From assembly GCA_022843745.1 (NCBI GenBank), contig JALHNB010000010.1, positions 62,001-126,000 of the forward strand: 64,000 bases of DNA. Reading direction: 5' to 3'. How positions within the stretch are numbered: the first letter of the stretch is position 1; every line of letters begins with the position of its first letter. The notes beneath the pieces are model-generated. The model saw only the letters and a list, made by a program, of their open reading frames with translations. It made no database searches and was not told where the DNA came from. A program made the position numbers and the translations under genes. The DNA is from Anaerolineae bacterium. GTDB taxonomy: Bacteria; Chloroflexota; Anaerolineae; Aggregatilineales; Phototrophicaceae. Positions 1 to 64,000 of the stretch are shown piece after piece.

Positions 1-953
<953 letters not shown>

Positions 954-1011
954 TTATAACCTCCAGATTTGCTTGTGATGTTGTTTCTAAAAATGGGTGC
1001 TGAGATGCGTC

Positions 1012-1308
1012 TTATTCGACGATACCCAGAATATCGGTTTCCTTCATAATGAGGAGTTTCTTACCGTCGATCTTGACCTCAGTGCCAGCGTATTTAGCAA
1101 ACAGCACGCGGTCACCAGCTTTGACATCCATCTGGATGCGCTTGCCGGATTCATCGTGGCGGCCTGGGCCAGCAGCCAGAACTTTGCCCTGCTGCGGTTT
1201 CTCTTTAGCGGTTTCGGGCAGAACGAGTTGACCACCTGCAAAGGTTTCTTCTTGTTCCACTGCCTCGATGACCACACGATCACCCAGGGGACGTAGATTA
1301 AGAGCCAT
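1012..1308 (-). CDS. groES: Co-chaperonin GroES (Hsp10)
   Basis: The 98-residue lid of the GroEL chamber. It begins [20 protein letters not shown] and has the mobile loop (residues about 18-32, ending GGQLVLPE) and the C-terminal [14 protein letters not shown] strand typical of the family. An in-frame ATG lies 12 bp further upstream, but its codons form the GGAGGG ribosome site of the ATG at 1308, so the shorter form is chosen. First gene of the groES-groEL operon, with a 5' leader of roughly 100 nt that carries a CIRCE operator. Confidence 0.97.
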
Positions 1309-1376
1309 TATTCCCTCCATCTTCTATTATTGTGATGTTATTGTGGAAATTTCGGAATGTATTATCCACACACGTT

Positions 1377-1402
1377 TTAGCACTCAAACATGAGAGTGCT
1401 AA
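1377..1402. promoter_or_regulatory. CIRCE operator 1 (HrcA site) in the groES leader
   Basis: Perfect 9-bp inverted repeat TTAGCACTC / GAGTGCTAA, the HrcA consensus. The spacer here is 8 nt (AAACATGA) rather than the usual 9. It lies just downstream of the predicted transcription start of groES, where bound HrcA would block transcription at normal temperature. Confidence 0.93.
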
Positions 1403-1415
1403 CAAAACTGCCATC

Positions 1416-1444
1416 AATATAGCAAAAGGAGTTCCAATCGTCAA
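1416..1444 (-). promoter_or_regulatory. Sigma-A promoter of groES-groEL
   Basis: On the minus strand, TTGACG (1444-1439) and TATATT (1421-1416) are separated by exactly 17 bp, close to the housekeeping consensus. Transcription should start near 1409, a few bases upstream of CIRCE operator 1. Confidence 0.8.
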
Positions 1445-1450
1445 GGATTT

Positions 1451-1477
1451 CTAGCAAACTTCTTATGCGAGTGCTAA
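1451..1477. promoter_or_regulatory. CIRCE-like operator 2, degenerate, upstream of the -35 box
   Basis: One half-site is a perfect GAGTGCTAA (1469-1477). The other, CTAGCAAAC (1451-1459), matches the consensus at 6 of 9 positions. The spacer is the canonical 9 nt. It lies just upstream of the groES -35 box, so the promoter is bracketed by two HrcA-type sites. Confidence 0.65.
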
Positions 1478-1490
1478 AGTTTGGCTAAAG

Positions 1491-3098
1491 TTAGGAAGAT
1501 TTGATACGCAGCGAATCGAGAATCATCTGAAAAGTTGGGATGAGCGTATTCCCTGTCGAATCGGCTGAATATGTCTCCGCAACGATTAGATCACCCCCAC
1601 GACGCATAAAAAATACGTCGGTTTGACCTGGCGGGAACTGGGGATTTGCGCCGTTCTGTCGATAACTGCGGCGTATACTGCCATCCTGTGCCGCTGCCGT
1701 GTCGATGAAGGTTAATTCGGTTCGCGGCTGATAATTTGCCTGAACATAGATGTCGAGCGCATTCTGGAAATCGGCATCACTGCTGATTTTTGAATCGACC
1801 ATCGTGACCGAGACATAGGCGCTCAGGTCGTTCGCTTGCCAGACATGGCTTAAAAGTGTGCCATCGCGGGTGGCATCCAGAAAACCCTGCGGTGGAATCC
1901 ACTCGCGCGGGATCGAGATCGCATATTGATTTTGCTCGATTCGCTGGGCGCTGCTAAATGGCGTAGGTGGAAGCGCAGCAACCGCATCGGCAGTCGCTTT
2001 GAGATCGACGACAGGCGTATTGCTGCCCGTGATATTGGGCAGCACAACAAGGCCGATCACGATCAGCGCGATAATACCAACCACAGCCGCTATGATGATG
2101 GTGGGTGAAATACCTGAATGTGCTGGTGCTGGTGATTCGGCTGTTTCGGCAGCAATCGGCACTTTGGTCGCGCCCCGGCGTGTGCCAGTCTGCGATGCAG
2201 CTTTAGCGGGTGTTTCATCCGGTAATGGCACAAATGTCGGCGAATCATCCACTTTACCGGGAGATTTTGAAGCAGTTTTGGGCTGTAGCAGCGCATCGCG
2301 ATAGGCACGTGCCATATCGCTGGCGGAGGCATACCGATCTCCGGGGTCTTTAGCGGTTGCGCGGCTGATGACATTTTCGACGGATGGCGGAACATCTTTG
2401 CGGAAGATACTGGCCGGGGGCATCGGCTCGTTAATATGTTTGAGCAAAAGTGCCATCGGCGTTTCAGCCTGATACGGTTCGCGTCCGGTAATGAGTTCAA
2501 ACAACACCACGCCGAGTGCGTAAATATCCGAGCGTGCATCCAGCGGAAAGCCGTTTGCCTGCTCTGGACTCATGTAAGCGGGTGTGCCGATGATGGCGCT
2601 CCCGGTCAGCTCGCTGCCCAGAACGCGGGCGATGCCGAAATCGGTCAAATAGGCGTTACCGTTTTCATCGAGCATAATGTTGCCAGGTTTGAGGTCGCGG
2701 TGGATAATGCCCTGCTTATGGGCGTGGTCAAGCGCCTGCGCCACCTGTGTAAATGGCTTTTCAATATCCTCTAACGTGGGCGTTCCGCGCCGGATGAGAT
2801 CGCGCATACTGCCACCCGCCAGATAGCGCATGACAATATAGGGGACTCCCTCCGCGTTGCCAAAATCGTAAATCGGCAAAATATGCGGGTGTTCGAGGTG
2901 GGCGATGACATCGACTTCGCGCTCAAATCGCTCGTAAAAGCCAGGATCATGCAGCAGTGAACGCGGCAAAACCTTGACCGCGACGACTCGGTTGATGGAA
3001 CCCTGACGCGCACGGTAGACTGTCGCCATCCCGCCCCGCCCGACTTCCTCTAAAACCTCATATTGTCCAAGAGTCTTACCGATAATGTCGTCGCTCAT
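1491..3098 (-). CDS. Membrane-anchored eukaryotic-like Ser/Thr protein kinase
   Basis: PknB-type kinase with 535 residues from the ATG at 3098; a GTG three codons upstream is an alternative, and neither has a clear ribosome site. Residues about 10-270 carry the Hanks motifs: glycine loop GRGGMATVY, VAVKVL with the ATP lysine (K42), HRDLKPGN (catalytic D135), DFGIAR (D153) and MSPEQ in the activation segment. A Pro/Ala/Thr-rich linker follows, then one membrane helix at about 331-351. The extracytoplasmic tail of about 180 residues (begins FSSAQRIEQNQYAISIP) is not PASTA and I do not recognise it. It resembles single-domain lipoprotein-like sensor folds, so ligand sensing is an inference. No partner phosphatase or FHA protein is adjacent. 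Confidence 0.9.
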   Translation of the reverse strand: MSDDIIGKTLGQYEVLEEVGRGGMATVYRARQGSINRVVAVKVLPRSLLHDPGFYERFEREVDVIAHLEHPHILPIYDFGNAEGVPYIVMRYLAGGSMRDLIRRGTPTLEDIEKPFTQVAQALDHAHKQGIIHRDLKPGNIMLDENGNAYLTDFGIARVLGSELTGSAIIGTPAYMSPEQANGFPLDARSDIYALGVVLFELITGREPYQAETPMALLLKHINEPMPPASIFRKDVPPSVENVISRATAKDPGDRYASASDMARAYRDALLQPKTASKSPGKVDDSPTFVPLPDETPAKAASQTGTRRGATKVPIAAETAESPAPAHSGISPTIIIAAVVGIIALIVIGLVVLPNITGSNTPVVDLKATADAVAALPPTPFSSAQRIEQNQYAISIPREWIPPQGFLDATRDGTLLSHVWQANDLSAYVSVTMVDSKISSDADFQNALDIYVQANYQPRTELTFIDTAAAQDGSIRRSYRQNGANPQFPPGQTDVFFMRRGGDLIVAETYSADSTGNTLIPTFQMILDSLRIKSS

Positions 3099-3170
3099 AG
3101 CCTTCACCGCACGAATAAGTCCATAAGGTCATTTATACGCCAACCCAGGGCGATACACAAGTGTGAGCCG

Positions 3171-4328
3171 TTAATATAGCTGATCTCGCTTCATATTTAA
3201 CACTTTCTCCAACACCCGCGTGAACTGTGCACCATTCGACTCTGCCGAGAACATCGCCTCGACACGAGCGCGACCTGCCGCGCCCATTCGCTGACGCAAA
3301 TCGGCATCGTGTAAAAGGTCGATCACCCGTGCCGCTAATGCTGCCTCGTCCCCCGGCGGCACGAGAAAGCCCGTTTTGCCGTTGACAACCGTTTCCGACG
3401 GCCCGCCGCGATTGGTGCTGACGACAGGCTTGCCGCAGGCCATCGCTTCGATATTGACGACACCATAGCCCTCAAAATATGAGCTGCATACCACCACGTC
3501 CGCCGCGCCGATCACGCGCTCCACGTCGGCGCGAAAACCGAGATAGGTCAGCCGCTTGTGCAGCAGGCCGTCTTTTTTCGCGATCTCTAAAATCTGCTGT
3601 TTGTAGGTGTTATCGGCATCGGTCTGCGTATTTTCGCCTGCGACGATGAATCGCGCTTCGGGGATTTGCAGCGCGACCTGCCGCGCCATCGCCTGAAAAA
3701 TATCGTGGCCTTTCACATCCTGAAAACGCGCGATTAACGCCACCACTGGGGCATCCTGCGCGATTCCCGCTTCAAAACGCACACGAACACCATCAACACC
3801 GGGGTGAAAGCGTTGGGTATCCACGCCCGGATATAAAATTTCGATGCTGTCCGGCGGCATAAAGGGCGGATTCCCCAGAAAGCCCGCTTTGATCGCCTGC
3901 GAATGGGCGAAGGTGTAGGCGCTGCGCCGGAAAAATCCGCGCTGCCAGAATTTTGGGTGAAACCACCAGCCCATGCACGTCCAGATCGTCGGAATGCCGA
4001 CATTTCGTGCAGCGGGCATGACCATTGGCAGGGTGTGATAATCGCTGTGAACAATATCAATATCGTTTTCGCGAATGAGTGCTTCGATGCGCTGGACGAT
4101 TGGCAGCCGTGACCATAGCGTCGGAATAAAATAGATCGTCGCGCCGCGCCAGGGCATGATGTGTACAGGCCAGCCCTGCGCCCGCCAGCGTTCGCCAAGC
4201 TGACCTTCGCGCGGGAGCAGCAAATGCAGCCGGAAACGCGCCGGATCAAGCTGCTGCGCCAATGTGAGCAGCGCAGTCTCGCCACCCCCAAGTTCGGTAT
4301 AACTGGAAGCAAAAAGTAGATTTATCAT
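3171..4328 (-). CDS. Glycosyltransferase family 4 (GT-B fold)
   Basis: Cytoplasmic or membrane-associated transferase of an activated sugar to a lipid or polysaccharide acceptor. 385 residues from the ATG at 4328; an ATG three codons earlier is possible. The N-terminal LLFASSYTELGGGE is the acceptor-side Rossmann start of GT4 enzymes. The C-terminal donor-binding region has EGYGVVNIEAMACGKPVV, the E-x7-E signature, followed by VSTNRGGPSE and GFLVPPGD. It stands alone between the kinase and a divergent transporter, so its substrate cannot be deduced. Confidence 0.88.
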   Translation of the reverse strand: MINLLFASSYTELGGGETALLTLAQQLDPARFRLHLLLPREGQLGERWRAQGWPVHIMPWRGATIYFIPTLWSRLPIVQRIEALIRENDIDIVHSDYHTLPMVMPAARNVGIPTIWTCMGWWFHPKFWQRGFFRRSAYTFAHSQAIKAGFLGNPPFMPPDSIEILYPGVDTQRFHPGVDGVRVRFEAGIAQDAPVVALIARFQDVKGHDIFQAMARQVALQIPEARFIVAGENTQTDADNTYKQQILEIAKKDGLLHKRLTYLGFRADVERVIGAADVVVCSSYFEGYGVVNIEAMACGKPVVSTNRGGPSETVVNGKTGFLVPPGDEAALAARVIDLLHDADLRQRMGAAGRARVEAMFSAESNGAQFTRVLEKVLNMKRDQLY

Positions 4329-4338
4329 CGCGAACATC

Positions 4339-4373
4339 TTAACGCAGAGACGCTAAGAGGCAAAGGCGCAGAT
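4339..4373. repeat. Degenerate heptad repeat of the ACGCAGAG type
   Basis: A run of loosely repeating 7-mers (AGAGACG, CTAAGAG, GCAAAGG, CGCAGAT) sits upstream of the glycosyltransferase start. Similar CGCAGAGACGC heptad arrays are common intergenic repeats in cyanobacteria and Chloroflexota. No function can be assigned. Confidence 0.4.
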
Positions 4374-4439
4374 ACGAGACTGGACAATTCCAGAATTTGT
4401 GCGATGCTATCATGAGGATGAACAATAGATGAGAAACGC

Positions 4440-5780
4440 ATGGATACGATTCTCGGATTACTCGCAGTCTGCTTGCTGATCTTCATGAATGGCTTTTTTG
4501 TCGCTGCCGAATTTTCGCTCGTTGGCGCAAGGCGAACCCGCATCACTCAGCTTGCCGACGAAGGCAGCGCTGGCGCAAAAGCTGCCCAGGATGCCATGAA
4601 CCACCTCGATAGTTATATCGCGGCCACGCAGCTTGGCATTACGCTGGCAAGTCTCGCGCTCGGCTGGATCGGTGAACCCGCTATCGCCCACCTGTTTGAG
4701 CCACTGCTGAATCTGATACTTCCTGAGAATTTGATCGACACGGTGGGTCATACCATCAGCGTGATTATCGCTTTCGCGCTCGTGACGATGTTTCACATCA
4801 TTTTTGGCGAACTCGCGCCCAAGTCGATTGCCTTGCAGCGCCCGGAAGCAACAGCAGTGGTAATCGCACGCCCGACGACCTGGTTTTTAAAACTTTTCCG
4901 CCCGATTATTGCCTTGATGAACGCGATTGGCAATGCGGTTGTGAAAATGCTTGGCTTTGAGCCTGCTGGTGAACACGCGCAAATTCATTCCGCTGAGGAA
5001 CTCGAAATGCTGGTGCATTCCAGCCGCGAGGCCGGGCTGTTGCAGGAGAGCGAGGAACGTTTGCTGCGTCGCGCTTTCGATTTCAGCGATATTCACGTCG
5101 AGGAAGTCATGAAGCCGCGCGTTGATATTGACGCGATTGAAGTGACGCTGCCCGTTGCGCAACTACTCAAAATGGTCGGCGACCAGCATCACTCGCGCTA
5201 TCCGGTGTATCGCGAAAGCATCGACAATATTGTTGGCGTTTTATACACCAAAGAATTGTTTGACATGGTTATCCGCCAGCCAGAACTCCTGACGAATATC
5301 GAAGCGCAGTTCGATCTGATGTCGATTGTGCGCAATCCGTTATTCGTTCCGGGGACGCTGGCCGTCGATAAACTGCTCGAAAAGATGCAAAAAACCAAAA
5401 TCCACTTGGCGATTGTTATCGACGAATATGGCGGTACGGCGGGTGTAGTGACGATGGAAGACATTCTGGAACAGCTTATCGGTCAGGTTCAGGACGAGTT
5501 TGATCTTGAAGGAAGTCCGATCACGTCCGAAGGCAATTCCGCTATGGTCAGCGGCCTTCTCAGCCTGGGTGAAGTCGAGGAGCGGTTTGGCGACCTGGAA
5601 GATGAGCCGCTTTCAACCACCATCGGCGGTTATATTTCCGAGTTGTTGAGCCGCATCCCGGTTGTTGGGGACAAAGTTCGCTTTGGCGATTACGAGGTGA
5701 TCGTCGAGGAGATGGATGGGATGCGCGTCGAGAAGGTGCGCTTTGTACGACGTGCGCCCGATGAGAAACCTGCGGAGTGA
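4440..5780 (+). CDS. CNNM/CorC-HlyC family membrane protein (DUF21-CBS-CBS)
   Basis: 446 residues. The N-terminal DUF21/CNNM region (about 1-190) has four hydrophobic segments, starting ILGLLAVCLLIFMNGFFVAA with the family's small-residue NGFF(V)AAE turn. MKPRVDIDAIEV begins the CBS pair (about 205-335). A C-terminal CorC_HlyC domain (about 350-435) contains GDKVRFGDYEVIVEEMDG. The family is implicated in Mg2+/Co2+ transport or efflux; the historic name hemolysin does not imply toxicity. Monocistronic, followed by a hairpin terminator. Confidence 0.92.
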   Translation: MDTILGLLAVCLLIFMNGFFVAAEFSLVGARRTRITQLADEGSAGAKAAQDAMNHLDSYIAATQLGITLASLALGWIGEPAIAHLFEPLLNLILPENLIDTVGHTISVIIAFALVTMFHIIFGELAPKSIALQRPEATAVVIARPTTWFLKLFRPIIALMNAIGNAVVKMLGFEPAGEHAQIHSAEELEMLVHSSREAGLLQESEERLLRRAFDFSDIHVEEVMKPRVDIDAIEVTLPVAQLLKMVGDQHHSRYPVYRESIDNIVGVLYTKELFDMVIRQPELLTNIEAQFDLMSIVRNPLFVPGTLAVDKLLEKMQKTKIHLAIVIDEYGGTAGVVTMEDILEQLIGQVQDEFDLEGSPITSEGNSAMVSGLLSLGEVEERFGDLEDEPLSTTIGGYISELLSRIPVVGDKVRFGDYEVIVEEMDGMRVEKVRFVRRAPDEKPAE

Positions 5781-5826
5781 TGGACTTATAGAAAAGTCCG
5801 TTGAAATCATTAAAATAAACGTGAGA

Positions 5827-5855
5827 GGCACTGCATAACGGCAGTGTCTTTATTT
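5827..5855 (+). terminator. Rho-independent terminator after the CNNM gene
   Basis: GGCACTGC pairs with GCAGTGTC (8 bp, one G-U pair) across the loop ATAACG and is followed by TTTATTT. It lies 46 bp after the stop codon. Confidence 0.6.
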
Positions 5856-5877
5856 GTCCGATTGAGGTTTCTTCAAT

Positions 5878-6849
5878 ATGGCTGAAAGCGTCCCGCGCTG
5901 GCGTTTGATCCTGGCGTTTGCAATCGTTTATATTGTCTGGGGTACGAGCTATCTGGGAATCGCGATTGCGATTGAAACAATTCCGCCGTTTTTGATGGCA
6001 GGTACACGCTTTGCGATTGCGGGCATTATTTTGATGCTCTGGGCGCAAGTCAGGGGTGCGTCGCTGCCGACGCGCGGAAATTGGCGTGCCGCGATCATCA
6101 CAGGTGGGCTGCTGTTTTTGGTTGCTAACGGGGCGGTGGTTTGGGCGGAGCAGTATGTGGCTTCGGGTGTGGCCGCGCTCCTGAACGCGATCATCCCGCT
6201 GTGGGTGGTGCTGATTGACTGGCTGCGTTATGGCAGTGTCAGGCCTGGACTGGCGCTGTGGACAGGGCTTGGGTTGGGCTTTGTTGGCATTATGCTGCTC
6301 ATCGCGCCCAACCAATTTGCAGGCGGCGAGGGTGTCCATTTACTCGGTGCAATCGTGTTAGCCATTGGCGGGATTTCCTGGGCGTTGGGTTCGCTCGTGG
6401 CGCGACAGGCCGATCTGCCAAAATCGCCGAGCATGGCGACGGGAATGCAGCTTATTGCGGGTGGTGTTATGCTGCTGATTTTAGGCGTGGTGAGGGGCGA
6501 ACTGACGAATTTTCAGCTTTCACAGGTCAGCCTGGAAGCGGTTATCGCTGTTATTTACCTCATTTGCTTCCCGTCAATCGTCGCTTATAGCGCATATGTC
6601 TGGTTGATGCGGGTGAGCGATGCGGCGCGTGTCTCCACTTATGCTTACGTCAATCCGGTTGTCGCGGTTGGGTTGGGCGCACTGCTGAATAATGAAATCA
6701 TTACCGGACGAACCCTAATTGCAGCAGCCGTGATTCTGTCTGGTGTGTTCATCATCAACACCTATCGCGCACAGGGTGAAGCGAAATTTAATTGGCGTTT
6801 GTGGCGGAAAAATCCGGCTGTGGTTGCCGGGGCAGAGAATAAAATCTAG
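5878..6849 (+). CDS. EamA/DMT superfamily transporter, YedA-like
   Basis: 323-residue inner membrane protein with ten predicted helices in two EamA repeats (about 10-145 and 155-300). The start MAESVPRWRLILAFAIVYIV followed by WGTSYLGIAIAIETIPP is typical of the YedA/RhaT-like exporter group. The ribosome site GAGG lies 10 nt before the ATG. It probably exports a small metabolite or amino acid; the substrate is unknown. It converges with the ABC ATPase gene downstream, only 16 bp away. Confidence 0.88.
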   Translation: MAESVPRWRLILAFAIVYIVWGTSYLGIAIAIETIPPFLMAGTRFAIAGIILMLWAQVRGASLPTRGNWRAAIITGGLLFLVANGAVVWAEQYVASGVAALLNAIIPLWVVLIDWLRYGSVRPGLALWTGLGLGFVGIMLLIAPNQFAGGEGVHLLGAIVLAIGGISWALGSLVARQADLPKSPSMATGMQLIAGGVMLLILGVVRGELTNFQLSQVSLEAVIAVIYLICFPSIVAYSAYVWLMRVSDAARVSTYAYVNPVVAVGLGALLNNEIITGRTLIAAAVILSGVFIINTYRAQGEAKFNWRLWRKNPAVVAGAENKI

Positions 6850-6865
6850 ATTGATTGGGTCTAAG

Positions 6866-7639
6866 TTAACCCTGCACCGATACTGCCAGATGTCCGCTGA
6901 AGGGATCGCGGTAGATTTGTGCGTCAATCTCAAAAACCTGCGCCAATCGCTCCGGCGTGAGGACTTCTTCCGGTGTGCCGTCGGCGGCGATGCGGCCTCG
7001 TGACATCATTACCAGCCGTGTGCAGAAACGGGCTGCCAATCCCAGATCGTGAATCGCGGCGATGACGCCCAATCCTGAATCACGCGCCAACGACTGCACC
7101 ATGCTCAAAACGCCCATCTGATGTTTAATGTCCAGGTTGCTGGTCGGCTCGTCGAGGAGTAAAACGCGCGGCTCTTGTGTCAGCGCACGGGCGATGACGA
7201 CACGCTGCTGTTCGCCGCCGCTGAGAGTGTGTATCAGACGGTGCGTGAGGTGTGTGGTTTGCGTGATCTGCATGGCACGATCAGCGATTGCCCGGTCATG
7301 CGCCGATTCCATATCGAAACGGCGCAAATGCGGGCTGCGCCCCATCAACACCACTTCGCGGGCGGAAAACGCAAAATCGACGTGAATTGATTGGGGAACA
7401 TGCGCCACGATTTGGGCAATTTCACGGGTGCTGTAAGAGCGCAGCGGGCGATCTAAAAGGTCGATTTCGCCCGTTGCACCCGGCCACAGTCCGCTGATGA
7501 CTTTTAACAACGTGGTTTTGCCCCCGCCGTTCGCACCGATCAGACCGACAAACTCCCCGGCCCGGAGGCCAAGATGGATGTCGGTCAGAATTGGCGTTTT
7601 TTCAATCGCGTAATGGAGGTTAGAAGCTTGGAGCAACAT
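6866..7639 (-). CDS. ABC transporter ATP-binding protein, FecE/BtuD (siderophore/cobalamin) type
   Basis: 257 residues with all ATPase motifs: Walker [10 protein letters not shown] (35-43), Q-loop VPQ, signature [15 protein letters not shown], Walker [13 protein letters not shown] and the H-loop [13 protein letters not shown]. The pattern of short-spaced motifs and the SNLD D-loop fits importers of iron-siderophore, heme or B12. No permease or binding protein lies next to it, which is odd for this family, so the partners must be elsewhere. GGAGG lies 9 nt before the ATG. Confidence 0.9.
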
Positions 7640-7665
7640 ATTTTTGCGCCTCCAAAAAGTCGGAT

Positions 7666-8955
7666 TTATCGAGTCGGATAGCGCCGACGACGCGCAGGAT
7701 TATTGCTGCCGTTCGCGTCGCGCTGCGGCCTTTGACCATTGCTGTGCGATGAGCGATTAGAAGATGGTCTTGAGCCGTTGCCGCTTCTGCGTCCACTCAA
7801 ATCGGTGGGCGATGGCACACCCAACTTTGACGCATAGGGGTGATTTTCCACCACTGGCACGTTCATCCGAATCAGCCGTTCAATATCGACCAGATAAGGG
7901 CGTTCTTCTTCTTCGCAGAATGAGAAGGCGATACCACTTGCTCCCGCCCGCGCTGTCCGTCCGATACGGTGAACGTAGCTTTCGGATTCATTAGGCAGGT
8001 CAAAGTTAATGACATGTGTGATGTCGTCTACGTCAATGCCACGTGCAGCAATATCTGTCGCCACCAGCACACGAGTCACGCCGGATTTGAAATTTGAGAG
8101 CGCTTTTTCGCGCGCACTCTGTGACTTATTGCCGTGAATAGCCTCAGCGTGGATCGACGCGGTGCTTAAGTGCTTGACCAGTTGGTTGGCGCGGTGTTTG
8201 GTGCGTGTGAAAACCAGTGTGCGTTTGACTGCTTTGTCGCTTAACAAGTGTACGAGCAGGGAACGTTTGTCGTTTTTCTCGACAAAATAGATGGCCTGCT
8301 GAATTTTCTCAACCGTTGTCGCCTGCGGTGTCACTTCGACGTAAACCGGATTATTCAGAATGCTGTTCGCCAAATCCTGAATATCCTGCGGCATCGTCGC
8401 CGAAAACAACAGCGTTTGGCGTTGTTTGGGCAGCGCGGCGATGATGCGTTTGACATCGTGGATAAAGCCCATGTCGAGCATCCGGTCTGCTTCGTCCAGC
8501 ACCAGGACTTCCAGACGGTCAAACCGAATATAGCCCTGATTCATCAGGTCGAGCAGTCGTCCTGGCGTAGCGACCAAAATGTCTGGGCTGCGGCGCAGCG
8601 CGTCAACCTGTGGATTCTGACCGACACCGCCAAAAATCGTGACCTGCTTCAGCGGCAGATTGCGTCCATAGCTGCGGAAACTTTCGCCAATTTGCGTGGC
8701 GAGTTCGCGCGTGGGTGCAAGCACCAGTACACGGATAGGGCGATTCGATGGCGACGGCGCGGCAGACAGACGCTGCATGATGGGGAGTGCGAAGGCGGCT
8801 GTTTTACCTGTGCCAGTCTGTGCGCATCCGAGCAAATCTTTGCCTTCAAGTACCTGTGGGATAGCCTGCACCTGAATGGGTGTCGGCTCTGTGTAGCCTT
8901 CTGCACGCACCGCGCGCAGGAGGGGATCAATCAATTTTAGATCTTCGAATTGCAT
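7666..8955 (-). CDS. DEAD-box RNA helicase, RhlE-like
   Basis: ATP-dependent RNA unwinding enzyme, 429 residues. Motifs in order: Q motif [20 protein letters not shown], Ia PTRELA, Ib [34 protein letters not shown] and [14 protein letters not shown]. After residue about 375 comes a low-complexity Ser/Arg/Asn tail ending in RRRRYPTR, probably an unstructured RNA-binding extension. It lies 26 bp upstream of the ABC ATPase on the same strand but is unlikely to be functionally linked. Confidence 0.93.
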
Positions 8956-9125
8956 GGGGTTGTTCAGTTAAAACCTCGTGATATGCCCCGCGCTCGCGCG
9001 TTGATGGCGAACTTCCCACATTGCAATACGAATTGTGTTTTGAAAGGGGTAGGGCTTGTTCATTGTTTCACGATACTCGATATTCTCCCGCGCGTCAATT
9101 CCACATTTGTGAGGGACTGGAGATG

Positions 9126-9794
9126 TTAAATCTGTAAGAATTGGACAACTGCGTAAAGCGAAAGACCGATGCCAACCAGCAGGGAAAGGTATTTCATCAT
9201 GCGAGGCACCCAGATGCGAACAGCCTGATTGATTGTATCGACCTGTGCGGTAAAACGCTCGCGCAGCAAAATATAGCCCATCAGAAAAGCGAACAATGGC
9301 AGCGCGAAGACAAGATTATACACCAGAAGCGATAACAGGCTGCCAAGAACTCCGGTGTTGGCGGTGGCAATGCGTTCCGACGCAACGATATAGGGCAGCG
9401 CTGTTGTCAATTCCTGGATCATGACAACAATACCAAAGAGAAAAGCCTTCCATAAGTTAAGCGGGGGTTTATGTGAATGTTCGCCGCTCATAGGCTGCGC
9501 TTTATAGAAAATGCCGAAAGCAAGTAATCCGAGGCCGATCACCAACTGAATTGCGATGAATAGCATGTCATCCATGTGTTGGATAAAGTTTTCGATCACG
9601 GTTCGAATACCTGCGACAAACAGAACGCCGCCAAGATAATTGACGCTGAGAAGCCCTGCGATATAGGCCAGGATACGTGGTACCGGGCGCTGCGTGGCAA
9701 ATAGAATAAATTGGGCAATGAACAATGATGGATTCAGGCTGTCGATGATGGCAATTCCGACCAGAGACCCCAACAGAGGCAAATTGAGCGCCAT
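9126..9794 (-). CDS. GAP/LysE-like family six-TM membrane protein
   Basis: 222 residues, about six membrane helices, with the early motif IIDSLNPSLFIAQFILF that marks GAP (Sap)/LysE-related exporters; the NP in helix 1 is typical. A hydrophilic loop with HSHK lies at about residue 112. It sits 24 bp downstream of a TetR regulator and is the only other gene of that operon, so it is the likely regulated efflux function. The substrate is unknown; lipid or small cationic compounds are transported by relatives. Confidence 0.72.
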   Translation of the reverse strand: MALNLPLLGSLVGIAIIDSLNPSLFIAQFILFATQRPVPRILAYIAGLLSVNYLGGVLFVAGIRTVIENFIQHMDDMLFIAIQLVIGLGLLAFGIFYKAQPMSGEHSHKPPLNLWKAFLFGIVVMIQELTTALPYIVASERIATANTGVLGSLLSLLVYNLVFALPLFAFLMGYILLRERFTAQVDTINQAVRIWVPRMMKYLSLLVGIGLSLYAVVQFLQI

Positions 9795-9818
9795 TTTTTG
9801 TCCTATTCTCCTCTGTGC

Positions 9819-10376
9819 CTAAGCAGTAATCAGATGCAGTAACTCATTCATAAGGGCCACACGCTCTTCTGGCGTATCCGGCATCATGCCTAAAACAACA
9901 TCCGTCCAATAACTATCTGCTGCGCCGCGAATCACATGCGCCCGCATGGGGGAAACACCATCCTTTACGAAACGCTCATTCCATATATCTACATATTCCC
10001 GAATTCGATTGAGCATTTCCGGCTGCTCGGTCAGCATAAATGTGAGCATCAACACGACTTCGAGTGGGGGCGGTTCATCGGCGAAAGTCGCTTTGACATA
10101 AGCGCGCAGCCAGCGTCCGGCAGTAGACAAGTCTTGTTCATAGAATTGCAGCGCCAGGGCATCAAAGCGATTGAGCAAATCATCCAGGAGCGCTTCGAGG
10201 AGTGCGCCTTTGGCAGGGAAATGATGGAGCAATCCCCCTTTGCTGACATTCGCCGCTCGTGCGACTTCATCGAGTGTAAAAGCGTTTGCGCCACCTTTTT
10301 GCATCGTTTTCACAGCCGCGTCAAGTAATCGTTCGCGTACACCAATCGGGTCTTTTTTTCGTTTTATATCGCTCAT
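9819..10376 (-). CDS. TetR/AcrR family transcriptional repressor
   Basis: 185 residues. The N-terminal three-helix DNA-binding domain (about 13-60) has RERLLDAAVKTMQKGG, FTLDEVARAANVSKGGLLHH and FPAKGALLEALL, a textbook TetR HTH. The C-terminal ligand domain is divergent. The gene heads a two-gene operon with the GAP-family membrane protein. A perfect palindrome sits inside its own promoter, so autorepression relieved by a substrate of the downstream exporter is likely. Confidence 0.92.
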   Translation of the reverse strand: MSDIKRKKDPIGVRERLLDAAVKTMQKGGANAFTLDEVARAANVSKGGLLHHFPAKGALLEALLDDLLNRFDALALQFYEQDLSTAGRWLRAYVKATFADEPPPLEVVLMLTFMLTEQPEMLNRIREYVDIWNERFVKDGVSPMRAHVIRGAADSYWTDVVLGMMPDTPEERVALMNELLHLITA

Positions 10377-10410
10377 TGTATGACCTGATACCGTCTCGTT
10401 GGATGGTTAT

Positions 10411-10440
10411 ATGATACCGTCCGGACGGTATGTTTGTCAA
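10411..10440 (-). promoter_or_regulatory. tetR promoter with embedded 18-bp operator
   Basis: On the minus strand TTGACA (10440-10435) and TATCAT (10416-10411) are 18 bp apart. The spacer and part of the -10 box coincide with a perfect palindrome ATACCGTCCGGACGGTAT (10414-10431). A further half-site GATACCGTC occurs at 10387-10395. This is the expected geometry for TetR repression by occlusion of RNA polymerase. Confidence 0.82.
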
Positions 10441-10453
10441 GATCAGGCAACAA

Positions 10454-10476
10454 AAAAGAGGGTACACCCCTCTTTT
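10454..10476 (-). terminator. Rho-independent terminator after fprA
   Basis: AAAAGAGGG and CCCTCTTTT form a 9-bp stem with a 5-nt loop, and the minus-strand product continues with a T run. It lies 22 bp beyond the fprA stop. The symmetric A/T flanks could make it work in both directions. Confidence 0.8.
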
Positions 10477-10497
10477 GATTTTTTGGATGATGTTTGG

Positions 10498-11931
10498 TTA
10501 GTCACCCGCCGGGTCAGGCAGCGATTGGTGGACTTTGCTAACTACTTCCAACATCTCGTCAACCTGGCTGAATTTCACGCGAGGACGATTGACCGCCGCG
10601 CCGCGCTCTTGTTCAAGCTCGTCCAGCTTCAGCCAGTCCTCGAAGGTGACATAGGCGATGCCGCGCTCATTGAGCAGATTTTCGATGGCTTCACGGCTTG
10701 GCGTTGCTGGATCAAGCAGTTTGCCATTTGTCATGTCTTCCAGAAGCATATCGACAGTTTCCACCGAATCCGGCTTGTTCGTGCCGATCACACCACTGGG
10801 GCCGCGCTTGATCCAGCCGACGACATAACCGCCCGTGACCTGCTGACCGTCCTTGATCGCCGTCATGATCCGGCCTTTTTCATTCGGGATCGTCCCCCAT
10901 TTTTCGTAGAATGGCACACCGGGGAGTGGCGTTCCCAGATAACCGACGGAACGGAACACCAGCCCCACGGGAATAGTCTCATACTGATCGGTTTCACGCG
11001 GACGAATCTCGCCTTTTTCGGTCTGATAAAGCTCGTTCTTGACGATTCTGATGGCCTCGACTCGATCCTTACCGATGATTTCGACAGGGGATGTGAGGAA
11101 ACGCATGATGATTTTCCGCGTTTTGCCCTGGGATTCACGCTGGGAATAGGCTTTCAGAATTTCGACGTTTTTGACCGCGACTTTATCTTCGCCAGATTCG
11201 ATGAACGCCTGACTGTAGGAATCCAGCGCAACTTCTTCTGGCGCGACGATGACTTCAGCATCATGCAGTTCACCGAGTTCTTTGATTTCCGGGTTGGTGA
11301 AGGCCGATTGCGCGGGGCCGCGCCGTCCCAGGACGTAAATTTCTTTGATATTGCTAGTTTTTAATTCTTCCAGCGCATAGTCGGCAATATCAGTTGGGTA
11401 GAGTTCGTCATAGGTTTGCGCCAGGATGCGGACAACATCCATTGCCACATTACCGAGGCCAATGACGACAGCTTTTTCCTGGGAGAGATCAAACTCAAAT
11501 TGGCGATAATCGGGATGCGCATTGTACCAGGCGACAAATTCGGTAGCGGCATGGCTGCCGGGTAAGTCTTCGCCAGGGATGCCAAGCTGACGGTCACTTT
11601 GTGCGCCGACAGCATAAATAATCGCGTGATAATGACGCTCGAAATCCTCAAGCGTCAGATCGGTTCCAAACTCAACATTACCGTAGAAACGGAAATTGGG
11701 TTTAGAGGCGATCTTGTCATAGACCTTTGTTACCGATTTGATTTTTTGGTGATCCGGCGCGACACCGCCGCGCACCAGCCCATAGGGCGTTGGCAGACGG
11801 TCAAACATATCAATTTCGACGACCAGCGTTTTCTGTTCTTGCAGTCGTCCGGCAGCATAGAAGCCCGACGGCCCCGACCCGATGATGGCTATCCGTAGCG
11901 GATGAGTAGATGTGCCGAGTTGCAATGACAT
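10498..11931 (-). CDS. fprA: NADPH-ferredoxin reductase, adrenodoxin-reductase type
   Basis: Flavoenzyme moving electrons between NADPH and ferredoxin, 477 residues. FAD motif IIGSGPSGFYAA at about 14, then YGLVRGGVAPDH, VYAVGAQ-like IIYAVGAQSDRQLGIPGE, NADP-binding VIGLGNVAMDVVRIL, VLGRRGPAQSAFTNPE, and the family hallmark GWIKRGPSGVIGTNK near residue 395. These identify the mycobacterial FprA/mitochondrial adrenodoxin reductase group, not the plant FNR type. The open frame extends 32 codons upstream into repeat sequence; the ATG at 11931 is chosen because MSLQLG leads directly into the Rossmann fold. No ferredoxin or P450 gene is adjacent. Confidence 0.93.
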   Translation of the reverse strand: MSLQLGTSTHPLRIAIIGSGPSGFYAAGRLQEQKTLVVEIDMFDRLPTPYGLVRGGVAPDHQKIKSVTKVYDKIASKPNFRFYGNVEFGTDLTLEDFERHYHAIIYAVGAQSDRQLGIPGEDLPGSHAATEFVAWYNAHPDYRQFEFDLSQEKAVVIGLGNVAMDVVRILAQTYDELYPTDIADYALEELKTSNIKEIYVLGRRGPAQSAFTNPEIKELGELHDAEVIVAPEEVALDSYSQAFIESGEDKVAVKNVEILKAYSQRESQGKTRKIIMRFLTSPVEIIGKDRVEAIRIVKNELYQTEKGEIRPRETDQYETIPVGLVFRSVGYLGTPLPGVPFYEKWGTIPNEKGRIMTAIKDGQQVTGGYVVGWIKRGPSGVIGTNKPDSVETVDMLLEDMTNGKLLDPATPSREAIENLLNERGIAYVTFEDWLKLDELEQERGAAVNRPRVKFSQVDEMLEVVSKVHQSLPDPAGD

Positions 11932-11964
11932 TGATTTATCTTTTCTTAGGCTTATCTTACGATT

Positions 11965-12019
11965 GGTGCTATGCCCAGCAGTATAGCATCTGGTGCTATG
12001 ACCCCAGCAGTATAGCATC
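11965..12019. repeat. Tandem pair of hairpin-forming 26/28-bp repeats upstream of fprA
   Basis: Two direct copies (11965-11990 and 11992-12019) share GGTGCTATG and CCAGCAGTATAGCATC and differ by a 2-bp insertion. Each copy contains the inverted pair TGCTAT / ATAGCA, so each can fold or bind a dimeric protein. They begin 33 bp upstream of the fprA start codon, and may be an operator or a leader-RNA structure. Confidence 0.7.
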
Positions 12020-12129
12020 CAGCACAAATCCTATACCTCAAAAGGTAAGGGGGCAAGGGATAATTTCCACAAAATTTTATGCTTTTTGTCTGGATATTCA
12101 AACTTATGTGTCTACTAAAAATTGGAATA

Positions 12130-12182
12130 TAGGATTTGATGCAGGGATATTAATCAGAACGTAGGATGTGATGCAGGGGTAT
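12130..12182. repeat. 21-bp direct repeat, two copies
   Basis: TAGGATTTGATGCAGGGATA with a final T (12130-12150) recurs at 12162-12182 with two base changes. The second copy forms the left arm of the adjacent hairpin. Confidence 0.6.
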
Positions 12183-12196
12183 CTTACCCCTGCATC
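12170..12196 (-). terminator. Strong hairpin, possible terminator of the antiporter/P-II operon
   Basis: GATGCAGGGGTA pairs perfectly with TACCCCTGCATC (12 bp) around a 3-nt loop. It lies 52 bp beyond the stop of the P-II-like gene. There is no T tract, so it may instead protect the 3' end. The gene-free stretch 11932-12248 otherwise contains only AT-rich sequence and the repeats listed. Confidence 0.45.
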
Positions 12197-12248
12197 GTGT
12201 CAATTCAGTGCCGTTTGAGGATTAAACAGTACGAGCTTTTTACGCAGC

Positions 12249-12599
12249 TTAGTGATGCTTTTCCAGCCCAAATGCCTGGGCAAGGGGCCACACAAACAGC
12301 ACACCCGCGTCTGGTTTTGACCAATCGCCAACGTATTTTGTCGTCGCTTTGACAATCTGGTCAACCGTTTGCTGATCTTTGACGGCTGAAATAAGTGTGC
12401 GGTGATGGATTTCCTGCGCCCGCAGCATGGACGACAGCGAGAAAACCAGCCCGACATCATCGCGAATCCCTTGATTTGCCAACTGCTGCATTCCGGCGCT
12501 CTCTAAAATAGTCACGCCGCTGGCTCCGGCTTTCACCCAGATGTCCAGGACATCACTGGCCTGATCCACATTTGAAGAAATGAACATAATCATGTACAT
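12249..12599 (-). CDS. P-II/CutA-like small regulatory protein
   Basis: 116 residues, beginning MYMIMFISSNVDQASDVLDI, then KAGASGVTILESAGM and, further on, KDQQTVDQIVKATTKYVGD. The beta-alpha-beta ferredoxin-like pattern, with a first strand, a helix over DQASDVLDIWVKAG and a strand VTILES, is that of P-II-related trimeric regulators. It lacks the classical uridylylated T-loop tyrosine pattern. GAGG lies 8 nt before the ATG. The gene starts 10 bp after the antiporter stop and is evidently cotranscribed, which suggests that it modulates the antiporter in response to a nucleotide or ion. This is inferred by analogy with P-II-type proteins linked to transporters. Confidence 0.65.
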   Translation of the reverse strand: MYMIMFISSNVDQASDVLDIWVKAGASGVTILESAGMQQLANQGIRDDVGLVFSLSSMLRAQEIHHRTLISAVKDQQTVDQIVKATTKYVGDWSKPDAGVLFVWPLAQAFGLEKHH

Positions 12600-12609
12600 A
12601 GTTGCATCC

Positions 12610-13863
12610 TCAATTCGATACCGCGACTGGCGCGTCTATTTCTGGCTTGGGTGTCTCGTCTTTATTGGCGAATGACCAACGCACGAGTGGTGGCGTAATG
12701 ATCGTCGTCACCAGAACGACAAATACCACTACCGTAAACACTTCCGGCAGCAAGACCCCGCTGTTGACACCAATTGCCGCGATAATGAGGCCGACTTCTC
12801 CCCTGCTAATCATCCCAACGCCGATGCGAATGGAGCTTTTCTGGTTAAGCCCGCCCAACAGCGCACCACCACCCGCGCCAATCACTTTTGTGACAATGGC
12901 TAAAACGGTTACGACCAGCGCAAACGGAAGCAGCTCGGCTGTCAGCAAGCGCAGATTGGCTTGCAGGCCGATGCTGATGAAAAACAACGGCACGAAAAAC
13001 GAATAATTGACGCTGTGCAGCCCGCGCTCGATTTGCTCGACAACGCTGTGCCGCGCTTGTCGCAGGCATACACCTGCCATGAATGCACCCGTGATGACCG
13101 CTATACCGCCGAAATATTCCGCCGCGAAGCTGAGTAAAAGTGTCGCGACAATCGCGAAGGTCAACGGCCCTTCGGAAATTCGCAAGCGGCTGATGAGATT
13201 TGCCAGACGTGGCAGCGCATACCAGCTTACCAACGTTCCGATGACCAGGAATCCCGCGATTCGCAGCAGCACCTCAATAATCGGGCGGGCTTCCGCGACC
13301 TGAACAACGCCGCCGGGATTGATCGCCATAAAGAGCGAAAGAAACAGAATCACGATGGCATCGTCAACCAATGCAGCGCCAAGCAGGGTAAGCCCTTCCT
13401 TCTGCCGGATTACGCCAAGCTCAAGCATGACCTGAGCCGTGATACTGGTACTCATGGATGCGAGTAGAATGCCAATAAATAGTGACTTTTCGATGCCATA
13501 GCCGAAGAGGGTGACAGTTGGGGTGATGATAAGCAGCGGGACGAATACCCCTAAAAGCCCAGCGAGGACGGCAGGCCGCCCGACTTTGAGCATACTTTTG
13601 GGTTCAACTTCCAGCCCAGCCATAAACATCAGCAAGAGTACGCCGACTTCAGCCAGTTCGATAACGGTATGGGTGATTTGTTCACCATTGGGGAAAATGG
13701 AATGTGTGCCAAGCAAATTAATGAGCGATGGCCCGATAATTACGCCCGCTAACAACTCTCCCAGGACGGCAGGTTGATTGAGACGAAGAGTGAGGTAGCC
13801 CATCGCTTTTGCAAAAGCGATCAGCACGCCAAGGGCAAGAAGAAATTGCAAAATTCCTGTCAC
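12610..13863 (-). CDS. CPA2-type cation/proton antiporter (KefB/Nha family), membrane domain only
   Basis: 417 residues with about 12 membrane helices. MGYLTLRLNQPAVLGELLAG and VIIGPSLINLLG are the conserved first helices, ALVDDAIVILFLSLF carries the paired aspartates of the ion-binding site, and ISRGEVGLIIAAIGV is the conserved glutamate helix. It ends shortly after the last helix and lacks the C-terminal TrkA-N domain of KefB/KefC. GTG start with GGAGG 10 nt upstream. The regulatory domain may be replaced by the separately encoded P-II-like protein downstream. Confidence 0.9.
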   Translation of the reverse strand: MTGILQFLLALGVLIAFAKAMGYLTLRLNQPAVLGELLAGVIIGPSLINLLGTHSIFPNGEQITHTVIELAEVGVLLLMFMAGLEVEPKSMLKVGRPAVLAGLLGVFVPLLIITPTVTLFGYGIEKSLFIGILLASMSTSITAQVMLELGVIRQKEGLTLLGAALVDDAIVILFLSLFMAINPGGVVQVAEARPIIEVLLRIAGFLVIGTLVSWYALPRLANLISRLRISEGPLTFAIVATLLLSFAAEYFGGIAVITGAFMAGVCLRQARHSVVEQIERGLHSVNYSFFVPLFFISIGLQANLRLLTAELLPFALVVTVLAIVTKVIGAGGGALLGGLNQKSSIRIGVGMISRGEVGLIIAAIGVNSGVLLPEVFTVVVFVVLVTTIITPPLVRWSFANKDETPKPEIDAPVAVSN

Positions 13864-13953
13864 TGTGGTGGAGCCTCCATATGTGGTTGATGCAGTTTAG
13901 TCGATAAATTGCCTCATAGTGTCTAATAAGTAGACTTGCGAGATTAGTAGTGG

Positions 13954-13980
13954 ATTATAACAATATTTCTCGAAATATTG
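13954..13980 (-). promoter_or_regulatory. Antiporter promoter -10 box with overlapping inverted repeat
   Basis: On the minus strand TATAAT occupies 13959-13954. Directly upstream CAATATTTC / GAAATATTG (13961-13969 and 13972-13980) is a perfect 9-bp inverted repeat with a 2-nt centre, covering the place of the -35 box, where no good match is seen. It is probably an operator for an activator or repressor of the antiporter/P-II pair. Confidence 0.5.
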
Positions 13981-14003
13981 CGAAATTCACATAAAATACT
14001 CAT

Positions 14004-15230
14004 TTACCCCTTGAGTGGCAGCACCAACTCTTTATGGAAATCGGTCAGCGTCACCAGCTTGCCATCTTCGTCAATATAGAGCATATCTTCGACGCGCACA
14101 CCGAAACCACGCTCCGGGTAATACAGGCCGGGTTCAATCGTGATGGTGTTGCCGATTTGCAGACGATCATCATGGCTGATATGGGTCATTTTCGGACGTT
14201 CGTGAATTTTCAAGCCGACTCCATGCCCTAAGCTGTGAACATAGCCTTCAATCGTGTCTGTCTTGCTGCGGATCGTCGGATGCCCCTTACTTTCGAAATA
14301 ATCGAGTACCGCGTCTTGCAGTGTGTGCGAGGGCTGGCCGGGTTCTTCAAAGGTTTCAAGTGCGATTTTGAAAGCCCCCATCGCCTGATCGTAAGCTTCC
14401 TGAACAGCAGGAGGCGCATAACCGATACACCATGTTCGAGTCGAGTCGTGATGATAACCACCGCCGACCTCATGTGGGAACAGGTCGAAAACAATCGATT
14501 GCCCGGTTTTGAGCGCCATATCCGCTTTGCCACGACTGTGCGGGAAACCAGCATCACGCCCTTGCGCAAAGATCATCTCCGAGTTTTCCAATCCACGATC
14601 CAGCAGCGCCCGCATGATAAAGCCTTTGACATCACCAATCGTCAGTGGTGAGCCATCAGCCTTGACCACAGTATCACCCTCGGCGCGATGGGAGGCGATA
14701 AAATCCCAGGTTGTCTGCCAGACCTCGCTGGTGCGCCTGGCAATCGACTTGATACGCGCGAGTTCGGTAGCATCTTTGGTGACGGATGCTTCGTCAAAAA
14801 TGGTATAGCCCGTTTCGCCAACAAATTGATAATTCTGAAGCGATGCGTTGAGCAGGTTGATGACAAAGATAAAAATATTGACATCCCCTTTGCCGTACAC
14901 CCCGATTTTGCCGTGCGGGATACCCAATTTTTCAAGACACCGCTCCCATAATGCAGCGTCAATCGGGCTTTTATCCCCTCTGGCCTCGCGAAAAAGATTC
15001 GCCCAATCTTCCTGATAATAAACCGTCAGGCCGCTTTCCGCCGCTTCTTCGATTTCCATCGAATTGACGACCATCACGGGATCAGCGCCGCGTTTTTTGA
15101 TGACCAACCCGCCGGAAACACGTGCGCCATTCGTGAGGTAATCACGCGGGGCGTTATAGCTGTGATCGCTGACAACGATGAGGGCTTCCAGGCCGCGTTC
15201 AGCCATTAAACGGTCAAGATCGGATTTCAT
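14004..15230 (-). CDS. M24 family metallopeptidase (Xaa-Pro aminopeptidase/dipeptidase type)
   Basis: Cytoplasmic pita-bread enzyme, 408 residues, probably cleaving X-Pro bonds. The creatinase-like N-domain spans about 1-150. The catalytic half has the dinuclear metal ligands in order: YHHDSTRTW (D; normally a second D, here the pattern is FDLFPHEVGGGYHHDSTRT), GHGVGLKIHE (H), TIEPGLYYPE (E) and GVRVEDMLYI (E). An AAAGGA-type ribosome site lies 9 nt before the ATG. It begins 3 bp after the selA stop on the same strand, so the two are cotranscribed; the functional link is unclear. Confidence 0.88.
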   Translation of the reverse strand: MKSDLDRLMAERGLEALIVVSDHSYNAPRDYLTNGARVSGGLVIKKRGADPVMVVNSMEIEEAAESGLTVYYQEDWANLFREARGDKSPIDAALWERCLEKLGIPHGKIGVYGKGDVNIFIFVINLLNASLQNYQFVGETGYTIFDEASVTKDATELARIKSIARRTSEVWQTTWDFIASHRAEGDTVVKADGSPLTIGDVKGFIMRALLDRGLENSEMIFAQGRDAGFPHSRGKADMALKTGQSIVFDLFPHEVGGGYHHDSTRTWCIGYAPPAVQEAYDQAMGAFKIALETFEEPGQPSHTLQDAVLDYFESKGHPTIRSKTDTIEGYVHSLGHGVGLKIHERPKMTHISHDDRLQIGNTITIEPGLYYPERGFGVRVEDMLYIDEDGKLVTLTDFHKELVLPLKG

Positions 15231-15233
15231 GGT

Positions 15234-16598
15234 TTATGTCCTTTGAGAATTGATTGAGTCCATCAAAAAATTTTCTTGCCCTGGCAGCACGGTGCGCGGG
15301 TCAAACAGGACTTTTCCGGCAGCTACACGCGCGATCACGGGCGGATTGGCATGTCGCAAGCCATCCATATATTCATCAGCATGGGCGACCTCCAGCGCTA
15401 ACAGTGCGGTTGGCAGCGTCGCCCCTGGCAGGCTGCCGCCGCCGACAGTCGATTCGCCCTCGATGACCGTACCGCCGACCTGCTGCGCCCAGTTTTGCGC
15501 GGTTGACCGAATATCCTCAAGTGGACGGGCAATCATGCGCCATACGGGAATCTGCTCCAGCGCTTCACCTTTGCGATAATGATCGAGCGTTGCGACCAGC
15601 CCTGCCAGGCATAATTTATCGGCGCGAATCGCTCTCGCCAATGGGTGACGTTTCAGCAGGTCAATCAGAACTTTTTTCCCGGCAAGAATCCCGGCTTGCG
15701 GCCCGCCGAGCAGTTTATCGCCGCTAAAGGCTACCAGATCAACCCCCGCTTGCAGGCTTTCCTGCACCGTTGGTTCATGTTCGAGTCCAAATTGCGCCGT
15801 ATCCAGCAGTGCGCCGCTGCCCAGATCATCAACCAGATAGAGATGATGACGGTGGGCAATCTCAGCCATTTCGTCCAGTGAGGCCGACTCGGTGAAGCCT
15901 ACCATCTTAAAATTGGAAGCGTGGGCGCGCATCAACAGGGCGCTGTTCGGCGTGATGGCGCGTTCATAATCGCTGGCACGGGTGCGGTTCGTCGCGCCGA
16001 CTTCGACCAACTTCGCGCCGCTTTGCTCCATGACTTCCGGTACGCGGAATCCGCCACCAATCTCGACCAACTGCCCACGCGAAATGATGACTTCGCGCTC
16101 TTTCGCCAACGCTGACAGCAGTAATACCAATCCTGCCGCGTTATTGTTCACCACCAGTGCGGCCTCTGCGCCAGTAATTTCCGCGATGAGGCTTCCAGCA
16201 TGGACGAGACGGCTGCCGCGTTTGCCCTCGTCCAGATCAAATTCGAGCGTATTGTACTGCGCGGCTACCTCGCGAATGGCATGCTGTGCGGCCAGGGATA
16301 GTGGAGCGCGACCTAAATTGGTGTGGATAATGACACCTGTCGCGTTTATGACGGCGCGGAGGGATGGACGAAATGTATTTTCGAGGGCGCGTGTTGTCCG
16401 TTCAAAAATCGAATCAAGGTCGGATGCGATAGATTTTCCCGCACGGAGTCCGGCTCGGCAAGAATCCAACTCGGCACGAAGGGCATCCAATGTCTGTGAA
16501 CGTCCATAGCGGGCGATGAGATCATGTCCTGTGGGTGAATTGAGTAGTTGATCGACTGCGGGCAGCGTTCGCAGGGCGTTAATCGTCTTCTCGCTCAT
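15234..16598 (-). CDS. selA: L-seryl-tRNA(Sec) selenium transferase
   Basis: PLP enzyme that converts Ser-tRNA(Sec) to selenocysteinyl-tRNA; 454 residues, the normal length. The N-terminal MSEKTINALRTLPAVDQLLN helical region binds tRNA. INATGVIIHTNLGRAPLS, YNTLEFDLDEGKRGSR and NNNAAGLVLLLSAL are strong SelA blocks, and the PLP lysine lies in FSGDKLLGGPQAG. The ATG at 16598 overlaps the preceding gene by 20 bp; a start 13 codons earlier is possible but would add a sequence unlike SelA. selB, selD and tRNA-Sec are not in the window. A paralogue with another PLP activity cannot be excluded, but the N-terminal tRNA-binding region argues for true SelA. Confidence 0.92.
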   Translation of the reverse strand: MSEKTINALRTLPAVDQLLNSPTGHDLIARYGRSQTLDALRAELDSCRAGLRAGKSIASDLDSIFERTTRALENTFRPSLRAVINATGVIIHTNLGRAPLSLAAQHAIREVAAQYNTLEFDLDEGKRGSRLVHAGSLIAEITGAEAALVVNNNAAGLVLLLSALAKEREVIISRGQLVEIGGGFRVPEVMEQSGAKLVEVGATNRTRASDYERAITPNSALLMRAHASNFKMVGFTESASLDEMAEIAHRHHLYLVDDLGSGALLDTAQFGLEHEPTVQESLQAGVDLVAFSGDKLLGGPQAGILAGKKVLIDLLKRHPLARAIRADKLCLAGLVATLDHYRKGEALEQIPVWRMIARPLEDIRSTAQNWAQQVGGTVIEGESTVGGGSLPGATLPTALLALEVAHADEYMDGLRHANPPVIARVAAGKVLFDPRTVLPGQENFLMDSINSQRT

Positions 16599-17025
16599 TC
16601 GCCAATTCTCTTGAACGCAGGAAAATTTCAATGACAACGAAAATCAGTCCGATAAAGAAGGCAATCGGTGGAGTGAGGACGCGCGGGACTTGTAACCAGG
16701 CGCACGTGACGACAAAAAGCCCACCCCACACGCTCTGTCGCACGAGTACGCCGCCGGGAGGGAGTTCGCGGTTGAGGGGGGTAAAGCGCACGTTGAGATA
16801 GCGCACGAAGGGCAAAATCGTCCCTGTAACCGCGATTTGCAGCAGCAGGAAAAATAACCAGCGCGGCCCAACACGTGGCAGCATCGTCGTTATCAGCGCG
16901 TACAGGCCTGCCCATCCGCCGACTGCCATAATCGCAGCGGCGATTAAAACACCAACATGATCGGGCGGCATTTTTTCAGGGTTGGGCTGAACACTTTTTC
17001 GTTGAGGTTGTGGCTGTTGAGTCAT
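16579..17025 (-). CDS. Small four-TM membrane protein, unknown function
   Basis: 148 residues. A hydrophilic Gln/Pro-rich N-terminus (1-22) is followed by four hydrophobic helices at about 24-50, 57-80, 94-115 and 118-138, and an acidic tail ELANEREDD. No family recognised. It precedes selA with a 20-bp overlap, so it is translated from the same mRNA. Confidence 0.72.
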   Translation of the reverse strand: MTQQPQPQRKSVQPNPEKMPPDHVGVLIAAAIMAVGGWAGLYALITTMLPRVGPRWLFFLLLQIAVTGTILPFVRYLNVRFTPLNRELPPGGVLVRQSVWGGLFVVTCAWLQVPRVLTPPIAFFIGLIFVVIEIFLRSRELANEREDD

Positions 17026-17064
17026 GTCGTTAATTATATCGCGATTTATGCTACTCTGGTCATT

Positions 17065-17694
17065 ATGTTCAATTTTGCGCGTCTGTTCACGGTTCGTATA
17101 TTATCGATGTTTCTCGCTGGCATTGGGTCAATATTACTCATTACCCACAGCAGCCCTCCACCGAGTATCGTCATAAGCGGTGAACCTGGATTTTCAGCTT
17201 GCCACTTGCCGTGCTGGGCAGGCATAACACCGCATGAGACTGTCTTTAAAGAGGCGCTAAGGAATATTAACGCCAGCTTGCCGGGCTGGAGCCTGGATGT
17301 GCAGAGGAATAATACGCAAATTACTTTTTACGGAAATCATGGCGAGAATCAGATTGCTGGCGTGATTTATGAGGATCGCACCTTTGTCGGCAGGATTCGG
17401 TTAGATGTTGCCATGCCGGTGGGGTATCTCATCGAAGAATTGGGTAGGCCATACTGCGTCCGAACCAATTATCTGTCAACCTTAAATGAGAATGTGGTCG
17501 TTGTCTATTGGCGTTTAGCCGATGCGACAGTGATGGGAATTATACGATTAGATCCATTAGAGGATTGGTATCCAGGTGCATTAACAGAAACGCTCCTGGT
17601 GCTCACATCCAACGAGGAATGCACATTAATTGATGCACTCCCCTGGGTAGGATTTGCGCGTTTATGGTTATATCAGACAGATTTTACGGATTAA
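17065..17694 (+). CDS. Secreted or membrane-anchored protein with CxLPCWxGITP motif, unknown function
   Basis: 209 residues from the ATG at 17065. A hydrophobic N-terminal segment (about 8-26, RILSMFLAGIGSILLI) acts as signal or anchor. Next comes SACHLPCWAGITPHET, a Cys-x3-Cys-Trp motif that I associate from memory with uncharacterised exported Chloroflexota proteins. The rest is predicted beta-rich. The frame is open 36 codons further upstream, but that would run through the divergent gene's promoter. It converges with the SARP gene, the stop codons overlapping by 3 bp. Confidence 0.6.
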   Translation: MFNFARLFTVRILSMFLAGIGSILLITHSSPPPSIVISGEPGFSACHLPCWAGITPHETVFKEALRNINASLPGWSLDVQRNNTQITFYGNHGENQIAGVIYEDRTFVGRIRLDVAMPVGYLIEELGRPYCVRTNYLSTLNENVVVVYWRLADATVMGIIRLDPLEDWYPGALTETLLVLTSNEECTLIDALPWVGFARLWLYQTDFTD

Positions 17695-18992
17695 CGCTTG
17701 GTCTCAATCAAGGCATGAAGCTCACGGCTCTCGCGTGATGGCCCGATTCCTAGAGTGTCGGAAAGAACCTTCTCCAGGGTACGATATTGCATCAGCGCAT
17801 CCCCGACCATATCCAATTTCAGATAGATCGACATCACTTCACGATGAATATCTTCGCGTTCTGGTGTTTCTTTGAGCGCACGCACAAAAAACCCTAATGC
17901 ATGATGGAAATTCTCGCGGCGTTTATTAATGCGGGCTGTGCTGATGAGCGCCTGGGCATAAAGCTGGCGCAGGTGATCGCGGCGTTCATCCGTCCACTGC
18001 ATCGAAACCGTCTGCAAGAAGGGCGCTTTATAGAGTTCAATCGCCTGAGCCAGAAGTTCCTCTTCTTTGCGATCATCAGTGGCGATCATCGAACGCTCAA
18101 TCGCATCCTGAAAATCGGTCACATCGTAGTGGCGGACGATTTTTTCGCTAGGCATATAAAAACCCGCGCTATAATGCGTGAGTTCATAATTCTTCGATCC
18201 GCCAACCTTCATGCTGATACGTTCGCTGATTTTCCGTTTGGTAACATGGAAAACGTTGGTTGCTTCCTTAATCGACAGATCGGGCCAGAAGGTGGCAAAA
18301 ATTTCATCGCGGGTGACAAGTGCATGATCCATGAAATAGAAGAAAAGATTTCGCGGTAATGCGCCGTCCCAGTTTGTGATTTGCTGACCGTTTACAATGG
18401 CATAACCTCTGCCCAATGAATAGACCTCAAGCTGAGGCCTGGGGGAAGGTTCAACGGTAAACATCACATCATCTTTGCGATATTCTGTCCCTAATACCAA
18501 TGCTTCGCCCTGGGCAACCATATCGTACCAGGGTTGGTAGGTTAATAAGCGTGATGAAAATGCAAGCTGGACATGATCAGGTAATGAGGCAACCGCCGCT
18601 TTGATAAATTTACGAAAATCGCCGTTCAGCGGCGCTCTGTCAAATTCGTCGATAAAGAGTACCACTCGTTCGCTGCTGTATGCACCCAAATCTGCTGCCA
18701 GTGCTTCACCTAATGCTTCAGGTTTATTGCTGGTGAGGGCTTTTTTGAGGTTTGCGCCAAAATTGTCTAAAACCTGATCGAATTCGGTAACTAATGCATT
18801 GAGCCAACCCGATAGTGTGGATTGTTCTTCAGCTATCCGGTAATATAATAATCCGGTATGGGTATTAGTGAGAAAGTGTGTTAAAAAAAGATTGCGGTAA
18901 TTTGTCCAAGGATATAGTAGCACAACTTTCTTACCAGCGGATCGCTCCTGGAAAGTCTCAAATGACATTTTAGTGATTTCTTGAGAAACCAT
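17691..18992 (-). CDS. SARP/BTAD-type regulator with N-terminal ATPase-like region
   Basis: 433 residues. Residues about 20-170 resemble a STAND/MalT-type ATPase: Walker B RVVLFIDEFDRA and a following sensor-like LAFSSR are clear, but the place of Walker A (KKVVLLYPWTNYRNLFLTHF) has no GxxxxGK[ST]. A winged-helix segment at about 215-285 (LVTRDEIFATFWPDLS, VTKRKISERI) matches the SARP OmpR-like domain. The C-terminal 300-433 is a bacterial transcriptional activator domain of TPR-like helices (LYKAPFLQTVSMQW, ALGFFVRALKETPERED). It is probably a transcription activator that no longer hydrolyses ATP. The 221-bp gap to the divergent gene at 19214 is AT-rich and must hold both promoters. An in-frame ATG at codon 9 is an alternative start. 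Confidence 0.75.
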   Translation of the reverse strand: MVSQEITKMSFETFQERSAGKKVVLLYPWTNYRNLFLTHFLTNTHTGLLYYRIAEEQSTLSGWLNALVTEFDQVLDNFGANLKKALTSNKPEALGEALAADLGAYSSERVVLFIDEFDRAPLNGDFRKFIKAAVASLPDHVQLAFSSRLLTYQPWYDMVAQGEALVLGTEYRKDDVMFTVEPSPRPQLEVYSLGRGYAIVNGQQITNWDGALPRNLFFYFMDHALVTRDEIFATFWPDLSIKEATNVFHVTKRKISERISMKVGGSKNYELTHYSAGFYMPSEKIVRHYDVTDFQDAIERSMIATDDRKEEELLAQAIELYKAPFLQTVSMQWTDERRDHLRQLYAQALISTARINKRRENFHHALGFFVRALKETPEREDIHREVMSIYLKLDMVGDALMQYRTLEKVLSDTLGIGPSRESRELHALIETKR

Positions 18993-19213
18993 TACCTGGA
19001 TGGCCTTTCACATACCGCGTATGTAGTGTTATTGTTATTGATGCTACTATTTACGTAATTGGATAAATAATAGAACTATTTTTATCAAAATTCTATCATG
19101 AAATTAATTGAAATGTCAATGCTTTATATTTCATTTTTAAAGTCTGAGAGCATCTTTTTGATCCCTGATTATTTTTGAGTTTACTGTAAATTTACTGGAA
19201 AGTATATAGGCTG

Positions 19214-20488
19214 TTGCTACTAAAACCCATCTCTCATCTACTGCTTAAGCTAGAAGTTCCACTCCTTGCAGTATTCATCATAGCAATGTGGTATCCATCT
19301 CCGCTAAGAGATCGATTCGTTTGGATATTCGTACTTTTGATTCCAATATTTGCTGCTCGTTGGGTCGTGCGGGGGCGTATTTTCACGATCACAAAATTAG
19401 ATGTCATATGGCTCATCTGGTTGGGGTTGGGGGTCGCCAATATTTATCTGGCGCCGTTTACACGCGGCTTTATCATGTTAGCGCGACCATTACTTGGGGT
19501 TATAATTTATTTTACAATAATTGAGGTCGTTCGCCATGAAAAACGTGTCAATAAAGTAATCAATTATATTACTATCCTGGCGATTATCATAGGCCTTCTG
19601 GCGATGTCCGGTACACAATGGAATGAAAAATCATTTCAATTTGAGGCTTTTCTGAATATATTGCCTACTTTGAAAATGCTACCGCTTCCGCCAGAAGCAG
19701 GTTTGAGCTTTAACGCCAACGAAATTGCTGGTGCCATCGCCTATGTACTGCCTGTGATGGCAGGTGTTGCTATTTATTATTGGCGGATGAAACTCCCGCG
19801 TATCGGGGTTACAGTGGCATTTATCCTGCTGTTTTTGTCGCTGTTTCTGGGCCAGAGCCGCCTGACTATTGTGGGAGTATTGCTGGCGTTGGCGGTGATT
19901 ATTTTTATGCTCATCCCACGCGGCAGATGGCAAGCACTTGCCTGGGTTGCGTTGGGGGCAGTAGTCGTTCTCCAGTTGTTTGTCGTCTACAACCCAGCCA
20001 GCAGATTGGAATTGGCGGAGCGTGACGAAGGTAGTTTTAGCGGACGATTTAATATCTGGTCAAGTGCGTTGAAGGTTGTGGGCCAGTACCCACTGACTGG
20101 CGCAGGCCTGAATATGTTTCGCGATAGACGGATATTGGAGAAATTCCCTGTGCCGGGCTGGTCTCCCTCCCCTGGTGCTACACGCATCCTGCCTCATACA
20201 CATAATGAAGTTCTGCAAATCGCAACGGATATGGGTATACCCGGCGGCGTTATTTTTATCGCTGTTCATGCTGCTGCGGCCTATCTGACCGTTCAAACCT
20301 GGCGACGCGGTGACGAATATGCAAAAGCAGTGAGTGTTTCGGCGCTGGCGGGTTTGTTTGCGCATGGTGTTTTTGGGCTGGGGGATGCCATTACGTTTTG
20401 GGATCGCTTTGCATTTTTGTTTTGGGTTGTGCTGGGCTTGGTGCGTGGGCAGCACTTATTAACAACCCGTTTTATCCAAAATTTGTAA
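19214..20488 (+). CDS. O-antigen ligase/Wzy-like polysaccharide membrane protein
   Basis: 424-residue integral membrane protein with about 11-12 helices. The large periplasmic loop at about 260-340 contains GRFNIWSSALKVVGQYPLTG and HTHNEVLQIATDMGIPGG, the Wzy_C/O-antigen ligase signature with the conserved arginine and the H-x-H-N. It would polymerise or ligate undecaprenyl-linked glycans on the outer face of the membrane. TTG start with a weak GGAAAG site. No other polysaccharide genes adjoin it; it is followed 40 bp later by a histidine kinase. Confidence 0.85.
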   Translation: MLLKPISHLLLKLEVPLLAVFIIAMWYPSPLRDRFVWIFVLLIPIFAARWVVRGRIFTITKLDVIWLIWLGLGVANIYLAPFTRGFIMLARPLLGVIIYFTIIEVVRHEKRVNKVINYITILAIIIGLLAMSGTQWNEKSFQFEAFLNILPTLKMLPLPPEAGLSFNANEIAGAIAYVLPVMAGVAIYYWRMKLPRIGVTVAFILLFLSLFLGQSRLTIVGVLLALAVIIFMLIPRGRWQALAWVALGAVVVLQLFVVYNPASRLELAERDEGSFSGRFNIWSSALKVVGQYPLTGAGLNMFRDRRILEKFPVPGWSPSPGATRILPHTHNEVLQIATDMGIPGGVIFIAVHAAAAYLTVQTWRRGDEYAKAVSVSALAGLFAHGVFGLGDAITFWDRFAFLFWVVLGLVRGQHLLTTRFIQNL

Positions 20489-20528
20489 ACATATAGTTTT
20501 TTCCGCTTGACTTCCATGTTATATTTTG

Positions 20529-23500
20529 ATGAGGGTCGAAAACTTTCATCTAATCTATCGAGAACGTATGCGCCGAGTCTTTTTTACCTCCGGTGATAAA
20601 ACGTCCGTTTTTAAGTCTACCTTACAGGACTATCTGCTGTTTCTGGCAGGGTTTATTCCCCTGTGTGCCGGCGCCATACTCTTTATTCAACAGCCTTATC
20701 TTAATTTTGAACCTTCGCTGTTTAGCATCTGGCTAATTTGTCTGGCAATGTTTGTGCTGGCTGATATTGTTTCTGGCGCTTTAGAGAATGGATTGTGGGC
20801 AGGGTATCTCAATCTTTCAGCGGCAGTCGTCTGGCTAGAATTAAATCTGGCCGCAGCATTGGCAATGGTCGTAATCGGCGCACTTATAACCGTCCCGATA
20901 CGTCTTTATCTTCGCGTCCCTCTAAAATTATTCGGCGGGACACGCCTACAAGCTTTCAATTTGACCTGGAATAGAATTGCGATTTCTGGCTTGTCTATTC
21001 TGGCGACGGCCCTGGTTTATGAACTGCTGGGTGGGGATATTCCACTCCAAAGTTTCGATGCTCCTGCTTTACTGATAGTGCTGATCGCGTTATTGATCGG
21101 TTTTATCTGCACACATCTTTGCGGTGTTTTGCTGTTACGCAATTCCGCATCAGCCAAGCCTTTCCTTTTAGGTTGGCAGCACATGGGTCAGGAAATTCTG
21201 ATCCTGCTGCTCATCATCGCCTTTCCGATGATTATCGATAAGGCAGGCATAGGTGTTTTTGCGGTAATTATGGGCTTACTGGCGATCCAATCGCTGCGCT
21301 TTCATAATGTTGATGCCATCGACCAATCGCTGCTCAGGCGTGTCGAAGAACTTTCCCTCCTGAATAATATCGGGCAGGTGACGGCATCCAATCTGGAATT
21401 GGATGATGTTTTGTACAACATTTATGTCCATGTTGCCCGGTTGATGCGCGTTTCCGTATTTTATATTGTCCTCTATGACCGAGGACAGGATATGCTCGAT
21501 TACCGGCTGGTCGTCGCTGGCAACCAGCGGATCAAATGGCCTGCCCGTAAACTGCGCGATGGCGCAACCGAGCGTGTTATTCGCACCAAGAAACCGCTGC
21601 GTATCACAGCGAGTGACCGTACAAAATTTGCTGATCTCGGCGTTTTTACCCCCACATCGCATTATGTGATGTTCGTCGGAATGCCACTGCTGTTTGGCGA
21701 CGAGGTTCTCGGCGTTATGGCGGTCTTGAGCGACGAAAGCGAGGAAGCATTTGGCAGCAATGAAATCAATATTCTGCAAACGATTGCTAACCAGGCCGGA
21801 CTCGCGGTTCGTAATGCGCTTTTGTTTTCGCAGCGTACCGATCTGGTCGAAAATCTCTCACGCATTAATGACGTTGTTCATCAGGGCTTGTCCAGTGTAG
21901 ATCGGGAGACTGCGCTGACGGCGGCCTGCCAGACCGCAATGGCAATCACCAAAGCGCAGAAGGCTGGCTTGTTTTTGTTTGATGTCGAAAAATCGCGCTT
22001 TGATCTGGCAGCGGAAATCGGCATGACCGAAGCCTTCAAAACGGCTAACGAAATTGTCTTGTATCAACCTGAACGCTACACAATGGGGGCGCGGGTCGTC
22101 GTCAATACGGATGATGCCCCACGCCTGACTGAATATGCACGGCAGGGTGAATTCCGCGCCTTTGTCGAAATGCCGTTGTTTTCCGGCAACAATCTCATTT
22201 CGGGACTGTTGACCGTTTATCATAATCAACCCAATTATTATCGACAGGTCGAACTCGATTTGCTGGAAGTGCTTGCAAATCAGGTGCGCGCAGTTTTCGA
22301 TAACACCCAGTTATTCCAGGTACTTGAATTATACGCCTACGAAATGGCGCAGCTTGTGCATTTGTCGCGCATTTCAACGGCCAGCCTGGAAGCGGATAAA
22401 GTTGTCGGGAACATCGCCGATATTTTACGCCAGATGATGAACGTCAACCGGGTTATCATCACGCTGATCGATTTTGAGGAACAGCGGGTGCGGGTGCTGG
22501 CAACAGTTGTCGATGGAGATTCGCAGACATCGAGCCTGCACAATCTGCCTTTGGAGAAATTCCCCGAACTCCAAAACCTTGTGCATCAGAAAGCGCCGTC
22601 GGCGAACGCATTTTATCGCGACAGTGACACGCTTTCGCCAGAATTACGAACACTAATGGGGCAAGATGAGGAAGAATCGCTGGCGCTGATTCCGATTATG
22701 ACGAACGCGGTTCTGGTGGGTGCGCTCATCATGGGCAGCCGGAGCGAACGACATTTTTCGCATCATGAATGGCAGTTCGTTGAGATGGCAGCGAATCAAA
22801 TCGCGGCGCAGATCAAAAACGTACAGCTTCACGAACAAACTCAGCGACAGCTCAAGCAGCGCTTAGACCAGGTTTCGCTGGTTGAAGAAATCGCCAAACA
22901 GGTTTCCAGCTCGCTGGACTTCAACCAGATTATCAGCAACGTTTTGGAAGCGGCGGCACGCGCAACCCAGGCTGATTTTGTGCTTTTGGCTCTGCTCACC
23001 GACGCTGACCAATTCTGGATCATTATTCAGCATTATACGAATGGACAGGTCTACAAAAGCTACTCGTCCAGATCGAAGGATCAAGGCGTAGTGGGCGAAG
23101 TGGTGCGCACTGGAAAAACCATTTTGCTGCGCGACAACAGCACATTCGAAACTTACTACACCGATACTCCAGGCCTTTATCACTCATCGCTGGCGGTGCC
23201 GCTGGTGAAGGGTGACAAAGTTATCGGTGCGCTGAATATTGAAAGCGTGCATGAAAGCTTTTTCAACGAAGATCAGGCCAGCTTCCTCAATAATCTCGCC
23301 AGTCACGCCGTTATCAGTATCGAAAATGCGCGTTTCCTGGAAGAACGCCAGCAAGAAATTGATATGCTCACCAGCCTGCGTTTGCTCTCCCTGTGGCTGG
23401 CAAGCGCTGATGACATTCGGTCGGTTTCGCAGGCCGTACTCAAAACGGGCCTCGAACTGATGAATGGTCAGGGCGGCATTATTTTTCTTTACGATGCAGA

Positions 23501-24914
23501 AGATGGCGATCATTTGACTGTGGTTGATAAACTGTGGACGGATGAGCTTGATAATTTTCAGATTCCGCTGAATGTGGCTTATCGAGTCGCACGCAGTGGT
23601 CAGCTCGAAATCGTAGAAGACATTACACAGAATGGCACCGCCGAGATTGAAAGCTATAAGAGCCTGATCGCAATTCCGTTGAAGCGTGGCAATCATGTGC
23701 ATTCGGTCATGGTCGTCGCTTTTGCCACCAAACGGGTATTCCAGGATCGCGATTTAAATACGATTGATCTGCTGGCGAGTCAGGCAGTGGGGCATCTGGA
23801 AAACGCGACCTTGCACGAACGGATTCGTACCGCCAGCGATCAGATGGGTGCTATTCTGGACTCCACGCGCGATGGCATGATTTTGCTGGATCGCGAATTT
23901 TGTCTGGTTCAAAGCAACGCCTCAGCAGAGCGCTTGCTGGGCATTCATTTAACAGACTACGTGGGGCACTATTTCCCGGATACTCTGCTGAAGCATATTG
24001 AAGATGAACGGGATAGCGGCTATTCCAGTGAAGAAGTCCAGAAAATGGCACGTATTCTGCGCCTGGAACCGCAGCTTAATACACAGCGCCAGTTCCAGCA
24101 TATTGTCGGCAACCAGTTGAAGTATATCGAAGAAATTGGTTCACCTGTCATTGATGACGAAAATCATATTGCCGGACGGCTTCTGGTTTTACGGGATGTC
24201 ACCGAAGAAAAAGAACTGGAAGAAAATCGCGAACTTTTGACCAAGATGATGGTGCATGATCTGCGCGGCCCGCTGGCGGCGATTATCAGCAGCCTGCAAC
24301 TTGCCCTGCCTTCCATTGATGTTGAAAACCAGCGCGATGAGGCGAAAGCACTGATGCAGTCGTCGTTTAAGAGTGCCAATCGCTTGCTGGGATTGGTTAA
24401 CAGCCTCCTGGAAATCGCGGCACTGGACGGAACACAGATGCGGCTTAACCTGAATCCCACGCCGTTATCAACGATGGTGGAAACCGCCTATTCAACGCTG
24501 GAACGGTCAATTCAGCAGGCTGATCTGAAAGTGGATTATGATATTCCTGACGATTTGCCACTGCTCAAGGTCGATCAGGATAAAATTGAGCGTGTCCTCA
24601 TCAATCTGATGGATAATGCCCTGCGCTATACCCCGGCATTCGGCAAAATTCTGATCTCCGCTGAAGTGGTTGACCGTCAGGTGATGGTCAGGATAGCAGA
24701 CAGCGGCCCTGGAATCCCCCGTCAGGAACGCAGCCGCATTTTTGAGAAATTCCGGCGTGTCAAAGGCCAGAATCCCCTGCGTGGCAGCCAAGGTAATGGG
24801 CTGGGTTTGACCTTCTGCAAGCTGGCGATTGAAGCGCATGGCGGACGAATCAAAGTTGAAGATGAGAGTCCGCTTTCCGGTGCGTGCTTCTCCTTAACAC
24901 TTCCCATCGCTTAA
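20529..24914 (+). CDS. Membrane multi-GAF/PAS sensor histidine kinase (1461 aa)
   Basis: N-terminal membrane region of about seven helices (residues about 30-255). Five GAF domains follow (about 275-435, 440-595, 600-765, 770-940 and 945-1100), the first starting LLNNIGQVTASNLELDDVLY. A PAS domain (about 1105-1230, ILDSTRDGMILLDREF) precedes HisKA with MMVHDLRGPLAAI (phosphoacceptor H1243), and HATPase_c has LINLMDNALRYTP, DSGPGIP and GNGLGLTFCK. No receiver is fused. The start may be the TTG one codon earlier or the ATG at 20568, which has a GAGA site. It lies 58 bp before a second kinase with a very similar catalytic core, so the pair may hetero-oligomerise or compete for one receiver. Confidence 0.93.
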   Translation: MRVENFHLIYRERMRRVFFTSGDKTSVFKSTLQDYLLFLAGFIPLCAGAILFIQQPYLNFEPSLFSIWLICLAMFVLADIVSGALENGLWAGYLNLSAAVVWLELNLAAALAMVVIGALITVPIRLYLRVPLKLFGGTRLQAFNLTWNRIAISGLSILATALVYELLGGDIPLQSFDAPALLIVLIALLIGFICTHLCGVLLLRNSASAKPFLLGWQHMGQEILILLLIIAFPMIIDKAGIGVFAVIMGLLAIQSLRFHNVDAIDQSLLRRVEELSLLNNIGQVTASNLELDDVLYNIYVHVARLMRVSVFYIVLYDRGQDMLDYRLVVAGNQRIKWPARKLRDGATERVIRTKKPLRITASDRTKFADLGVFTPTSHYVMFVGMPLLFGDEVLGVMAVLSDESEEAFGSNEINILQTIANQAGLAVRNALLFSQRTDLVENLSRINDVVHQGLSSVDRETALTAACQTAMAITKAQKAGLFLFDVEKSRFDLAAEIGMTEAFKTANEIVLYQPERYTMGARVVVNTDDAPRLTEYARQGEFRAFVEMPLFSGNNLISGLLTVYHNQPNYYRQVELDLLEVLANQVRAVFDNTQLFQVLELYAYEMAQLVHLSRISTASLEADKVVGNIADILRQMMNVNRVIITLIDFEEQRVRVLATVVDGDSQTSSLHNLPLEKFPELQNLVHQKAPSANAFYRDSDTLSPELRTLMGQDEEESLALIPIMTNAVLVGALIMGSRSERHFSHHEWQFVEMAANQIAAQIKNVQLHEQTQRQLKQRLDQVSLVEEIAKQVSSSLDFNQIISNVLEAAARATQADFVLLALLTDADQFWIIIQHYTNGQVYKSYSSRSKDQGVVGEVVRTGKTILLRDNSTFETYYTDTPGLYHSSLAVPLVKGDKVIGALNIESVHESFFNEDQASFLNNLASHAVISIENARFLEERQQEIDMLTSLRLLSLWLASADDIRSVSQAVLKTGLELMNGQGGIIFLYDAEDGDHLTVVDKLWTDELDNFQIPLNVAYRVARSGQLEIVEDITQNGTAEIESYKSLIAIPLKRGNHVHSVMVVAFATKRVFQDRDLNTIDLLASQAVGHLENATLHERIRTASDQMGAILDSTRDGMILLDREFCLVQSNASAERLLGIHLTDYVGHYFPDTLLKHIEDERDSGYSSEEVQKMARILRLEPQLNTQRQFQHIVGNQLKYIEEIGSPVIDDENHIAGRLLVLRDVTEEKELEENRELLTKMMVHDLRGPLAAIISSLQLALPSIDVENQRDEAKALMQSSFKSANRLLGLVNSLLEIAALDGTQMRLNLNPTPLSTMVETAYSTLERSIQQADLKVDYDIPDDLPLLKVDQDKIERVLINLMDNALRYTPAFGKILISAEVVDRQVMVRIADSGPGIPRQERSRIFEKFRRVKGQNPLRGSQGNGLGLTFCKLAIEAHGGRIKVEDESPLSGACFSLTLPIA

Positions 24915-24940
24915 TTGTTATATCCTGTAATGTAACAATT
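24913..24940. promoter_or_regulatory. 8-bp inverted repeat between the two kinase genes
   Basis: AATTGTTA and TAACAATT are separated by 12 nt, overlapping the stop of the first kinase gene. It may be an operator or an mRNA processing structure ahead of the second kinase. Confidence 0.4.
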
Positions 24941-24972
24941 GAATTTATTGATAAGCGATGTATTGATATCCT

Positions 24973-26868
24973 ATGAATCGATTTACTGATATTCAATGGC
25001 CGTTGGCGCTGGTCGGTGTCGCTATTCTGGCTATCAGTCTGCTCAATACACCTCTGACGCTGCTCTCATTGGTGAGTGGATTATTTTTGGCGCTGGTGAT
25101 TTTTCTCATCGTGAGCCAGATGCGTGTGCAGCTTCGGCGGCATCAGTCTGACCTCAAATCCCTCACCGACATCAGCAAACAGCTCTATGACCAGCAGGTC
25201 GCACGCTCTCAGCAGTTGAGTACGCTCAATAAGGTGCTGCTGCTGCTCACAGAGACGCTTTCACCCGATAGTGTACTGGATACGGTCATCTCCTCAGCAT
25301 CCGCTGTTTCTGAGGCAACAGCTATTGCCGTTTATCTCTTTGAGGGGGGCAGCGAACCGAAACTGGTGCGTGATGCAGGTTTGAGCGATGCGTTTGCCCA
25401 AGCGCCTCCAAAGCCGCTGCTGACTGTCAGCCAGGATGAGCTATCATCTGACAACTCCAAAGTGGTCGTTAAAAATGTCGAGCATGACCCCCGCGTCGAG
25501 CATCTGCGCGAGATGATGAAGCGCGAGGGGAAATCTGCCTGGATTGAGCTGCCGCTGCGGGTTCTTGGGCGTGGTCTGGGGCTGATGATCGTCTATTTCG
25601 ATACGCCCCAATCCATGAGCGAGGAAAGCATCGAACTGCTGCGGACATTTGCTAACCAGGCTGCCCAGGCGATCCAGAATGCTGACTTATACGCCAGGAT
25701 TTATAAACGGGCAACCATTGCGCGTGACCAGATGCAGGCCATCCTGAACACGATGACAGAAGCGATTGTCCTGATTGATCGCCAGGGGATGATCGCGCTG
25801 GCAAACCCCGGCATGGATTTAATTGACCTCGATAACAATCAGCTTATCGGCTGCTCGATCACCGATCTGGTGAAGCGTTCGCAATTGAATCTCATCGAAA
25901 AAATGGGCTATCAGTCCGAAGATGACATCACTGGCTTGCTGGAATGGCTGCGTATTCCCCGCGAACCTTTTGAGCAGAGCGATGCAGCATATGCGTTGCT
26001 TCACACGAATAAAAGATGGTTTGTTCGCCGCGAGACGATCCCGGTTCATAACGAAGATGGCGGCGTGATCGGTATGCTGCTGGTCTTTTACAACGAAACC
26101 GAACAGCGTGAATTGGAACAGGCGCGTGAGAATTTCTCCCGGATGGTTGTCCATGATCTGCGTAGTCCGCTGACAGCCGTCATTAGCAGTATCATGCTGC
26201 TGACCGAGATTATTCCGCCGGAGAACGAATTTAACCACGCTGTGAACAGAACCGCTACAGCTAGCCAACGTGCGATCCGCAAACTGCTCAACCGAGTCGA
26301 TTCACTTTTGGATATTGCCCGGATGCAAAGCGGTGAGATGAAGCTGGATATTGAACCCGCCACGCTGTCGAAGCTGGTCAATAACGCCTGTGCGGAGTTA
26401 TACCCCCTGGCAAGCGAACTCCAAGTCACCTTCAAAACGGATGTCGCTGATAGCCCCATGCTCGAAGTGGATGTCGATAAAATTGAGCGCGTTCTGCTGA
26501 ATCTGGTGGACAATGCGCTCAAATTCAGCCCTGTCGGCAGCGAAATTGTCGTTCGCGCACACCACGATGGCAGCGATTTTGTGCGCGTGGATGTTGTTGA
26601 TCGCGGGGCGGGAATTCCAGAAATCCATCGCCAAACGATTTTCGATAGTTTTGTTCAGATCAAAGATCAGCGTGGGTTGCGTCGTGGGAGCGGCTTGGGC
26701 TTAACCTTCTGCAAGCTGGCAATCGAGGCACACGGCGGGCAAATCTGGATTGAGGAAAACGCTCAGGGCGGCAGTATTTTCTCTTTCAGGCTGCCGACTG
26801 TCCAAATCAAAAAGTCGATTCAAAATGAATCGACTAGAGTGTCTGCTACCTCACCACAGAAATTATGA
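24973..26868 (+). CDS. GAF-PAS sensor histidine kinase (631 aa)
   Basis: Two N-terminal membrane helices (about 10-48), a coiled region, one GAF domain (about 85-240), one PAS domain (about 255-385, ILNTMTEAIVLIDRQGM), HisKA with MVVHDLRSPLTAV (phosphoacceptor H394) and HATPase_c with LLNLVDNALKFSP, DRGAGIP and GSGLGLTFCK. The catalytic core closely resembles that of the kinase immediately upstream, indicating gene duplication with loss or gain of GAF modules. The output partner is not fused; single-domain receivers start 1 kb downstream. Confidence 0.93.
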   Translation: MNRFTDIQWPLALVGVAILAISLLNTPLTLLSLVSGLFLALVIFLIVSQMRVQLRRHQSDLKSLTDISKQLYDQQVARSQQLSTLNKVLLLLTETLSPDSVLDTVISSASAVSEATAIAVYLFEGGSEPKLVRDAGLSDAFAQAPPKPLLTVSQDELSSDNSKVVVKNVEHDPRVEHLREMMKREGKSAWIELPLRVLGRGLGLMIVYFDTPQSMSEESIELLRTFANQAAQAIQNADLYARIYKRATIARDQMQAILNTMTEAIVLIDRQGMIALANPGMDLIDLDNNQLIGCSITDLVKRSQLNLIEKMGYQSEDDITGLLEWLRIPREPFEQSDAAYALLHTNKRWFVRRETIPVHNEDGGVIGMLLVFYNETEQRELEQARENFSRMVVHDLRSPLTAVISSIMLLTEIIPPENEFNHAVNRTATASQRAIRKLLNRVDSLLDIARMQSGEMKLDIEPATLSKLVNNACAELYPLASELQVTFKTDVADSPMLEVDVDKIERVLLNLVDNALKFSPVGSEIVVRAHHDGSDFVRVDVVDRGAGIPEIHRQTIFDSFVQIKDQRGLRRGSGLGLTFCKLAIEAHGGQIWIEENAQGGSIFSFRLPTVQIKKSIQNESTRVSATSPQKL

Positions 26869-26883
26869 GGGTGTTTTTCTGTA

Positions 26884-26906
26884 AGGGCAGATCTCAGACC
26901 TGCCCT
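26884..26906. repeat. REP-like palindrome, CTCAGAC-core type, between convergent genes
   Basis: AGGGCAGATCT and AGACCTGCCCT are inverted with one mismatch around a single C. The same core recurs at 61321-61351. Its position between the kinase stop (26868) and the cyclophilin stop (26935) fits a bidirectional transcript end. Confidence 0.65.
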
Positions 26907-26934
26907 AAAACCCCAAAAATCAACGTGGTTGTAC

Positions 26935-27423
26935 TTAGCTCTCGATAATCGTAATCGACTCGATTTTGTCGCCTTGCCGAATAGCATTGACGACTTTCTG
27001 CCCATCGCCTGCCACTTTGCCGAAAACGGCGTGTTTGCCGTTGAGATGTGGTGTTGCCAGGTGGGTGATAAAGAACTGTGAGCCATTGGTGTTCGCGCCA
27101 GCGTTCGCCATGCTCAGGATGCCTTCGCTGTCGTGCTTCAGTTTCAAGGCGGATGACTCGTCGTTGAATTGATAGCCTGGGCCGCCTCTGCCTGTACCTG
27201 TGGGATCGCCACCCTGAACCATGAAATCGCTGATGACGCGGTGGAATGTCACATCGTTATAGAAACCGTCACGCGCTAGAAAAACAAAATTGTTGACGGT
27301 TGCTGGCGCTTCTTTGGCGTGCAGCTTGATGTCAAACTCGCCTTTGTTCGTTTTAAAATGCGCCGTATATGATTTGTTAGGGTCGATCTGCATTGCTGGC
27401 GGGGCTTTATATGATTTAGCCAT
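26935..27423 (-). CDS. Cyclophilin-type peptidyl-prolyl cis-trans isomerase
   Basis: Cytoplasmic protein-folding enzyme, 162 residues, no signal peptide. It has the cyclophilin core [19 protein letters not shown] with the catalytic arginine, then [30 protein letters not shown] and the final strand DKIESITI. The ATG at 27423 follows a GAAGGAG ribosome site; a TTG just before it is not needed. Transcribed alone, divergently from the receiver operon. Confidence 0.95.
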
Positions 27424-27448
27424 CAAAAAACTCCTTCAAATAGTTGGA

Positions 27449-27536
27449 TAAGCGAGCATAACAGAACAGGTAAGCAAGCACAACAGAACAGGTAAGCAAG
27501 CATATCAGGTTGGATAAGCAAGCATATCAGAAGATT
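27449..27536. repeat. Four tandem 22-bp repeats upstream of the cyclophilin gene
   Basis: Units at 27449, 27471, 27493 and 27515 all begin TAAGC(A/G)AGCA. Units 1-2 share the tail ACAGAACAGG, units 3-4 share TATCAG. There are no spacers, so this is a minisatellite and not a CRISPR. It lies in the 5' untranslated or promoter region of the minus-strand gene. Confidence 0.8.
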
Positions 27537-27898
27537 GAGAAATGGTGAAAGGGTAAGTTGCGCTCCTAATTCTCATCTTCTCACTTTCATTGTATGATTA
27601 GAAAATAATATTGCGGATAGTCTTTTTCTGTCCAGACGTGTTGTTTAGGCTGTCATTTGACCTAATCAATCGCTTGTCGAGCGGCATTTGTGAATTTTGT
27701 CAAAATTTACGGTTAAAACTTCAAACCCTTTATGGCAAGAATCAAGAGTGTGGCTGATAATGTTTATTAATGAAAGCTTGATGTATTGTGCTTTATAATT
27801 AAGGTTCAGACTCAGGCCATCTCAGCATCGTTTCTAATCGCTAACCAAAGTTTATGATGTTGAGGCTCGATTCATGCTATTGTTAGGAGTATGCGCTC
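27537..27898 (+). promoter_or_regulatory. Gene-free region with a candidate promoter for the receiver/GAF operon
   Basis: No credible coding frame. A consensus TATAAT at 27794-27799 is the best -10 box; the -35 position holds only TGAAAG, so an activator or alternative sigma may be needed. The first operon gene has an AGGAG ribosome site at 27885-27889. The promoter of the divergent cyclophilin gene is probably also within this region. Confidence 0.35.
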
Positions 27899-28279
27899 AT
27901 GCCGAGAGTGCTCTATATAGACGACAATCACGATAATCGTATGCTGGTTCGCCGGATTTTGATGGCGTCCGATTTCGACTTTGAGTTTGAAGAAGCAGAT
28001 ACAGGACATCGTGGGATCGAGATGGCGACAAGTAATCCGCCCGATCTGATCCTGATGGACATTAGTATGCCGGATATGGACGGATTGACAGCGACGAAAA
28101 TCATTCGCAATACACCTGGGCTGGATCATGTTCCAGTTGTCGCGCTCACTGCGAACGCGATGCAGGGGGATCGTGAACGAACCCTTCAGGCTGGTTGTGA
28201 TGGTTATATCCGTAAACCAGTGGATGTAGATAAATTGCCGGAAGAAGTTTTTAACTATCTGGGGAGTCGTCGTCAATGA
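27899..28279 (+). CDS. Single-domain response regulator (DivK/CheY-like)
   Basis: 126-residue receiver with no output domain. Acidic pair D8-D9 in LYIDDNHDNR, phosphoacceptor D54 in LILMDISMPDMDG, switch Thr in VVALTANAM and lysine in YIRKPVD. It most resembles the receivers of hybrid kinases and DivK. First gene of the long signalling run; its stop overlaps the next start (ATGA). It is a likely phosphate shuttle or sink for the histidine kinases nearby. Confidence 0.93.
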   Translation: MPRVLYIDDNHDNRMLVRRILMASDFDFEFEEADTGHRGIEMATSNPPDLILMDISMPDMDGLTATKIIRNTPGLDHVPVVALTANAMQGDRERTLQAGCDGYIRKPVDVDKLPEEVFNYLGSRRQ

Positions 28280-28716
28280 ATGACGGTCAAAATTCGAAAT
28301 CAACAGCGCCGATTGAACCTGGTGAGGCTCACGTTCTGGTCGTTGAAGACAATGTACCCAATTTTGTTCTCATCGCACGTATGCTGGCCTTTATGGGTGT
28401 CCAACGATGTGAATGGAAAACGTCCGGTTGGCAGGTCGTGCAATTTGCCGATACGCTGCCGCGCATTGACCTGATTTTGATGGACATCCGCCTGCCTTAC
28501 GAAGATGGCTACCAGGCGCTTCAGAAAGTACGCGCCAACCCACGTCTGCGTGATACTGTCGTGTGCGCAGTCACAGCAGAAGCCAGCGAAGACCAGATGC
28601 GCCGCGCGAAAAAAGCCGGTTTTAACGGCTTTCTCGGTAAACCCCTAGACCCTGACCGTTTCCCTACACAGATTCGCCGCCTCCTGGCTGGTGAAGAAGT
28701 GTGGGAGTGGAAATAA
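28276..28716 (+). CDS. Second single-domain response regulator
   Basis: 146 residues: an 18-residue hydrophilic lead, then a receiver with E24-D25 in VLVVEDNVPN, phosphoacceptor D70 in LILMDIRLPYEDG, switch Thr in VCAVTAEAS and lysine in FLGKPLD. The beta2 region (RCEWKTSGWQVVQF) is atypical, which may alter partner choice relative to the first receiver. Translationally coupled to it by a 4-bp overlap. Confidence 0.92.
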   Translation: MNDGQNSKSTAPIEPGEAHVLVVEDNVPNFVLIARMLAFMGVQRCEWKTSGWQVVQFADTLPRIDLILMDIRLPYEDGYQALQKVRANPRLRDTVVCAVTAEASEDQMRRAKKAGFNGFLGKPLDPDRFPTQIRRLLAGEEVWEWK

Positions 28717-28749
28717 TTCAATCATTTGCTAGACCAGGAGTCTGCCAAA

Positions 28750-31461
28750 ATGAATATCGTGCCAGACCTGGATAAAATCCTCGATCTGATGGGCATTCTC
28801 GATCAGGGAGTGCAGGCTGGTTCATCGCTGGACTCTGTGTTGAGCGAGGCGCTTCCGGCTGTTCTTTCTGCTTTGCCAACAGCGCGTGCTGCCTATGTTT
28901 ATCACCTCAATGCCGAGCAGGAGTCGTTGCAGTCGTATACTGACTCAACCCGATTCGTCAAAATAAACCCTGATGACGTTTACAGCCAGGCTCTGAAATC
29001 CAAAACACCGACTTACGATAAAGATCGCGCGGTTTGGGCTGTTCCACTTTATGCGAATGGAGAGCCGATTGGCCTGTTGGAAATTGAAATCGACTCCGAT
29101 GAAGCCTCGCAGCCGGAGATGATTCGTTGGCTGCGCTTGCTGGCGGATCGCGTCAGCATGGCGATTCATAACTGTAAAGTGCTGACCGATTCGCGTATTG
29201 CGCGTGAGATTGCCGATAATCTGGTTGTTTCAAGCCGCCTGGTCATGAGCGCGGATCACTACAGCGATATGGTACAAGCCGCCGTTTACACGATTGCCCA
29301 GAACATGGCAGGTGTCGCCATCACTATTTTTGATAGACCACTGGACGCAATTTCGCAGCCTCAAGCCCGCGCTGTCGTGGCGATGGGTGTCGCTGAAGGC
29401 CCGATGGACATTGAAAATGCTCAATACACGATTGATCTGCCCGATCAGACGCAGCTAAAAAGCCTGTGGCGCGGACAACCTGTGATTGTGCAGGATTTTG
29501 AATCTAGCGGCTTTGGGTTGTCGGTACGTACCTACAAGCAAATTTCCCAAAGTGATATTACCTGGCTGGCGGCATTTGGTTTACGCGCAGCCGATCAGGT
29601 TTTGGGAACGCTGGAAATTCTACATACCGAAGATTTTCAACTTTTACCGGAAGAAATTGATGCTTATACCACACTCGCCGATCAAATGGGCGTTTCGGTG
29701 CGTAATCGGCAGCTTCTCCGCCAGACGACGGAGAGTCTGGACGAGATAAAAACGCTCTACGACGTGAATAATGCCATGATCGGTGCGCAGGATACGCTCG
29801 ATGTGCTGCGTGCGCTCCGCATTCTTGCGCCGGACGCGGTGAGTATTTCGGATGTTGTTTTTGAGTACGATGATCGTCAACAGATCAAAGAGATGATTAT
29901 CAAATATCTCATCACCAGTGATGATGAGCAGGTTATCCATACGCCGCTGCTCGAGTCGCGACCAGAAGAAATTCGCGCCATTATGCGGCGTTATTGGCAG
30001 CAGATGAAGGTTGATCTGGTCATTATCGAAGACATTTCCAACCCGCCGTCCAATGTCTTGCCGCTGATGTTCACCGCCACGAAAAATCAGGAAATCGGAA
30101 GCTGCATCATGATCCCGATTTACGAGCGAGGTAGCCTCCGGGACTTGATTACGGTTGCTTTCGATCATCCCACAGAATTTGATAGCAAAATGCGCAGACT
30201 TTATAACTCACTGCGCGACCAGATCGGTATCGTGCTGCAAAGCCAGCATCTTTTGCAGGAATCGCAGGTGATTGCTGCCCAATTGAGTAGTCAGGTTCGT
30301 ATTTTACAGACCTTGAACAGCGTCGCCGCTATGATCGGCACAGCGCGTGATGAAAAACAGCTTCTCGACGAAATTTCAAAGGCCTTAGTGGAAACTATCG
30401 GCGCGGATTACTGCCAGGTGCTGATGTTGGACGCTTCGGGCCAGACAGCTCTGGTCACAAGCGAATACCCCGACGACGGCTCAGTTGGCAGACGTTTTGA
30501 TATTACCCGAATGCCATTTTACGAGCAGATGCAGTCCGGTCATGCCGAGCCAATCCTGGTGAATGCTATCGAGACAGACGTGCGTTTGAGCGAAGATAAC
30601 CGCCAGCAATTTCGGTCAGGCGGGGTTCACTCCTCGTTGATTCTACCGTTGGTCGTTCAGGGGCGATTTATTGGATCAATTGCCTTGGAGATGCGTAAGG
30701 TAAATCGTGAATGGACTTCGGCGGTGGTGGACACAGCCCGCACGATCACGGCTGAGGTCATTGTGGGACTGCAAAATATCCGCCTGTTAAATGAGGCGCA
30801 GCATCAAGCCGAACGCTTACAACGTGCCAGTACCTTTGGTCAATCGCTGCAATCAACGCTTGATCTGACGGCTATTCTGGAAACAGCGCTCACGGAGAGT
30901 GGTCATATTCTGGCTGTGGATCGCATGAGCATCGCGCTTGTAGGGGAAGACGGAGTCTTGCGAACGATTGCCATGTACGCCAATGGCGAAAATTATCTTA
31001 CCTTGACCACCGGTGCTCCCGTGCTCAATCCGGGGTCGATTATCGCTCGTGCCTGGGAGCGAGAGGAATTCCTCTATATTGCCGATACGATGCAGCAAGC
31101 TGGTAATGTCGAAATACCCGAAGTGCGTTCGCTGATGATTATGCCTATGATTTTGGGCACACAATCTCTGGGGACTGTCACGGTGGGGAGTGAGCATCCT
31201 TACGCCTACTCCGAAACGGATATTGCTGTATTTCGCCAGATGGCAAGCCAGCTCGCGGCGGCTGTCGAGAATGCGGCAGCTTTCGCCCGCAGCCAGCGTA
31301 TCGCCAAGAATGAAGGGCTGGTCAATGATATTTCCGCGCAGCTTCAACAGCAAATGGATATTCAAAGTATGCTGAACGTGGCCGCCAATGAACTGGGGCG
31401 AGCGTTGGGTGCGCGGCGGGCGCGTATTCGATTGGGAACGCGCGAAACCGATGAGAATTAG
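28750..31461 (+). CDS. Soluble GAF-array protein, five GAF domains plus truncated GAF end (903 aa)
   Basis: No membrane helix and no catalytic domain. Five GAF-like units lie at about 10-140, 145-320, 325-500, 515-680 and 690-855, joined by signalling helices (each ends with a helix like VSVRNRQLLRQ or VGLQNIRLLNEA). The last 45 residues (LVNDISAQLQQQMDIQSMLN, ending RARIRLG) are the first helix and strand of another GAF that then stops. The ATG at 28750 is chosen because AGGAG lies 9 nt before it; a TTG 24 bp upstream has no such site. It probably works as a ligand-binding scaffold for the kinases encoded downstream, which is an inference. Confidence 0.85.
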   Translation: MNIVPDLDKILDLMGILDQGVQAGSSLDSVLSEALPAVLSALPTARAAYVYHLNAEQESLQSYTDSTRFVKINPDDVYSQALKSKTPTYDKDRAVWAVPLYANGEPIGLLEIEIDSDEASQPEMIRWLRLLADRVSMAIHNCKVLTDSRIAREIADNLVVSSRLVMSADHYSDMVQAAVYTIAQNMAGVAITIFDRPLDAISQPQARAVVAMGVAEGPMDIENAQYTIDLPDQTQLKSLWRGQPVIVQDFESSGFGLSVRTYKQISQSDITWLAAFGLRAADQVLGTLEILHTEDFQLLPEEIDAYTTLADQMGVSVRNRQLLRQTTESLDEIKTLYDVNNAMIGAQDTLDVLRALRILAPDAVSISDVVFEYDDRQQIKEMIIKYLITSDDEQVIHTPLLESRPEEIRAIMRRYWQQMKVDLVIIEDISNPPSNVLPLMFTATKNQEIGSCIMIPIYERGSLRDLITVAFDHPTEFDSKMRRLYNSLRDQIGIVLQSQHLLQESQVIAAQLSSQVRILQTLNSVAAMIGTARDEKQLLDEISKALVETIGADYCQVLMLDASGQTALVTSEYPDDGSVGRRFDITRMPFYEQMQSGHAEPILVNAIETDVRLSEDNRQQFRSGGVHSSLILPLVVQGRFIGSIALEMRKVNREWTSAVVDTARTITAEVIVGLQNIRLLNEAQHQAERLQRASTFGQSLQSTLDLTAILETALTESGHILAVDRMSIALVGEDGVLRTIAMYANGENYLTLTTGAPVLNPGSIIARAWEREEFLYIADTMQQAGNVEIPEVRSLMIMPMILGTQSLGTVTVGSEHPYAYSETDIAVFRQMASQLAAAVENAAAFARSQRIAKNEGLVNDISAQLQQQMDIQSMLNVAANELGRALGARRARIRLGTRETDEN

Positions 31462-31473
31462 CGGAGAAGCAAA

Positions 31474-33171
31474 ATGAAGCGTTGGATCGACTGGTTATAT
31501 GACACTTCGCGTTATCCGGGCTTGCTCGATAAAGACCGCGCCCGCACGATCTACGGCTTTACCTCGATCATTATTGTGATGGTGATCTTTTTCGCCATCG
31601 TCTATAGCAACTCACTGGTTGGCCCAAATGCCACTTCAGGCACCCTGATTATTTTTTATCTGGCGGCCTTTTTAGGTCTCAATATCCTCAGTGTCATACT
31701 ACTGCGAACAGGTCGCATTAACGCCGCTTCGATAGCATTAGTCATCGGATACGGCCTGAGTTTGGGCCTGGGCACTGCCGAACGTGGGATGTACTCGCCC
31801 CTCTCCGGCATGATTTTGCTGATTCTGGTTGTGCTGTCCGGGCTGCTGCTGCAAGTTCGCGGCCTGATACTGGGCTTCGCGATGGCGATGATTTCTTTCG
31901 TCTTTGGCTTGAGCGTTCGTGCGAATGTCCCACTGCCCCAGACCGCAGACAGCGTGACGGATTTGATCACTGGAACGGCTATCATGCTGGCTTTTGCTGG
32001 CCTGATCTATTTATTCCTGCGTTTCTCACGCATAAGCCGCGAGGAAGGTTTGAATCAGGCGCTCCAGGAACGTCTCAAATTAGCGGAAATTACAACGCAG
32101 ATCACTCAGCGTATTTCCAGTCGTATGGCGCTCACGGACGTGCTCAATAACGCCATCGAGCAGATTATTGCCAGCTATCCTGATATTTATCACGCTCAGA
32201 TTTTCCTGGTGGATAGCACTGGGCAGAAAGCGCGTCTTTCAGCCAGTACAGGTGAAGTTGGTAAGGTGCTTTTGGAACGACAGCACAGCCTGGATGTGGG
32301 CAGTCAGAGCGTTATCGGCAGGGTAACGCTGCAAGGTATGCCGATTGTGGCACGTGCGAACTCAACAGATACGGTTCACCGCCGAAACGAATTTTTGCCA
32401 GACACGATGGTGGAAGCCGCTTTTCCACTGCGAATTGGCAAAACGATTATTGGCACATTGGACTTGCAGAGCAAAATCACTTCCGCTTTTCAGGATCGCG
32501 ATGTACCTGTTTTCCAAACTTTAGCCGATCACCTCGCCATCTCGATTGATAACGCGCGTTTGTTTGAGGAAACAGAAGAACGGTTGGAAGAAAATCGACA
32601 TCTGGTGGAACAATCCCGCAGTGCTTTGCGAGAAGTTGAACGATTGAATAGGCGTCTTACCGGTCATGTCTGGTCAGAATTTTTGCGCGATCAGCCCAAT
32701 AATATGGGATTGAGCATCGATTTTGACCAAAACACGAGTTCGCAAAACGCTGAATGGACATCAGGATTAGAAGGCGCTGTGGAAAGCAACCAGTTAGTAC
32801 AACAGAAACAGGATCAACAACGCGTCATCTCTGCGCCCCTGCGTGTGCGCGGTCAGGTCATTGGCGCGATGGAATTTGAACTCGACGAGGAAGGCAATCT
32901 TTCACCTGAAGACATTGATCTCGTTGAAGAAATCAGTGATCGTTTTGGCCTCGCTGTTGAAAACGCACGACTTTATGAGCAAAGCCAGCGCTCCGCCCAA
33001 CGAGAAGCGCTTATTAACGAAATCGCAGGTCGGTTGCAATCGACGAACAATGTGGAGACGACGCTTTCTGAAGCGGCTCAAAGTTTGAAAAAGACCTTGA
33101 GAGCCAATAAAGTTTCCATCCGGCTTGGGCCACCGCCAACCACCAATGGCAGAAAGGATGGCGGCCAATGA
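31474..33171 (+). CDS. Six-TM GAF sensor protein without output domain, paralogue 1
   Basis: 565 residues. Six membrane helices (about 25-185) are followed by a complete GAF domain (about 200-365) with PDIYHAQIFLVDSTGQ, SASTGEVGKVLLER and IIGTLDLQS. Next is a linker with W-x2-F-L (HVWSEFLRD), a half GAF (about 445-500, ISAPLRVRGQVIGAMEFEL) and a truncated C-terminal GAF start ending in KVSIRLG. There is no kinase, cyclase or HTH. Ribosome site GGAG lies 11 nt before the ATG. It overlaps the next gene by 4 bp. Confidence 0.85.
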   Translation: MKRWIDWLYDTSRYPGLLDKDRARTIYGFTSIIIVMVIFFAIVYSNSLVGPNATSGTLIIFYLAAFLGLNILSVILLRTGRINAASIALVIGYGLSLGLGTAERGMYSPLSGMILLILVVLSGLLLQVRGLILGFAMAMISFVFGLSVRANVPLPQTADSVTDLITGTAIMLAFAGLIYLFLRFSRISREEGLNQALQERLKLAEITTQITQRISSRMALTDVLNNAIEQIIASYPDIYHAQIFLVDSTGQKARLSASTGEVGKVLLERQHSLDVGSQSVIGRVTLQGMPIVARANSTDTVHRRNEFLPDTMVEAAFPLRIGKTIIGTLDLQSKITSAFQDRDVPVFQTLADHLAISIDNARLFEETEERLEENRHLVEQSRSALREVERLNRRLTGHVWSEFLRDQPNNMGLSIDFDQNTSSQNAEWTSGLEGAVESNQLVQQKQDQQRVISAPLRVRGQVIGAMEFELDEEGNLSPEDIDLVEEISDRFGLAVENARLYEQSQRSAQREALINEIAGRLQSTNNVETTLSEAAQSLKKTLRANKVSIRLGPPPTTNGRKDGGQ

Positions 33172-34793
33172 ACTGGTTGACCCGGCTTACTCTACCTAAC
33201 CTGGAAAATGATCTTTTTACACGTCTGCGTATTCGTTTCATACAAGCGTTGGCGATTACGGGCATTATTGTCTCTGCGATTGGCATGATATACCAGATTT
33301 TGCAGCAGTCACCCGTTTTTGCTCTCACGGTAACAACGATCTTTTTTATTGTTAGTATCGGATTGTTGGCACTCGTCAATCGTCGTTATGTGATGCTGGC
33401 AGCGATACTGCTCGTGACGCTCTTTGTTGTAGCCAGCCTCATTTCTTCTGGCCCATTCATGCTCATCGCTGTCCTGGCGCTAATTTCAGCAGCGACGTTG
33501 GTCAATGTTCCAATCTATGTGGTCGCCAATATCATTCTCTTTGGTTTTTATGTTTACAATCTGGTTCAGACACCACTCGATCCCGATGGAAGTATCTCGG
33601 CGGAGGGGACTAACGGCCTAGTCATGTTATTTGCATTGATTGTCGTTAGCAGCACCACACGCTATTTTGTCGATACGGCGCAAAAAGCGGTTCAGAGCGC
33701 CCGACGCAACGCTTTCCTTTTGCAATCAACGGCTGAGATCGGTCAGATTGCAACCACGACGCTCGATTTAAACCAGATCTTGAATCGTTCAGCAGAGCTG
33801 ATCCGTGATCGTTTCGCTTATTATCACGTCCAGATTTATTTGATTGATCTCGACGATGATCAGGCAGTTTTAGCCGCAGCAACGGGCGAAGAAGGTCGGC
33901 AGTTACTGGCTACTAACCACAAAATATCCACCGGATCTGCAACTTCAATTGGACGTGCGATTCAAACTGCTCAACCTGTTGTCGTTCGCGATAATGAACT
34001 GCTGTTTCAGCGAAACTCTTTGCTGCCGTTGACCCATATCGAGGCGGCACTGCCAATTTTCGATGGCAGTGAGGTCATTGGGATATTGGATGCGCAGAGC
34101 GCGCGTTATGACGTATTCCAGATTGAAGATATTCAGGCGTTACAGACTACAACCAGTTTATTGGCAACTGCTATCCGTAACGCCCGCTTGTTCGAGGGGC
34201 AGAATAAGATTGTACAGGAAAAGCAGCGGCTTTTTCTGGATACCGAGGCGAACCTGCGTGAAATCCAACGCCTTAATCAACAGCTCACCAAAGCAGGCTG
34301 GAATGAATATCTGGAGCAGCCCAGCGCAACCAGCGGCGTGACCCTGGGGGATAATCAGGCCGTAGGTGATGAGGCCTGGACGGATACGCTCATACAGGCC
34401 AGTAAAAATCGGCGACCTGTGATTACGCAAGTCAACGGCAAATCGGGCATCGTCGCTGTACCCGTTCTCCTCCGAGGCGAAGTGATCGGCGCGATTGAAG
34501 TCGAGCCGGGTGAAGAAGTTGAGGCCAGCAACACGCTTGAAATGATGCAGGCCGTTGCGCAGCGTCTGGCGATCAGCCTGGACAATGCGCGTTTGTTTGA
34601 GGAAGCCCAGGCCGCTACCGCTCAAGAGCAGCGCATCAACCAGATCGTCACTCGCTATCAATCCGCGAACAGTGTGGACGATCTTCTACGAATTACACTC
34701 ACCGAACTGAGCCAAACGCTTGGCGCACAGCATGGGGCGATCCGCCTGGGTAATATCGATGCGGGCGAGCATCAAAACGGAGTTTCGCAATGA
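33168..34793 (+). CDS. Six-TM GAF sensor protein without output domain, paralogue 2
   Basis: 541 residues with the same plan as its neighbours: hydrophobic helices at about 20-165, a full GAF (about 180-345, YYHVQIYLIDLDDD, AATGEEGRQLL, VIGILDAQS), the W-x2-Y-L linker (AGWNEYLEQ), a half GAF (VAVPVLLRGEVIGAIEV) and a C-terminal truncated GAF start ending HGAIRLG. Start and stop both overlap neighbouring genes in ATGA, so synthesis is coupled in fixed proportion. Confidence 0.85.
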   Translation: MNWLTRLTLPNLENDLFTRLRIRFIQALAITGIIVSAIGMIYQILQQSPVFALTVTTIFFIVSIGLLALVNRRYVMLAAILLVTLFVVASLISSGPFMLIAVLALISAATLVNVPIYVVANIILFGFYVYNLVQTPLDPDGSISAEGTNGLVMLFALIVVSSTTRYFVDTAQKAVQSARRNAFLLQSTAEIGQIATTTLDLNQILNRSAELIRDRFAYYHVQIYLIDLDDDQAVLAAATGEEGRQLLATNHKISTGSATSIGRAIQTAQPVVVRDNELLFQRNSLLPLTHIEAALPIFDGSEVIGILDAQSARYDVFQIEDIQALQTTTSLLATAIRNARLFEGQNKIVQEKQRLFLDTEANLREIQRLNQQLTKAGWNEYLEQPSATSGVTLGDNQAVGDEAWTDTLIQASKNRRPVITQVNGKSGIVAVPVLLRGEVIGAIEVEPGEEVEASNTLEMMQAVAQRLAISLDNARLFEEAQAATAQEQRINQIVTRYQSANSVDDLLRITLTELSQTLGAQHGAIRLGNIDAGEHQNGVSQ

Positions 34794-36463
34794 TAAATCT
34801 GATGCGAGGCTGGATTTCGCGAATCGAGCGCCAATACATCAATCCGGTTGACCGCCAGCGTGCAATCGGCGTCACCCTTATAAATATCGTCATGATGATG
34901 GGTTTGCTGGTGTCAGCAGTGATTACCCTCGCGCTGCCACTCGTGCGGAATGAGGCGCTATCCACGACGGCGATTATAGTTCATGTTTTTGTTGTGGGCG
35001 TGTTGTTCATTACGCAGCGTTTTATCCTGAATGGCAGTCTGCGATTAGCCATTTGGGTTCTGGTGGTCTTTCTTATCGCTATCGTGTTTATCATTAATTT
35101 TGAGTCGATTCATTCCGTGACGATGGTGGGCATATTAGTCCCGGTTGTTGCGGCGGGGCTGCTGCTTGATCGCCGCGAATTGGGTTTTGCGCTCGCACTC
35201 ATTGCGATTACTGTTGTCGTCAGCGCGATTAACCAGACCCAATTGAGCGAAACACGTGAAGTTATCCTGTCGAGTCAGGTCGGTTACGATGCGCTCATTA
35301 TCGGGATTTCCTTTGGGGCGGCGGTAGGCATTCTCTATATTTTCAGCGGCAGTGCTGAACGTTTCGTCAATGATGCACTATTGAGCATTGACCGTTACGA
35401 TCAACTTTCTGAATTTAGCGAACAATTGGATCAGGCACAGGATGAAAATACCCTTTTCGCCCGCGTTTCTGAGCTGATCGTCGATAAAATGGTCTATCCA
35501 TTCTCTCAGTTACATCTTTATGATGCGGAGGGAAATTTAAGTGCTTACCGTCGCACCGGCATGGGTACGCGATATGCAGTCAGCCGTACCGACTCCGGCA
35601 GCGAAACCGCTATTGGACAGGCCATACGCCAACAAGACTTTTTTCTCGTTTCGTTGCAGGATTCCCCTTCCCGCCGCAGCCATCTCCTGCCATCATCAAC
35701 TTATGGAATCCTCGTTCCCCTGGTCTTTAATAAAAAGGTCATCGGTGTGCTGGATGTTCAGAGCAGTCAGGTCATTTCGCCATTTACGAGGGGCGAAATT
35801 GTGCTGTTGAAGTTGATCGGCAAAAAATTTACAACGGCTTTCATGCACCAGCGTGAAGTAAATAGCTTACAGTTGCTCGTTCAAGAACGTGATACGATGA
35901 ATACACGTTTGCGAAACCAGATTGTTGAATTGCGGCGGCAGTCCGATGAAATCGTGGGCAGCGAGTGGAGTGCGTATCTGGAAGGGCGCAGCAAAGATGC
36001 CTATGGTTTTGATCTTAAACAGGGGGATATGGCTTTGGTTTCTGCCAATGACCTTCCGGCTGAACTGCGACCAGCGCTGGAAAGCGGTCAGACGGTGGTT
36101 GAAACAACCGCCAATGGTCAGATTATCAATGTGCCGATTATGCTGCGAAATGAAACGCTGGGCGCAATGGCATTTACATTACCTCGCAATCAAATCGTGA
36201 GCGAAAGACAGCTTGAAATGGCAAAGGTTGTTTCAGAGCGTTTGGCATTGGCGCTGGAAAATGCCCGTTTGGTTGAGCAAAGTCAAAATCTGGCTTTGCG
36301 CGAACGTAAAGCCAGCGAGATCGCCAGCATATTGATTGGGCAGCAGGAAGTGGGTTCGCTGTTGAATATTGCGGCTCAGAATTTCAATGAAGCGTTGGGG
36401 GCGGTTTACACGCACATCTACCTTGAGCCAGAGGCATTTGCTTCTTTTAAGGAACGCCTATGA
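34790..36463 (+). CDS. Six-TM GAF sensor protein without output domain, paralogue 3
   Basis: 557 residues. Six helices (about 25-195), GAF (about 210-375) with the more divergent FSQLHLYDAEGNLSAYRR and VIGVLDVQSSQV, the linker SEWSAYLEG, half GAF (INVPIMLRNETLGAMAFTL) and truncated GAF end THIYLEPE. It is the most diverged of the three 6-TM paralogues: the YHAQ motif is replaced by FSQL and the ASTGE motif is lost, so it may bind a different ligand or none. Confidence 0.84.
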   Translation: MINLMRGWISRIERQYINPVDRQRAIGVTLINIVMMMGLLVSAVITLALPLVRNEALSTTAIIVHVFVVGVLFITQRFILNGSLRLAIWVLVVFLIAIVFIINFESIHSVTMVGILVPVVAAGLLLDRRELGFALALIAITVVVSAINQTQLSETREVILSSQVGYDALIIGISFGAAVGILYIFSGSAERFVNDALLSIDRYDQLSEFSEQLDQAQDENTLFARVSELIVDKMVYPFSQLHLYDAEGNLSAYRRTGMGTRYAVSRTDSGSETAIGQAIRQQDFFLVSLQDSPSRRSHLLPSSTYGILVPLVFNKKVIGVLDVQSSQVISPFTRGEIVLLKLIGKKFTTAFMHQREVNSLQLLVQERDTMNTRLRNQIVELRRQSDEIVGSEWSAYLEGRSKDAYGFDLKQGDMALVSANDLPAELRPALESGQTVVETTANGQIINVPIMLRNETLGAMAFTLPRNQIVSERQLEMAKVVSERLALALENARLVEQSQNLALRERKASEIASILIGQQEVGSLLNIAAQNFNEALGAVYTHIYLEPEAFASFKERL

Positions 36464-38736
36464 GCGAACGCATACGCCTTCTCAGTATTTTTTCATGGCC
36501 GATCTGGGTCAAAGTATCCGTGAGTTTCACGGTTGCGATTCTCGTTCCCCTCGTTGTGCTTGCCTTTGTGGTCGTCGGGGGCATCCGCGAAATCAGCCAA
36601 CGGAATGTTGAAAGCAATATTGCGCAGAACGGCGCTCGCCAGCGACAGGTTATCAGCACCCTATTCAATCAGGCGCAGAATAACCTGAATACATTTGTAG
36701 CCGGACCAGAACATCAAACGATGCTCCTTGCGCTGCCAGATGCAATTGGTGTTTCGGTGAATCCAGTCGATAAGGCGCGTATGATTACGACCTTGCAGAC
36801 TGCACTTCTCAATACAGGCGGCGGACTTTATGAAAAGATCGAGCTGCTGGATGCTGCCGGTAATATGATCGTGGAGGCGCTTCCTGGACGTGTGCAAACA
36901 TTGAGTCCAACTGAAGATCGCTCATCTACACCCGCTTACGCCGCAGGCCTGAATGCTGAAATTCAAAATCTCGAACAGGTCATGTCTGTATCGATTGAAG
37001 GGGATTCGCCGGTTATCGAGATCATCAATCTTGTACGGCCCGATGCCTATGCGGGCGTGGTTCAACCGCCAGCAGGTTATCTGGTCGCCCGATTAAATAA
37101 CCAGACAGCGATCTACAACAACCTTGCAAACACCAGCGAATTTTTCAATGCGCGAACATTTTTGACCACACCAGGCGGGATTATCATTGGCTCGAATGGC
37201 GTGGAAGGCGCGGAGAGTCACGCGAACCTCACCAATTCGATCCAGCGTGCCTTAATTGGCGAAAGCGGTATCGAACATTTTGACTCCGGTGTGGATAGTG
37301 TGCGCTATTACGCATCAATCCCGAACACCCCGTTTGTATTTCTGAGTGAGAGCGCGGTTGATGCAGTCAGCTCGGAAATGGTCAATTATCTGCTTGCGCG
37401 TAGTTTTGCTGTTTTAATGGGCATTGCCTTTTTGATAATTGTTCTGGTGCTGTTTGTGACTCAGCTTATTGCGCCTCCGTTGGGTCGGCTTCGCAATGTC
37501 GTTCAAGCAATAACAGCGGGCAATTTTGATGTGCAGATCACGGAAGACGACATTCGACGGGGCGATGAGATTGGGCTGCTCGTCGGAAGCGTCGCCGATA
37601 TGCGCGACCATATCCAGCGCCTGATTCGTGACCTGGAAACGCGCATCGCAGCCCGAGTCCGTGACGTAAACACTACCCAGGAAATCAGCCGATATGCCGC
37701 GACCCAGCGCGATTTGCAGCAGCTTATGAATCAAGTCGTAGGGTTGATTGTCGAACGCTTCCCCAATATCTATCACGCTCAAATCTTTTTGGTCGATAAA
37801 GAGCGTCGTTATGCTGTCTTGCGTGCCAGCACGGGCGAACCCGGCAAGCGCCTTCTGGAACGTGGACATCGTCTCGCTGTCGGTAGTGTCAGCGTGGTCG
37901 GGCAGGCAACCGACCAGGGCCAGGTGATGATCGCGCGTGACACGGAAACCAGCCGAGTCCATAAACGTAACGAATTGCTCCCCAACACGCTGGCAGAGCT
38001 GGCGATCCCGCTGCGGGTCGGTGAACTCACCATCGGCGTGCTGGATGTTCAGAGTAAACAGAGCGATACCTTCAGCCAGGATCAGATTAACGTTCTGCAA
38101 ACCCTCGCTGACCAGATCGCGGTTGCGATTGAAAACGCCCGCCTGTATCAGGAATCGGTGACACAGCTAGAAGAAATCGAGCGTGGGCGCAGTGCCTCCA
38201 GTCGCCAATCCTGGCGCGATTATATGAGCAGTCACCGTGCGCAGTTACTTGAGAGCGAAGCTGGCAGCAGTCCGGTAAACCGGAGTCTTTCGAAACTGCG
38301 CCAGGAAGCGACAGCGTCCGGTAAGCCAGCAGTGGGTTCATTGACGGAGCGTAATACGATTGCTTTCGCCATTCCGATCCGCCTGCGCGATCAGATATTA
38401 GGCGCTGTGGAGTGGGAACTGCCCCAGGATGAGTTTGATAACAATAAAGTTCAACTGGCGCAGGAATTAACAGATCGTCTGGCAGTCAGCCTGGAAAATG
38501 CCCGCCTGTTCCGCGAAAGCCAGCGCTCGGTTGAGCGTGAACGTCTGGTCAACGACATCGCTGGACGACTGACCAGCCAGACCGATATTGATGAAATTTT
38601 ACAAACAGCAGTGCGCGAAGTCGGTCAGGCTTTACGTTCACCGCGTGTCAGTATTCGTTTGCATGAAGTTAATGGGTCTGATAGTCCACCCAAAAATGGT
38701 AATAACCCACCCCAAAACGGCAATGGACATTCGTAA
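36460..38736 (+). CDS. Cache-HAMP-GAF sensor protein without output domain
   Basis: 758 residues. One N-terminal helix (about 15-40), an extracytoplasmic Cache-like sensor (about 45-305), a second helix (about 310-335, LMGIAFLIIVLVLFVTQ) and HAMP (about 335-390). GAF follows (about 415-575) with PNIYHAQIFLVDKERR, ASTGEPGKRLLERG and TIGVLDVQS, then the linker SWRDYMSSH, a half GAF and a truncated GAF end VSIRLHE with a Pro/Asn-rich tail. This membrane layout normally drives a chemoreceptor or kinase, yet no output is present. It is expected to act in trans on the next gene's kinase. Confidence 0.85.
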   Translation: MSERIRLLSIFSWPIWVKVSVSFTVAILVPLVVLAFVVVGGIREISQRNVESNIAQNGARQRQVISTLFNQAQNNLNTFVAGPEHQTMLLALPDAIGVSVNPVDKARMITTLQTALLNTGGGLYEKIELLDAAGNMIVEALPGRVQTLSPTEDRSSTPAYAAGLNAEIQNLEQVMSVSIEGDSPVIEIINLVRPDAYAGVVQPPAGYLVARLNNQTAIYNNLANTSEFFNARTFLTTPGGIIIGSNGVEGAESHANLTNSIQRALIGESGIEHFDSGVDSVRYYASIPNTPFVFLSESAVDAVSSEMVNYLLARSFAVLMGIAFLIIVLVLFVTQLIAPPLGRLRNVVQAITAGNFDVQITEDDIRRGDEIGLLVGSVADMRDHIQRLIRDLETRIAARVRDVNTTQEISRYAATQRDLQQLMNQVVGLIVERFPNIYHAQIFLVDKERRYAVLRASTGEPGKRLLERGHRLAVGSVSVVGQATDQGQVMIARDTETSRVHKRNELLPNTLAELAIPLRVGELTIGVLDVQSKQSDTFSQDQINVLQTLADQIAVAIENARLYQESVTQLEEIERGRSASSRQSWRDYMSSHRAQLLESEAGSSPVNRSLSKLRQEATASGKPAVGSLTERNTIAFAIPIRLRDQILGAVEWELPQDEFDNNKVQLAQELTDRLAVSLENARLFRESQRSVERERLVNDIAGRLTSQTDIDEILQTAVREVGQALRSPRVSIRLHEVNGSDSPPKNGNNPPQNGNGHS

Positions 38737-38748
38737 AGAGAAACCACC

Positions 38749-41700
38749 ATGTCGCTGAAAAACACTCCCCAGCCTGATCGCGTTCAGTCGATCCAACGCC
38801 AGATCACCCGCCGCATCTTTCCATTAGTTGTGGCGGCTTTTCTGGTCATTGGCTTAATCGGTATGTTGACGATTCGTTCGAATGCGAGAACAAGCTTGGG
38901 CAACAGCCACGAAGTTGTGCTGGCATCGCTTGCTTCGCAGATCAACACTGAGCTTGACCAAACCGCAGAAGATTTGCGGCCTTTGGTGAACGAAAATGTG
39001 GTTCGCCAATTTGCGCTTTCCGCTGCTAATACAGACTCGAACCCGGCAAGCCGGAATGATGTTCTGAAGCTCTTTCTGCAAACTCTCAACACACATCCGG
39101 GACAATATCTCGCCATCCGCTTTATCAAAGCCGATGGAACTGTCCTGGCTCAGGCTGTTCGAACCGCACAAGGAACGGCAACCGTCAGCGATTTGCAGAA
39201 CAGCCTGTCATTCCAGGAGAATGAAGCCTTTCAGCGTACCGTTCGCTCTGCGCCAGGTGAAATAACATTGGGGCAGGTTGCTCTGCAAATTGATGAAACT
39301 GGCCCGTCGCCCATTATCCGTCCTGTCTTACAGTTCTCGTCCCCGGTTCGGTTTCTGGATACCCTGGATACTGTTTTAGGTATTGTGCAGATTGACGTGG
39401 TGGCTAGTGATATTCTCAATACTGTCAATCAGGCTAACCAGAATGATTTATATAATGTAGCTGGTCGGCGTTTTATCCTCTCTAATAGATTTAATGGCTA
39501 TATCGCCGACAGCGATTTGGATGATCCAATTAATCTGTTCGGTCTTGACTCAAACAATGTCCTATCAGATGACGCATCAGCGCCGCGAACGAATCGCCCA
39601 GTCTCGAATGTTGAGAGTTTCCTGGTTGATAACCCCGGCGCATTGTCGGTTGTCGAGAATGAGAATTCAATTATCTCCGCTGTGTTGATTACAACCTTTA
39701 ACGCCCCGGATATGCCCTGGCGTTTAACACTGGTTGATGATACATCGCTGGCTTTGAGCGATAGCAATACCCTATCGACCCTTGTTTTACTGGCCTCATT
39801 AGCAATAGGTTTCTTAGTCGCACTGGGCGTCAGTAGTTTCCTGCGCAATTCTCTTAAGCCTTTTGATCGGGCAACCGCGCTGGTTCGACAGCTTGCGCGA
39901 ACGGGTATGCCGGAACAAGCGCCCAGACAGCTTACTGTAGCATCCGAGCAGGATGATGATCTCACGCAGTCGATTGGGCAGGTTGCCAATCGACTGGAAA
40001 AGCTTAACCAGGCGATAGACGATCAGCGCCGCCGCCTGACGCGCGATGTCGAAATTGCGGCGCGTATCAGCCGTGAAACAGCCTTGTTAAATGACCTGGA
40101 TGGCCTGCTGAACCGCGTTATCAACCTGATTTGCGAAGAATACAATTTTTATCATGCTCAGGTTTTCGTCGTGGACGATATTGGCTTGAACGCGATTTTA
40201 TCCTACAGTCGCGGTGAAGCGGGACAAAAATTGCTTGCACAGAATCATAAAATCGCGGTTGGTTCGGAATCGACAATTGGCCTTACGACTTCTCTTGGTA
40301 AACCGGTGATCGTCAACGATACCGCAGCCGAGGCAGGGCGGCATACCTTTAACCCCATCCTGCCGGAAACCCGCGCTGAAATGGCGCTGCCGCTTTTCAT
40401 CGGCGAAACGGTGATCGGCGCGTTGGATATTCAAAGTACCACGCCCAATGTATTCCAGGAAAATGAGCTTCAGGCTTTCCAATTATTGGCTGACCAGATT
40501 GCTATCGCCATCTACAATGGTCGGCTGCTGATGCAGTCTGAGGAGCGTGTTCATCAGATCGATTCGCTGAATCGTCAATTAACACGCACGGCCTGGGAGA
40601 AATCTCAACAGACATTTGCCCTGGATCATGCTTATCATTATGACCTGCGCTCGATTCAGGAAGGTGTGCCGACTGACGCAGAGTCCGGCGAGTCGATGAG
40701 TATGCCAATCCGCATTCGTGGTGAGGTCATTGGTTCGCTTGATGTGGCTATGCCGAACAGTGAAGGCTTTACCGAGGGTGAACAGGCAATCCTCCGCGCG
40801 GTGACGGATCGTGTCGCGCTGGCGATTGAAAATGCGCGTTTATTCCAGGAAACTGATCTCAGCTTAACTGAAACATCCATTTTGTACGAGATGAGCCGCC
40901 GGATCAGCGAAGCCAACGAGCTGGACGAGATCATTGAAGCGATTGTTCTCTCCGTGGTGCCAGATGCCAGCAGCGGGCAAATCGTTGAATTTGACGATTA
41001 TCCTCTCGGTGGATCGCCAGAGTGGGCAATCATTACGGCAGATTGGTCTTCGATGGAGCGTGATCCGCAGCAGGTTTCACCCATCGGGTCGCGCCTGCGA
41101 ATGAGCGATCATGCCTTATTCCGTGATTTACGCAGCAGCGAAATTATCGCTATCGGCAATCTGAAAAAAGATGCACGTTTTGACACAGCGTTGAAAAAGG
41201 CTTTGAACGGTTTAGAAGCGGGCGCGATGGTGGTCATTCCATTGAGTATGCGCGGCTTTTGGCGTGGCCTGATTATGATCGAATTTTCGATGCCCCGTCA
41301 ATTTCGTGAGCAGGAAGTGCGTCTCTATACCGCGCTGATCGACCAGGCAGGCGTGGCTGTCGATAACCGCCTGCTTTTGCATCAAACCGAGAAAACGCTC
41401 GACCTGCGTGAGCGCATGTATGCTGCCAGCCGCAGTATCAACACGGCTCAGAATATACAGGATTTGGTTAGTGCGGTGATGCTCACCTCGGATGACCCGC
41501 ATTTGAATTTTGCGATGAGTCTGCTTGAGGGTATCCCCAACAATATCGGCTGGCCGAAATATGAACATCTGGTGGCTCGTTCGCGCGATGGCAAAGTTTA
41601 CGAGTTGGACGAACTCTACGAACTCTCGATTGCGGTCAATTCACCAATGTATAACCGGACACCGGAAATCGTCCGCGATGAAAATCCCGATCAGCCCACC

Positions 41701-44700
41701 GACAATCCAGTATTGATAAGGATGCGGGCAGCCGGACAGCGCTATAATGCGATTTTTCCACTCTTTAGCGCGACCCAACCGCTTGCGCTGTTTTATATCA
41801 CGTGCGACGAACTTTATGAGATGTCGGCGGCGGACTACGAAGTTTACTACGCGCTTACGGGCCAGATGAGTACGGTTTTGCAAAACCGCCGTCTGCTCCA
41901 ACAGGCCGAAGGTGAACGCCAGAAACTAAGCTCGATTCTGGATACCCTGCCTGCTGGTGTGTTGGTGCTGGATACACAAACATTCCTGCCTGTGCAAGCC
42001 AATAGCCAGATCGAAACGCTGCTTGGTCGCCCGATCAGCACCGATCAGCCATTTAGCTCAGTCTTATATAATCTATACCGCACCGGTACGCAGATGAATT
42101 ACATCGACACGGAACTGCCGATTTTTATTGCGGCTCAGGAAGGCGTGATGGCCTTCAGTGATGATTTGGTCGTTTCGCATGAAGATGGTACGCAGATTGA
42201 TTTGCTGATGAACGCCGCGCCAGTCTTCGACTCCAAAGGTAATGTGATCTCCATTGTCGCCGCGATTGAGAATATCAGCAGTTTACGCGGTCTGGAAAAC
42301 GCCTTGCAGGACAACCTGCGCGAAACAATTGCGCTCTATGAGGCTACCCGCGCACTCTCCGAAGCAGATGAAATTGAGCAGATTCTGGATGTTCTGATTG
42401 GTCAGTTGGCGATTCTTGAGGCGGGTGAATCGGCAGTCGTGCTACTGGACGAAGAAACCGAGCAGCCTGTCGTTGCGCGAACGCTCATGAGCGCCCCCGA
42501 AGACTTCAAAATTCCGGCTTCGCTGCTCAAGTCGCGTCAGCAGATCGTCATTGAGGATGTCAGCCTTAAGAATACGAACCTGGACGAGGAAACACGCGCC
42601 GCATTACAAGCCGGTGGTATTGCAGCACTCCTGACGATCCCGATGCGAGCGCGTAACCGTGACCTGCCGCGTGGGTGGGTTGTCGTTACCTATGCAGAAT
42701 CACACTCTATGTCCACTGAGGAAGAACGCTTCCTGACCACACTCTCTGATAGCGCAGCCACCGCGCTGGATAACCGCTATCTCTTCCTCAGTACGCAAAG
42801 TGCGCTGCAAGAAGCCAGCATCCTCTATCAGGCCAGCCGTACCCTGACAAATGCGACATCGTATGAGGATATTCTCAACGCTGCCATTGATTATTTAATC
42901 CACCCGCATACGACGCAGGTTTTTATTGCACAGCTTTCAACGCCAACCTGGGATGGGGTCGATGCCGCCGCCCTGGTTGTGGCAAGCTGGCACTCCGCCG
43001 ATAACACCATTGATCTACAGGACGTTGAGCTGAATGATGAGCAATTCCTGGCATGGCGGCAGTTGTCGTCCCGCCAGATTGTGGCGATTGAAGATGTCGA
43101 GGCCGATGAGACGCTCACTGAACTGGAACGCGCAGGGATTGGCAGCCTGGGGCTTCGTTCATTTATTGTGCTGCCCCTGCGTGTAGCAAATCGTGATATT
43201 GGTGCGATCTGGATTGGGTCGTCGGAAATTTATCGAGTAACAGACCGTGACCTGCGGATTTATCAGTCATTTGCCGAGCAAACCTCGATCTCACTGGAAG
43301 CGTCGCGCCTGTTGACCCAGACGAACCGCCGCGCACGTCAATTGGAAACCTCTGCGCAGGTTAGCCAGTTTGCGAGTTCTATTCTCGATCTTGATGTTTT
43401 GCTCCCGCGTCTGGTTGATCTGATCCGTAATTCGTTCAATTATGACCACGTTCAGGTTTTCCTGATGGATCGTGAAGGCGACTACGCGGTGCTACGAGCC
43501 AGTACAGGCGAGGCCGGACGGCAGTTGTTGAGCATCGGCCACAAGCTTCAAAAAGGCTCATTCAGCGTTATCGGCACTGTTACTTCGCAGAATAAACCGA
43601 TTCTGGCACTTGATACGGGGCAGGCTGACGTTGTTCATCGCCCCAATGCCTATCTGCCGCATACCCGTTCCGAGATGGCGCTGCCGCTGGTTGTGAAGGG
43701 TAAGGTTGTAGGTGCGCTCGATGTGCAGTCGAACCGCGCGAATGCCTTTAGCGAAGAAGATGTCACGGTATTGACGATTTTGGCCGCGCAAATCTCCGTC
43801 GCCATCGACAATGCGCGCCTCTTCGAGCAAGCCGAACATCGGGCAAATGATATGAGCTTGCTGTTCGCGGTGACGACGGCAGCAGCGTCGGCGGAAAGTC
43901 TGTCCGGTGCGCTGCAAAATGTGGCGGAAGATTTGCGTGACTCGCTCAGTGCGCTTTCGGTTGGCATTTACCTGCCGACGCGCTACGCCGATGAAATAAG
44001 CGGCGACATGGTGACGATCATGAATATCGCTGCCGTTGCCGGGAGCGACCAGCCGCGTTCGGAAATTTCCGAAGTCAAAGTCGGCGATTTAAAGAATGTC
44101 ATTGGCATCAGCGCCTCCAATTTTCGCTCGATGATTATCAACAAAGTCGAAGACGAAGCGCTTTATCTGCCGCTGGTGGCCTCGGCGCGTTCAGCAGTGG
44201 TTGTTCCGCTGACCTCGGCCTCGCAGCTTATCGGCCTGATTACAATGGAACATGCTGATGCCTTCGCCTACGACCATGAAACGCTGACCCTGCTGCAAAC
44301 GATGGGTGGTACACTATCCGCCATTATCCAGAACGCGCAGTTGCTGGAGCAGGTGCAAAAGCAGAACGATCAGCTTCGTGAGCTGGATCGCATCAAGAGC
44401 GAATTTCTGGCGAACATGAGCCACGAGCTGCGAACACCGCTTAACTCGATCATCGGTTTCAGCCGCGTGATCCTGAAAGGCATTGACGGCCCACTGACCG
44501 AGATGCAAGAGCAGGATTTGAGTACGATCTATAACAGCGGGCAGCATTTGCTCGGCCTGATTAACGATATTCTCGATCAGGCGAAAATCGCTTCCGGCAA
44601 GATGGATCTCAAAATTGATTACTTTGACGTTAAGCCTGTGGTTGAGGGTGTGCGTTCGATTGGTATTGGTCTGGTCAAAGATAAGCCGATCAATATCAAC

Positions 44701-46005
44701 CTCGATATTCAATCCGGTATGCAGCAGGTGTATGGCGACGAGTTCCGCACGCGCCAGGTTTTGCTCAATCTGGTTTCGAATGCTTCTAAATTCACGACTG
44801 AAGGCTCGATCACGCTGAAGGTTTATACGATTGATGATGCCAGCCGGGGACAGAAAATGGTGCGGGTGGATGTCATCGACTCCGGTATTGGTATCGCTCA
44901 AAAAGATATGCCGCTGTTGTTCGAGGCGTTCCGCCAGATCGACTCATCGTTGACGCGGACAGCGGGCGGTACGGGCCTCGGTTTGCCGATCTCCAAATCG
45001 CTGGTCGAAATGCAGGGCGGCGACATGCTGGTACATTCGCAGCTTAATGTCGGCTCGACCTTTAGCATTACCATTCCTACAGGGCCAATTGTGAAGCCTG
45101 AAAGGAAGAGTGGGTTAGTCACGCAGGAGATCACCGCAACACTTGAAACCCCTTCGGTATCTTCCGAATCAAACGGTACAGAGGTGCATGAAACGCATCG
45201 AGTCAATGCGTCTCAGGGCGAGGGGCGTACCACAACGGTCACGATGCCATTGATGATGACCAAGCGCCAGGTGCTGCTGATCGAGAATAATCAGGATCGG
45301 GTTGACCAGTTCCGACGGATGATCCAGCGCGAGGGTTTTGATGTCTTTACCGCATCGATCCCGCTTGAAGCCGAGGCGATGGCAAGCGGTTTGCGCCCGA
45401 CTCTGATTATCATGGATGTCAATTTTTCGAATGGCGCGGGCTGGAATATCCTCGCCAAGCTCAAAGAGCGTGATGACACCTTTGATATTCCCATCATCGT
45501 TGCGACTCTCAGCGATGAAAAAGAGCGTATCGAAGCGCTGGGTGTTCAGGCCTTTTTACAGCATCCGATCATGCCGGAAGAACTGATTAGCGCGGTGATG
45601 GAAGCGGAGCGCGAAAGCCGGATGGATCGCATCCTGATTATCGACGACCAGCCGGAAAGCGCACGTCTATTCAAGCAGCTTCTCGATGAGCATGGGCAAT
45701 ATCGCATTTTCTCCGCGCCCAACGGCATCGAGGGGGTGTCGATGGTCGCACGTCGCCGCCCTGATCTGGTTATTCTCGATCTGCGAATGCCGGAAATGGA
45801 CGGGTTTGAAGTTTTACAGGAACTGCGGTCTAATCCTGAAACGGCTAACATCCCTGTTCTTGTCGTGACGGGCGATACGCTGGATGCTGTCGAGCAAAAT
45901 AAGCTGGCTGATGTAAAGATCATGTACAAAACCGACATCAGCCTCGATGATTACCGACATTTTATAGAGGGTGTACAAACCCACCTGTCCCGTAATGGAG
46001 ATTAA
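38749..46005 (+). CDS. Giant hybrid histidine kinase: Cache-HAMP-GAF array-PAS-HK-REC-REC (2418 aa)
   Basis: TM1 at about 23-43, Cache-like sensor to 340, TM2 at 342-365, HAMP to 425. GAF at 437-595, W-motif linker and half GAF at 609-701, GAFs at 703-884 and 886-1055, PAS at 1057-1187, GAFs at 1191-1347, 1354-1522, 1534-1694 and 1697-1864. HisKA has FLANMSHELRTPLNSIIGF (H1892), and HATPase_c has LLNLVSNASKFTT, DSGIGI and GTGLGLPISK. REC1 (about 2169-2285) is degenerate: IENN replaces the acidic pair and H2272 the usual Lys, though D2223 remains. REC2 (about 2293-2414) is canonical with D2344 and K2394. It is the obvious phosphorylating hub of the operon, fed by the output-less GAF proteins. 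Confidence 0.93.
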   Translation: MSLKNTPQPDRVQSIQRQITRRIFPLVVAAFLVIGLIGMLTIRSNARTSLGNSHEVVLASLASQINTELDQTAEDLRPLVNENVVRQFALSAANTDSNPASRNDVLKLFLQTLNTHPGQYLAIRFIKADGTVLAQAVRTAQGTATVSDLQNSLSFQENEAFQRTVRSAPGEITLGQVALQIDETGPSPIIRPVLQFSSPVRFLDTLDTVLGIVQIDVVASDILNTVNQANQNDLYNVAGRRFILSNRFNGYIADSDLDDPINLFGLDSNNVLSDDASAPRTNRPVSNVESFLVDNPGALSVVENENSIISAVLITTFNAPDMPWRLTLVDDTSLALSDSNTLSTLVLLASLAIGFLVALGVSSFLRNSLKPFDRATALVRQLARTGMPEQAPRQLTVASEQDDDLTQSIGQVANRLEKLNQAIDDQRRRLTRDVEIAARISRETALLNDLDGLLNRVINLICEEYNFYHAQVFVVDDIGLNAILSYSRGEAGQKLLAQNHKIAVGSESTIGLTTSLGKPVIVNDTAAEAGRHTFNPILPETRAEMALPLFIGETVIGALDIQSTTPNVFQENELQAFQLLADQIAIAIYNGRLLMQSEERVHQIDSLNRQLTRTAWEKSQQTFALDHAYHYDLRSIQEGVPTDAESGESMSMPIRIRGEVIGSLDVAMPNSEGFTEGEQAILRAVTDRVALAIENARLFQETDLSLTETSILYEMSRRISEANELDEIIEAIVLSVVPDASSGQIVEFDDYPLGGSPEWAIITADWSSMERDPQQVSPIGSRLRMSDHALFRDLRSSEIIAIGNLKKDARFDTALKKALNGLEAGAMVVIPLSMRGFWRGLIMIEFSMPRQFREQEVRLYTALIDQAGVAVDNRLLLHQTEKTLDLRERMYAASRSINTAQNIQDLVSAVMLTSDDPHLNFAMSLLEGIPNNIGWPKYEHLVARSRDGKVYELDELYELSIAVNSPMYNRTPEIVRDENPDQPTDNPVLIRMRAAGQRYNAIFPLFSATQPLALFYITCDELYEMSAADYEVYYALTGQMSTVLQNRRLLQQAEGERQKLSSILDTLPAGVLVLDTQTFLPVQANSQIETLLGRPISTDQPFSSVLYNLYRTGTQMNYIDTELPIFIAAQEGVMAFSDDLVVSHEDGTQIDLLMNAAPVFDSKGNVISIVAAIENISSLRGLENALQDNLRETIALYEATRALSEADEIEQILDVLIGQLAILEAGESAVVLLDEETEQPVVARTLMSAPEDFKIPASLLKSRQQIVIEDVSLKNTNLDEETRAALQAGGIAALLTIPMRARNRDLPRGWVVVTYAESHSMSTEEERFLTTLSDSAATALDNRYLFLSTQSALQEASILYQASRTLTNATSYEDILNAAIDYLIHPHTTQVFIAQLSTPTWDGVDAAALVVASWHSADNTIDLQDVELNDEQFLAWRQLSSRQIVAIEDVEADETLTELERAGIGSLGLRSFIVLPLRVANRDIGAIWIGSSEIYRVTDRDLRIYQSFAEQTSISLEASRLLTQTNRRARQLETSAQVSQFASSILDLDVLLPRLVDLIRNSFNYDHVQVFLMDREGDYAVLRASTGEAGRQLLSIGHKLQKGSFSVIGTVTSQNKPILALDTGQADVVHRPNAYLPHTRSEMALPLVVKGKVVGALDVQSNRANAFSEEDVTVLTILAAQISVAIDNARLFEQAEHRANDMSLLFAVTTAAASAESLSGALQNVAEDLRDSLSALSVGIYLPTRYADEISGDMVTIMNIAAVAGSDQPRSEISEVKVGDLKNVIGISASNFRSMIINKVEDEALYLPLVASARSAVVVPLTSASQLIGLITMEHADAFAYDHETLTLLQTMGGTLSAIIQNAQLLEQVQKQNDQLRELDRIKSEFLANMSHELRTPLNSIIGFSRVILKGIDGPLTEMQEQDLSTIYNSGQHLLGLINDILDQAKIASGKMDLKIDYFDVKPVVEGVRSIGIGLVKDKPININLDIQSGMQQVYGDEFRTRQVLLNLVSNASKFTTEGSITLKVYTIDDASRGQKMVRVDVIDSGIGIAQKDMPLLFEAFRQIDSSLTRTAGGTGLGLPISKSLVEMQGGDMLVHSQLNVGSTFSITIPTGPIVKPERKSGLVTQEITATLETPSVSSESNGTEVHETHRVNASQGEGRTTTVTMPLMMTKRQVLLIENNQDRVDQFRRMIQREGFDVFTASIPLEAEAMASGLRPTLIIMDVNFSNGAGWNILAKLKERDDTFDIPIIVATLSDEKERIEALGVQAFLQHPIMPEELISAVMEAERESRMDRILIIDDQPESARLFKQLLDEHGQYRIFSAPNGIEGVSMVARRRPDLVILDLRMPEMDGFEVLQELRSNPETANIPVLVVTGDTLDAVEQNKLADVKIMYKTDISLDDYRHFIEGVQTHLSRNGD

Positions 46006-46011
46006 GGTTCT

Positions 46012-47688
46012 TTGGCTATATTGGATAACACTAAACAAATCGAACTTGAGTGTATTTACTGCCATACGCGCGTGTCGTTTGATAAAAATATCTCCGGCTG
46101 CCCGAAGTGTGGCGAGAATATCTTGGAGGCGCGTTACGATTTAAGCGAATTGGTTGTTGATGGCTGGTTGGCATCGCTCAAGCAGCGCAAAGCCGGACTG
46201 TGGCGTTATCATGAAGTTCTACCGATTTATGACACCCAAAATGTCGTCAGCCTGGGTGAAGGTGGCACACCACTCATTAAATCTAAAGCGCTGGCAGCCA
46301 GCCTGGGTTTGAACAATCTCTACATCAAAGACGAGCGCCAGGGGCCAACAGGCAGCTTTAAAGACCGTCAGGCCACTGTCGCCATTTCCGCGCTGCGCGA
46401 GATGGGCGTGGACGAATTGGTCGTCGCCAGCACAGGCAATGTGGCGATTGCCTACGCCGCTTACTGCGCTCGTGCCGGAATTAAACTGTGGGCGTTTTTC
46501 CCCAGCCTCGCGCCGGGTGATAAGATGCGCGAAGCCGCCGTCTATGGCGCAGAAGTCATCAAGATTACTGGCACCTATGACCAGACTAAAGAACTCGCCG
46601 CACGATTCGCCAAAACCAAAGGCGTTTTTCTCGATAAAGGCATCAAAAGTGTGGCGGCTATTGAAGCCATGAAAACGATGGCCTACGAGATCGCCGAACA
46701 GCTCGGCAACGAACTGGAAGGTGGGCAGCGCTGGCGTTCGCCGGATTGGTTCTTGCAGGGGGTAAGCGGGGGCATGGGGCCGATTGGCGTGGGCAAAGGC
46801 TTCCGCGAGATGGTCGATTTTGGCATTCTCGATAAAATGCCGTCAATGGGCATTATCCAATCGACAGGCTGCGCCCCAATGGTTGAAGCCTTTGGACGTG
46901 GGCAGCGTATCGCGACACCCAACGAAAATCCGCAAACGATTATTGCCACGCTGGCAACAGGCAACCCAGGCCGCGCTTATGAACTGCTTTATGATTATGT
47001 CGAGCAATTTGGCGGGACATTTATTTCCGCCACCGACGAAGAAGCATTTAATGCGATTCGCGTATTGGCGCGTAGTGATGGCATGTCGGTTGAACCTGCG
47101 ACGGGTGTTACCTTTGCCGGATTATTCAAGATGGTGCGGGCAGGCATTATCAAGCCGGATGATGTCGTCGTCGTCAATTGCTCCGGTCACACGATGCCTG
47201 TTGAAACGCAAATTCTCGATGAACAGTGGCAACGTTCGGTTGATCTTTCGCAGAACTCCAAAGCGCCCGTGCTGCCCGAAGAAGGTCTGCTCTCAGCGCT
47301 GGAACAGATGGAATCGACTGTCAAGCGCATCGTCATTGTCGAGGATAACCAGGATGCAGCACGGCTGATCAGCCGCATTCTCCAGGCACGCGGGGGTTAC
47401 GAGGTGTATACCGCCAACGAAGGTGGAGAAGGCATCTCGATTATTCGCTCTGTCCGGCCTGACCTGGTTGTGACCGACCTCATGATGCCGGGTATTGATG
47501 GATTCACGCTGATTGACGCGATGAAAAGCGACGAAATGATGAATCACATTCCGATTGTCGTCGTCACCGCGAAAGAATTGACCGTAAAAGAACGCGCCCG
47601 TTTAAGCGGACAGATTGATCTGCTGCTTCAAAAAGGCTCGTTTATTGACGAGGAGTTTGTGGAAAGCCTCATTAGCCGCTTAGACTGA
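46012..47688 (+). CDS. Threonine synthase fused to a C-terminal receiver domain
   Basis: 558 residues in one open frame. An N-terminal zinc ribbon (C14-x2-C17, C30-x2-C33) leads the PLP fold: LGEGGTPLIKSK, GPTGSFKDRQA (PLP lysine K117), ASTGNVAIAYAAYCARAG (phosphate loop) and VNCSGHTMPVE, all diagnostic of threonine synthase (O-phosphohomoserine to threonine). After the linker LLSALEQMESTVKR comes a complete receiver (438-558): E444-D445, phosphoacceptor D489 in VVTDLMMPGIDG, T519 and K541. TTG start with AAGG 5 nt upstream, 6 bp after the giant kinase stop. I infer allosteric control of, or docking of the enzyme through, phosphorylation by that kinase. A free-standing thrC elsewhere in the genome cannot be excluded. 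Confidence 0.92.
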   Translation: MAILDNTKQIELECIYCHTRVSFDKNISGCPKCGENILEARYDLSELVVDGWLASLKQRKAGLWRYHEVLPIYDTQNVVSLGEGGTPLIKSKALAASLGLNNLYIKDERQGPTGSFKDRQATVAISALREMGVDELVVASTGNVAIAYAAYCARAGIKLWAFFPSLAPGDKMREAAVYGAEVIKITGTYDQTKELAARFAKTKGVFLDKGIKSVAAIEAMKTMAYEIAEQLGNELEGGQRWRSPDWFLQGVSGGMGPIGVGKGFREMVDFGILDKMPSMGIIQSTGCAPMVEAFGRGQRIATPNENPQTIIATLATGNPGRAYELLYDYVEQFGGTFISATDEEAFNAIRVLARSDGMSVEPATGVTFAGLFKMVRAGIIKPDDVVVVNCSGHTMPVETQILDEQWQRSVDLSQNSKAPVLPEEGLLSALEQMESTVKRIVIVEDNQDAARLISRILQARGGYEVYTANEGGEGISIIRSVRPDLVVTDLMMPGIDGFTLIDAMKSDEMMNHIPIVVVTAKELTVKERARLSGQIDLLLQKGSFIDEEFVESLISRLD

Positions 47689-47758
47689 TTGCAGGGGCGC
47701 GAATACCGAGCCTTTGTGATATATTGCAGGGGCGCGAAGACTGTGCCTTTGTGATATA
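47689..47758. repeat. Tandem pair of 35-bp repeats
   Basis: Both copies (47689-47723 and 47724-47758) read TTGCAGGGGCGCGAA, then six or so variable bases, then GCCTTTGTGATATA. The first begins one base after the threonine synthase-REC stop. The variable middle with constant ends suggests slippage or insertion of a small mobile repeat. Confidence 0.75.
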
Positions 47759-47790
47759 TTGAAATCAGGCATATTTTAGAGAGGCGCTGT

Positions 47791-49053
47791 GTGATCGCGG
47801 TTAAGGAAACTATCCTATACATTGAGGACGATCCTGCCAGCAGACTGCTGGTTGAACGCACGCTCAAACACGCCGGGTATAAAGTGCTGGTTGCGGAGCG
47901 TGGTCTTGAAGGAATCGACATGGCACGCCGCGAACTGCCCGATCTCATACTCACCGACATTAACCTGCCGGACATCAGTGGTCGTGAAGTAACGACCATG
48001 CTGCGCAGTGATATACGCTTCCAACAGACTCCGATTGTCGCCCTCACCGCCCAGGCTTATGACGAACAGCGCGAATTGACGATGGCCGCAGGCATTACAG
48101 GCTATCTCACCAAGCCGCTGGATATTGAAGCCCTGCCGGGACGCATCGAGCATTATCTCAAAGGCGGTAAAGACAATATCTCTGCTGAGAGGATGGCGGA
48201 CGCACAGGTTCGCTATACGCGCGAAGTGGTTGGTCGCCTGGAAGCGCGAATCCGCGAACTCGAATCCAGCAACAACGAACTGCGCCGCCTGGACAAAATG
48301 AAAGACAGCTTTATCCAGTTGACGGCACACGAACTGCGCACACCGCTGACATTGGTCTATGGCTACAGCCGCCTTCTTGAAGACAGCCCTCCCATTAAAA
48401 CCGTCGCCAACGAGGATGAGAATATCAAAACGCTCATCAAGGGTTTGACCGAGGCGATTCAACGGATGCAGGGGATCATCAATGAAATTCTGACGATCAG
48501 CCGCATCATGACCAATCAGATTGATATGTCTGTCGGCCCCGTTGACCCCGCCCAGGTTGTTCAAAGAGTCGTCAATAATTACAAACACGCGCTGGAAGGC
48601 CGCCGTTTGAATGTGCATTTCGATCCGGCGACTTGGCCCCACAAGATTCGCGGGGATAGCGAATTGCTGACTCTGGCTGTGAGCAGCCTCATCAGCAACG
48701 CGATCAAATACACGCCCGATCAAGGGCATATTTATATTACGGCGCAGGCGGATGAACAACAGCTTCGGTTGTGCATCCGTGATACAGGGATCGGTGTCGC
48801 AAAAGAGGAACAGGAACGTATTTTTGAGCGCTTCCATACGGCAGGCGATACGATGTTGCATTCGACCAGCAAGACTGCCTTTCGGGGTGGCGGTTTGGGG
48901 CTTGGGCTGGCGGTCTGCAAAGGCATTATTGATGCGCATGGCGGGCGGGTCTGGGTCGAAAGTTCTGGACTAAACCTGGAAAAACTACCGGGCAGTGAAT
49001 TTATTGTCCTTTTGCCGCTGGTCGCTCATGTACAAAGACGCACAACAGTCTAA
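47791..49053 (+). CDS. Receiver-histidine kinase (REC-HisKA-HATPase)
   Basis: 420-residue soluble protein. N-terminal receiver with E12-D13-D14, phosphoacceptor D56 in LILTDINLPD and lysine in YLTKPLD; a helical linker (about 125-170); HisKA with IQLTAHELRTPLTLVYGYS (H180); HATPase_c with ISNAIKYTPD, DTGIGV and GGGLGLGLAVCK. The REC-first order means that the kinase activity is probably switched by phosphate arriving from another kinase, such as the giant hybrid. GTG start with a GAGAGG site. Confidence 0.92.
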   Translation: MIAVKETILYIEDDPASRLLVERTLKHAGYKVLVAERGLEGIDMARRELPDLILTDINLPDISGREVTTMLRSDIRFQQTPIVALTAQAYDEQRELTMAAGITGYLTKPLDIEALPGRIEHYLKGGKDNISAERMADAQVRYTREVVGRLEARIRELESSNNELRRLDKMKDSFIQLTAHELRTPLTLVYGYSRLLEDSPPIKTVANEDENIKTLIKGLTEAIQRMQGIINEILTISRIMTNQIDMSVGPVDPAQVVQRVVNNYKHALEGRRLNVHFDPATWPHKIRGDSELLTLAVSSLISNAIKYTPDQGHIYITAQADEQQLRLCIRDTGIGVAKEEQERIFERFHTAGDTMLHSTSKTAFRGGGLGLGLAVCKGIIDAHGGRVWVESSGLNLEKLPGSEFIVLLPLVAHVQRRTTV

Positions 49054-49062
49054 AGGCGGTTT

Positions 49063-50235
49063 TTGGTGCAGGATTCGAAACCCCAACTACGAGGCATTAT
49101 TGCCGCTTTTCTGACACCGCTTTTCCTGGGTGTTGCTCCGATCTTCGGAAAACTCGCGATTACGTCAGGTGTCGATCCATTCAGCGTCGCTGCGGTTCGC
49201 ACCCTCATTGCCGTTGGGTTTTTGTGGGCATTCTACGTCATCTTTTTTCGCAAATTTATTTATATCTATCCGGCAGGGCTGCTCGGCTGTATCGTTCTGG
49301 GTATCGTCAATGGCATTGGCTCGCTCTTTTATTACAGCGGGCTGGGTTTACTAGATGCCTCACTGACGCAGTTGCTCAACGGGATGTATCTGGTGTTTGC
49401 CGTGTTGATGACACGCCTCGGCGGTGAACGTCTCGACGGGCGGATGATCTTTCGCGTTTTGCTCACGCTTTTAGCGCTCATTATGCTGACTGGCTTTGGC
49501 GATAACTCCATTAACTGGCTCGGTGTTGGTTTGATGCTGGGCAGTGCTTTGATGTTCGCTGGAACGATGATCCTCAGCCAATATGTGCTGTACGAAATGC
49601 CCTCACCAACGGTGACATTGTACACGCTCACGACGATGGGCGTTGTCGTGGTGATGGCGTGGTTAGCGACGGGTGTTCAGACCAGTCTGCCCGTACTCGA
49701 AGCTGCCATGCCGCCAATTATCATTCTCGGCATTACGACGGCTCTATCGCGATTGGCGATGTTCGCCGGGGTCAAGTTTCTGGGTGGTTTGCAGACCGCT
49801 GTTCTGGCAATTGCTGAAATCGGTGTCGCGCTGGCGCTGGCATTTCTGGTGTTGGATGAGCGCCTCACGGGTATCCAGGTGATCGGTGTCGCCATTTTGA
49901 CGCTCAGTATCCTGCTCGTTCGCGCCAGTGATCTGATCTCAGACCGCTTTAACCCCGGCAAGCTCGTGATGCAGAATATCGCCACACAGCAGTTTCAGTG
50001 GATTGCTTTTCAGCACGCTTTTGCCAAGAAGGAAGAAGAGGGCAGCAATAATGTCATGTCACAGATCACGACTGCCGAGATTCAGGCAATTCGCGATATG
50101 ATGGGCGTGGATGGGAAGCCAATTAACCCGTTTCCGATCAACTCACCCCAGGGCTATAGCGTAGACCTCACGACGTTTCTGAAAGACGCAAACGACCAGG
50201 ATGCTCCGCCAGCGAAACAAGAGAGCAATGAATAA
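49063..50235 (+). CDS. EamA-family exporter with long C-terminal cytoplasmic tail
   Basis: 390 residues: ten helices in two EamA repeats (about 10-150 and 160-295), then about 90 hydrophilic residues that most relatives lack (ending DAPPAKQESNE). TTG at 49063 or GTG at 49066, with AAGGCGG just upstream. It begins 9 bp after the REC-kinase stop, so it is likely the last gene of the operon. The EamA family includes RhtA, the threonine/homoserine exporter. With a threonine synthase two genes upstream, amino acid export is a plausible but unproven role. Confidence 0.85.
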   Translation: MVQDSKPQLRGIIAAFLTPLFLGVAPIFGKLAITSGVDPFSVAAVRTLIAVGFLWAFYVIFFRKFIYIYPAGLLGCIVLGIVNGIGSLFYYSGLGLLDASLTQLLNGMYLVFAVLMTRLGGERLDGRMIFRVLLTLLALIMLTGFGDNSINWLGVGLMLGSALMFAGTMILSQYVLYEMPSPTVTLYTLTTMGVVVVMAWLATGVQTSLPVLEAAMPPIIILGITTALSRLAMFAGVKFLGGLQTAVLAIAEIGVALALAFLVLDERLTGIQVIGVAILTLSILLVRASDLISDRFNPGKLVMQNIATQQFQWIAFQHAFAKKEEEGSNNVMSQITTAEIQAIRDMMGVDGKPINPFPINSPQGYSVDLTTFLKDANDQDAPPAKQESNE

Positions 50236-50277
50236 TTTCTTTTAGGTCTTTAAGTGGCCTATTGAAAAATTTGACGC

Positions 50278-50299
50278 GGGGCGCAATATATTGCGCCCC
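50278..50299. repeat. REP-like perfect palindrome, GGGGCGC/GCGCCCC type
   Basis: A 22-bp perfect palindrome with arms GGGGCGCAATA / TATTGCGCCCC, followed by TACG. It lies between the convergent EamA exporter and moaA genes and could end both transcripts. Next to it (50343-50372) is a stretch with GCTGA repeated several times. Confidence 0.75.
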
Positions 50300-50378
50300 T
50301 ACGCAAAAACACGTGCCGAAATTTTCTGACAACGATTTTGAAGCTGAAGTGCTGACACGCTGACAGGCTGAAATGCTT

Positions 50379-51386
50379 CTACCCGCCGATGTGATACATC
50401 TCGACTTTTGAGTCGCGGGGTTCGGTCAGGCTGGAGCGTTCCTCCGAATAGCGATCAACGCGACTTCCCCAGGTGTTGCGCACAATTTGCTCGATTTCGT
50501 CATCAGTCGCACCTGTGCGCAGCGGGTCACGCAAATCTGTTCCCTGTGTCGCGAACAGGCAGGTATAAATGCTGCCTTCCGGCGAGAGGCGCATCCGGCT
50601 GCACGCGCCGCAAAATGGCTTCGTGACCGACGAAATAATGCCCATTTCGCCGCCACCATCGCGGTAACGGAAGCGCATGGCGACTTCGCTGCGATAATTA
50701 CGTTCAGCGGGTTCAAGCGGAATTTCGGCATCAATCATCGCGGCGATTTCTTCGGCAGAAACCACTTCGTCCAGCTTCCAACCGTTACGGTTGCCCACAT
50801 CCATATACTCGATAAATCGCACGATATAGCCGTGATCCTTGCAATACCGTGCCAGATCGACAATCGTGTGGTCATTGACTCCGCGCTGGACAACACAGTT
50901 AATTTTGATCGGCTGCAATCCGGCTTTTTCAGCGGCGGCGATGCCATCCAGCACCTCTTGCACGCCCGATTTGTTGCCGTTCATGCGGCGAAAAACCGCG
51001 TCATCAATCGAGTCCAGACTGACGGTGATGCGCTTTAAGCCAGCATCCTTGAGAAGCTGCGCCTTTTGCGGCAGTAAAAAGCCGTTGGTGGTCATGGTGA
51101 GGTCTTCGACACCTTCGACCTTTGCCAGCAGCGCGACCAGATTTTCGATCTCCTGGCGCACTAGAGGCTCTCCACCTGTCAGCCGCACCTTGACCGCGCC
51201 CAGCCGCACTAGAATCCGCGTCAGACGTTCGATTTCTTCGAACGTCAGCAGTTGTGGGCGTGGCAGAAATTGATAGCGCTCGCCAAAAATTTCGGCGGGC
51301 ATACAGTAGGCGCAGCGGAAATTGCAGCGATCCGTGACTGAGATTCGCAGGTCGCGCAAAGGTCGTTTAAAAGTGTCTGTAATCAT
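50379..51386 (-). CDS. moaA: GTP 3',8-cyclase, molybdenum cofactor biosynthesis
   Basis: Radical-SAM enzyme catalysing the first step of molybdopterin synthesis; 335 residues. N-terminal cluster motif C21-x3-C25-x2-C28 in TDRCNFRCAYCMP, RLTGGEPLVR, and the second 4Fe-4S site CGACSRMRLSPEGSIYTC (C-x2-C-x13-C). The protein ends in the double glycine MYHIGG required for activity. No other moa or mob gene is adjacent. Confidence 0.96.
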   Translation of the reverse strand: MITDTFKRPLRDLRISVTDRCNFRCAYCMPAEIFGERYQFLPRPQLLTFEEIERLTRILVRLGAVKVRLTGGEPLVRQEIENLVALLAKVEGVEDLTMTTNGFLLPQKAQLLKDAGLKRITVSLDSIDDAVFRRMNGNKSGVQEVLDGIAAAEKAGLQPIKINCVVQRGVNDHTIVDLARYCKDHGYIVRFIEYMDVGNRNGWKLDEVVSAEEIAAMIDAEIPLEPAERNYRSEVAMRFRYRDGGGEMGIISSVTKPFCGACSRMRLSPEGSIYTCLFATQGTDLRDPLRTGATDDEIEQIVRNTWGSRVDRYSEERSSLTEPRDSKVEMYHIGG

Positions 51387-51548
51387 GATGAATACTCACC
51401 GAATTTCGCTGAATAAAATCTGCTTTATTATACCATATTTCGGGTATAGATTAAATGTTCGTCTCGATTTCTGATGAAAACGTTACATGCTCTTTGCAAA
51501 CCTCAAACTGCCCCGCTACAATGCCTGCCGTCTATGATCGGTAGGTTT

Positions 51549-53948
51549 ATGTTAAAAATTTTTTCGCGGGTGCAAGCCGCACACATCATCATTTACCTGT
51601 TTTATCTGGGCATCGCTGCGCTCATCACATGGCCTCTGGTGACGGTATTCTCGACGCAGCTTGTCGGGCATCCCTTTGGCGATTCGTATGAGTATATGCG
51701 CCACATCTGGTGGATCAAACACGCCCTGCAAACCGGACAGTCGATTTTTAACCAGCCGCTTCTGGCCTATCCTGATGGGTTGACGGGCGCGTGGCTGTGG
51801 GGAAATCCGCTGCAATCATTTCCGGCGTGGCTGTTCGCGTTCGTGATGCCGCTGTCTGCTGCCTTCAATTTCTCGGTTCTGCTGACTCTGGCGCTCAATG
51901 GCTGGACCATGTACTGGCTCATGTGGCATCTCACGGATAAAAACAGAGGCGCGGCGCTGCTGGCTGGGCTGGTGTTTCTGGCTGCGCCGACATTTCAGGG
52001 GCAGTTGGGCGCGGGGCATACAGGCTTATTGGTGCTGTGGCCTGTACCGCTGTATATCTATGGGCTGATACGCTTAAAAAATTCACCCCATTTACGTTGG
52101 CTGATCTGGAGCGCGTTATTTTTCGTCGTCAGCCTGTGGGGAAATATGCTGCTCATCATTTTCCTCATCGCTCCGGTGACGGCTTTATTCGTGCTCATGC
52201 GTTTGATCGAGCGTGATTGGCGAGGATTGGCGGGGCTGCTCGGCGCGGCGCTGATCGGAGGGCTGCTGTCGTTGATCTTTATTTTGCCTGTCGCCCGCGA
52301 GACGCTGAACTCGCCTGCGATTCAGGAAAGCAACGAAGTCCGCTACAGCGCCGATTTACTGAGCATCGTTACGCCCTCGTTTTATCACCCGATCTTCAAA
52401 AATTTTGATTACACGCACAAAATTCTGGGCATTGAGCCATTCGAGCGTATCGGTTATGTCGGAATCATCGCCACTCTGTTGGTGATCGTGGCACTCTGGA
52501 AAGTAAAAAATGCGCGATGGTGGCTGCTTTTAGCGGTCATAGCCTGGATATTTTCGCTGGGTCCGCTGCTCAAGGCTTTTGATCAGGTCGTGCTGCTGAA
52601 TCTCGGCGAATACCAGAGTTACGTTACGCTCCCCTGGCTGATTTTCCATAACCTGCCGCTGCTCAACCTGACACGCACCCCGGCGCGTTTCAATATGGTC
52701 GTCGCGCTGGCTGTCGCGGTGATGGTCGGTTATGGCGCGGCGGTTGTATCTCGAAAAATAACATCTGTAGGGGCACGGCGCGCCGTGCCCCTACAATCGG
52801 TGATTCTTATTCTGGTGATGACCGCCATTGTCTACGAATATCAGTTTTTCTGGCCGCTGCCGACGATTCCCGGCACTGTGCCGGACGCGGTGGAGGCAAT
52901 CAGTCAGCGTGACGATGTACGCGCGGTATTCGACATGCCCTGGTTTCATCTGCTGGTCGATAAAGATGGCTTGTTTTTGCAGACCGGACACCAGCGCCCC
53001 ATGATCGGCGGGCATGTCACGCGGCGCACACCTGCTGACCCGGCCAAATTGACGATTTTGCAGGAAACGCTCGATTATGCGCTGCTTGATGCAGCGGGCG
53101 TGGATGTTGTGATTCTCCACAAACAATGGGATGAATCCGGAGGTGAACTCGACAGGCGTACCCGTTCGCGTTTCGGTCAGCCATTTTATGAAGACGAGCG
53201 AATCGCTGTTTTTGAAGTGCCGCCGCCGTTGGACGCACCTGAATTCGTCGCCGTTCCCGCGCCACAGTCGGAAATCGGCGATCAGATTGATTCGTATCTC
53301 TATGCGCCGGAGTCGGGATGGGTGACTCTCAGCGGTGGTTTTGCAGCCGATGGTCGTGATTTGACGCTGTATCTGGACGGTGAACTGGCGCATCGCTGGA
53401 CAATTGACAGTACGCAGCGAATTGATTTGACGCTGCCCGTGAGCGCAGGCTATCACACCATCACGCTGGCGGTTGAGCCACCTTGCCCGCTGCATTTTGA
53501 CGCAACTCTGGAATGCCGTGCTGTTCAGGTAACCAATCTTGCGCTCGGAAACTTTACACCCTCTGCGCTCGACCAGGTTGTGCAATTTGATCGCGGTTTA
53601 CAACTGGCAGGGGCATATCTACCGCCTGTGCGAACTGAAATATCAGCCTCGCTGTGGTGGCGCTTCGACCAGCCACGCAGCACTAACGAGATACGCTTTG
53701 TCCATGTGTTGAATGCGGAAGGTGTCAATGTCGCCCAAACCGACGACACATTGGGCGATCAACCCGCCGGGGGAGAGTGGGTTGAAACCGTGACGATCCC
53801 GCTGCCGGACGATCTGCCTGCTGGCGAATATACCGTCTACACAGGCTGGTACACGCTACCGGAGGTGGTACGCTTTCCGGTGCTGTCGGATGTGCCTGGG
53901 GCGCAAAATGGCTTGGTCGAGTTGGGAAAATTCAGGATTGAGGACTGA
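51549..53948 (+). CDS. GT-C-like polytopic membrane glycosyltransferase, paralogue A
   Basis: 799 residues from the ATG at 51549, preceded by GGTAGG and matching the start of its paralogue; the frame is open 25 codons earlier. About 10-12 helices (to about 450) with an early loop GDSYEYMRHIWWIKHALQTG, whose acidic residues sit where GT-C enzymes bind metal and lipid-sugar donor. A soluble domain (about 455-590) and a C-terminal beta region of about 200 residues (GWVTLSGGFAADGRDLTLYL) follow. It probably transfers a sugar from a polyprenyl phosphate on the outer membrane face. A 30-bp perfect palindrome inside the frame encodes VGARRAVPLQ at about residue 406-415. Followed 3 bp later by its paralogue. 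Confidence 0.75.
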   Translation: MLKIFSRVQAAHIIIYLFYLGIAALITWPLVTVFSTQLVGHPFGDSYEYMRHIWWIKHALQTGQSIFNQPLLAYPDGLTGAWLWGNPLQSFPAWLFAFVMPLSAAFNFSVLLTLALNGWTMYWLMWHLTDKNRGAALLAGLVFLAAPTFQGQLGAGHTGLLVLWPVPLYIYGLIRLKNSPHLRWLIWSALFFVVSLWGNMLLIIFLIAPVTALFVLMRLIERDWRGLAGLLGAALIGGLLSLIFILPVARETLNSPAIQESNEVRYSADLLSIVTPSFYHPIFKNFDYTHKILGIEPFERIGYVGIIATLLVIVALWKVKNARWWLLLAVIAWIFSLGPLLKAFDQVVLLNLGEYQSYVTLPWLIFHNLPLLNLTRTPARFNMVVALAVAVMVGYGAAVVSRKITSVGARRAVPLQSVILILVMTAIVYEYQFFWPLPTIPGTVPDAVEAISQRDDVRAVFDMPWFHLLVDKDGLFLQTGHQRPMIGGHVTRRTPADPAKLTILQETLDYALLDAAGVDVVILHKQWDESGGELDRRTRSRFGQPFYEDERIAVFEVPPPLDAPEFVAVPAPQSEIGDQIDSYLYAPESGWVTLSGGFAADGRDLTLYLDGELAHRWTIDSTQRIDLTLPVSAGYHTITLAVEPPCPLHFDATLECRAVQVTNLALGNFTPSALDQVVQFDRGLQLAGAYLPPVRTEISASLWWRFDQPRSTNEIRFVHVLNAEGVNVAQTDDTLGDQPAGGEWVETVTIPLPDDLPAGEYTVYTGWYTLPEVVRFPVLSDVPGAQNGLVELGKFRIED
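52766..52795. repeat. REP-like palindrome inside coding sequence of GT-C paralogue A
   Basis: Perfect 30-bp palindrome, arms TGTAGGGGCACGGCG / CGCCGTGCCCCTACA, read in frame as part of the protein between the last membrane helices. The arm ends TGTAGGGGC match the intergenic family. Confidence 0.85.
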
Positions 53949-53951
53949 GCG

Positions 53952-56411
53952 TTGAGGGCGAAACTTCAAATACACGCCGCCGTCATCCTTTTTTATTTTG
54001 CCCTGGCGCTCATCATTACCTGGCCGCTGGTGACGGTGCTTTCGACTCACCTCGCCGGGTTTGCCTATGGCGATGGTCACGAGATGGCGCGGCATATCTG
54101 GTGGTACAACCATGCGCTGCGCACCGGGCAGGATATTTTTTATCAACCGCTGCTGGGTTATCCCAATGGAATCGACGGTGTTTTGTACTGGGCGCACCCG
54201 CTTCAATTTTTCCCCGCGTGGCTGTTTGCCTATATTTTGCCGCTGCCTGCTGCCGCGAATCTGGCGATTCTGCTGGCGATGGCGCTCAACGGCTGGGGGA
54301 TGTACTGTCTCGCGGCGTATTTATTTGACAACGCGCGTATTCCGGCGCTGCTGGCAGGTGTCGTTTTTATGACTGCACCGACCTTCCAGGGGCATCTTGG
54401 CGGTGGTCACGCGGGTTTAATGGTCATGTGGCCTGCACCATTGTATTTGCTGGCGCTGTTTAAATTACGGACGCATCGCGATGCGCCCCTACCAATTACC
54501 AAAACGCGGACTCTAATCCTACGATTGTTTGGGGATCGTGAAACCCGGCGTTGGCTGGCGCTGGCGATCTTATTTTTTGTTCTCAGCAGCACCGGACATG
54601 TCCTGCAATTGATCTATCTATTGCTGCCTGTGACAGGTGTTTTCATGCTGACGCTGCTCGTCCGGCGCGAGTGGGTAGCGTTGGCGCGAACGATTCTCGT
54701 CGGCATCCTCGGTTGTGCGTTTTTGATGATTTTTTTGCTCCCGATTATCCAATCAACACTCAATACGCCAGCCTATACCGACGAAGGTGGTTTCGTGCGT
54801 TACAGTGCCGACCTCCTGAGCATCGTTTCGCCGTCGTTTTATCACCCACTGTACAGCGCTCTCGATTACCCGCGTCGTGTGCTGGGCGTGAACCTGGAAG
54901 AAGGCGTGAGCTATATCGGCATCGTTGCGGGAATTCTCGCGCTCATCGGAGTCTGGAAAAAATCGGCAGCACACTGGTGGCTGATTTTAGCGTTCGTGAT
55001 CTGGGTGTTTTCGCTGGGGCCGCTGTTGAAAATTTTCGATCGGCCCGTTTCGCTGGAAATCGACGGCTATACCAGTTTTATCACGCTGCCCTGGTCGCTG
55101 CTGCAAAATCTGCCGTTTTTCAGCCTTGCCCGCACACCAGGACGCTTTAATTTCGCGCTGGCGTTGGCGGTAGCGGTGATCGCAGGCTATGGCGCGGCGT
55201 GGGTGTGGGGAAAAATTGCAAAAATGACGGTAGGAGCGCAGCGCGCTGCGTCCCTGCGATGGGCAATTTTTATCGTAATAACTGCTGCCATCCTCTTTGA
55301 TTATCAGCTTTACTGGCCGCTGCCCACTATATCCGCTGCCATCCCCGATCAGGTTTATGCGTTGAATGAACGAAATGATGTTCGAGCTGTCTTTGATATT
55401 CCCTGGGATAATCTAGTGGCGGCGAAGGACGCGCTCTATTTGCAAACGGCGCACCAACTCCCACTGGTAGGCGGGCATCTGACCCGCAGTACGCCCGTCA
55501 GCCCTGCTAAACTAACGCTGCTGCAAGCGACGCTCGATCCAGCACTGCTCGACACAGCAGGCGCGGACGTGATTATTTTGCATAAAGCCTATATTTCACC
55601 AGAAATCGACCATTTCACGCGCGAAAGATTGGGTACGCCCATTTACGAAGATGCTGATATTGCGCTGTTTGATCGCCCCGAAACACCGAACGAAAACCCC
55701 TCGGCGCGATTGCTAACGGCGCAGACGATTACGCCCGACTATGCGGATTCTTACATTTATGAGTCGAGCAGTGGATGGGTCGATTTTTCCGGCATGTTGG
55801 CGGCGAACGGGCGTGAGGTCGAACTCTATCTGGATCGCCAATTAATTCATCGTTGGATAGTAGATAGCAAAATGGCGTTCAATATCCCGATTCCCATATC
55901 GGCTCAGGCCTATCATACGGTCAGATTAGCGCTTAATCCGGCTTGCCCACAGTTCAGTGAAACCGCATTGCGCTGTCGTGCGCTGGAAATGCACGACTTA
56001 TCGTTTGGCGCACTCGACCTTGCTGAGGATGTGAATGGGCAGCTTGACCGGGGCATTACATTGGTGCGGGCATTTGTGCCGGAAAATGCTATGGCTGGCG
56101 AAAGTCTGCTTGTGAACCTGTTCTGGCGATTTGACACGCCGCGCAACGGAACAGAGATACGTTTTTTGCATGTGTTGAATCAGGATGATGAGCTTGTTGC
56201 ACAGTTCGATTCGACATTGGGCGATCAGCCTGCTGGAGGCGCGTGGGCGGAGTCGGCGAATATCGCGCTGCCCGATAATCTGCCATCAGGGACATACCGT
56301 GTTTATGTGGGTTGGTACACTTACCCGGATGCTGCCCGATTTAAGGTCTTGTCGGATGTGGACGGCGCACAAAATAATCTGATTTTCTTGGGTACGTTTA
56401 AGCTAAGATGA
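53952..56411 (+). CDS. GT-C-like polytopic membrane glycosyltransferase, paralogue B
   Basis: 819 residues, TTG start with GAGG 8 nt upstream, 3 bp after paralogue A. Same architecture: polytopic region with GDGHEMARHIWWYNHALRTG, APTFQGHLGGGHAGLMVMWP, then a soluble domain and a C-terminal beta region ending in GWYTYPDAARFKVLSDVDGA, as in A (GWYTLPEVVRFPVLSDVPGA). Two palindromic elements lie inside the frame: one aligned with that of A (VGAQRAASLR) and an extra one encoding about RTHRDAPLP near residue 175, where A has no counterpart. Tandem duplication of an ancestral gene is evident. The 3' end is itself repeated downstream. Confidence 0.75.
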   Translation: MRAKLQIHAAVILFYFALALIITWPLVTVLSTHLAGFAYGDGHEMARHIWWYNHALRTGQDIFYQPLLGYPNGIDGVLYWAHPLQFFPAWLFAYILPLPAAANLAILLAMALNGWGMYCLAAYLFDNARIPALLAGVVFMTAPTFQGHLGGGHAGLMVMWPAPLYLLALFKLRTHRDAPLPITKTRTLILRLFGDRETRRWLALAILFFVLSSTGHVLQLIYLLLPVTGVFMLTLLVRREWVALARTILVGILGCAFLMIFLLPIIQSTLNTPAYTDEGGFVRYSADLLSIVSPSFYHPLYSALDYPRRVLGVNLEEGVSYIGIVAGILALIGVWKKSAAHWWLILAFVIWVFSLGPLLKIFDRPVSLEIDGYTSFITLPWSLLQNLPFFSLARTPGRFNFALALAVAVIAGYGAAWVWGKIAKMTVGAQRAASLRWAIFIVITAAILFDYQLYWPLPTISAAIPDQVYALNERNDVRAVFDIPWDNLVAAKDALYLQTAHQLPLVGGHLTRSTPVSPAKLTLLQATLDPALLDTAGADVIILHKAYISPEIDHFTRERLGTPIYEDADIALFDRPETPNENPSARLLTAQTITPDYADSYIYESSSGWVDFSGMLAANGREVELYLDRQLIHRWIVDSKMAFNIPIPISAQAYHTVRLALNPACPQFSETALRCRALEMHDLSFGALDLAEDVNGQLDRGITLVRAFVPENAMAGESLLVNLFWRFDTPRNGTEIRFLHVLNQDDELVAQFDSTLGDQPAGGAWAESANIALPDNLPSGTYRVYVGWYTYPDAARFKVLSDVDGAQNNLIFLGTFKLR
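54466..54491. repeat. REP-like palindrome in GT-C paralogue B, absent from A
   Basis: 26-bp palindrome with core CGCATCGCGATGCG and two mismatched pairs, right arm GCGCCCCTA. In frame it encodes hydrophilic residues inserted in a loop after FKLRTH, making B longer than A here. Confidence 0.75.
55230..55257. repeat. REP-like palindrome in GT-C paralogue B, shared position with A
   Basis: 28-bp imperfect palindrome with core CGCAGCGCGCTGCG and decayed arms (GTAGGAG / TCCCTGC). It is collinear and in the same reading phase as the perfect copy at 52766-52795. Confidence 0.75.
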
Positions 56412-56489
56412 CGACTTCTCCTAGGATAGATTTAGGCTAAGACGACGACTTCTCTAGGGTAGATTTAAGCTAAGATGACGACTTTTGTG
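56402..56489. repeat. Tandem 33/34-bp repeats starting inside the paralogue B stop region
   Basis: GCTAAGATGACGACTT recurs at 56402, 56436 (with C for T) and 56469, the first two followed by TCTC(C)TAG(G)-TAGATTTA. The first unit contains the last codons and TGA stop of paralogue B, so the 3' end of the gene has been duplicated into the gap before the next gene. Confidence 0.8.
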
Positions 56490-56532
56490 TTATATTGGGT
56501 TATAGATTTTGTGAATGCGGAAGGAAGATTCT

Positions 56533-57471
56533 ATGGATAGTTCAACGAGAACCGTTAGCGCCTCGTTTTTGTGGATCGCCGCGCTATTTATTGGGATGAA
56601 CAATGTTGTCGCATCCAGCCCACTTGATAATTGGGCGCTGCCGCTGGTGCTGGTAGTCATCGGCGCGGTGCTGGTTTTTTATCGCGCCAGTGACCGAACG
56701 GTGGCGGAAATGAACACCGCCGAAGCCGAAATCGGGCATACCCAATGGCGCACCGATGCGCTGGCAGCATCGGTAGTTCCGCAGGCTGAAGAGCTTGAGG
56801 ACGCTGTGGAGAATATCAGCACAGCCACGAATATCACGCTGGAAGAAGCAGAGGAATTATCTGGCCCGCCAACGGATTCGCAGCCGCGAAACCAGGCCGC
56901 TGAAGTTCCTGTCGCTGCGCCTGTTATGGTCGTCTCATCTCCAAAGCCTGCTCCTGAAACACCCGCTGCGCCTGTGTCGATCACGAAAGCGCCTGCCGCT
57001 ACGCACGAAGAAGAAATCGTCATGACTGAATCACGCTCAGATGAGATGGCATCTGTCGCCGATCCCAGTGCTGAAGAGTTAGAAGATAATGTCGATAATG
57101 TCAGCACGATGACGGCAGCGACTTTAGAGCAGACAGAGGAATTATCCGGCCCACCAACCGATTCGCAGCCGCGAAATCCAAGATCGACATCTGAAATGCC
57201 CGTCATGCTGACAACATCAGATGATCTCACCGTTATTGAAGGTATCGGCCCTAAAATGTCCGCCGCGTTGGTTGCCGCCGGGATCGATACTTTTGCGAAG
57301 CTCGCCGCCACGAATGAAGAGACATTGCGGACGGCTATTTCCGCTGCTGGAATGCGGTTCGCGCCAAGTCTGGTTACATGGTCGGAGCAGGCCGCTTTTG
57401 CCAACAAAGGTGACTGGGATGGCTTGAAGACGTTTATAAATACGCTAACTGCCGGACGGCGCAGCAAATAA
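56533..57471 (+). CDS. Membrane-anchored helix-hairpin-helix protein with internal duplication
   Basis: 312 residues from the ATG at 56533 (GGAAGG upstream). Two N-terminal helices (about 10-30 and 36-52). A Pro/Ala/Glu-rich linker contains two copies of a motif, AEELED(A/N)V(E/D)N(I/V)S-T and then EELSGPPTDSQPRN, ending at about residues 122 and 220. The C-terminal about 85 residues hold a helix-hairpin-helix unit, LTVIEGIGPKMSAALVAAG, as in DUF4332/topoisomerase-like DNA-binding modules. It may tether DNA or a protein to the membrane. Convergent with the next gene. Confidence 0.7.
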   Translation: MDSSTRTVSASFLWIAALFIGMNNVVASSPLDNWALPLVLVVIGAVLVFYRASDRTVAEMNTAEAEIGHTQWRTDALAASVVPQAEELEDAVENISTATNITLEEAEELSGPPTDSQPRNQAAEVPVAAPVMVVSSPKPAPETPAAPVSITKAPAATHEEEIVMTESRSDEMASVADPSAEELEDNVDNVSTMTAATLEQTEELSGPPTDSQPRNPRSTSEMPVMLTTSDDLTVIEGIGPKMSAALVAAGIDTFAKLAATNEETLRTAISAAGMRFAPSLVTWSEQAAFANKGDWDGLKTFINTLTAGRRSK

Positions 57472-57478
57472 CGATTAA

Positions 57479-58702
57479 TCAGATCAAATCTGAACTGCTA
57501 CCCGGTTCTTGTGGTGTCCGATATACCCCACCGCTAACCTGTGCCGGATGTTTGAAATATTGGCGCAGATGGGGAATGTATTCCAGAAACAGGCGCGGAT
57601 TCCCCATCGCGATGTGGTTAAACAACACAAGATGCTGGTGGATCTGCCCGACATCGCCGACATGTGGGATGACGGGTATGCCGAATTTACGCGCCAGCAA
57701 GCTAATCGTGATAAATTCGCTCACACCGCCCACCCGCACGCAATCTACCTGGATAAATCCGGCTGCGCCCGCCTGTAGATAATTCTTAAACAGTACGCGA
57801 TTGGGTACGTGTTCGCCCAACGCCAGCGGAATCGGCGCAATCGCCCGCGCCAATGTCTGGTGCGCCAGCACATCGTCGGGGTGCGTCGGTTCTTCAATCC
57901 AGTAGGGATTCATCGCCGCTAATTCGAGGCAAATTCGAACAGCTCTGGGCAGCGTCCACTGCTGGTTGGCATCGAGCATAATTTTTACGCTGTCGCCTGC
58001 CAACTCCCGCATCATATGCGCTCGGCGAATATCACGGGTGCTGTCCGCCGAGCCGACCTTGAGCTTCATGGCGCTGAAGCCTTCATCCAGTGCCCGCTGC
58101 GCCCGTTCGCGCACCTCCGCATCAGGGTAATTGAACCAGCCGACGGAAGTATCATAGCCAGGGTAGCCCGCCGCGAGGACGGATTCGCGCTCTGGTCGGC
58201 TTGGCTGATGCGAGGTGAGAATCGCTCGTGCTTCCTCTAGCGGCAGCACATCTTCGAGATAACTCAGATCAAGCAGATTGATGACCTGATCGGGGGTTAA
58301 ATCCAGAAGCAGCCGCCAGAGTGGAACGCCACGCGCCTTCGCCCACAGGTCAAAGCAAGCGTTGGTAATCGAAGCCAACGCCAGATGCACCACGCCTTTA
58401 TGCGGGCCAACCCAACGATATTGATGATGATCGGCGATTTGCTTGAAAACAGCGCCAAAATTCGCCATCAGTTCTTCGATTTCGCGCCCGACCAACAGCA
58501 GCCCAAGCGCATCAATCGCGCCACAGACGAGTTCGTTTCCGCCGCCGAGTGTGAGCGTCAATCCTGTTCCAGTTAACGCGGTATCGGTCTGCAAAATCGT
58601 CGTCGCGCTCGAATACTGCGGGTCGGAATGCACCGCGTCTGCGCCTTCGCCGGGGTTGAGATGAAAACGAAGATCGCGTGAGGTTACACGAGTGATAAAC
58701 AT
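57479..58702 (-). CDS. L-fuconate dehydratase (enolase superfamily)
   Basis: Mg2+-dependent dehydration of L-fuconate to 2-keto-3-deoxy-L-fuconate; 407 residues. The N-terminal capping domain has DPQYSSATTILQTD and RWVGPHKGVVHLALASI, YPGYDTSVGWFNYPDA is an FucD hallmark, and the barrel has KLKVG (catalytic Lys), MLDANQQW, WIEEPTHPDD and LGEHV (metal ligands) and IPHVGDVG (catalytic His). These blocks match the characterised Xanthomonas FucD as I remember it. Last gene of the catabolic operon. Other fucose-pathway enzymes are not in view. Confidence 0.88.
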   Translation of the reverse strand: MFITRVTSRDLRFHLNPGEGADAVHSDPQYSSATTILQTDTALTGTGLTLTLGGGNELVCGAIDALGLLLVGREIEELMANFGAVFKQIADHHQYRWVGPHKGVVHLALASITNACFDLWAKARGVPLWRLLLDLTPDQVINLLDLSYLEDVLPLEEARAILTSHQPSRPERESVLAAGYPGYDTSVGWFNYPDAEVRERAQRALDEGFSAMKLKVGSADSTRDIRRAHMMRELAGDSVKIMLDANQQWTLPRAVRICLELAAMNPYWIEEPTHPDDVLAHQTLARAIAPIPLALGEHVPNRVLFKNYLQAGAAGFIQVDCVRVGGVSEFITISLLARKFGIPVIPHVGDVGQIHQHLVLFNHIAMGNPRLFLEYIPHLRQYFKHPAQVSGGVYRTPQEPGSSSDLI

Positions 58703-58718
58703 TATTTTCCTATCAATA

Positions 58719-58940
58719 TTATTCAGCGGTTTCGCTGCCGTTTTCGGTACTTAAACGTGCTACCGCGCCCACGACTCCAGCGCGTCCAAAATCGCCTGCT
58801 TCGATGTTCTGGAAAATGACCAGGACATCTTCCTGACGTGCGCCGCCATCCTGAACAAGCGTCTCGGTGATATTTTCGACGACTGCTTTTTTCTGTTCGT
58901 TCGTGCGGCCTGGAGACCAGTAAATGATGACAGTCGGCAT
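58719..58940 (-). CDS. 4-oxalocrotonate tautomerase family protein
   Basis: 73 residues. Begins MPTVIIYWSPGRTNEQKK; proline 2 becomes the catalytic N-terminal base after Met removal. The helix KKAVVENITETLV and strand DVLVIFQNIEAGDFGRAGV fit the tautomerase fold. It may interconvert keto-enol sugar-acid intermediates of the operon's pathway. 16 bp upstream of the fuconate dehydratase gene. Confidence 0.82.
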   Translation of the reverse strand: MPTVIIYWSPGRTNEQKKAVVENITETLVQDGGARQEDVLVIFQNIEAGDFGRAGVVGAVARLSTENGSETAE

Positions 58941-58942
58941 AA

Positions 58943-59407
58943 TTAGTTCCTCGATGGAGCCTGAATAATTTCGAGTGTGATGTCGTCAGGGTCGAGAAAA
59001 TAGCAGGTGAATCCGCCCTTATTGATACCTGCGGTGATCGCGTTCGGCGGGGATTTGAAGCGCACCCCCTGTGATTTCATGCGTTCATACGTCGTGTGAA
59101 TATCATCGACCTGGAACGCGAGGTGAGCGCTTCCGGGGCGGCAGGTTGCCGTGTCTGTGGGTTCGCAGTGCGGGTTGACATACTCGACCAGTTCCAGCAG
59201 GTGGCCGGAACGCGCCTGATTCATCGCGCCGATAGACAACTGCGCCACTTTGAGGTGCGCGTTTTCATAGGCTACCAATCGAGACGTGTACTCATTTTGC
59301 TGTTCCTGGGTATGAACAAGCTCCATCCCGATCACGTTGGTGTAAAAATCAACCGAACGTTGGATGTCTGCGACAGTAAAGCTGAAGTGCCAGTAAGAGA
59401 TCAACAT
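58943..59407 (-). CDS. VOC superfamily (glyoxalase/dioxygenase fold) protein
   Basis: 154 residues, two beta-alpha-beta3 modules. Candidate metal ligands: H7 in YWHFSFTV, E in LLELVEY, H in SAHLAFQVDD and E near the end in DITLEII. It could be a lactoylglutathione lyase-like or epimerase-type enzyme; the substrate is unknown. It lies 2 bp before the tautomerase and 5 bp after the permease gene, so it is firmly part of the operon. Confidence 0.85.
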   Translation of the reverse strand: MLISYWHFSFTVADIQRSVDFYTNVIGMELVHTQEQQNEYTSRLVAYENAHLKVAQLSIGAMNQARSGHLLELVEYVNPHCEPTDTATCRPGSAHLAFQVDDIHTTYERMKSQGVRFKSPPNAITAGINKGGFTCYFLDPDDITLEIIQAPSRN

Positions 59408-59412
59408 AGAAT

Positions 59413-60282
59413 TTATCCTTTAATTGCGCCGAAAGTTAGGCCGCGCACCAAATTGCGCTGTGTCAGAATAACAAAAATAATAGCAGGAATCATCATTAAA
59501 ACGCTCATGGCGCACATGCCGCGCCAATCAATCGTAAACTGCTCGGTAAAGGTAAACAAGCCCGGCGGAAATGTTTTGGAGGCATTGTTACGCGCCAGAA
59601 CGCTGACGATCTGAAACTCATTCCACGAAGCCAGAAACGCGAAAATTGCGGCGGTTGCCAAACCCGGCAGCGCCAGCGGCAGATCGACACGCCAGAACGC
59701 AGACCAGTAGCCGCAGCCATCAATGTAGGCGGCTTCGGTCAGGTCACGCGGAATCTGGCGGAAAAAACCATCCATCAGCCAGATAGCAAATGGGATATTG
59801 ATGGCGACATAGACAAATGATAGCCCAACCAGGCTATTCGTCCAGCCCAGCCGCGTGAATAACAGGAATAAGGGCAAGCTGAGTGCGACACCCGGCACAG
59901 TGCGTGAAAGCATCAGCATTAGAAAAGCCGCCGTATGAAAGCGAAATTTAAAGCGTGAAAAAGCGTATCCAGCAAGCGTCCCGGCGGCGACTGAAACGAC
60001 GGTACTGGAAAGCGCGACGAACAGCGAATTGAACATATAGGCTTCGACTGCAACACGCTGCTGAAGATTCGGATTCAGGCCGAACATATTGCCGAATGCT
60101 TCGAACGTGATTTCGCGCGGAATCCAGACAGGCGGTGAGGCATTAATTTCAGAATTGCTGCGGAAGGCCGTCAGGATTATCCAGACCGCCGGGAGTGCCA
60201 GCGCGATCAAAATCAGCCATGCGAAACTGTTGATGATGATCGAGTTGAGGCGGCGATGTGGGCTGACACGGGATGCGATCAT
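59413..60282 (-). CDS. ABC sugar transporter permease, MalG/UgpE type
   Basis: 289 residues, six helices, with the ATPase-coupling EAA loop EAAYIDGCGYWSAFWRVDLP. The ATG at 60282 overlaps the stop of the first permease (ATGA) and has GAGG 8 nt upstream; the frame is open 25 codons earlier but that would read through the neighbour. It pairs with the MalF-type permease. Confidence 0.93.
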   Translation of the reverse strand: MIASRVSPHRRLNSIIINSFAWLILIALALPAVWIILTAFRSNSEINASPPVWIPREITFEAFGNMFGLNPNLQQRVAVEAYMFNSLFVALSSTVVSVAAGTLAGYAFSRFKFRFHTAAFLMLMLSRTVPGVALSLPLFLLFTRLGWTNSLVGLSFVYVAINIPFAIWLMDGFFRQIPRDLTEAAYIDGCGYWSAFWRVDLPLALPGLATAAIFAFLASWNEFQIVSVLARNNASKTFPPGLFTFTEQFTIDWRGMCAMSVLMMIPAIIFVILTQRNLVRGLTFGAIKG

Positions 60283-61232
60283 TCGACGATCCTCGATTTC
60301 ACAAGCTGCCGGAACAGATAAACCGTAAAACCGACTGAGATAATAACCGTGATCCACGACATGGCGCTGCCCAGACCGAATTTGGTATCTTCAATCGCCA
60401 GCCGCCCCGCATACGTCCAGATCAATTCGGTGCGCCGCGCCGGGCCGCCGTCGGTCATGATCCGCACAATATCGAATGCGCGGGCGACATCCAGTGAGCG
60501 AATCGTGAGGGCGATATAGGTAAATGGCGCGAGAAGGGGCAGGGTGATGAAGCGGAATTTTTGCCACGCCGACGCGCCATCGACATCGGCTGCTTCATAA
60601 GTTTCCTGCGGCAGCGAAAGAGTCCCCGCCAATAAGATAATCGTCATGACGGGCAGATTCATCCAGATCGTAGCGATGATGATGCAGATCATGCCCAATG
60701 GCTCGTCCACCAGCCACGCGATGCGTGTTTGCTCACCGATGATGCCCAACGATACCAGCGCGTTATTCACCAGCCCCAGATTCGAGTTAAAAAACCATCG
60801 AAACTGGAAGCCGACGAGGATGGGCGCGAACATCATGGGGATCATGAGCATCGTCCGCATGATCGCTTGCCCGCGCGTCACCTGTGCCAGAAGCTGCGAT
60901 AAACCCAATGCTAAAAAATATTCTAAGTTGACCGTGACTGTCAGGAAGATAATTGTGTTGCCCAATGATTTCCAGAAAACCGGATCATTCAGCAAACGGG
61001 TGTAGTTATTAAGTGCTTTAGGCAGTTCAAATATCAGGCTGTTGGGTTTGAGCAGTTCGTAGGGTGTGAAGCTGACGTAAAGCGAGTAGAGCAGTGGAAA
61101 GCCCGTGACAATGATGATAAAGACGAAAGAGGGCAGCAGCATAAAAACTGGAAACCAGCGTGAGCCAATTTGCCAGCCTCGATTAGTTTCTTGCGTAGGT
61201 GTGTCAAACTGCCTTGTTGCTTGCGTAGACAA
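60279..61232 (-). CDS. ABC sugar transporter permease, MalF/UgpA type
   Basis: 317 residues with six helices, first at about 28-48 (FMLLPSFVFIIIVTGFPLLY), and the EAA motif ETYEAADVDGASAWQKFRFI. TTG start, no strong ribosome site. It is separated from the binding-protein gene by two palindromic elements. The cognate ATPase is not in the window; family members often share an MsmK-type ATPase. Confidence 0.92.
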   Translation of the reverse strand: MSTQATRQFDTPTQETNRGWQIGSRWFPVFMLLPSFVFIIIVTGFPLLYSLYVSFTPYELLKPNSLIFELPKALNNYTRLLNDPVFWKSLGNTIIFLTVTVNLEYFLALGLSQLLAQVTRGQAIMRTMLMIPMMFAPILVGFQFRWFFNSNLGLVNNALVSLGIIGEQTRIAWLVDEPLGMICIIIATIWMNLPVMTIILLAGTLSLPQETYEAADVDGASAWQKFRFITLPLLAPFTYIALTIRSLDVARAFDIVRIMTDGGPARRTELIWTYAGRLAIEDTKFGLGSAMSWITVIISVGFTVYLFRQLVKSRIVE

Positions 61233-61267
61233 CTTTTTGTACTTTCGCTACTTCGTGTTTGGTGGTC

Positions 61268-61296
61268 GCAGGGGCGACCCGCCGGGTCGCCCCTAC
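61268..61296. repeat. REP-like palindrome, GGGGCGACCC type, within the ABC operon
   Basis: GGGGCGACCCG and CGGGTCGCCCC pair perfectly around one base, with flanks GCA/TAC. Placed between the binding-protein and permease genes, where such hairpins commonly stabilise the upstream part of the mRNA. Confidence 0.8.
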
Positions 61297-61320
61297 AAAC
61301 GTAACTTTCGCTTTAACGGC

Positions 61321-61351
61321 TGTAAGGACAGGTCTCAGACCTGCCTCTACA
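61321..61351. repeat. REP-like palindrome, CTCAGAC-core type, within the ABC operon
   Basis: 31-bp imperfect palindrome with centre AGGTCTCAGACCT and outer arms TGTA / TACA. It shares its centre with the element at 26884-26906 and lies 19 bp beyond the binding-protein stop. Confidence 0.75.
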
Positions 61352-61370
61352 CATGAACAAATGGAACAAA

Positions 61371-62741
61371 TTATTCGTCGTAATATCCAGCGTCGGCGAG
61401 GAGTTGACGCGCTTCTGCGGCGGCAGCGTCCAGACCTTCCTGCGCAGTGACATCACCCAGCATGATTGCCTGGAGATGCGGATAAAACAGATTCGAGAAT
61501 GGAATCCATTCGGCGATCAACGGTGGAGTTTTAAAATCTTCCGTGATCTGGACGCGGGCAACTTCCAAGCGTTCCTGATCGAGAGGTACACCCGAAGCTG
61601 AAGCATCGGAGATGATGCGATTCCAGACATCATCACGCACTGGCAGGAAGCCAAGCTGCGCTTCTTCGTAACCGATACGCTCCGAGGTCAGGAATTTAAT
61701 CAACTGCGCGGCAGCTTCTTTGTTTTGCGACGCGCTGGTGATCGAGAAAGCATGTGCGCCTGCCCAGCCCGTGGGCCGTGCGCCTTCATTCTGGAAGCCA
61801 CTGAAGCCACGTGCCAGACCAAAATTTCCGGCGACATTCGGGCAGCTATCCGGTGTCTGGAAGTAGCTGTACCAGCCGTACCATTCCAACTTGAGCGCTA
61901 CGTCACCGTTGCAGAAGTTGGCAGCGTCGCCATCCCACACCAGGTTTGGCGTATCTTCAGCGATGATACCGTCGGCATACCAGCCGCGCAGCAGTTCGGC
62001 TACCGAGACACCGATCTCATTATTGAAAATCGGCTCCCAATTTTCGTCAAAATAATTGCCGCCGCTGCCGAACAGGAACTCATAGAAACGCCCGGTCACA
62101 GCCTCTTCTTTGCCAACGATGCTGTAACCATACTTGGTATAGCCGTTGTCGTGGAAGAACCGCGCCTGCATATCAACTTCTTCGAGCGTCGTCGGGACGG
62201 CCAAATCCGCACCTGTCGCTTCTTTGTACTTGGCCTGAATATCGGCATCGTTGTAGAGATCAGTGCGGTAATGGAGTGCGCTGATGTCCGCATGACGTGG
62301 GATCAGTTGTAAATTGCCATCAATCGTGGCGGCTTCGACGATTGATGGGCTGAATGCTGCCAGTTCTTCAGCAGAGAAGTAATTATTCAGTGGTTCGACA
62401 AAGCCGACATAGCGGGACATGAAACTGGTGTGATTCCAGGCGACATCGTAATCGACTGCGCCTGTCGCATAGTCCTGAACCAGTTTTTTGTCGATTTCAA
62501 AACCGTCCAGCAGCGTGACGATTTCGACTGTTGCGCCAGTGGCTTCTTCAAATATCGGAAGCGACTGGTACATGGCTTCGTATTGTCCGCCGCCGATAGT
62601 TAACATTTTAATCGTAATGCCTGCCAGGTCTTTATCCAGCCCAGCGTACTGCGGCTCGCCTTCCTGGGCAGAAACCAGAGCGCCAAAGCTGAGAACTGCC
62701 AGTAAACTTGTAATCAAGAGAATCAAGGTTAATTTACGCAT
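61371..62741 (-). CDS. ABC transporter sugar-binding protein (family 1, MalE-like)
   Basis: 456 residues from the ATG at 62741, chosen for GAGG 7 nt upstream; a start 4 codons earlier is possible. Signal peptide MRKLTLILLITSLLAVLSFG with cleavage near VSAQ. There is no lipobox Cys, which is unusual for a monoderm organism. Mature protein: ITIKMLTIGGGQYEAM, the two-lobe periplasmic-binding fold with the conserved GGWAGAHAFSI-like segment PTGWAGAHAFSITSAS. It delivers a sugar to the two permeases encoded downstream; the operon context suggests a fucose-like sugar or uronate. Confidence 0.92.
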   Translation of the reverse strand: MRKLTLILLITSLLAVLSFGALVSAQEGEPQYAGLDKDLAGITIKMLTIGGGQYEAMYQSLPIFEEATGATVEIVTLLDGFEIDKKLVQDYATGAVDYDVAWNHTSFMSRYVGFVEPLNNYFSAEELAAFSPSIVEAATIDGNLQLIPRHADISALHYRTDLYNDADIQAKYKEATGADLAVPTTLEEVDMQARFFHDNGYTKYGYSIVGKEEAVTGRFYEFLFGSGGNYFDENWEPIFNNEIGVSVAELLRGWYADGIIAEDTPNLVWDGDAANFCNGDVALKLEWYGWYSYFQTPDSCPNVAGNFGLARGFSGFQNEGARPTGWAGAHAFSITSASQNKEAAAQLIKFLTSERIGYEEAQLGFLPVRDDVWNRIISDASASGVPLDQERLEVARVQITEDFKTPPLIAEWIPFSNLFYPHLQAIMLGDVTAQEGLDAAAAEARQLLADAGYYDE

Positions 62742-62809
62742 GTTTTGCCTCATTTTTGAAACTAAAATCTGTAATTTATCCTATTAACCGCCCATCTCTT
62801 TATAATTTT

Positions 62810-62820
62810 TCACCTCCTTT
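62810..62820 (-). promoter_or_regulatory. Strong Shine-Dalgarno-like AAAGGAGGTGA in the binding-protein leader, with no matching start
   Basis: A full complement of the 16S rRNA 3' end, 69 bp upstream of the real start codon, which has its own GAGG. The only nearby start is an overlapping GTG or a later ATG giving a tiny frame (ATG GGC GGT TAA). It may be a leader peptide site, a ribosome standby site or chance. Confidence 0.4.
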
Positions 62821-62856
62821 GATCTCCAACTGTTTTCGGGTAGGTATCAGCCCTTA

Positions 62857-63834
62857 CTAGCCAATATCTTCTGGTTTCACCAATCCCGTTCGGGGATAGT
62901 GGTAATCGCGTGTTTGTTTTTCATCTTTATAGACGTACCAGACACACGGTGCGTCGTGGTCGAGCGTGTGGTCAAGTGGGCGTAAAGGATGTCCACGTTT
63001 GCGACCCGGCAGCCATTCCATCGCAATCGAGCAGTGGGCGCAGTACCAGTGAACGCCTGTTTTTTGCCATGTCCACAGGTGCGATTCATGATTCGTGCCG
63101 TGATCGCTGATCGGATAGGGCGCACGTCCAGTTTCGGGGTCGCCGCGCCGCGCTACACCACCGCTGCCGCAGGGATCCATACTGATGACGAAGCGATCAT
63201 CTTCTTCCCACACGTCCATATCACCGCGCCGCCGAGGGCCGCTGAAATGCCCACCACGCATCCCTTCGACGGTGAGTGCGACTTTTTCGCGGGGTGTCAT
63301 TTGATCCCACTTTTCGTAACGATCCCCCCAGATGGATTGATGCGTATGTAAAATCGTTTCCAGAACCGCATCTTCGCCCCAGGTATCGGCGCAGTAGGAG
63401 AGCATATCCTGCACCCAGCCGACCAGCAGATCGTGCGGATTCTTAAATTCGAGGCGCATCTTATCCAGCCAGTCTATCGCGGCGGCTTTGTCACCCTTTT
63501 TGAGCGCTTCCAGACAGCGATCACGTGGGCCGATGCCGATTTCCGCGACCTTAAAAACGCGCATGATTCCCGCAGCGGCCTTCACGTCCATGCCCGGTTC
63601 TGCGCCGGATTTTTCGATGATGAAGCGGATAATATCCTCTATCCACGTCCACATGATGCCGTTCATGATCTGCATTTCGCGCAGAAAATAATTGACCAGC
63701 GTCACAGCTTCTTCGTCGCGGCCATATTCAATGGCGTTTTCCGCCAGCGTTTGCGTCGCGATGCCGATAGTGTCGAGGTCATCGAGCCGCAGTTCGCGCC
63801 CCATGACTTCGGATTTTTCGTATTTGAGAGGCAT
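62857..63834 (-). CDS. Conserved-looking soluble protein with C-terminal Cys/His cluster, unknown function
   Basis: 325 residues. The N-terminal half (to about 190) is helical, with repeated acidic or amphipathic segments (DDLDTIGIATQTLAENAIEY, LDKMRLEFKNPHDLLVG). The C-terminal half contains ISMDPCGSGGVARRG, HGTNHESHLWTWQ, WYCAHCSIAMEW (C-x2-C) and later APCVWYVY, residues that could bind a metal. I do not recognise the family. It starts 2 bp after the MetE-like gene and is 115 bp before the binding-protein gene. No signal peptide. Confidence 0.7.
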   Translation of the reverse strand: MPLKYEKSEVMGRELRLDDLDTIGIATQTLAENAIEYGRDEEAVTLVNYFLREMQIMNGIMWTWIEDIIRFIIEKSGAEPGMDVKAAAGIMRVFKVAEIGIGPRDRCLEALKKGDKAAAIDWLDKMRLEFKNPHDLLVGWVQDMLSYCADTWGEDAVLETILHTHQSIWGDRYEKWDQMTPREKVALTVEGMRGGHFSGPRRRGDMDVWEEDDRFVISMDPCGSGGVARRGDPETGRAPYPISDHGTNHESHLWTWQKTGVHWYCAHCSIAMEWLPGRKRGHPLRPLDHTLDHDAPCVWYVYKDEKQTRDYHYPRTGLVKPEDIG

Positions 63835-63836
63835 GG

Positions 63837-64000
63837 TTATTCTGCCCCCAACTCGCGACGGATGATTTTCGTCCCCGCCACCAGCGACTTGAGCTTTTCA
63901 CGTCCGACCCAACGCGCCGTCATGCTGAAGCCGCAGTCCCCGGATGTCCAGAGGCGCTCAGCATCGTTGTATTTCAGCAGTTCACGGATGCGTTCAACGA
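63837..64000 (-). CDS. C-terminal end of a MetE-like (cobalamin-independent methionine synthase family) protein, cut by window edge
   Basis: The last 54 residues read in frame to the TAA at 63839-63837 and include ERLWTSGDCGFSMTARWVGR and KLKSLVAGTKIIRRELGAE. The DCGF segment carries the cysteine that binds zinc in the MetE barrel, and the spacing to the C-terminus is normal. It may be a short core MetE-type methyltransferase instead of full MetE, since the neighbours are catabolic genes. Confidence 0.7.
   Translation of the reverse strand, partial: VERIRELLKYNDAERLWTSGDCGFSMTARWVGREKLKSLVAGTKIIRRELGAE

Follow-up and report, generated by a model that had tools for sequence, protein, structure and literature searches.

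A threonine synthase-like PLP enzyme fused to a receiver domain in Chloroflexota: a putative kinase-gated response regulator accompanied by an EamA transporter

The window analysed in this study, a stretch of 64,000 nucleotides from an Anaerolineae bacterium of the phylum Chloroflexota, encodes at 46012-47688 on the forward strand a protein of 558 residues in which a threonine synthase (ThrC)-like PLP enzyme, the PALP domain, is joined in one frame to a C-terminal receiver domain (REC). The PALP-REC fusion is real and old. We propose, at a probability of roughly 0.55, that it acts as a response regulator with an active PLP enzyme of altered pocket as its output, that this output is gated by the neighbouring kinase, and that the module has a dedicated transporter. 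The proposal is built on the architecture of the fusion, its residue conservation and monophyly, the operon-like gene order, the co-occurrence with an EamA transporter, the intact kinase and the canonical ThrC encoded separately. Our statements on the transport direction, the product, phosphotransfer and gating are inferences.

Results

Architecture and conservation of the fusion

The frame starts with a TTG codon at 46012 and stops at 47688. Pfam places PALP at residues 79-391 (239 bits; cut-off 35) and Response_reg at residues 440-533 (66 bits; cut-off 30.2). At the N-terminus, the zinc-ribbon cysteines C14, C17, C30 and C33 (46051-46110) are invariant in alignment A1, whose 46 rows are the window protein and 45 of 49 fused homologues (L035, L041, L044 and L052 are absent). 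The PALP catalytic domain (46246-47184), identified by Pfam, alignment and fold match, carries the PLP lysine K117 at 46360-46362. It is followed by a linker of residues 401-436 (47212-47319) and by the receiver domain of residues 437-558 (47320-47685), supported by Pfam and alignment, with the phosphoacceptor D489 at 47476-47478. An AlphaFold2 single-chain model (mean pLDDT 84.3, pTM 0.70) has two ordered domains and a low-confidence linker, pLDDT falling below 50 across residues 414-435. The best fold matches of the modelled PLP domain are ThrC folds, with 2c2b at Z 45.9 and an rmsd of 2.4 over 391 aligned residues.

Residues were counted over 50 rows, the window protein and 49 fused homologues, two of the rows being truncated at contig ends. 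L055 and L056, cut at contig ends, and L001, L005 and L006, which are views of source-genome copies, were excluded from the homologue set, while the truncated L052 and L044 were counted for residues and excluded from the tree and the identity means. The catalytic Lys, the STGN loop, the glycine-rich loop and the REC residues are invariant or nearly so. The catalytic residues of the output domain are intact, with K117 in 49 rows and a gap in the remaining one, and N143 in all 50. So are the acidic pair, phosphoacceptor Asp, Thr/Ser and Lys of a receiver domain: D445 and D489 are each found in 50/50 rows, position 444 is E in 44 and D in 6, position 519 is T in 44 and S in 6, and K541 is present in 49 with one gap. 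An uninterrupted PLP-enzyme/receiver frame with K117, E444-D445, D489, T519 and K541 had been described in an earlier note made from the window alone, and every residue it named is there.

These data bear on whether the PLP domain is an enzyme at all. It could instead be a ligand sensor or scaffold whose REC docks on the hybrid kinase encoded next to it or serves as a phosphate sink, so that information would run from metabolite to kinase. The adjacency of that kinase, the kinship of the RECs and the standalone RECs found downstream of the fusion in L077, L081, L082, L085 and L086 would agree with such a role. Against it, no row that covers the site has lost Lys117, and among 48 rows the mean pairwise identity is highest in PALP (0.723), compared with 0.556 in REC, 0.443 in the linker and 0.437 in the zinc ribbon. 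Because the lysine is kept and PALP is the most conserved part, catalysis fits better than mere binding, and we regard the sensor or scaffold role as improbable.

Occurrence of the fusion

A contig scan for homologues of the fusion returned 68 loci, 48 of which have a homologue that is 49-81% identical and spans both domains in a single frame (2 of the 48 truncated). When a profile of the fusion was run over 400 genomes of the phylum, with the best 3 candidates per genome scored, at least 57 matches of at least 699 bits were found in 42 genomes, and all 57 span both domains. The match after these scores 300.9 bits and stops short of the REC, and no unfused member of the fusion's PALP clade was seen among the best 3 candidates of each of the 400 genomes. 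The 42 genomes belong to 11 families, with 24 of them in a single family, and at least 15 have two fused copies. In the source genome, the second fused protein lies on contig C12, is 47% identical to the window protein, and has 707 residues with an extra second REC. In a tree of PALP domains, the 48 fused proteins included are monophyletic on a long stem (support 0.939, stem 0.63); of 20 unfused rows, 19 were counted after exclusion of L067, which has a run of unknown bases.

That the fusion might be a frame-join or assembly artefact, or be absent from relatives, had been raised by the earlier note as grounds for giving it up. The same one-frame fusion is present on 48 other contigs and in 42/400 genomes of the phylum, and the 57/57 matches cover both domains, which excludes chance or assembly error; nothing was found in favour of an artefact, a reading that we reject as having a negligible probability.

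Outside the phylum, searches of 149 genomes each in the phyla of L068 and L070, by record title Planctomycetota and Acidobacteria, gave no match at E 1e-100, and both are uninformative as they were run without a positive control. Among plasmids, 52 records have a ThrC-like match at E 1e-30 and none covers 80% of the fusion. One record titled Pleurocapsa minor, a cyanobacterium (L027, genome G019), has the REC-kinase together with both types of fused gene, like the Chloroflexota records, and is probably a mislabelled or mixed assembly. Two fused copies from the same genus g4 (G294:C50 and G074:C30) have one in-frame TAG each.

Relation to threonine synthase and cysteate synthase

The protein had been taken for a threonine synthase in the earlier note, an identity that did not hold up well. 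Five solved ThrC sequences compared (2zsj, 1uim, 2d1f, 6cgq and 1e5x) all have the motif NSxNxxRxEGQKT with its Arg, which we take, from the Thermus structure, to contact the substrate phosphate of ThrC. At this site, the fused clade has [DE]-x-G-x-[KR]-x-x-x-[ASG]-x-E-x-M-K-T, which in the window protein reads D-K-G-I-K-S-V-A-A-I-E-A-M-K-T (residues 208-222; 46633-46677). The position of the Arg is taken by A216 (46657-46659), and no Arg is seen at this position in the 50 rows (45 A, 3 S, 2 G). The GNAGN/GNLGN loop of ThrC is likewise replaced by SGG[MLI]GP in 50/50 rows, which in the window protein is S252-G-G-M-G-P257 (46765-46782). Arg is kept in 14/19 unfused ThrC-like rows; since it is missing from the other 5, losing it does not set the fusion apart.

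On contig C16 the source genome encodes a canonical ThrC, which scores 255 bits on TIGR00260 with the motif intact and divergently adjoins a GHMP kinase that we read as the homoserine kinase ThrB. A census of 46 of the 50 fused loci (L035, L052, L055 and L056 were excluded) and the source genome found a separate ThrC of at least 247 bits in 41/47 fusion genomes, a count by score, the motif having been read in the source genome. No separate high-scoring ThrC was found in the other six (G002, G023, G032, G035, G040 and G041), whose assembly completeness is not given, and a threonine role is therefore possible there. With the ThrC motif missing, a separate high-scoring ThrC in 41/47 genomes and a canonical one in the source genome, we judge a housekeeping threonine synthase to be unlikely. 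As judged from sequence, PALP-REC is probably not the threonine maker of the cell, and the label 'threonine synthase' is doubtful for it.

A different question is whether the fusion is a true ThrC isoform that turns O-phosphohomoserine into threonine at a flux set by the kinase, with the EamA transporter as a threonine exporter. The fold and the PLP residues fit ThrC. The window protein passes TIGR00260 (thrC) with 176.1 bits against a cut-off of 167.1, which counts against a non-ThrC reading; the second fused copy of the source genome fails with 145.6 bits. K171 is invariant in the fused clade and sits at the site of a Lys found in 4/5 of the solved ThrC sequences. Opposed to this are the Arg motif and GNAGN loop missing from all rows, the source genome's canonical ThrC with its ThrB-like neighbour and the high-scoring ThrC in most of the others, and the PRK08197/NF006050 model, on which the window protein scores 292.7 bits and the second copy 266.5, both failing the cut-off of 303. 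Taken together, we consider a ThrC isoform unlikely.

Another gene of the source genome, L079:4578-5828 on contig C8, scores 320.5 bits on PRK08197, over the cut-off, and has T in place of the ThrC Arg. Its neighbours are a carbamoyltransferase gene, a gene of the amino acid kinase family and another PALP gene, and the name 'threonine synthase' is doubtful for it also.

We also considered a cysteate synthase-type enzyme that depends on O-phosphoserine and makes a sulfonate or a beta-substituted alanine. On the cysteate synthase model TIGR03844, the window protein (123.3 bits) and the second fused copy (118.2 bits) score higher than two unfused paralogues of the source genome (87.6 and 49.2 bits). 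A QxVxxGxG stretch is common to the fused proteins and to the Alistipes CapA2/cysteate synthase chain 9k3c, reading QAVxxGxG in the second copy and in 9k3c and QGVxxGxG in the window protein. Set against these are the TIGR03844 cut-off of 324.9 bits, far above the fusion, and a sequence comparison in which 9k3c is outscored by five threonine synthases; the fold evidence is mixed, with 9k3c at Z 39.6, 2d1f at 39.6 and 1e5x at 39.2, compared with 45.9 for 2c2b. A synthase of this sort is thus very improbable. Membership of the cysteate synthase family itself was rejected on the TIGR03844 score, and the likeness may serve as a weak lead to the substrate. The accessible parts of two papers on cysteate synthase (PMC12172450, PMC9304779) hold nothing useful on the substrate of the fusion.

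Neighbouring kinases

Upstream of the fusion lies a giant hybrid kinase of 2418 residues (38749-46005, forward strand), in which Pfam finds GAF repeats, HisKA, HATPase and two RECs; at its N-terminus there is a weak dCache match below the cut-off. Downstream, a REC-HisKA-HATPase kinase of 420 residues, also found by Pfam, occupies 47791-49053 on the same strand. The spacing given by the earlier note was borne out, with 6 bases measured between the stop of the hybrid kinase at 46005 and the fusion, and 102 bases between the fusion and the REC-kinase. The gap 47689-47790 between the last two has two near-identical copies of roughly 35 bases (TTGCAGGGGCGCGAA...GCCTTTGTGATATA). A scan found consensus promoters and terminators no more often than in shuffled sequences.

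This order recurs among the homologues. Over 48 loci, the second copy of the source genome being excluded, a relative of the hybrid kinase lies no more than 400 bp upstream of the fusion in 38 of the 47 that have room for it, frequently with a gap of -3 to 10 bases, and is missing from the adjacent position in 9. A REC-kinase relative follows the fusion in 25/48. The HisKA and HATPase domains of the nearby kinases are intact in the 38/47 loci: when the window kinase and its 38 relatives are aligned, the HisKA His is present in 37/37 rows with a residue there (2 gaps), and the Asn, Asp and Gly of the ATP site in 39/39. The first REC of the hybrid kinase (REC1) has lost its Lys in 28/38 rows (R in 25 and H in 3, K being kept in 10), and the second (REC2) is intact (D in 37/37, T/S in 38/38, K in 37/37).

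The REC of the fusion resembles REC2. In a weakly supported tree of 41 of the 123 RECs collected, from 15 sources including the window, the fused RECs have the REC2s of the hybrid kinases as their neighbours (support 0.799), and two kinase REC2s lie within the fused group. In the source genome, where 150 of 184 candidates were scored, the REC2 of the neighbouring kinase gives the highest-scoring REC match once the fused proteins are set aside (77.1 bits), ahead of one at 60.1 bits. A REC copied from the neighbouring kinase and perhaps still phosphorylated by it would fit these observations. The hybrid kinase, upstream in most of the loci and with its REC2 as nearest relative, is likely to be the cognate kinase of the fusion, which is in line with the phosphorelay partnership that the earlier note had suggested.

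Leading into the hybrid kinase are five GAF proteins (28726-38736, forward strand; Pfam and frame positions), in which Pfam finds no kinase domain and which have 4-base start/stop overlaps at three junctions. They may form a split sensor array and are possibly part of the sensor.

The EamA transporter and variant loci

An EamA (DMT superfamily) transporter is encoded at 49063-50235 on the forward strand, identified by Pfam (PF00892, 74.8 bits against a cut-off of 28.2, two stretches) and by its genomic co-occurrence with the fusion. The earlier note was right about kinases on both sides of the fusion and missed this transporter, which travels with it. An EamA gene lies on the same strand within 2 kb downstream of the fusion in 31/44 loci with 2.5 kb of room. 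With a profile of the EamA subfamily built from 17 sequences and run over the 400 genomes at E 1e-50, the best 4 candidates per genome being scored, the subfamily was found in 35 genomes, and all 35 are among the 42 fusion genomes. Thirty of the 35 genes follow the fusion within 2 kb and share its strand; for 21 of them the two matches are 16-58 bp apart. One is near the fusion on the opposite strand (G238), four are elsewhere in the genome (G423, G322, G254 and G134), and 7/42 fusion genomes are without an EamA gene. The source genome has no second copy of this EamA at 1e-10. Fisher's p of 1e-43 for the co-occurrence is descriptive and ignores relatedness, since related genomes are counted as if independent (24/42 are from one family, and the EamA genomes are those of the source class and G057).

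TIGR00950, a carboxylate/amino acid/amine transporter model, is matched weakly, at E 0.001 or better, by 16/17 EamA members, a point in favour of the threonine exporter of the ThrC isoform; the window EamA fails the model with 29.8 bits against a cut-off of 230.2. Further along the window, two adjacent long membrane-like proteins (51474-53948 and 53952-56411; 824 and 819 residues) are 50% identical over 815 residues and are a tandem duplication.

Some loci have other neighbours. EamA is absent from L081 (G080), where the order is REC, GNAT, hybrid kinase, PALP-REC and REC, and from L083 (G174), where a hybrid-kinase relative and the fused gene are followed by an unfused ThrC-like gene. In the source genome, the region L077:4430-9685 of contig C12 holds the second fused copy, which has two RECs of its own. 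This copy is flanked by an MFS transporter gene on one side and by two standalone RECs on the other, the latter followed by a GNAT acetyltransferase gene. A GNAT gene also lies downstream of the fused gene in L054, and the GNAT proteins are 40% (source and L081), 42% (source and L054) and 38% (L081 and L054) identical. Unfused ThrC-like genes that keep the Arg are found downstream of the fused gene in three loci (L082:9365-10552, L086:5803-7029 and L083:4011-5543), with one standalone REC between the two in L082 and L086. The fused gene and its Arg-keeping neighbour possibly form a catalytic pair.

Discussion

We argue that PALP-REC is a response regulator with a PLP enzyme as its output. The output domain, a fold-II enzyme from the threonine synthase group, is predicted to be catalytically competent and would act on another substrate through its changed pocket. 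The hybrid kinase could integrate signals via its GAF and N-terminal parts and then autophosphorylate, and the phosphate would be passed to D489 in the REC of the fusion, a close relative of the terminal REC of the kinase. Through the flexible linker, the phosphorylated REC may then alter how active the PLP domain is or how it oligomerises, in a way that might be likened to control by the C-terminal regulatory domains of threonine deaminase and cystathionine beta-synthase. The enzyme would make or consume a small molecule, probably an amino-acid-like one, that crosses the membrane via the adjacent EamA transporter.

It is conceivable, though we hold this tentatively, that the genes make up a complete unit for chemical signalling or secretion in Chloroflexota, gated by the kinase. 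The kinase would switch a neofunctionalised PLP synthase on and off by direct phosphorylation, without transcription, and a novel amino-acid-like product would leave via EamA and act as a signal, an osmolyte or a public good. Some second copies might feed a sister pathway that adds the GNAT acetyltransferase.

Two-component systems mostly act by transcription or second messengers. With a REC built into an amino-acid-type PLP enzyme, as in these 11 families, small-molecule synthesis would be switched directly by phosphorylation. Our results also suggest that a protein passing the curated thrC model may have another substrate, and the genes for enzyme, kinase and transporter offer a set of three for joint tests aimed at the product.

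That no system of this kind had been described was the view of the earlier note. A search of the literature, with most subscription journals outside its reach, found no paper on a ThrC-like or PLP output with REC. As a general statement the view is too strong, because RECs on metabolic enzymes are a recognised class: the part of PMC5847659 that was available reports RECs joined to standard metabolic enzymes from work on bacteria, and a like trend in archaea. In the accessible text of PMC7090099, thrC appears only as expression. The census of output domains in PMC1183210, as far as its available portion goes, leaves out other enzymatic ones and therefore neither supports nor contradicts novelty. 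The REC-enzyme kind is thus already known, and it is the dedicated transporter and the giant kinase that are unusual here.

When the fusion is compared with its relatives, it has the fold, PLP lysine, STGN loop and [ST]GH-type C-terminal motif in common with ThrC (TIGR00260), and an N-terminal zinc ribbon in common with the canonical ThrC of the source genome. It differs from ThrC in being without NSxNxxRxEGQKT or GNAGN, in having a C-terminal REC, in not lying beside thrB and in coexisting with a canonical ThrC. The PRK08197/NF006050 group, which is unfused and found in Bacillota, archaea and Chloroflexota, is the nearest model, and many of its members have a GG.G loop; the fusion stays below its cut-off, and the Arg that the fusion has lost is kept in most of the unfused ThrC-like rows. 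Cysteate synthase (TIGR03844; CapA2, PDB 9k3c) has the QxVxxGxG stretch and the fold (Z 39.6) in common with the fusion, which scores 123 bits against a cut-off of 325.

In its layout, the fusion is close to two known enzymes. IlvA consists of a fold-II PLP core followed by a C-terminal regulatory domain. The same layout is given in part for CBS in the portion of PMC9081730 that was accessible. The regulatory domains of IlvA and CBS sense small ligands, whereas that of PALP-REC is a phosphoacceptor. The archaeal REC-enzyme fusions described in PMC5847659 are, within its available text, confined to a family or genus, compared with the 11 families of PALP-REC.

Like the response regulators with enzymatic output, PALP-REC has an intact REC and an enzyme on one chain, with a kinase encoded beside it. 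REC-GGDEF of the PleD type is a well-known member of that class. PALP-REC differs from the known enzymatic-output regulators in that its output is a fold-II PLP amino-acid enzyme and that its REC is C-terminal.
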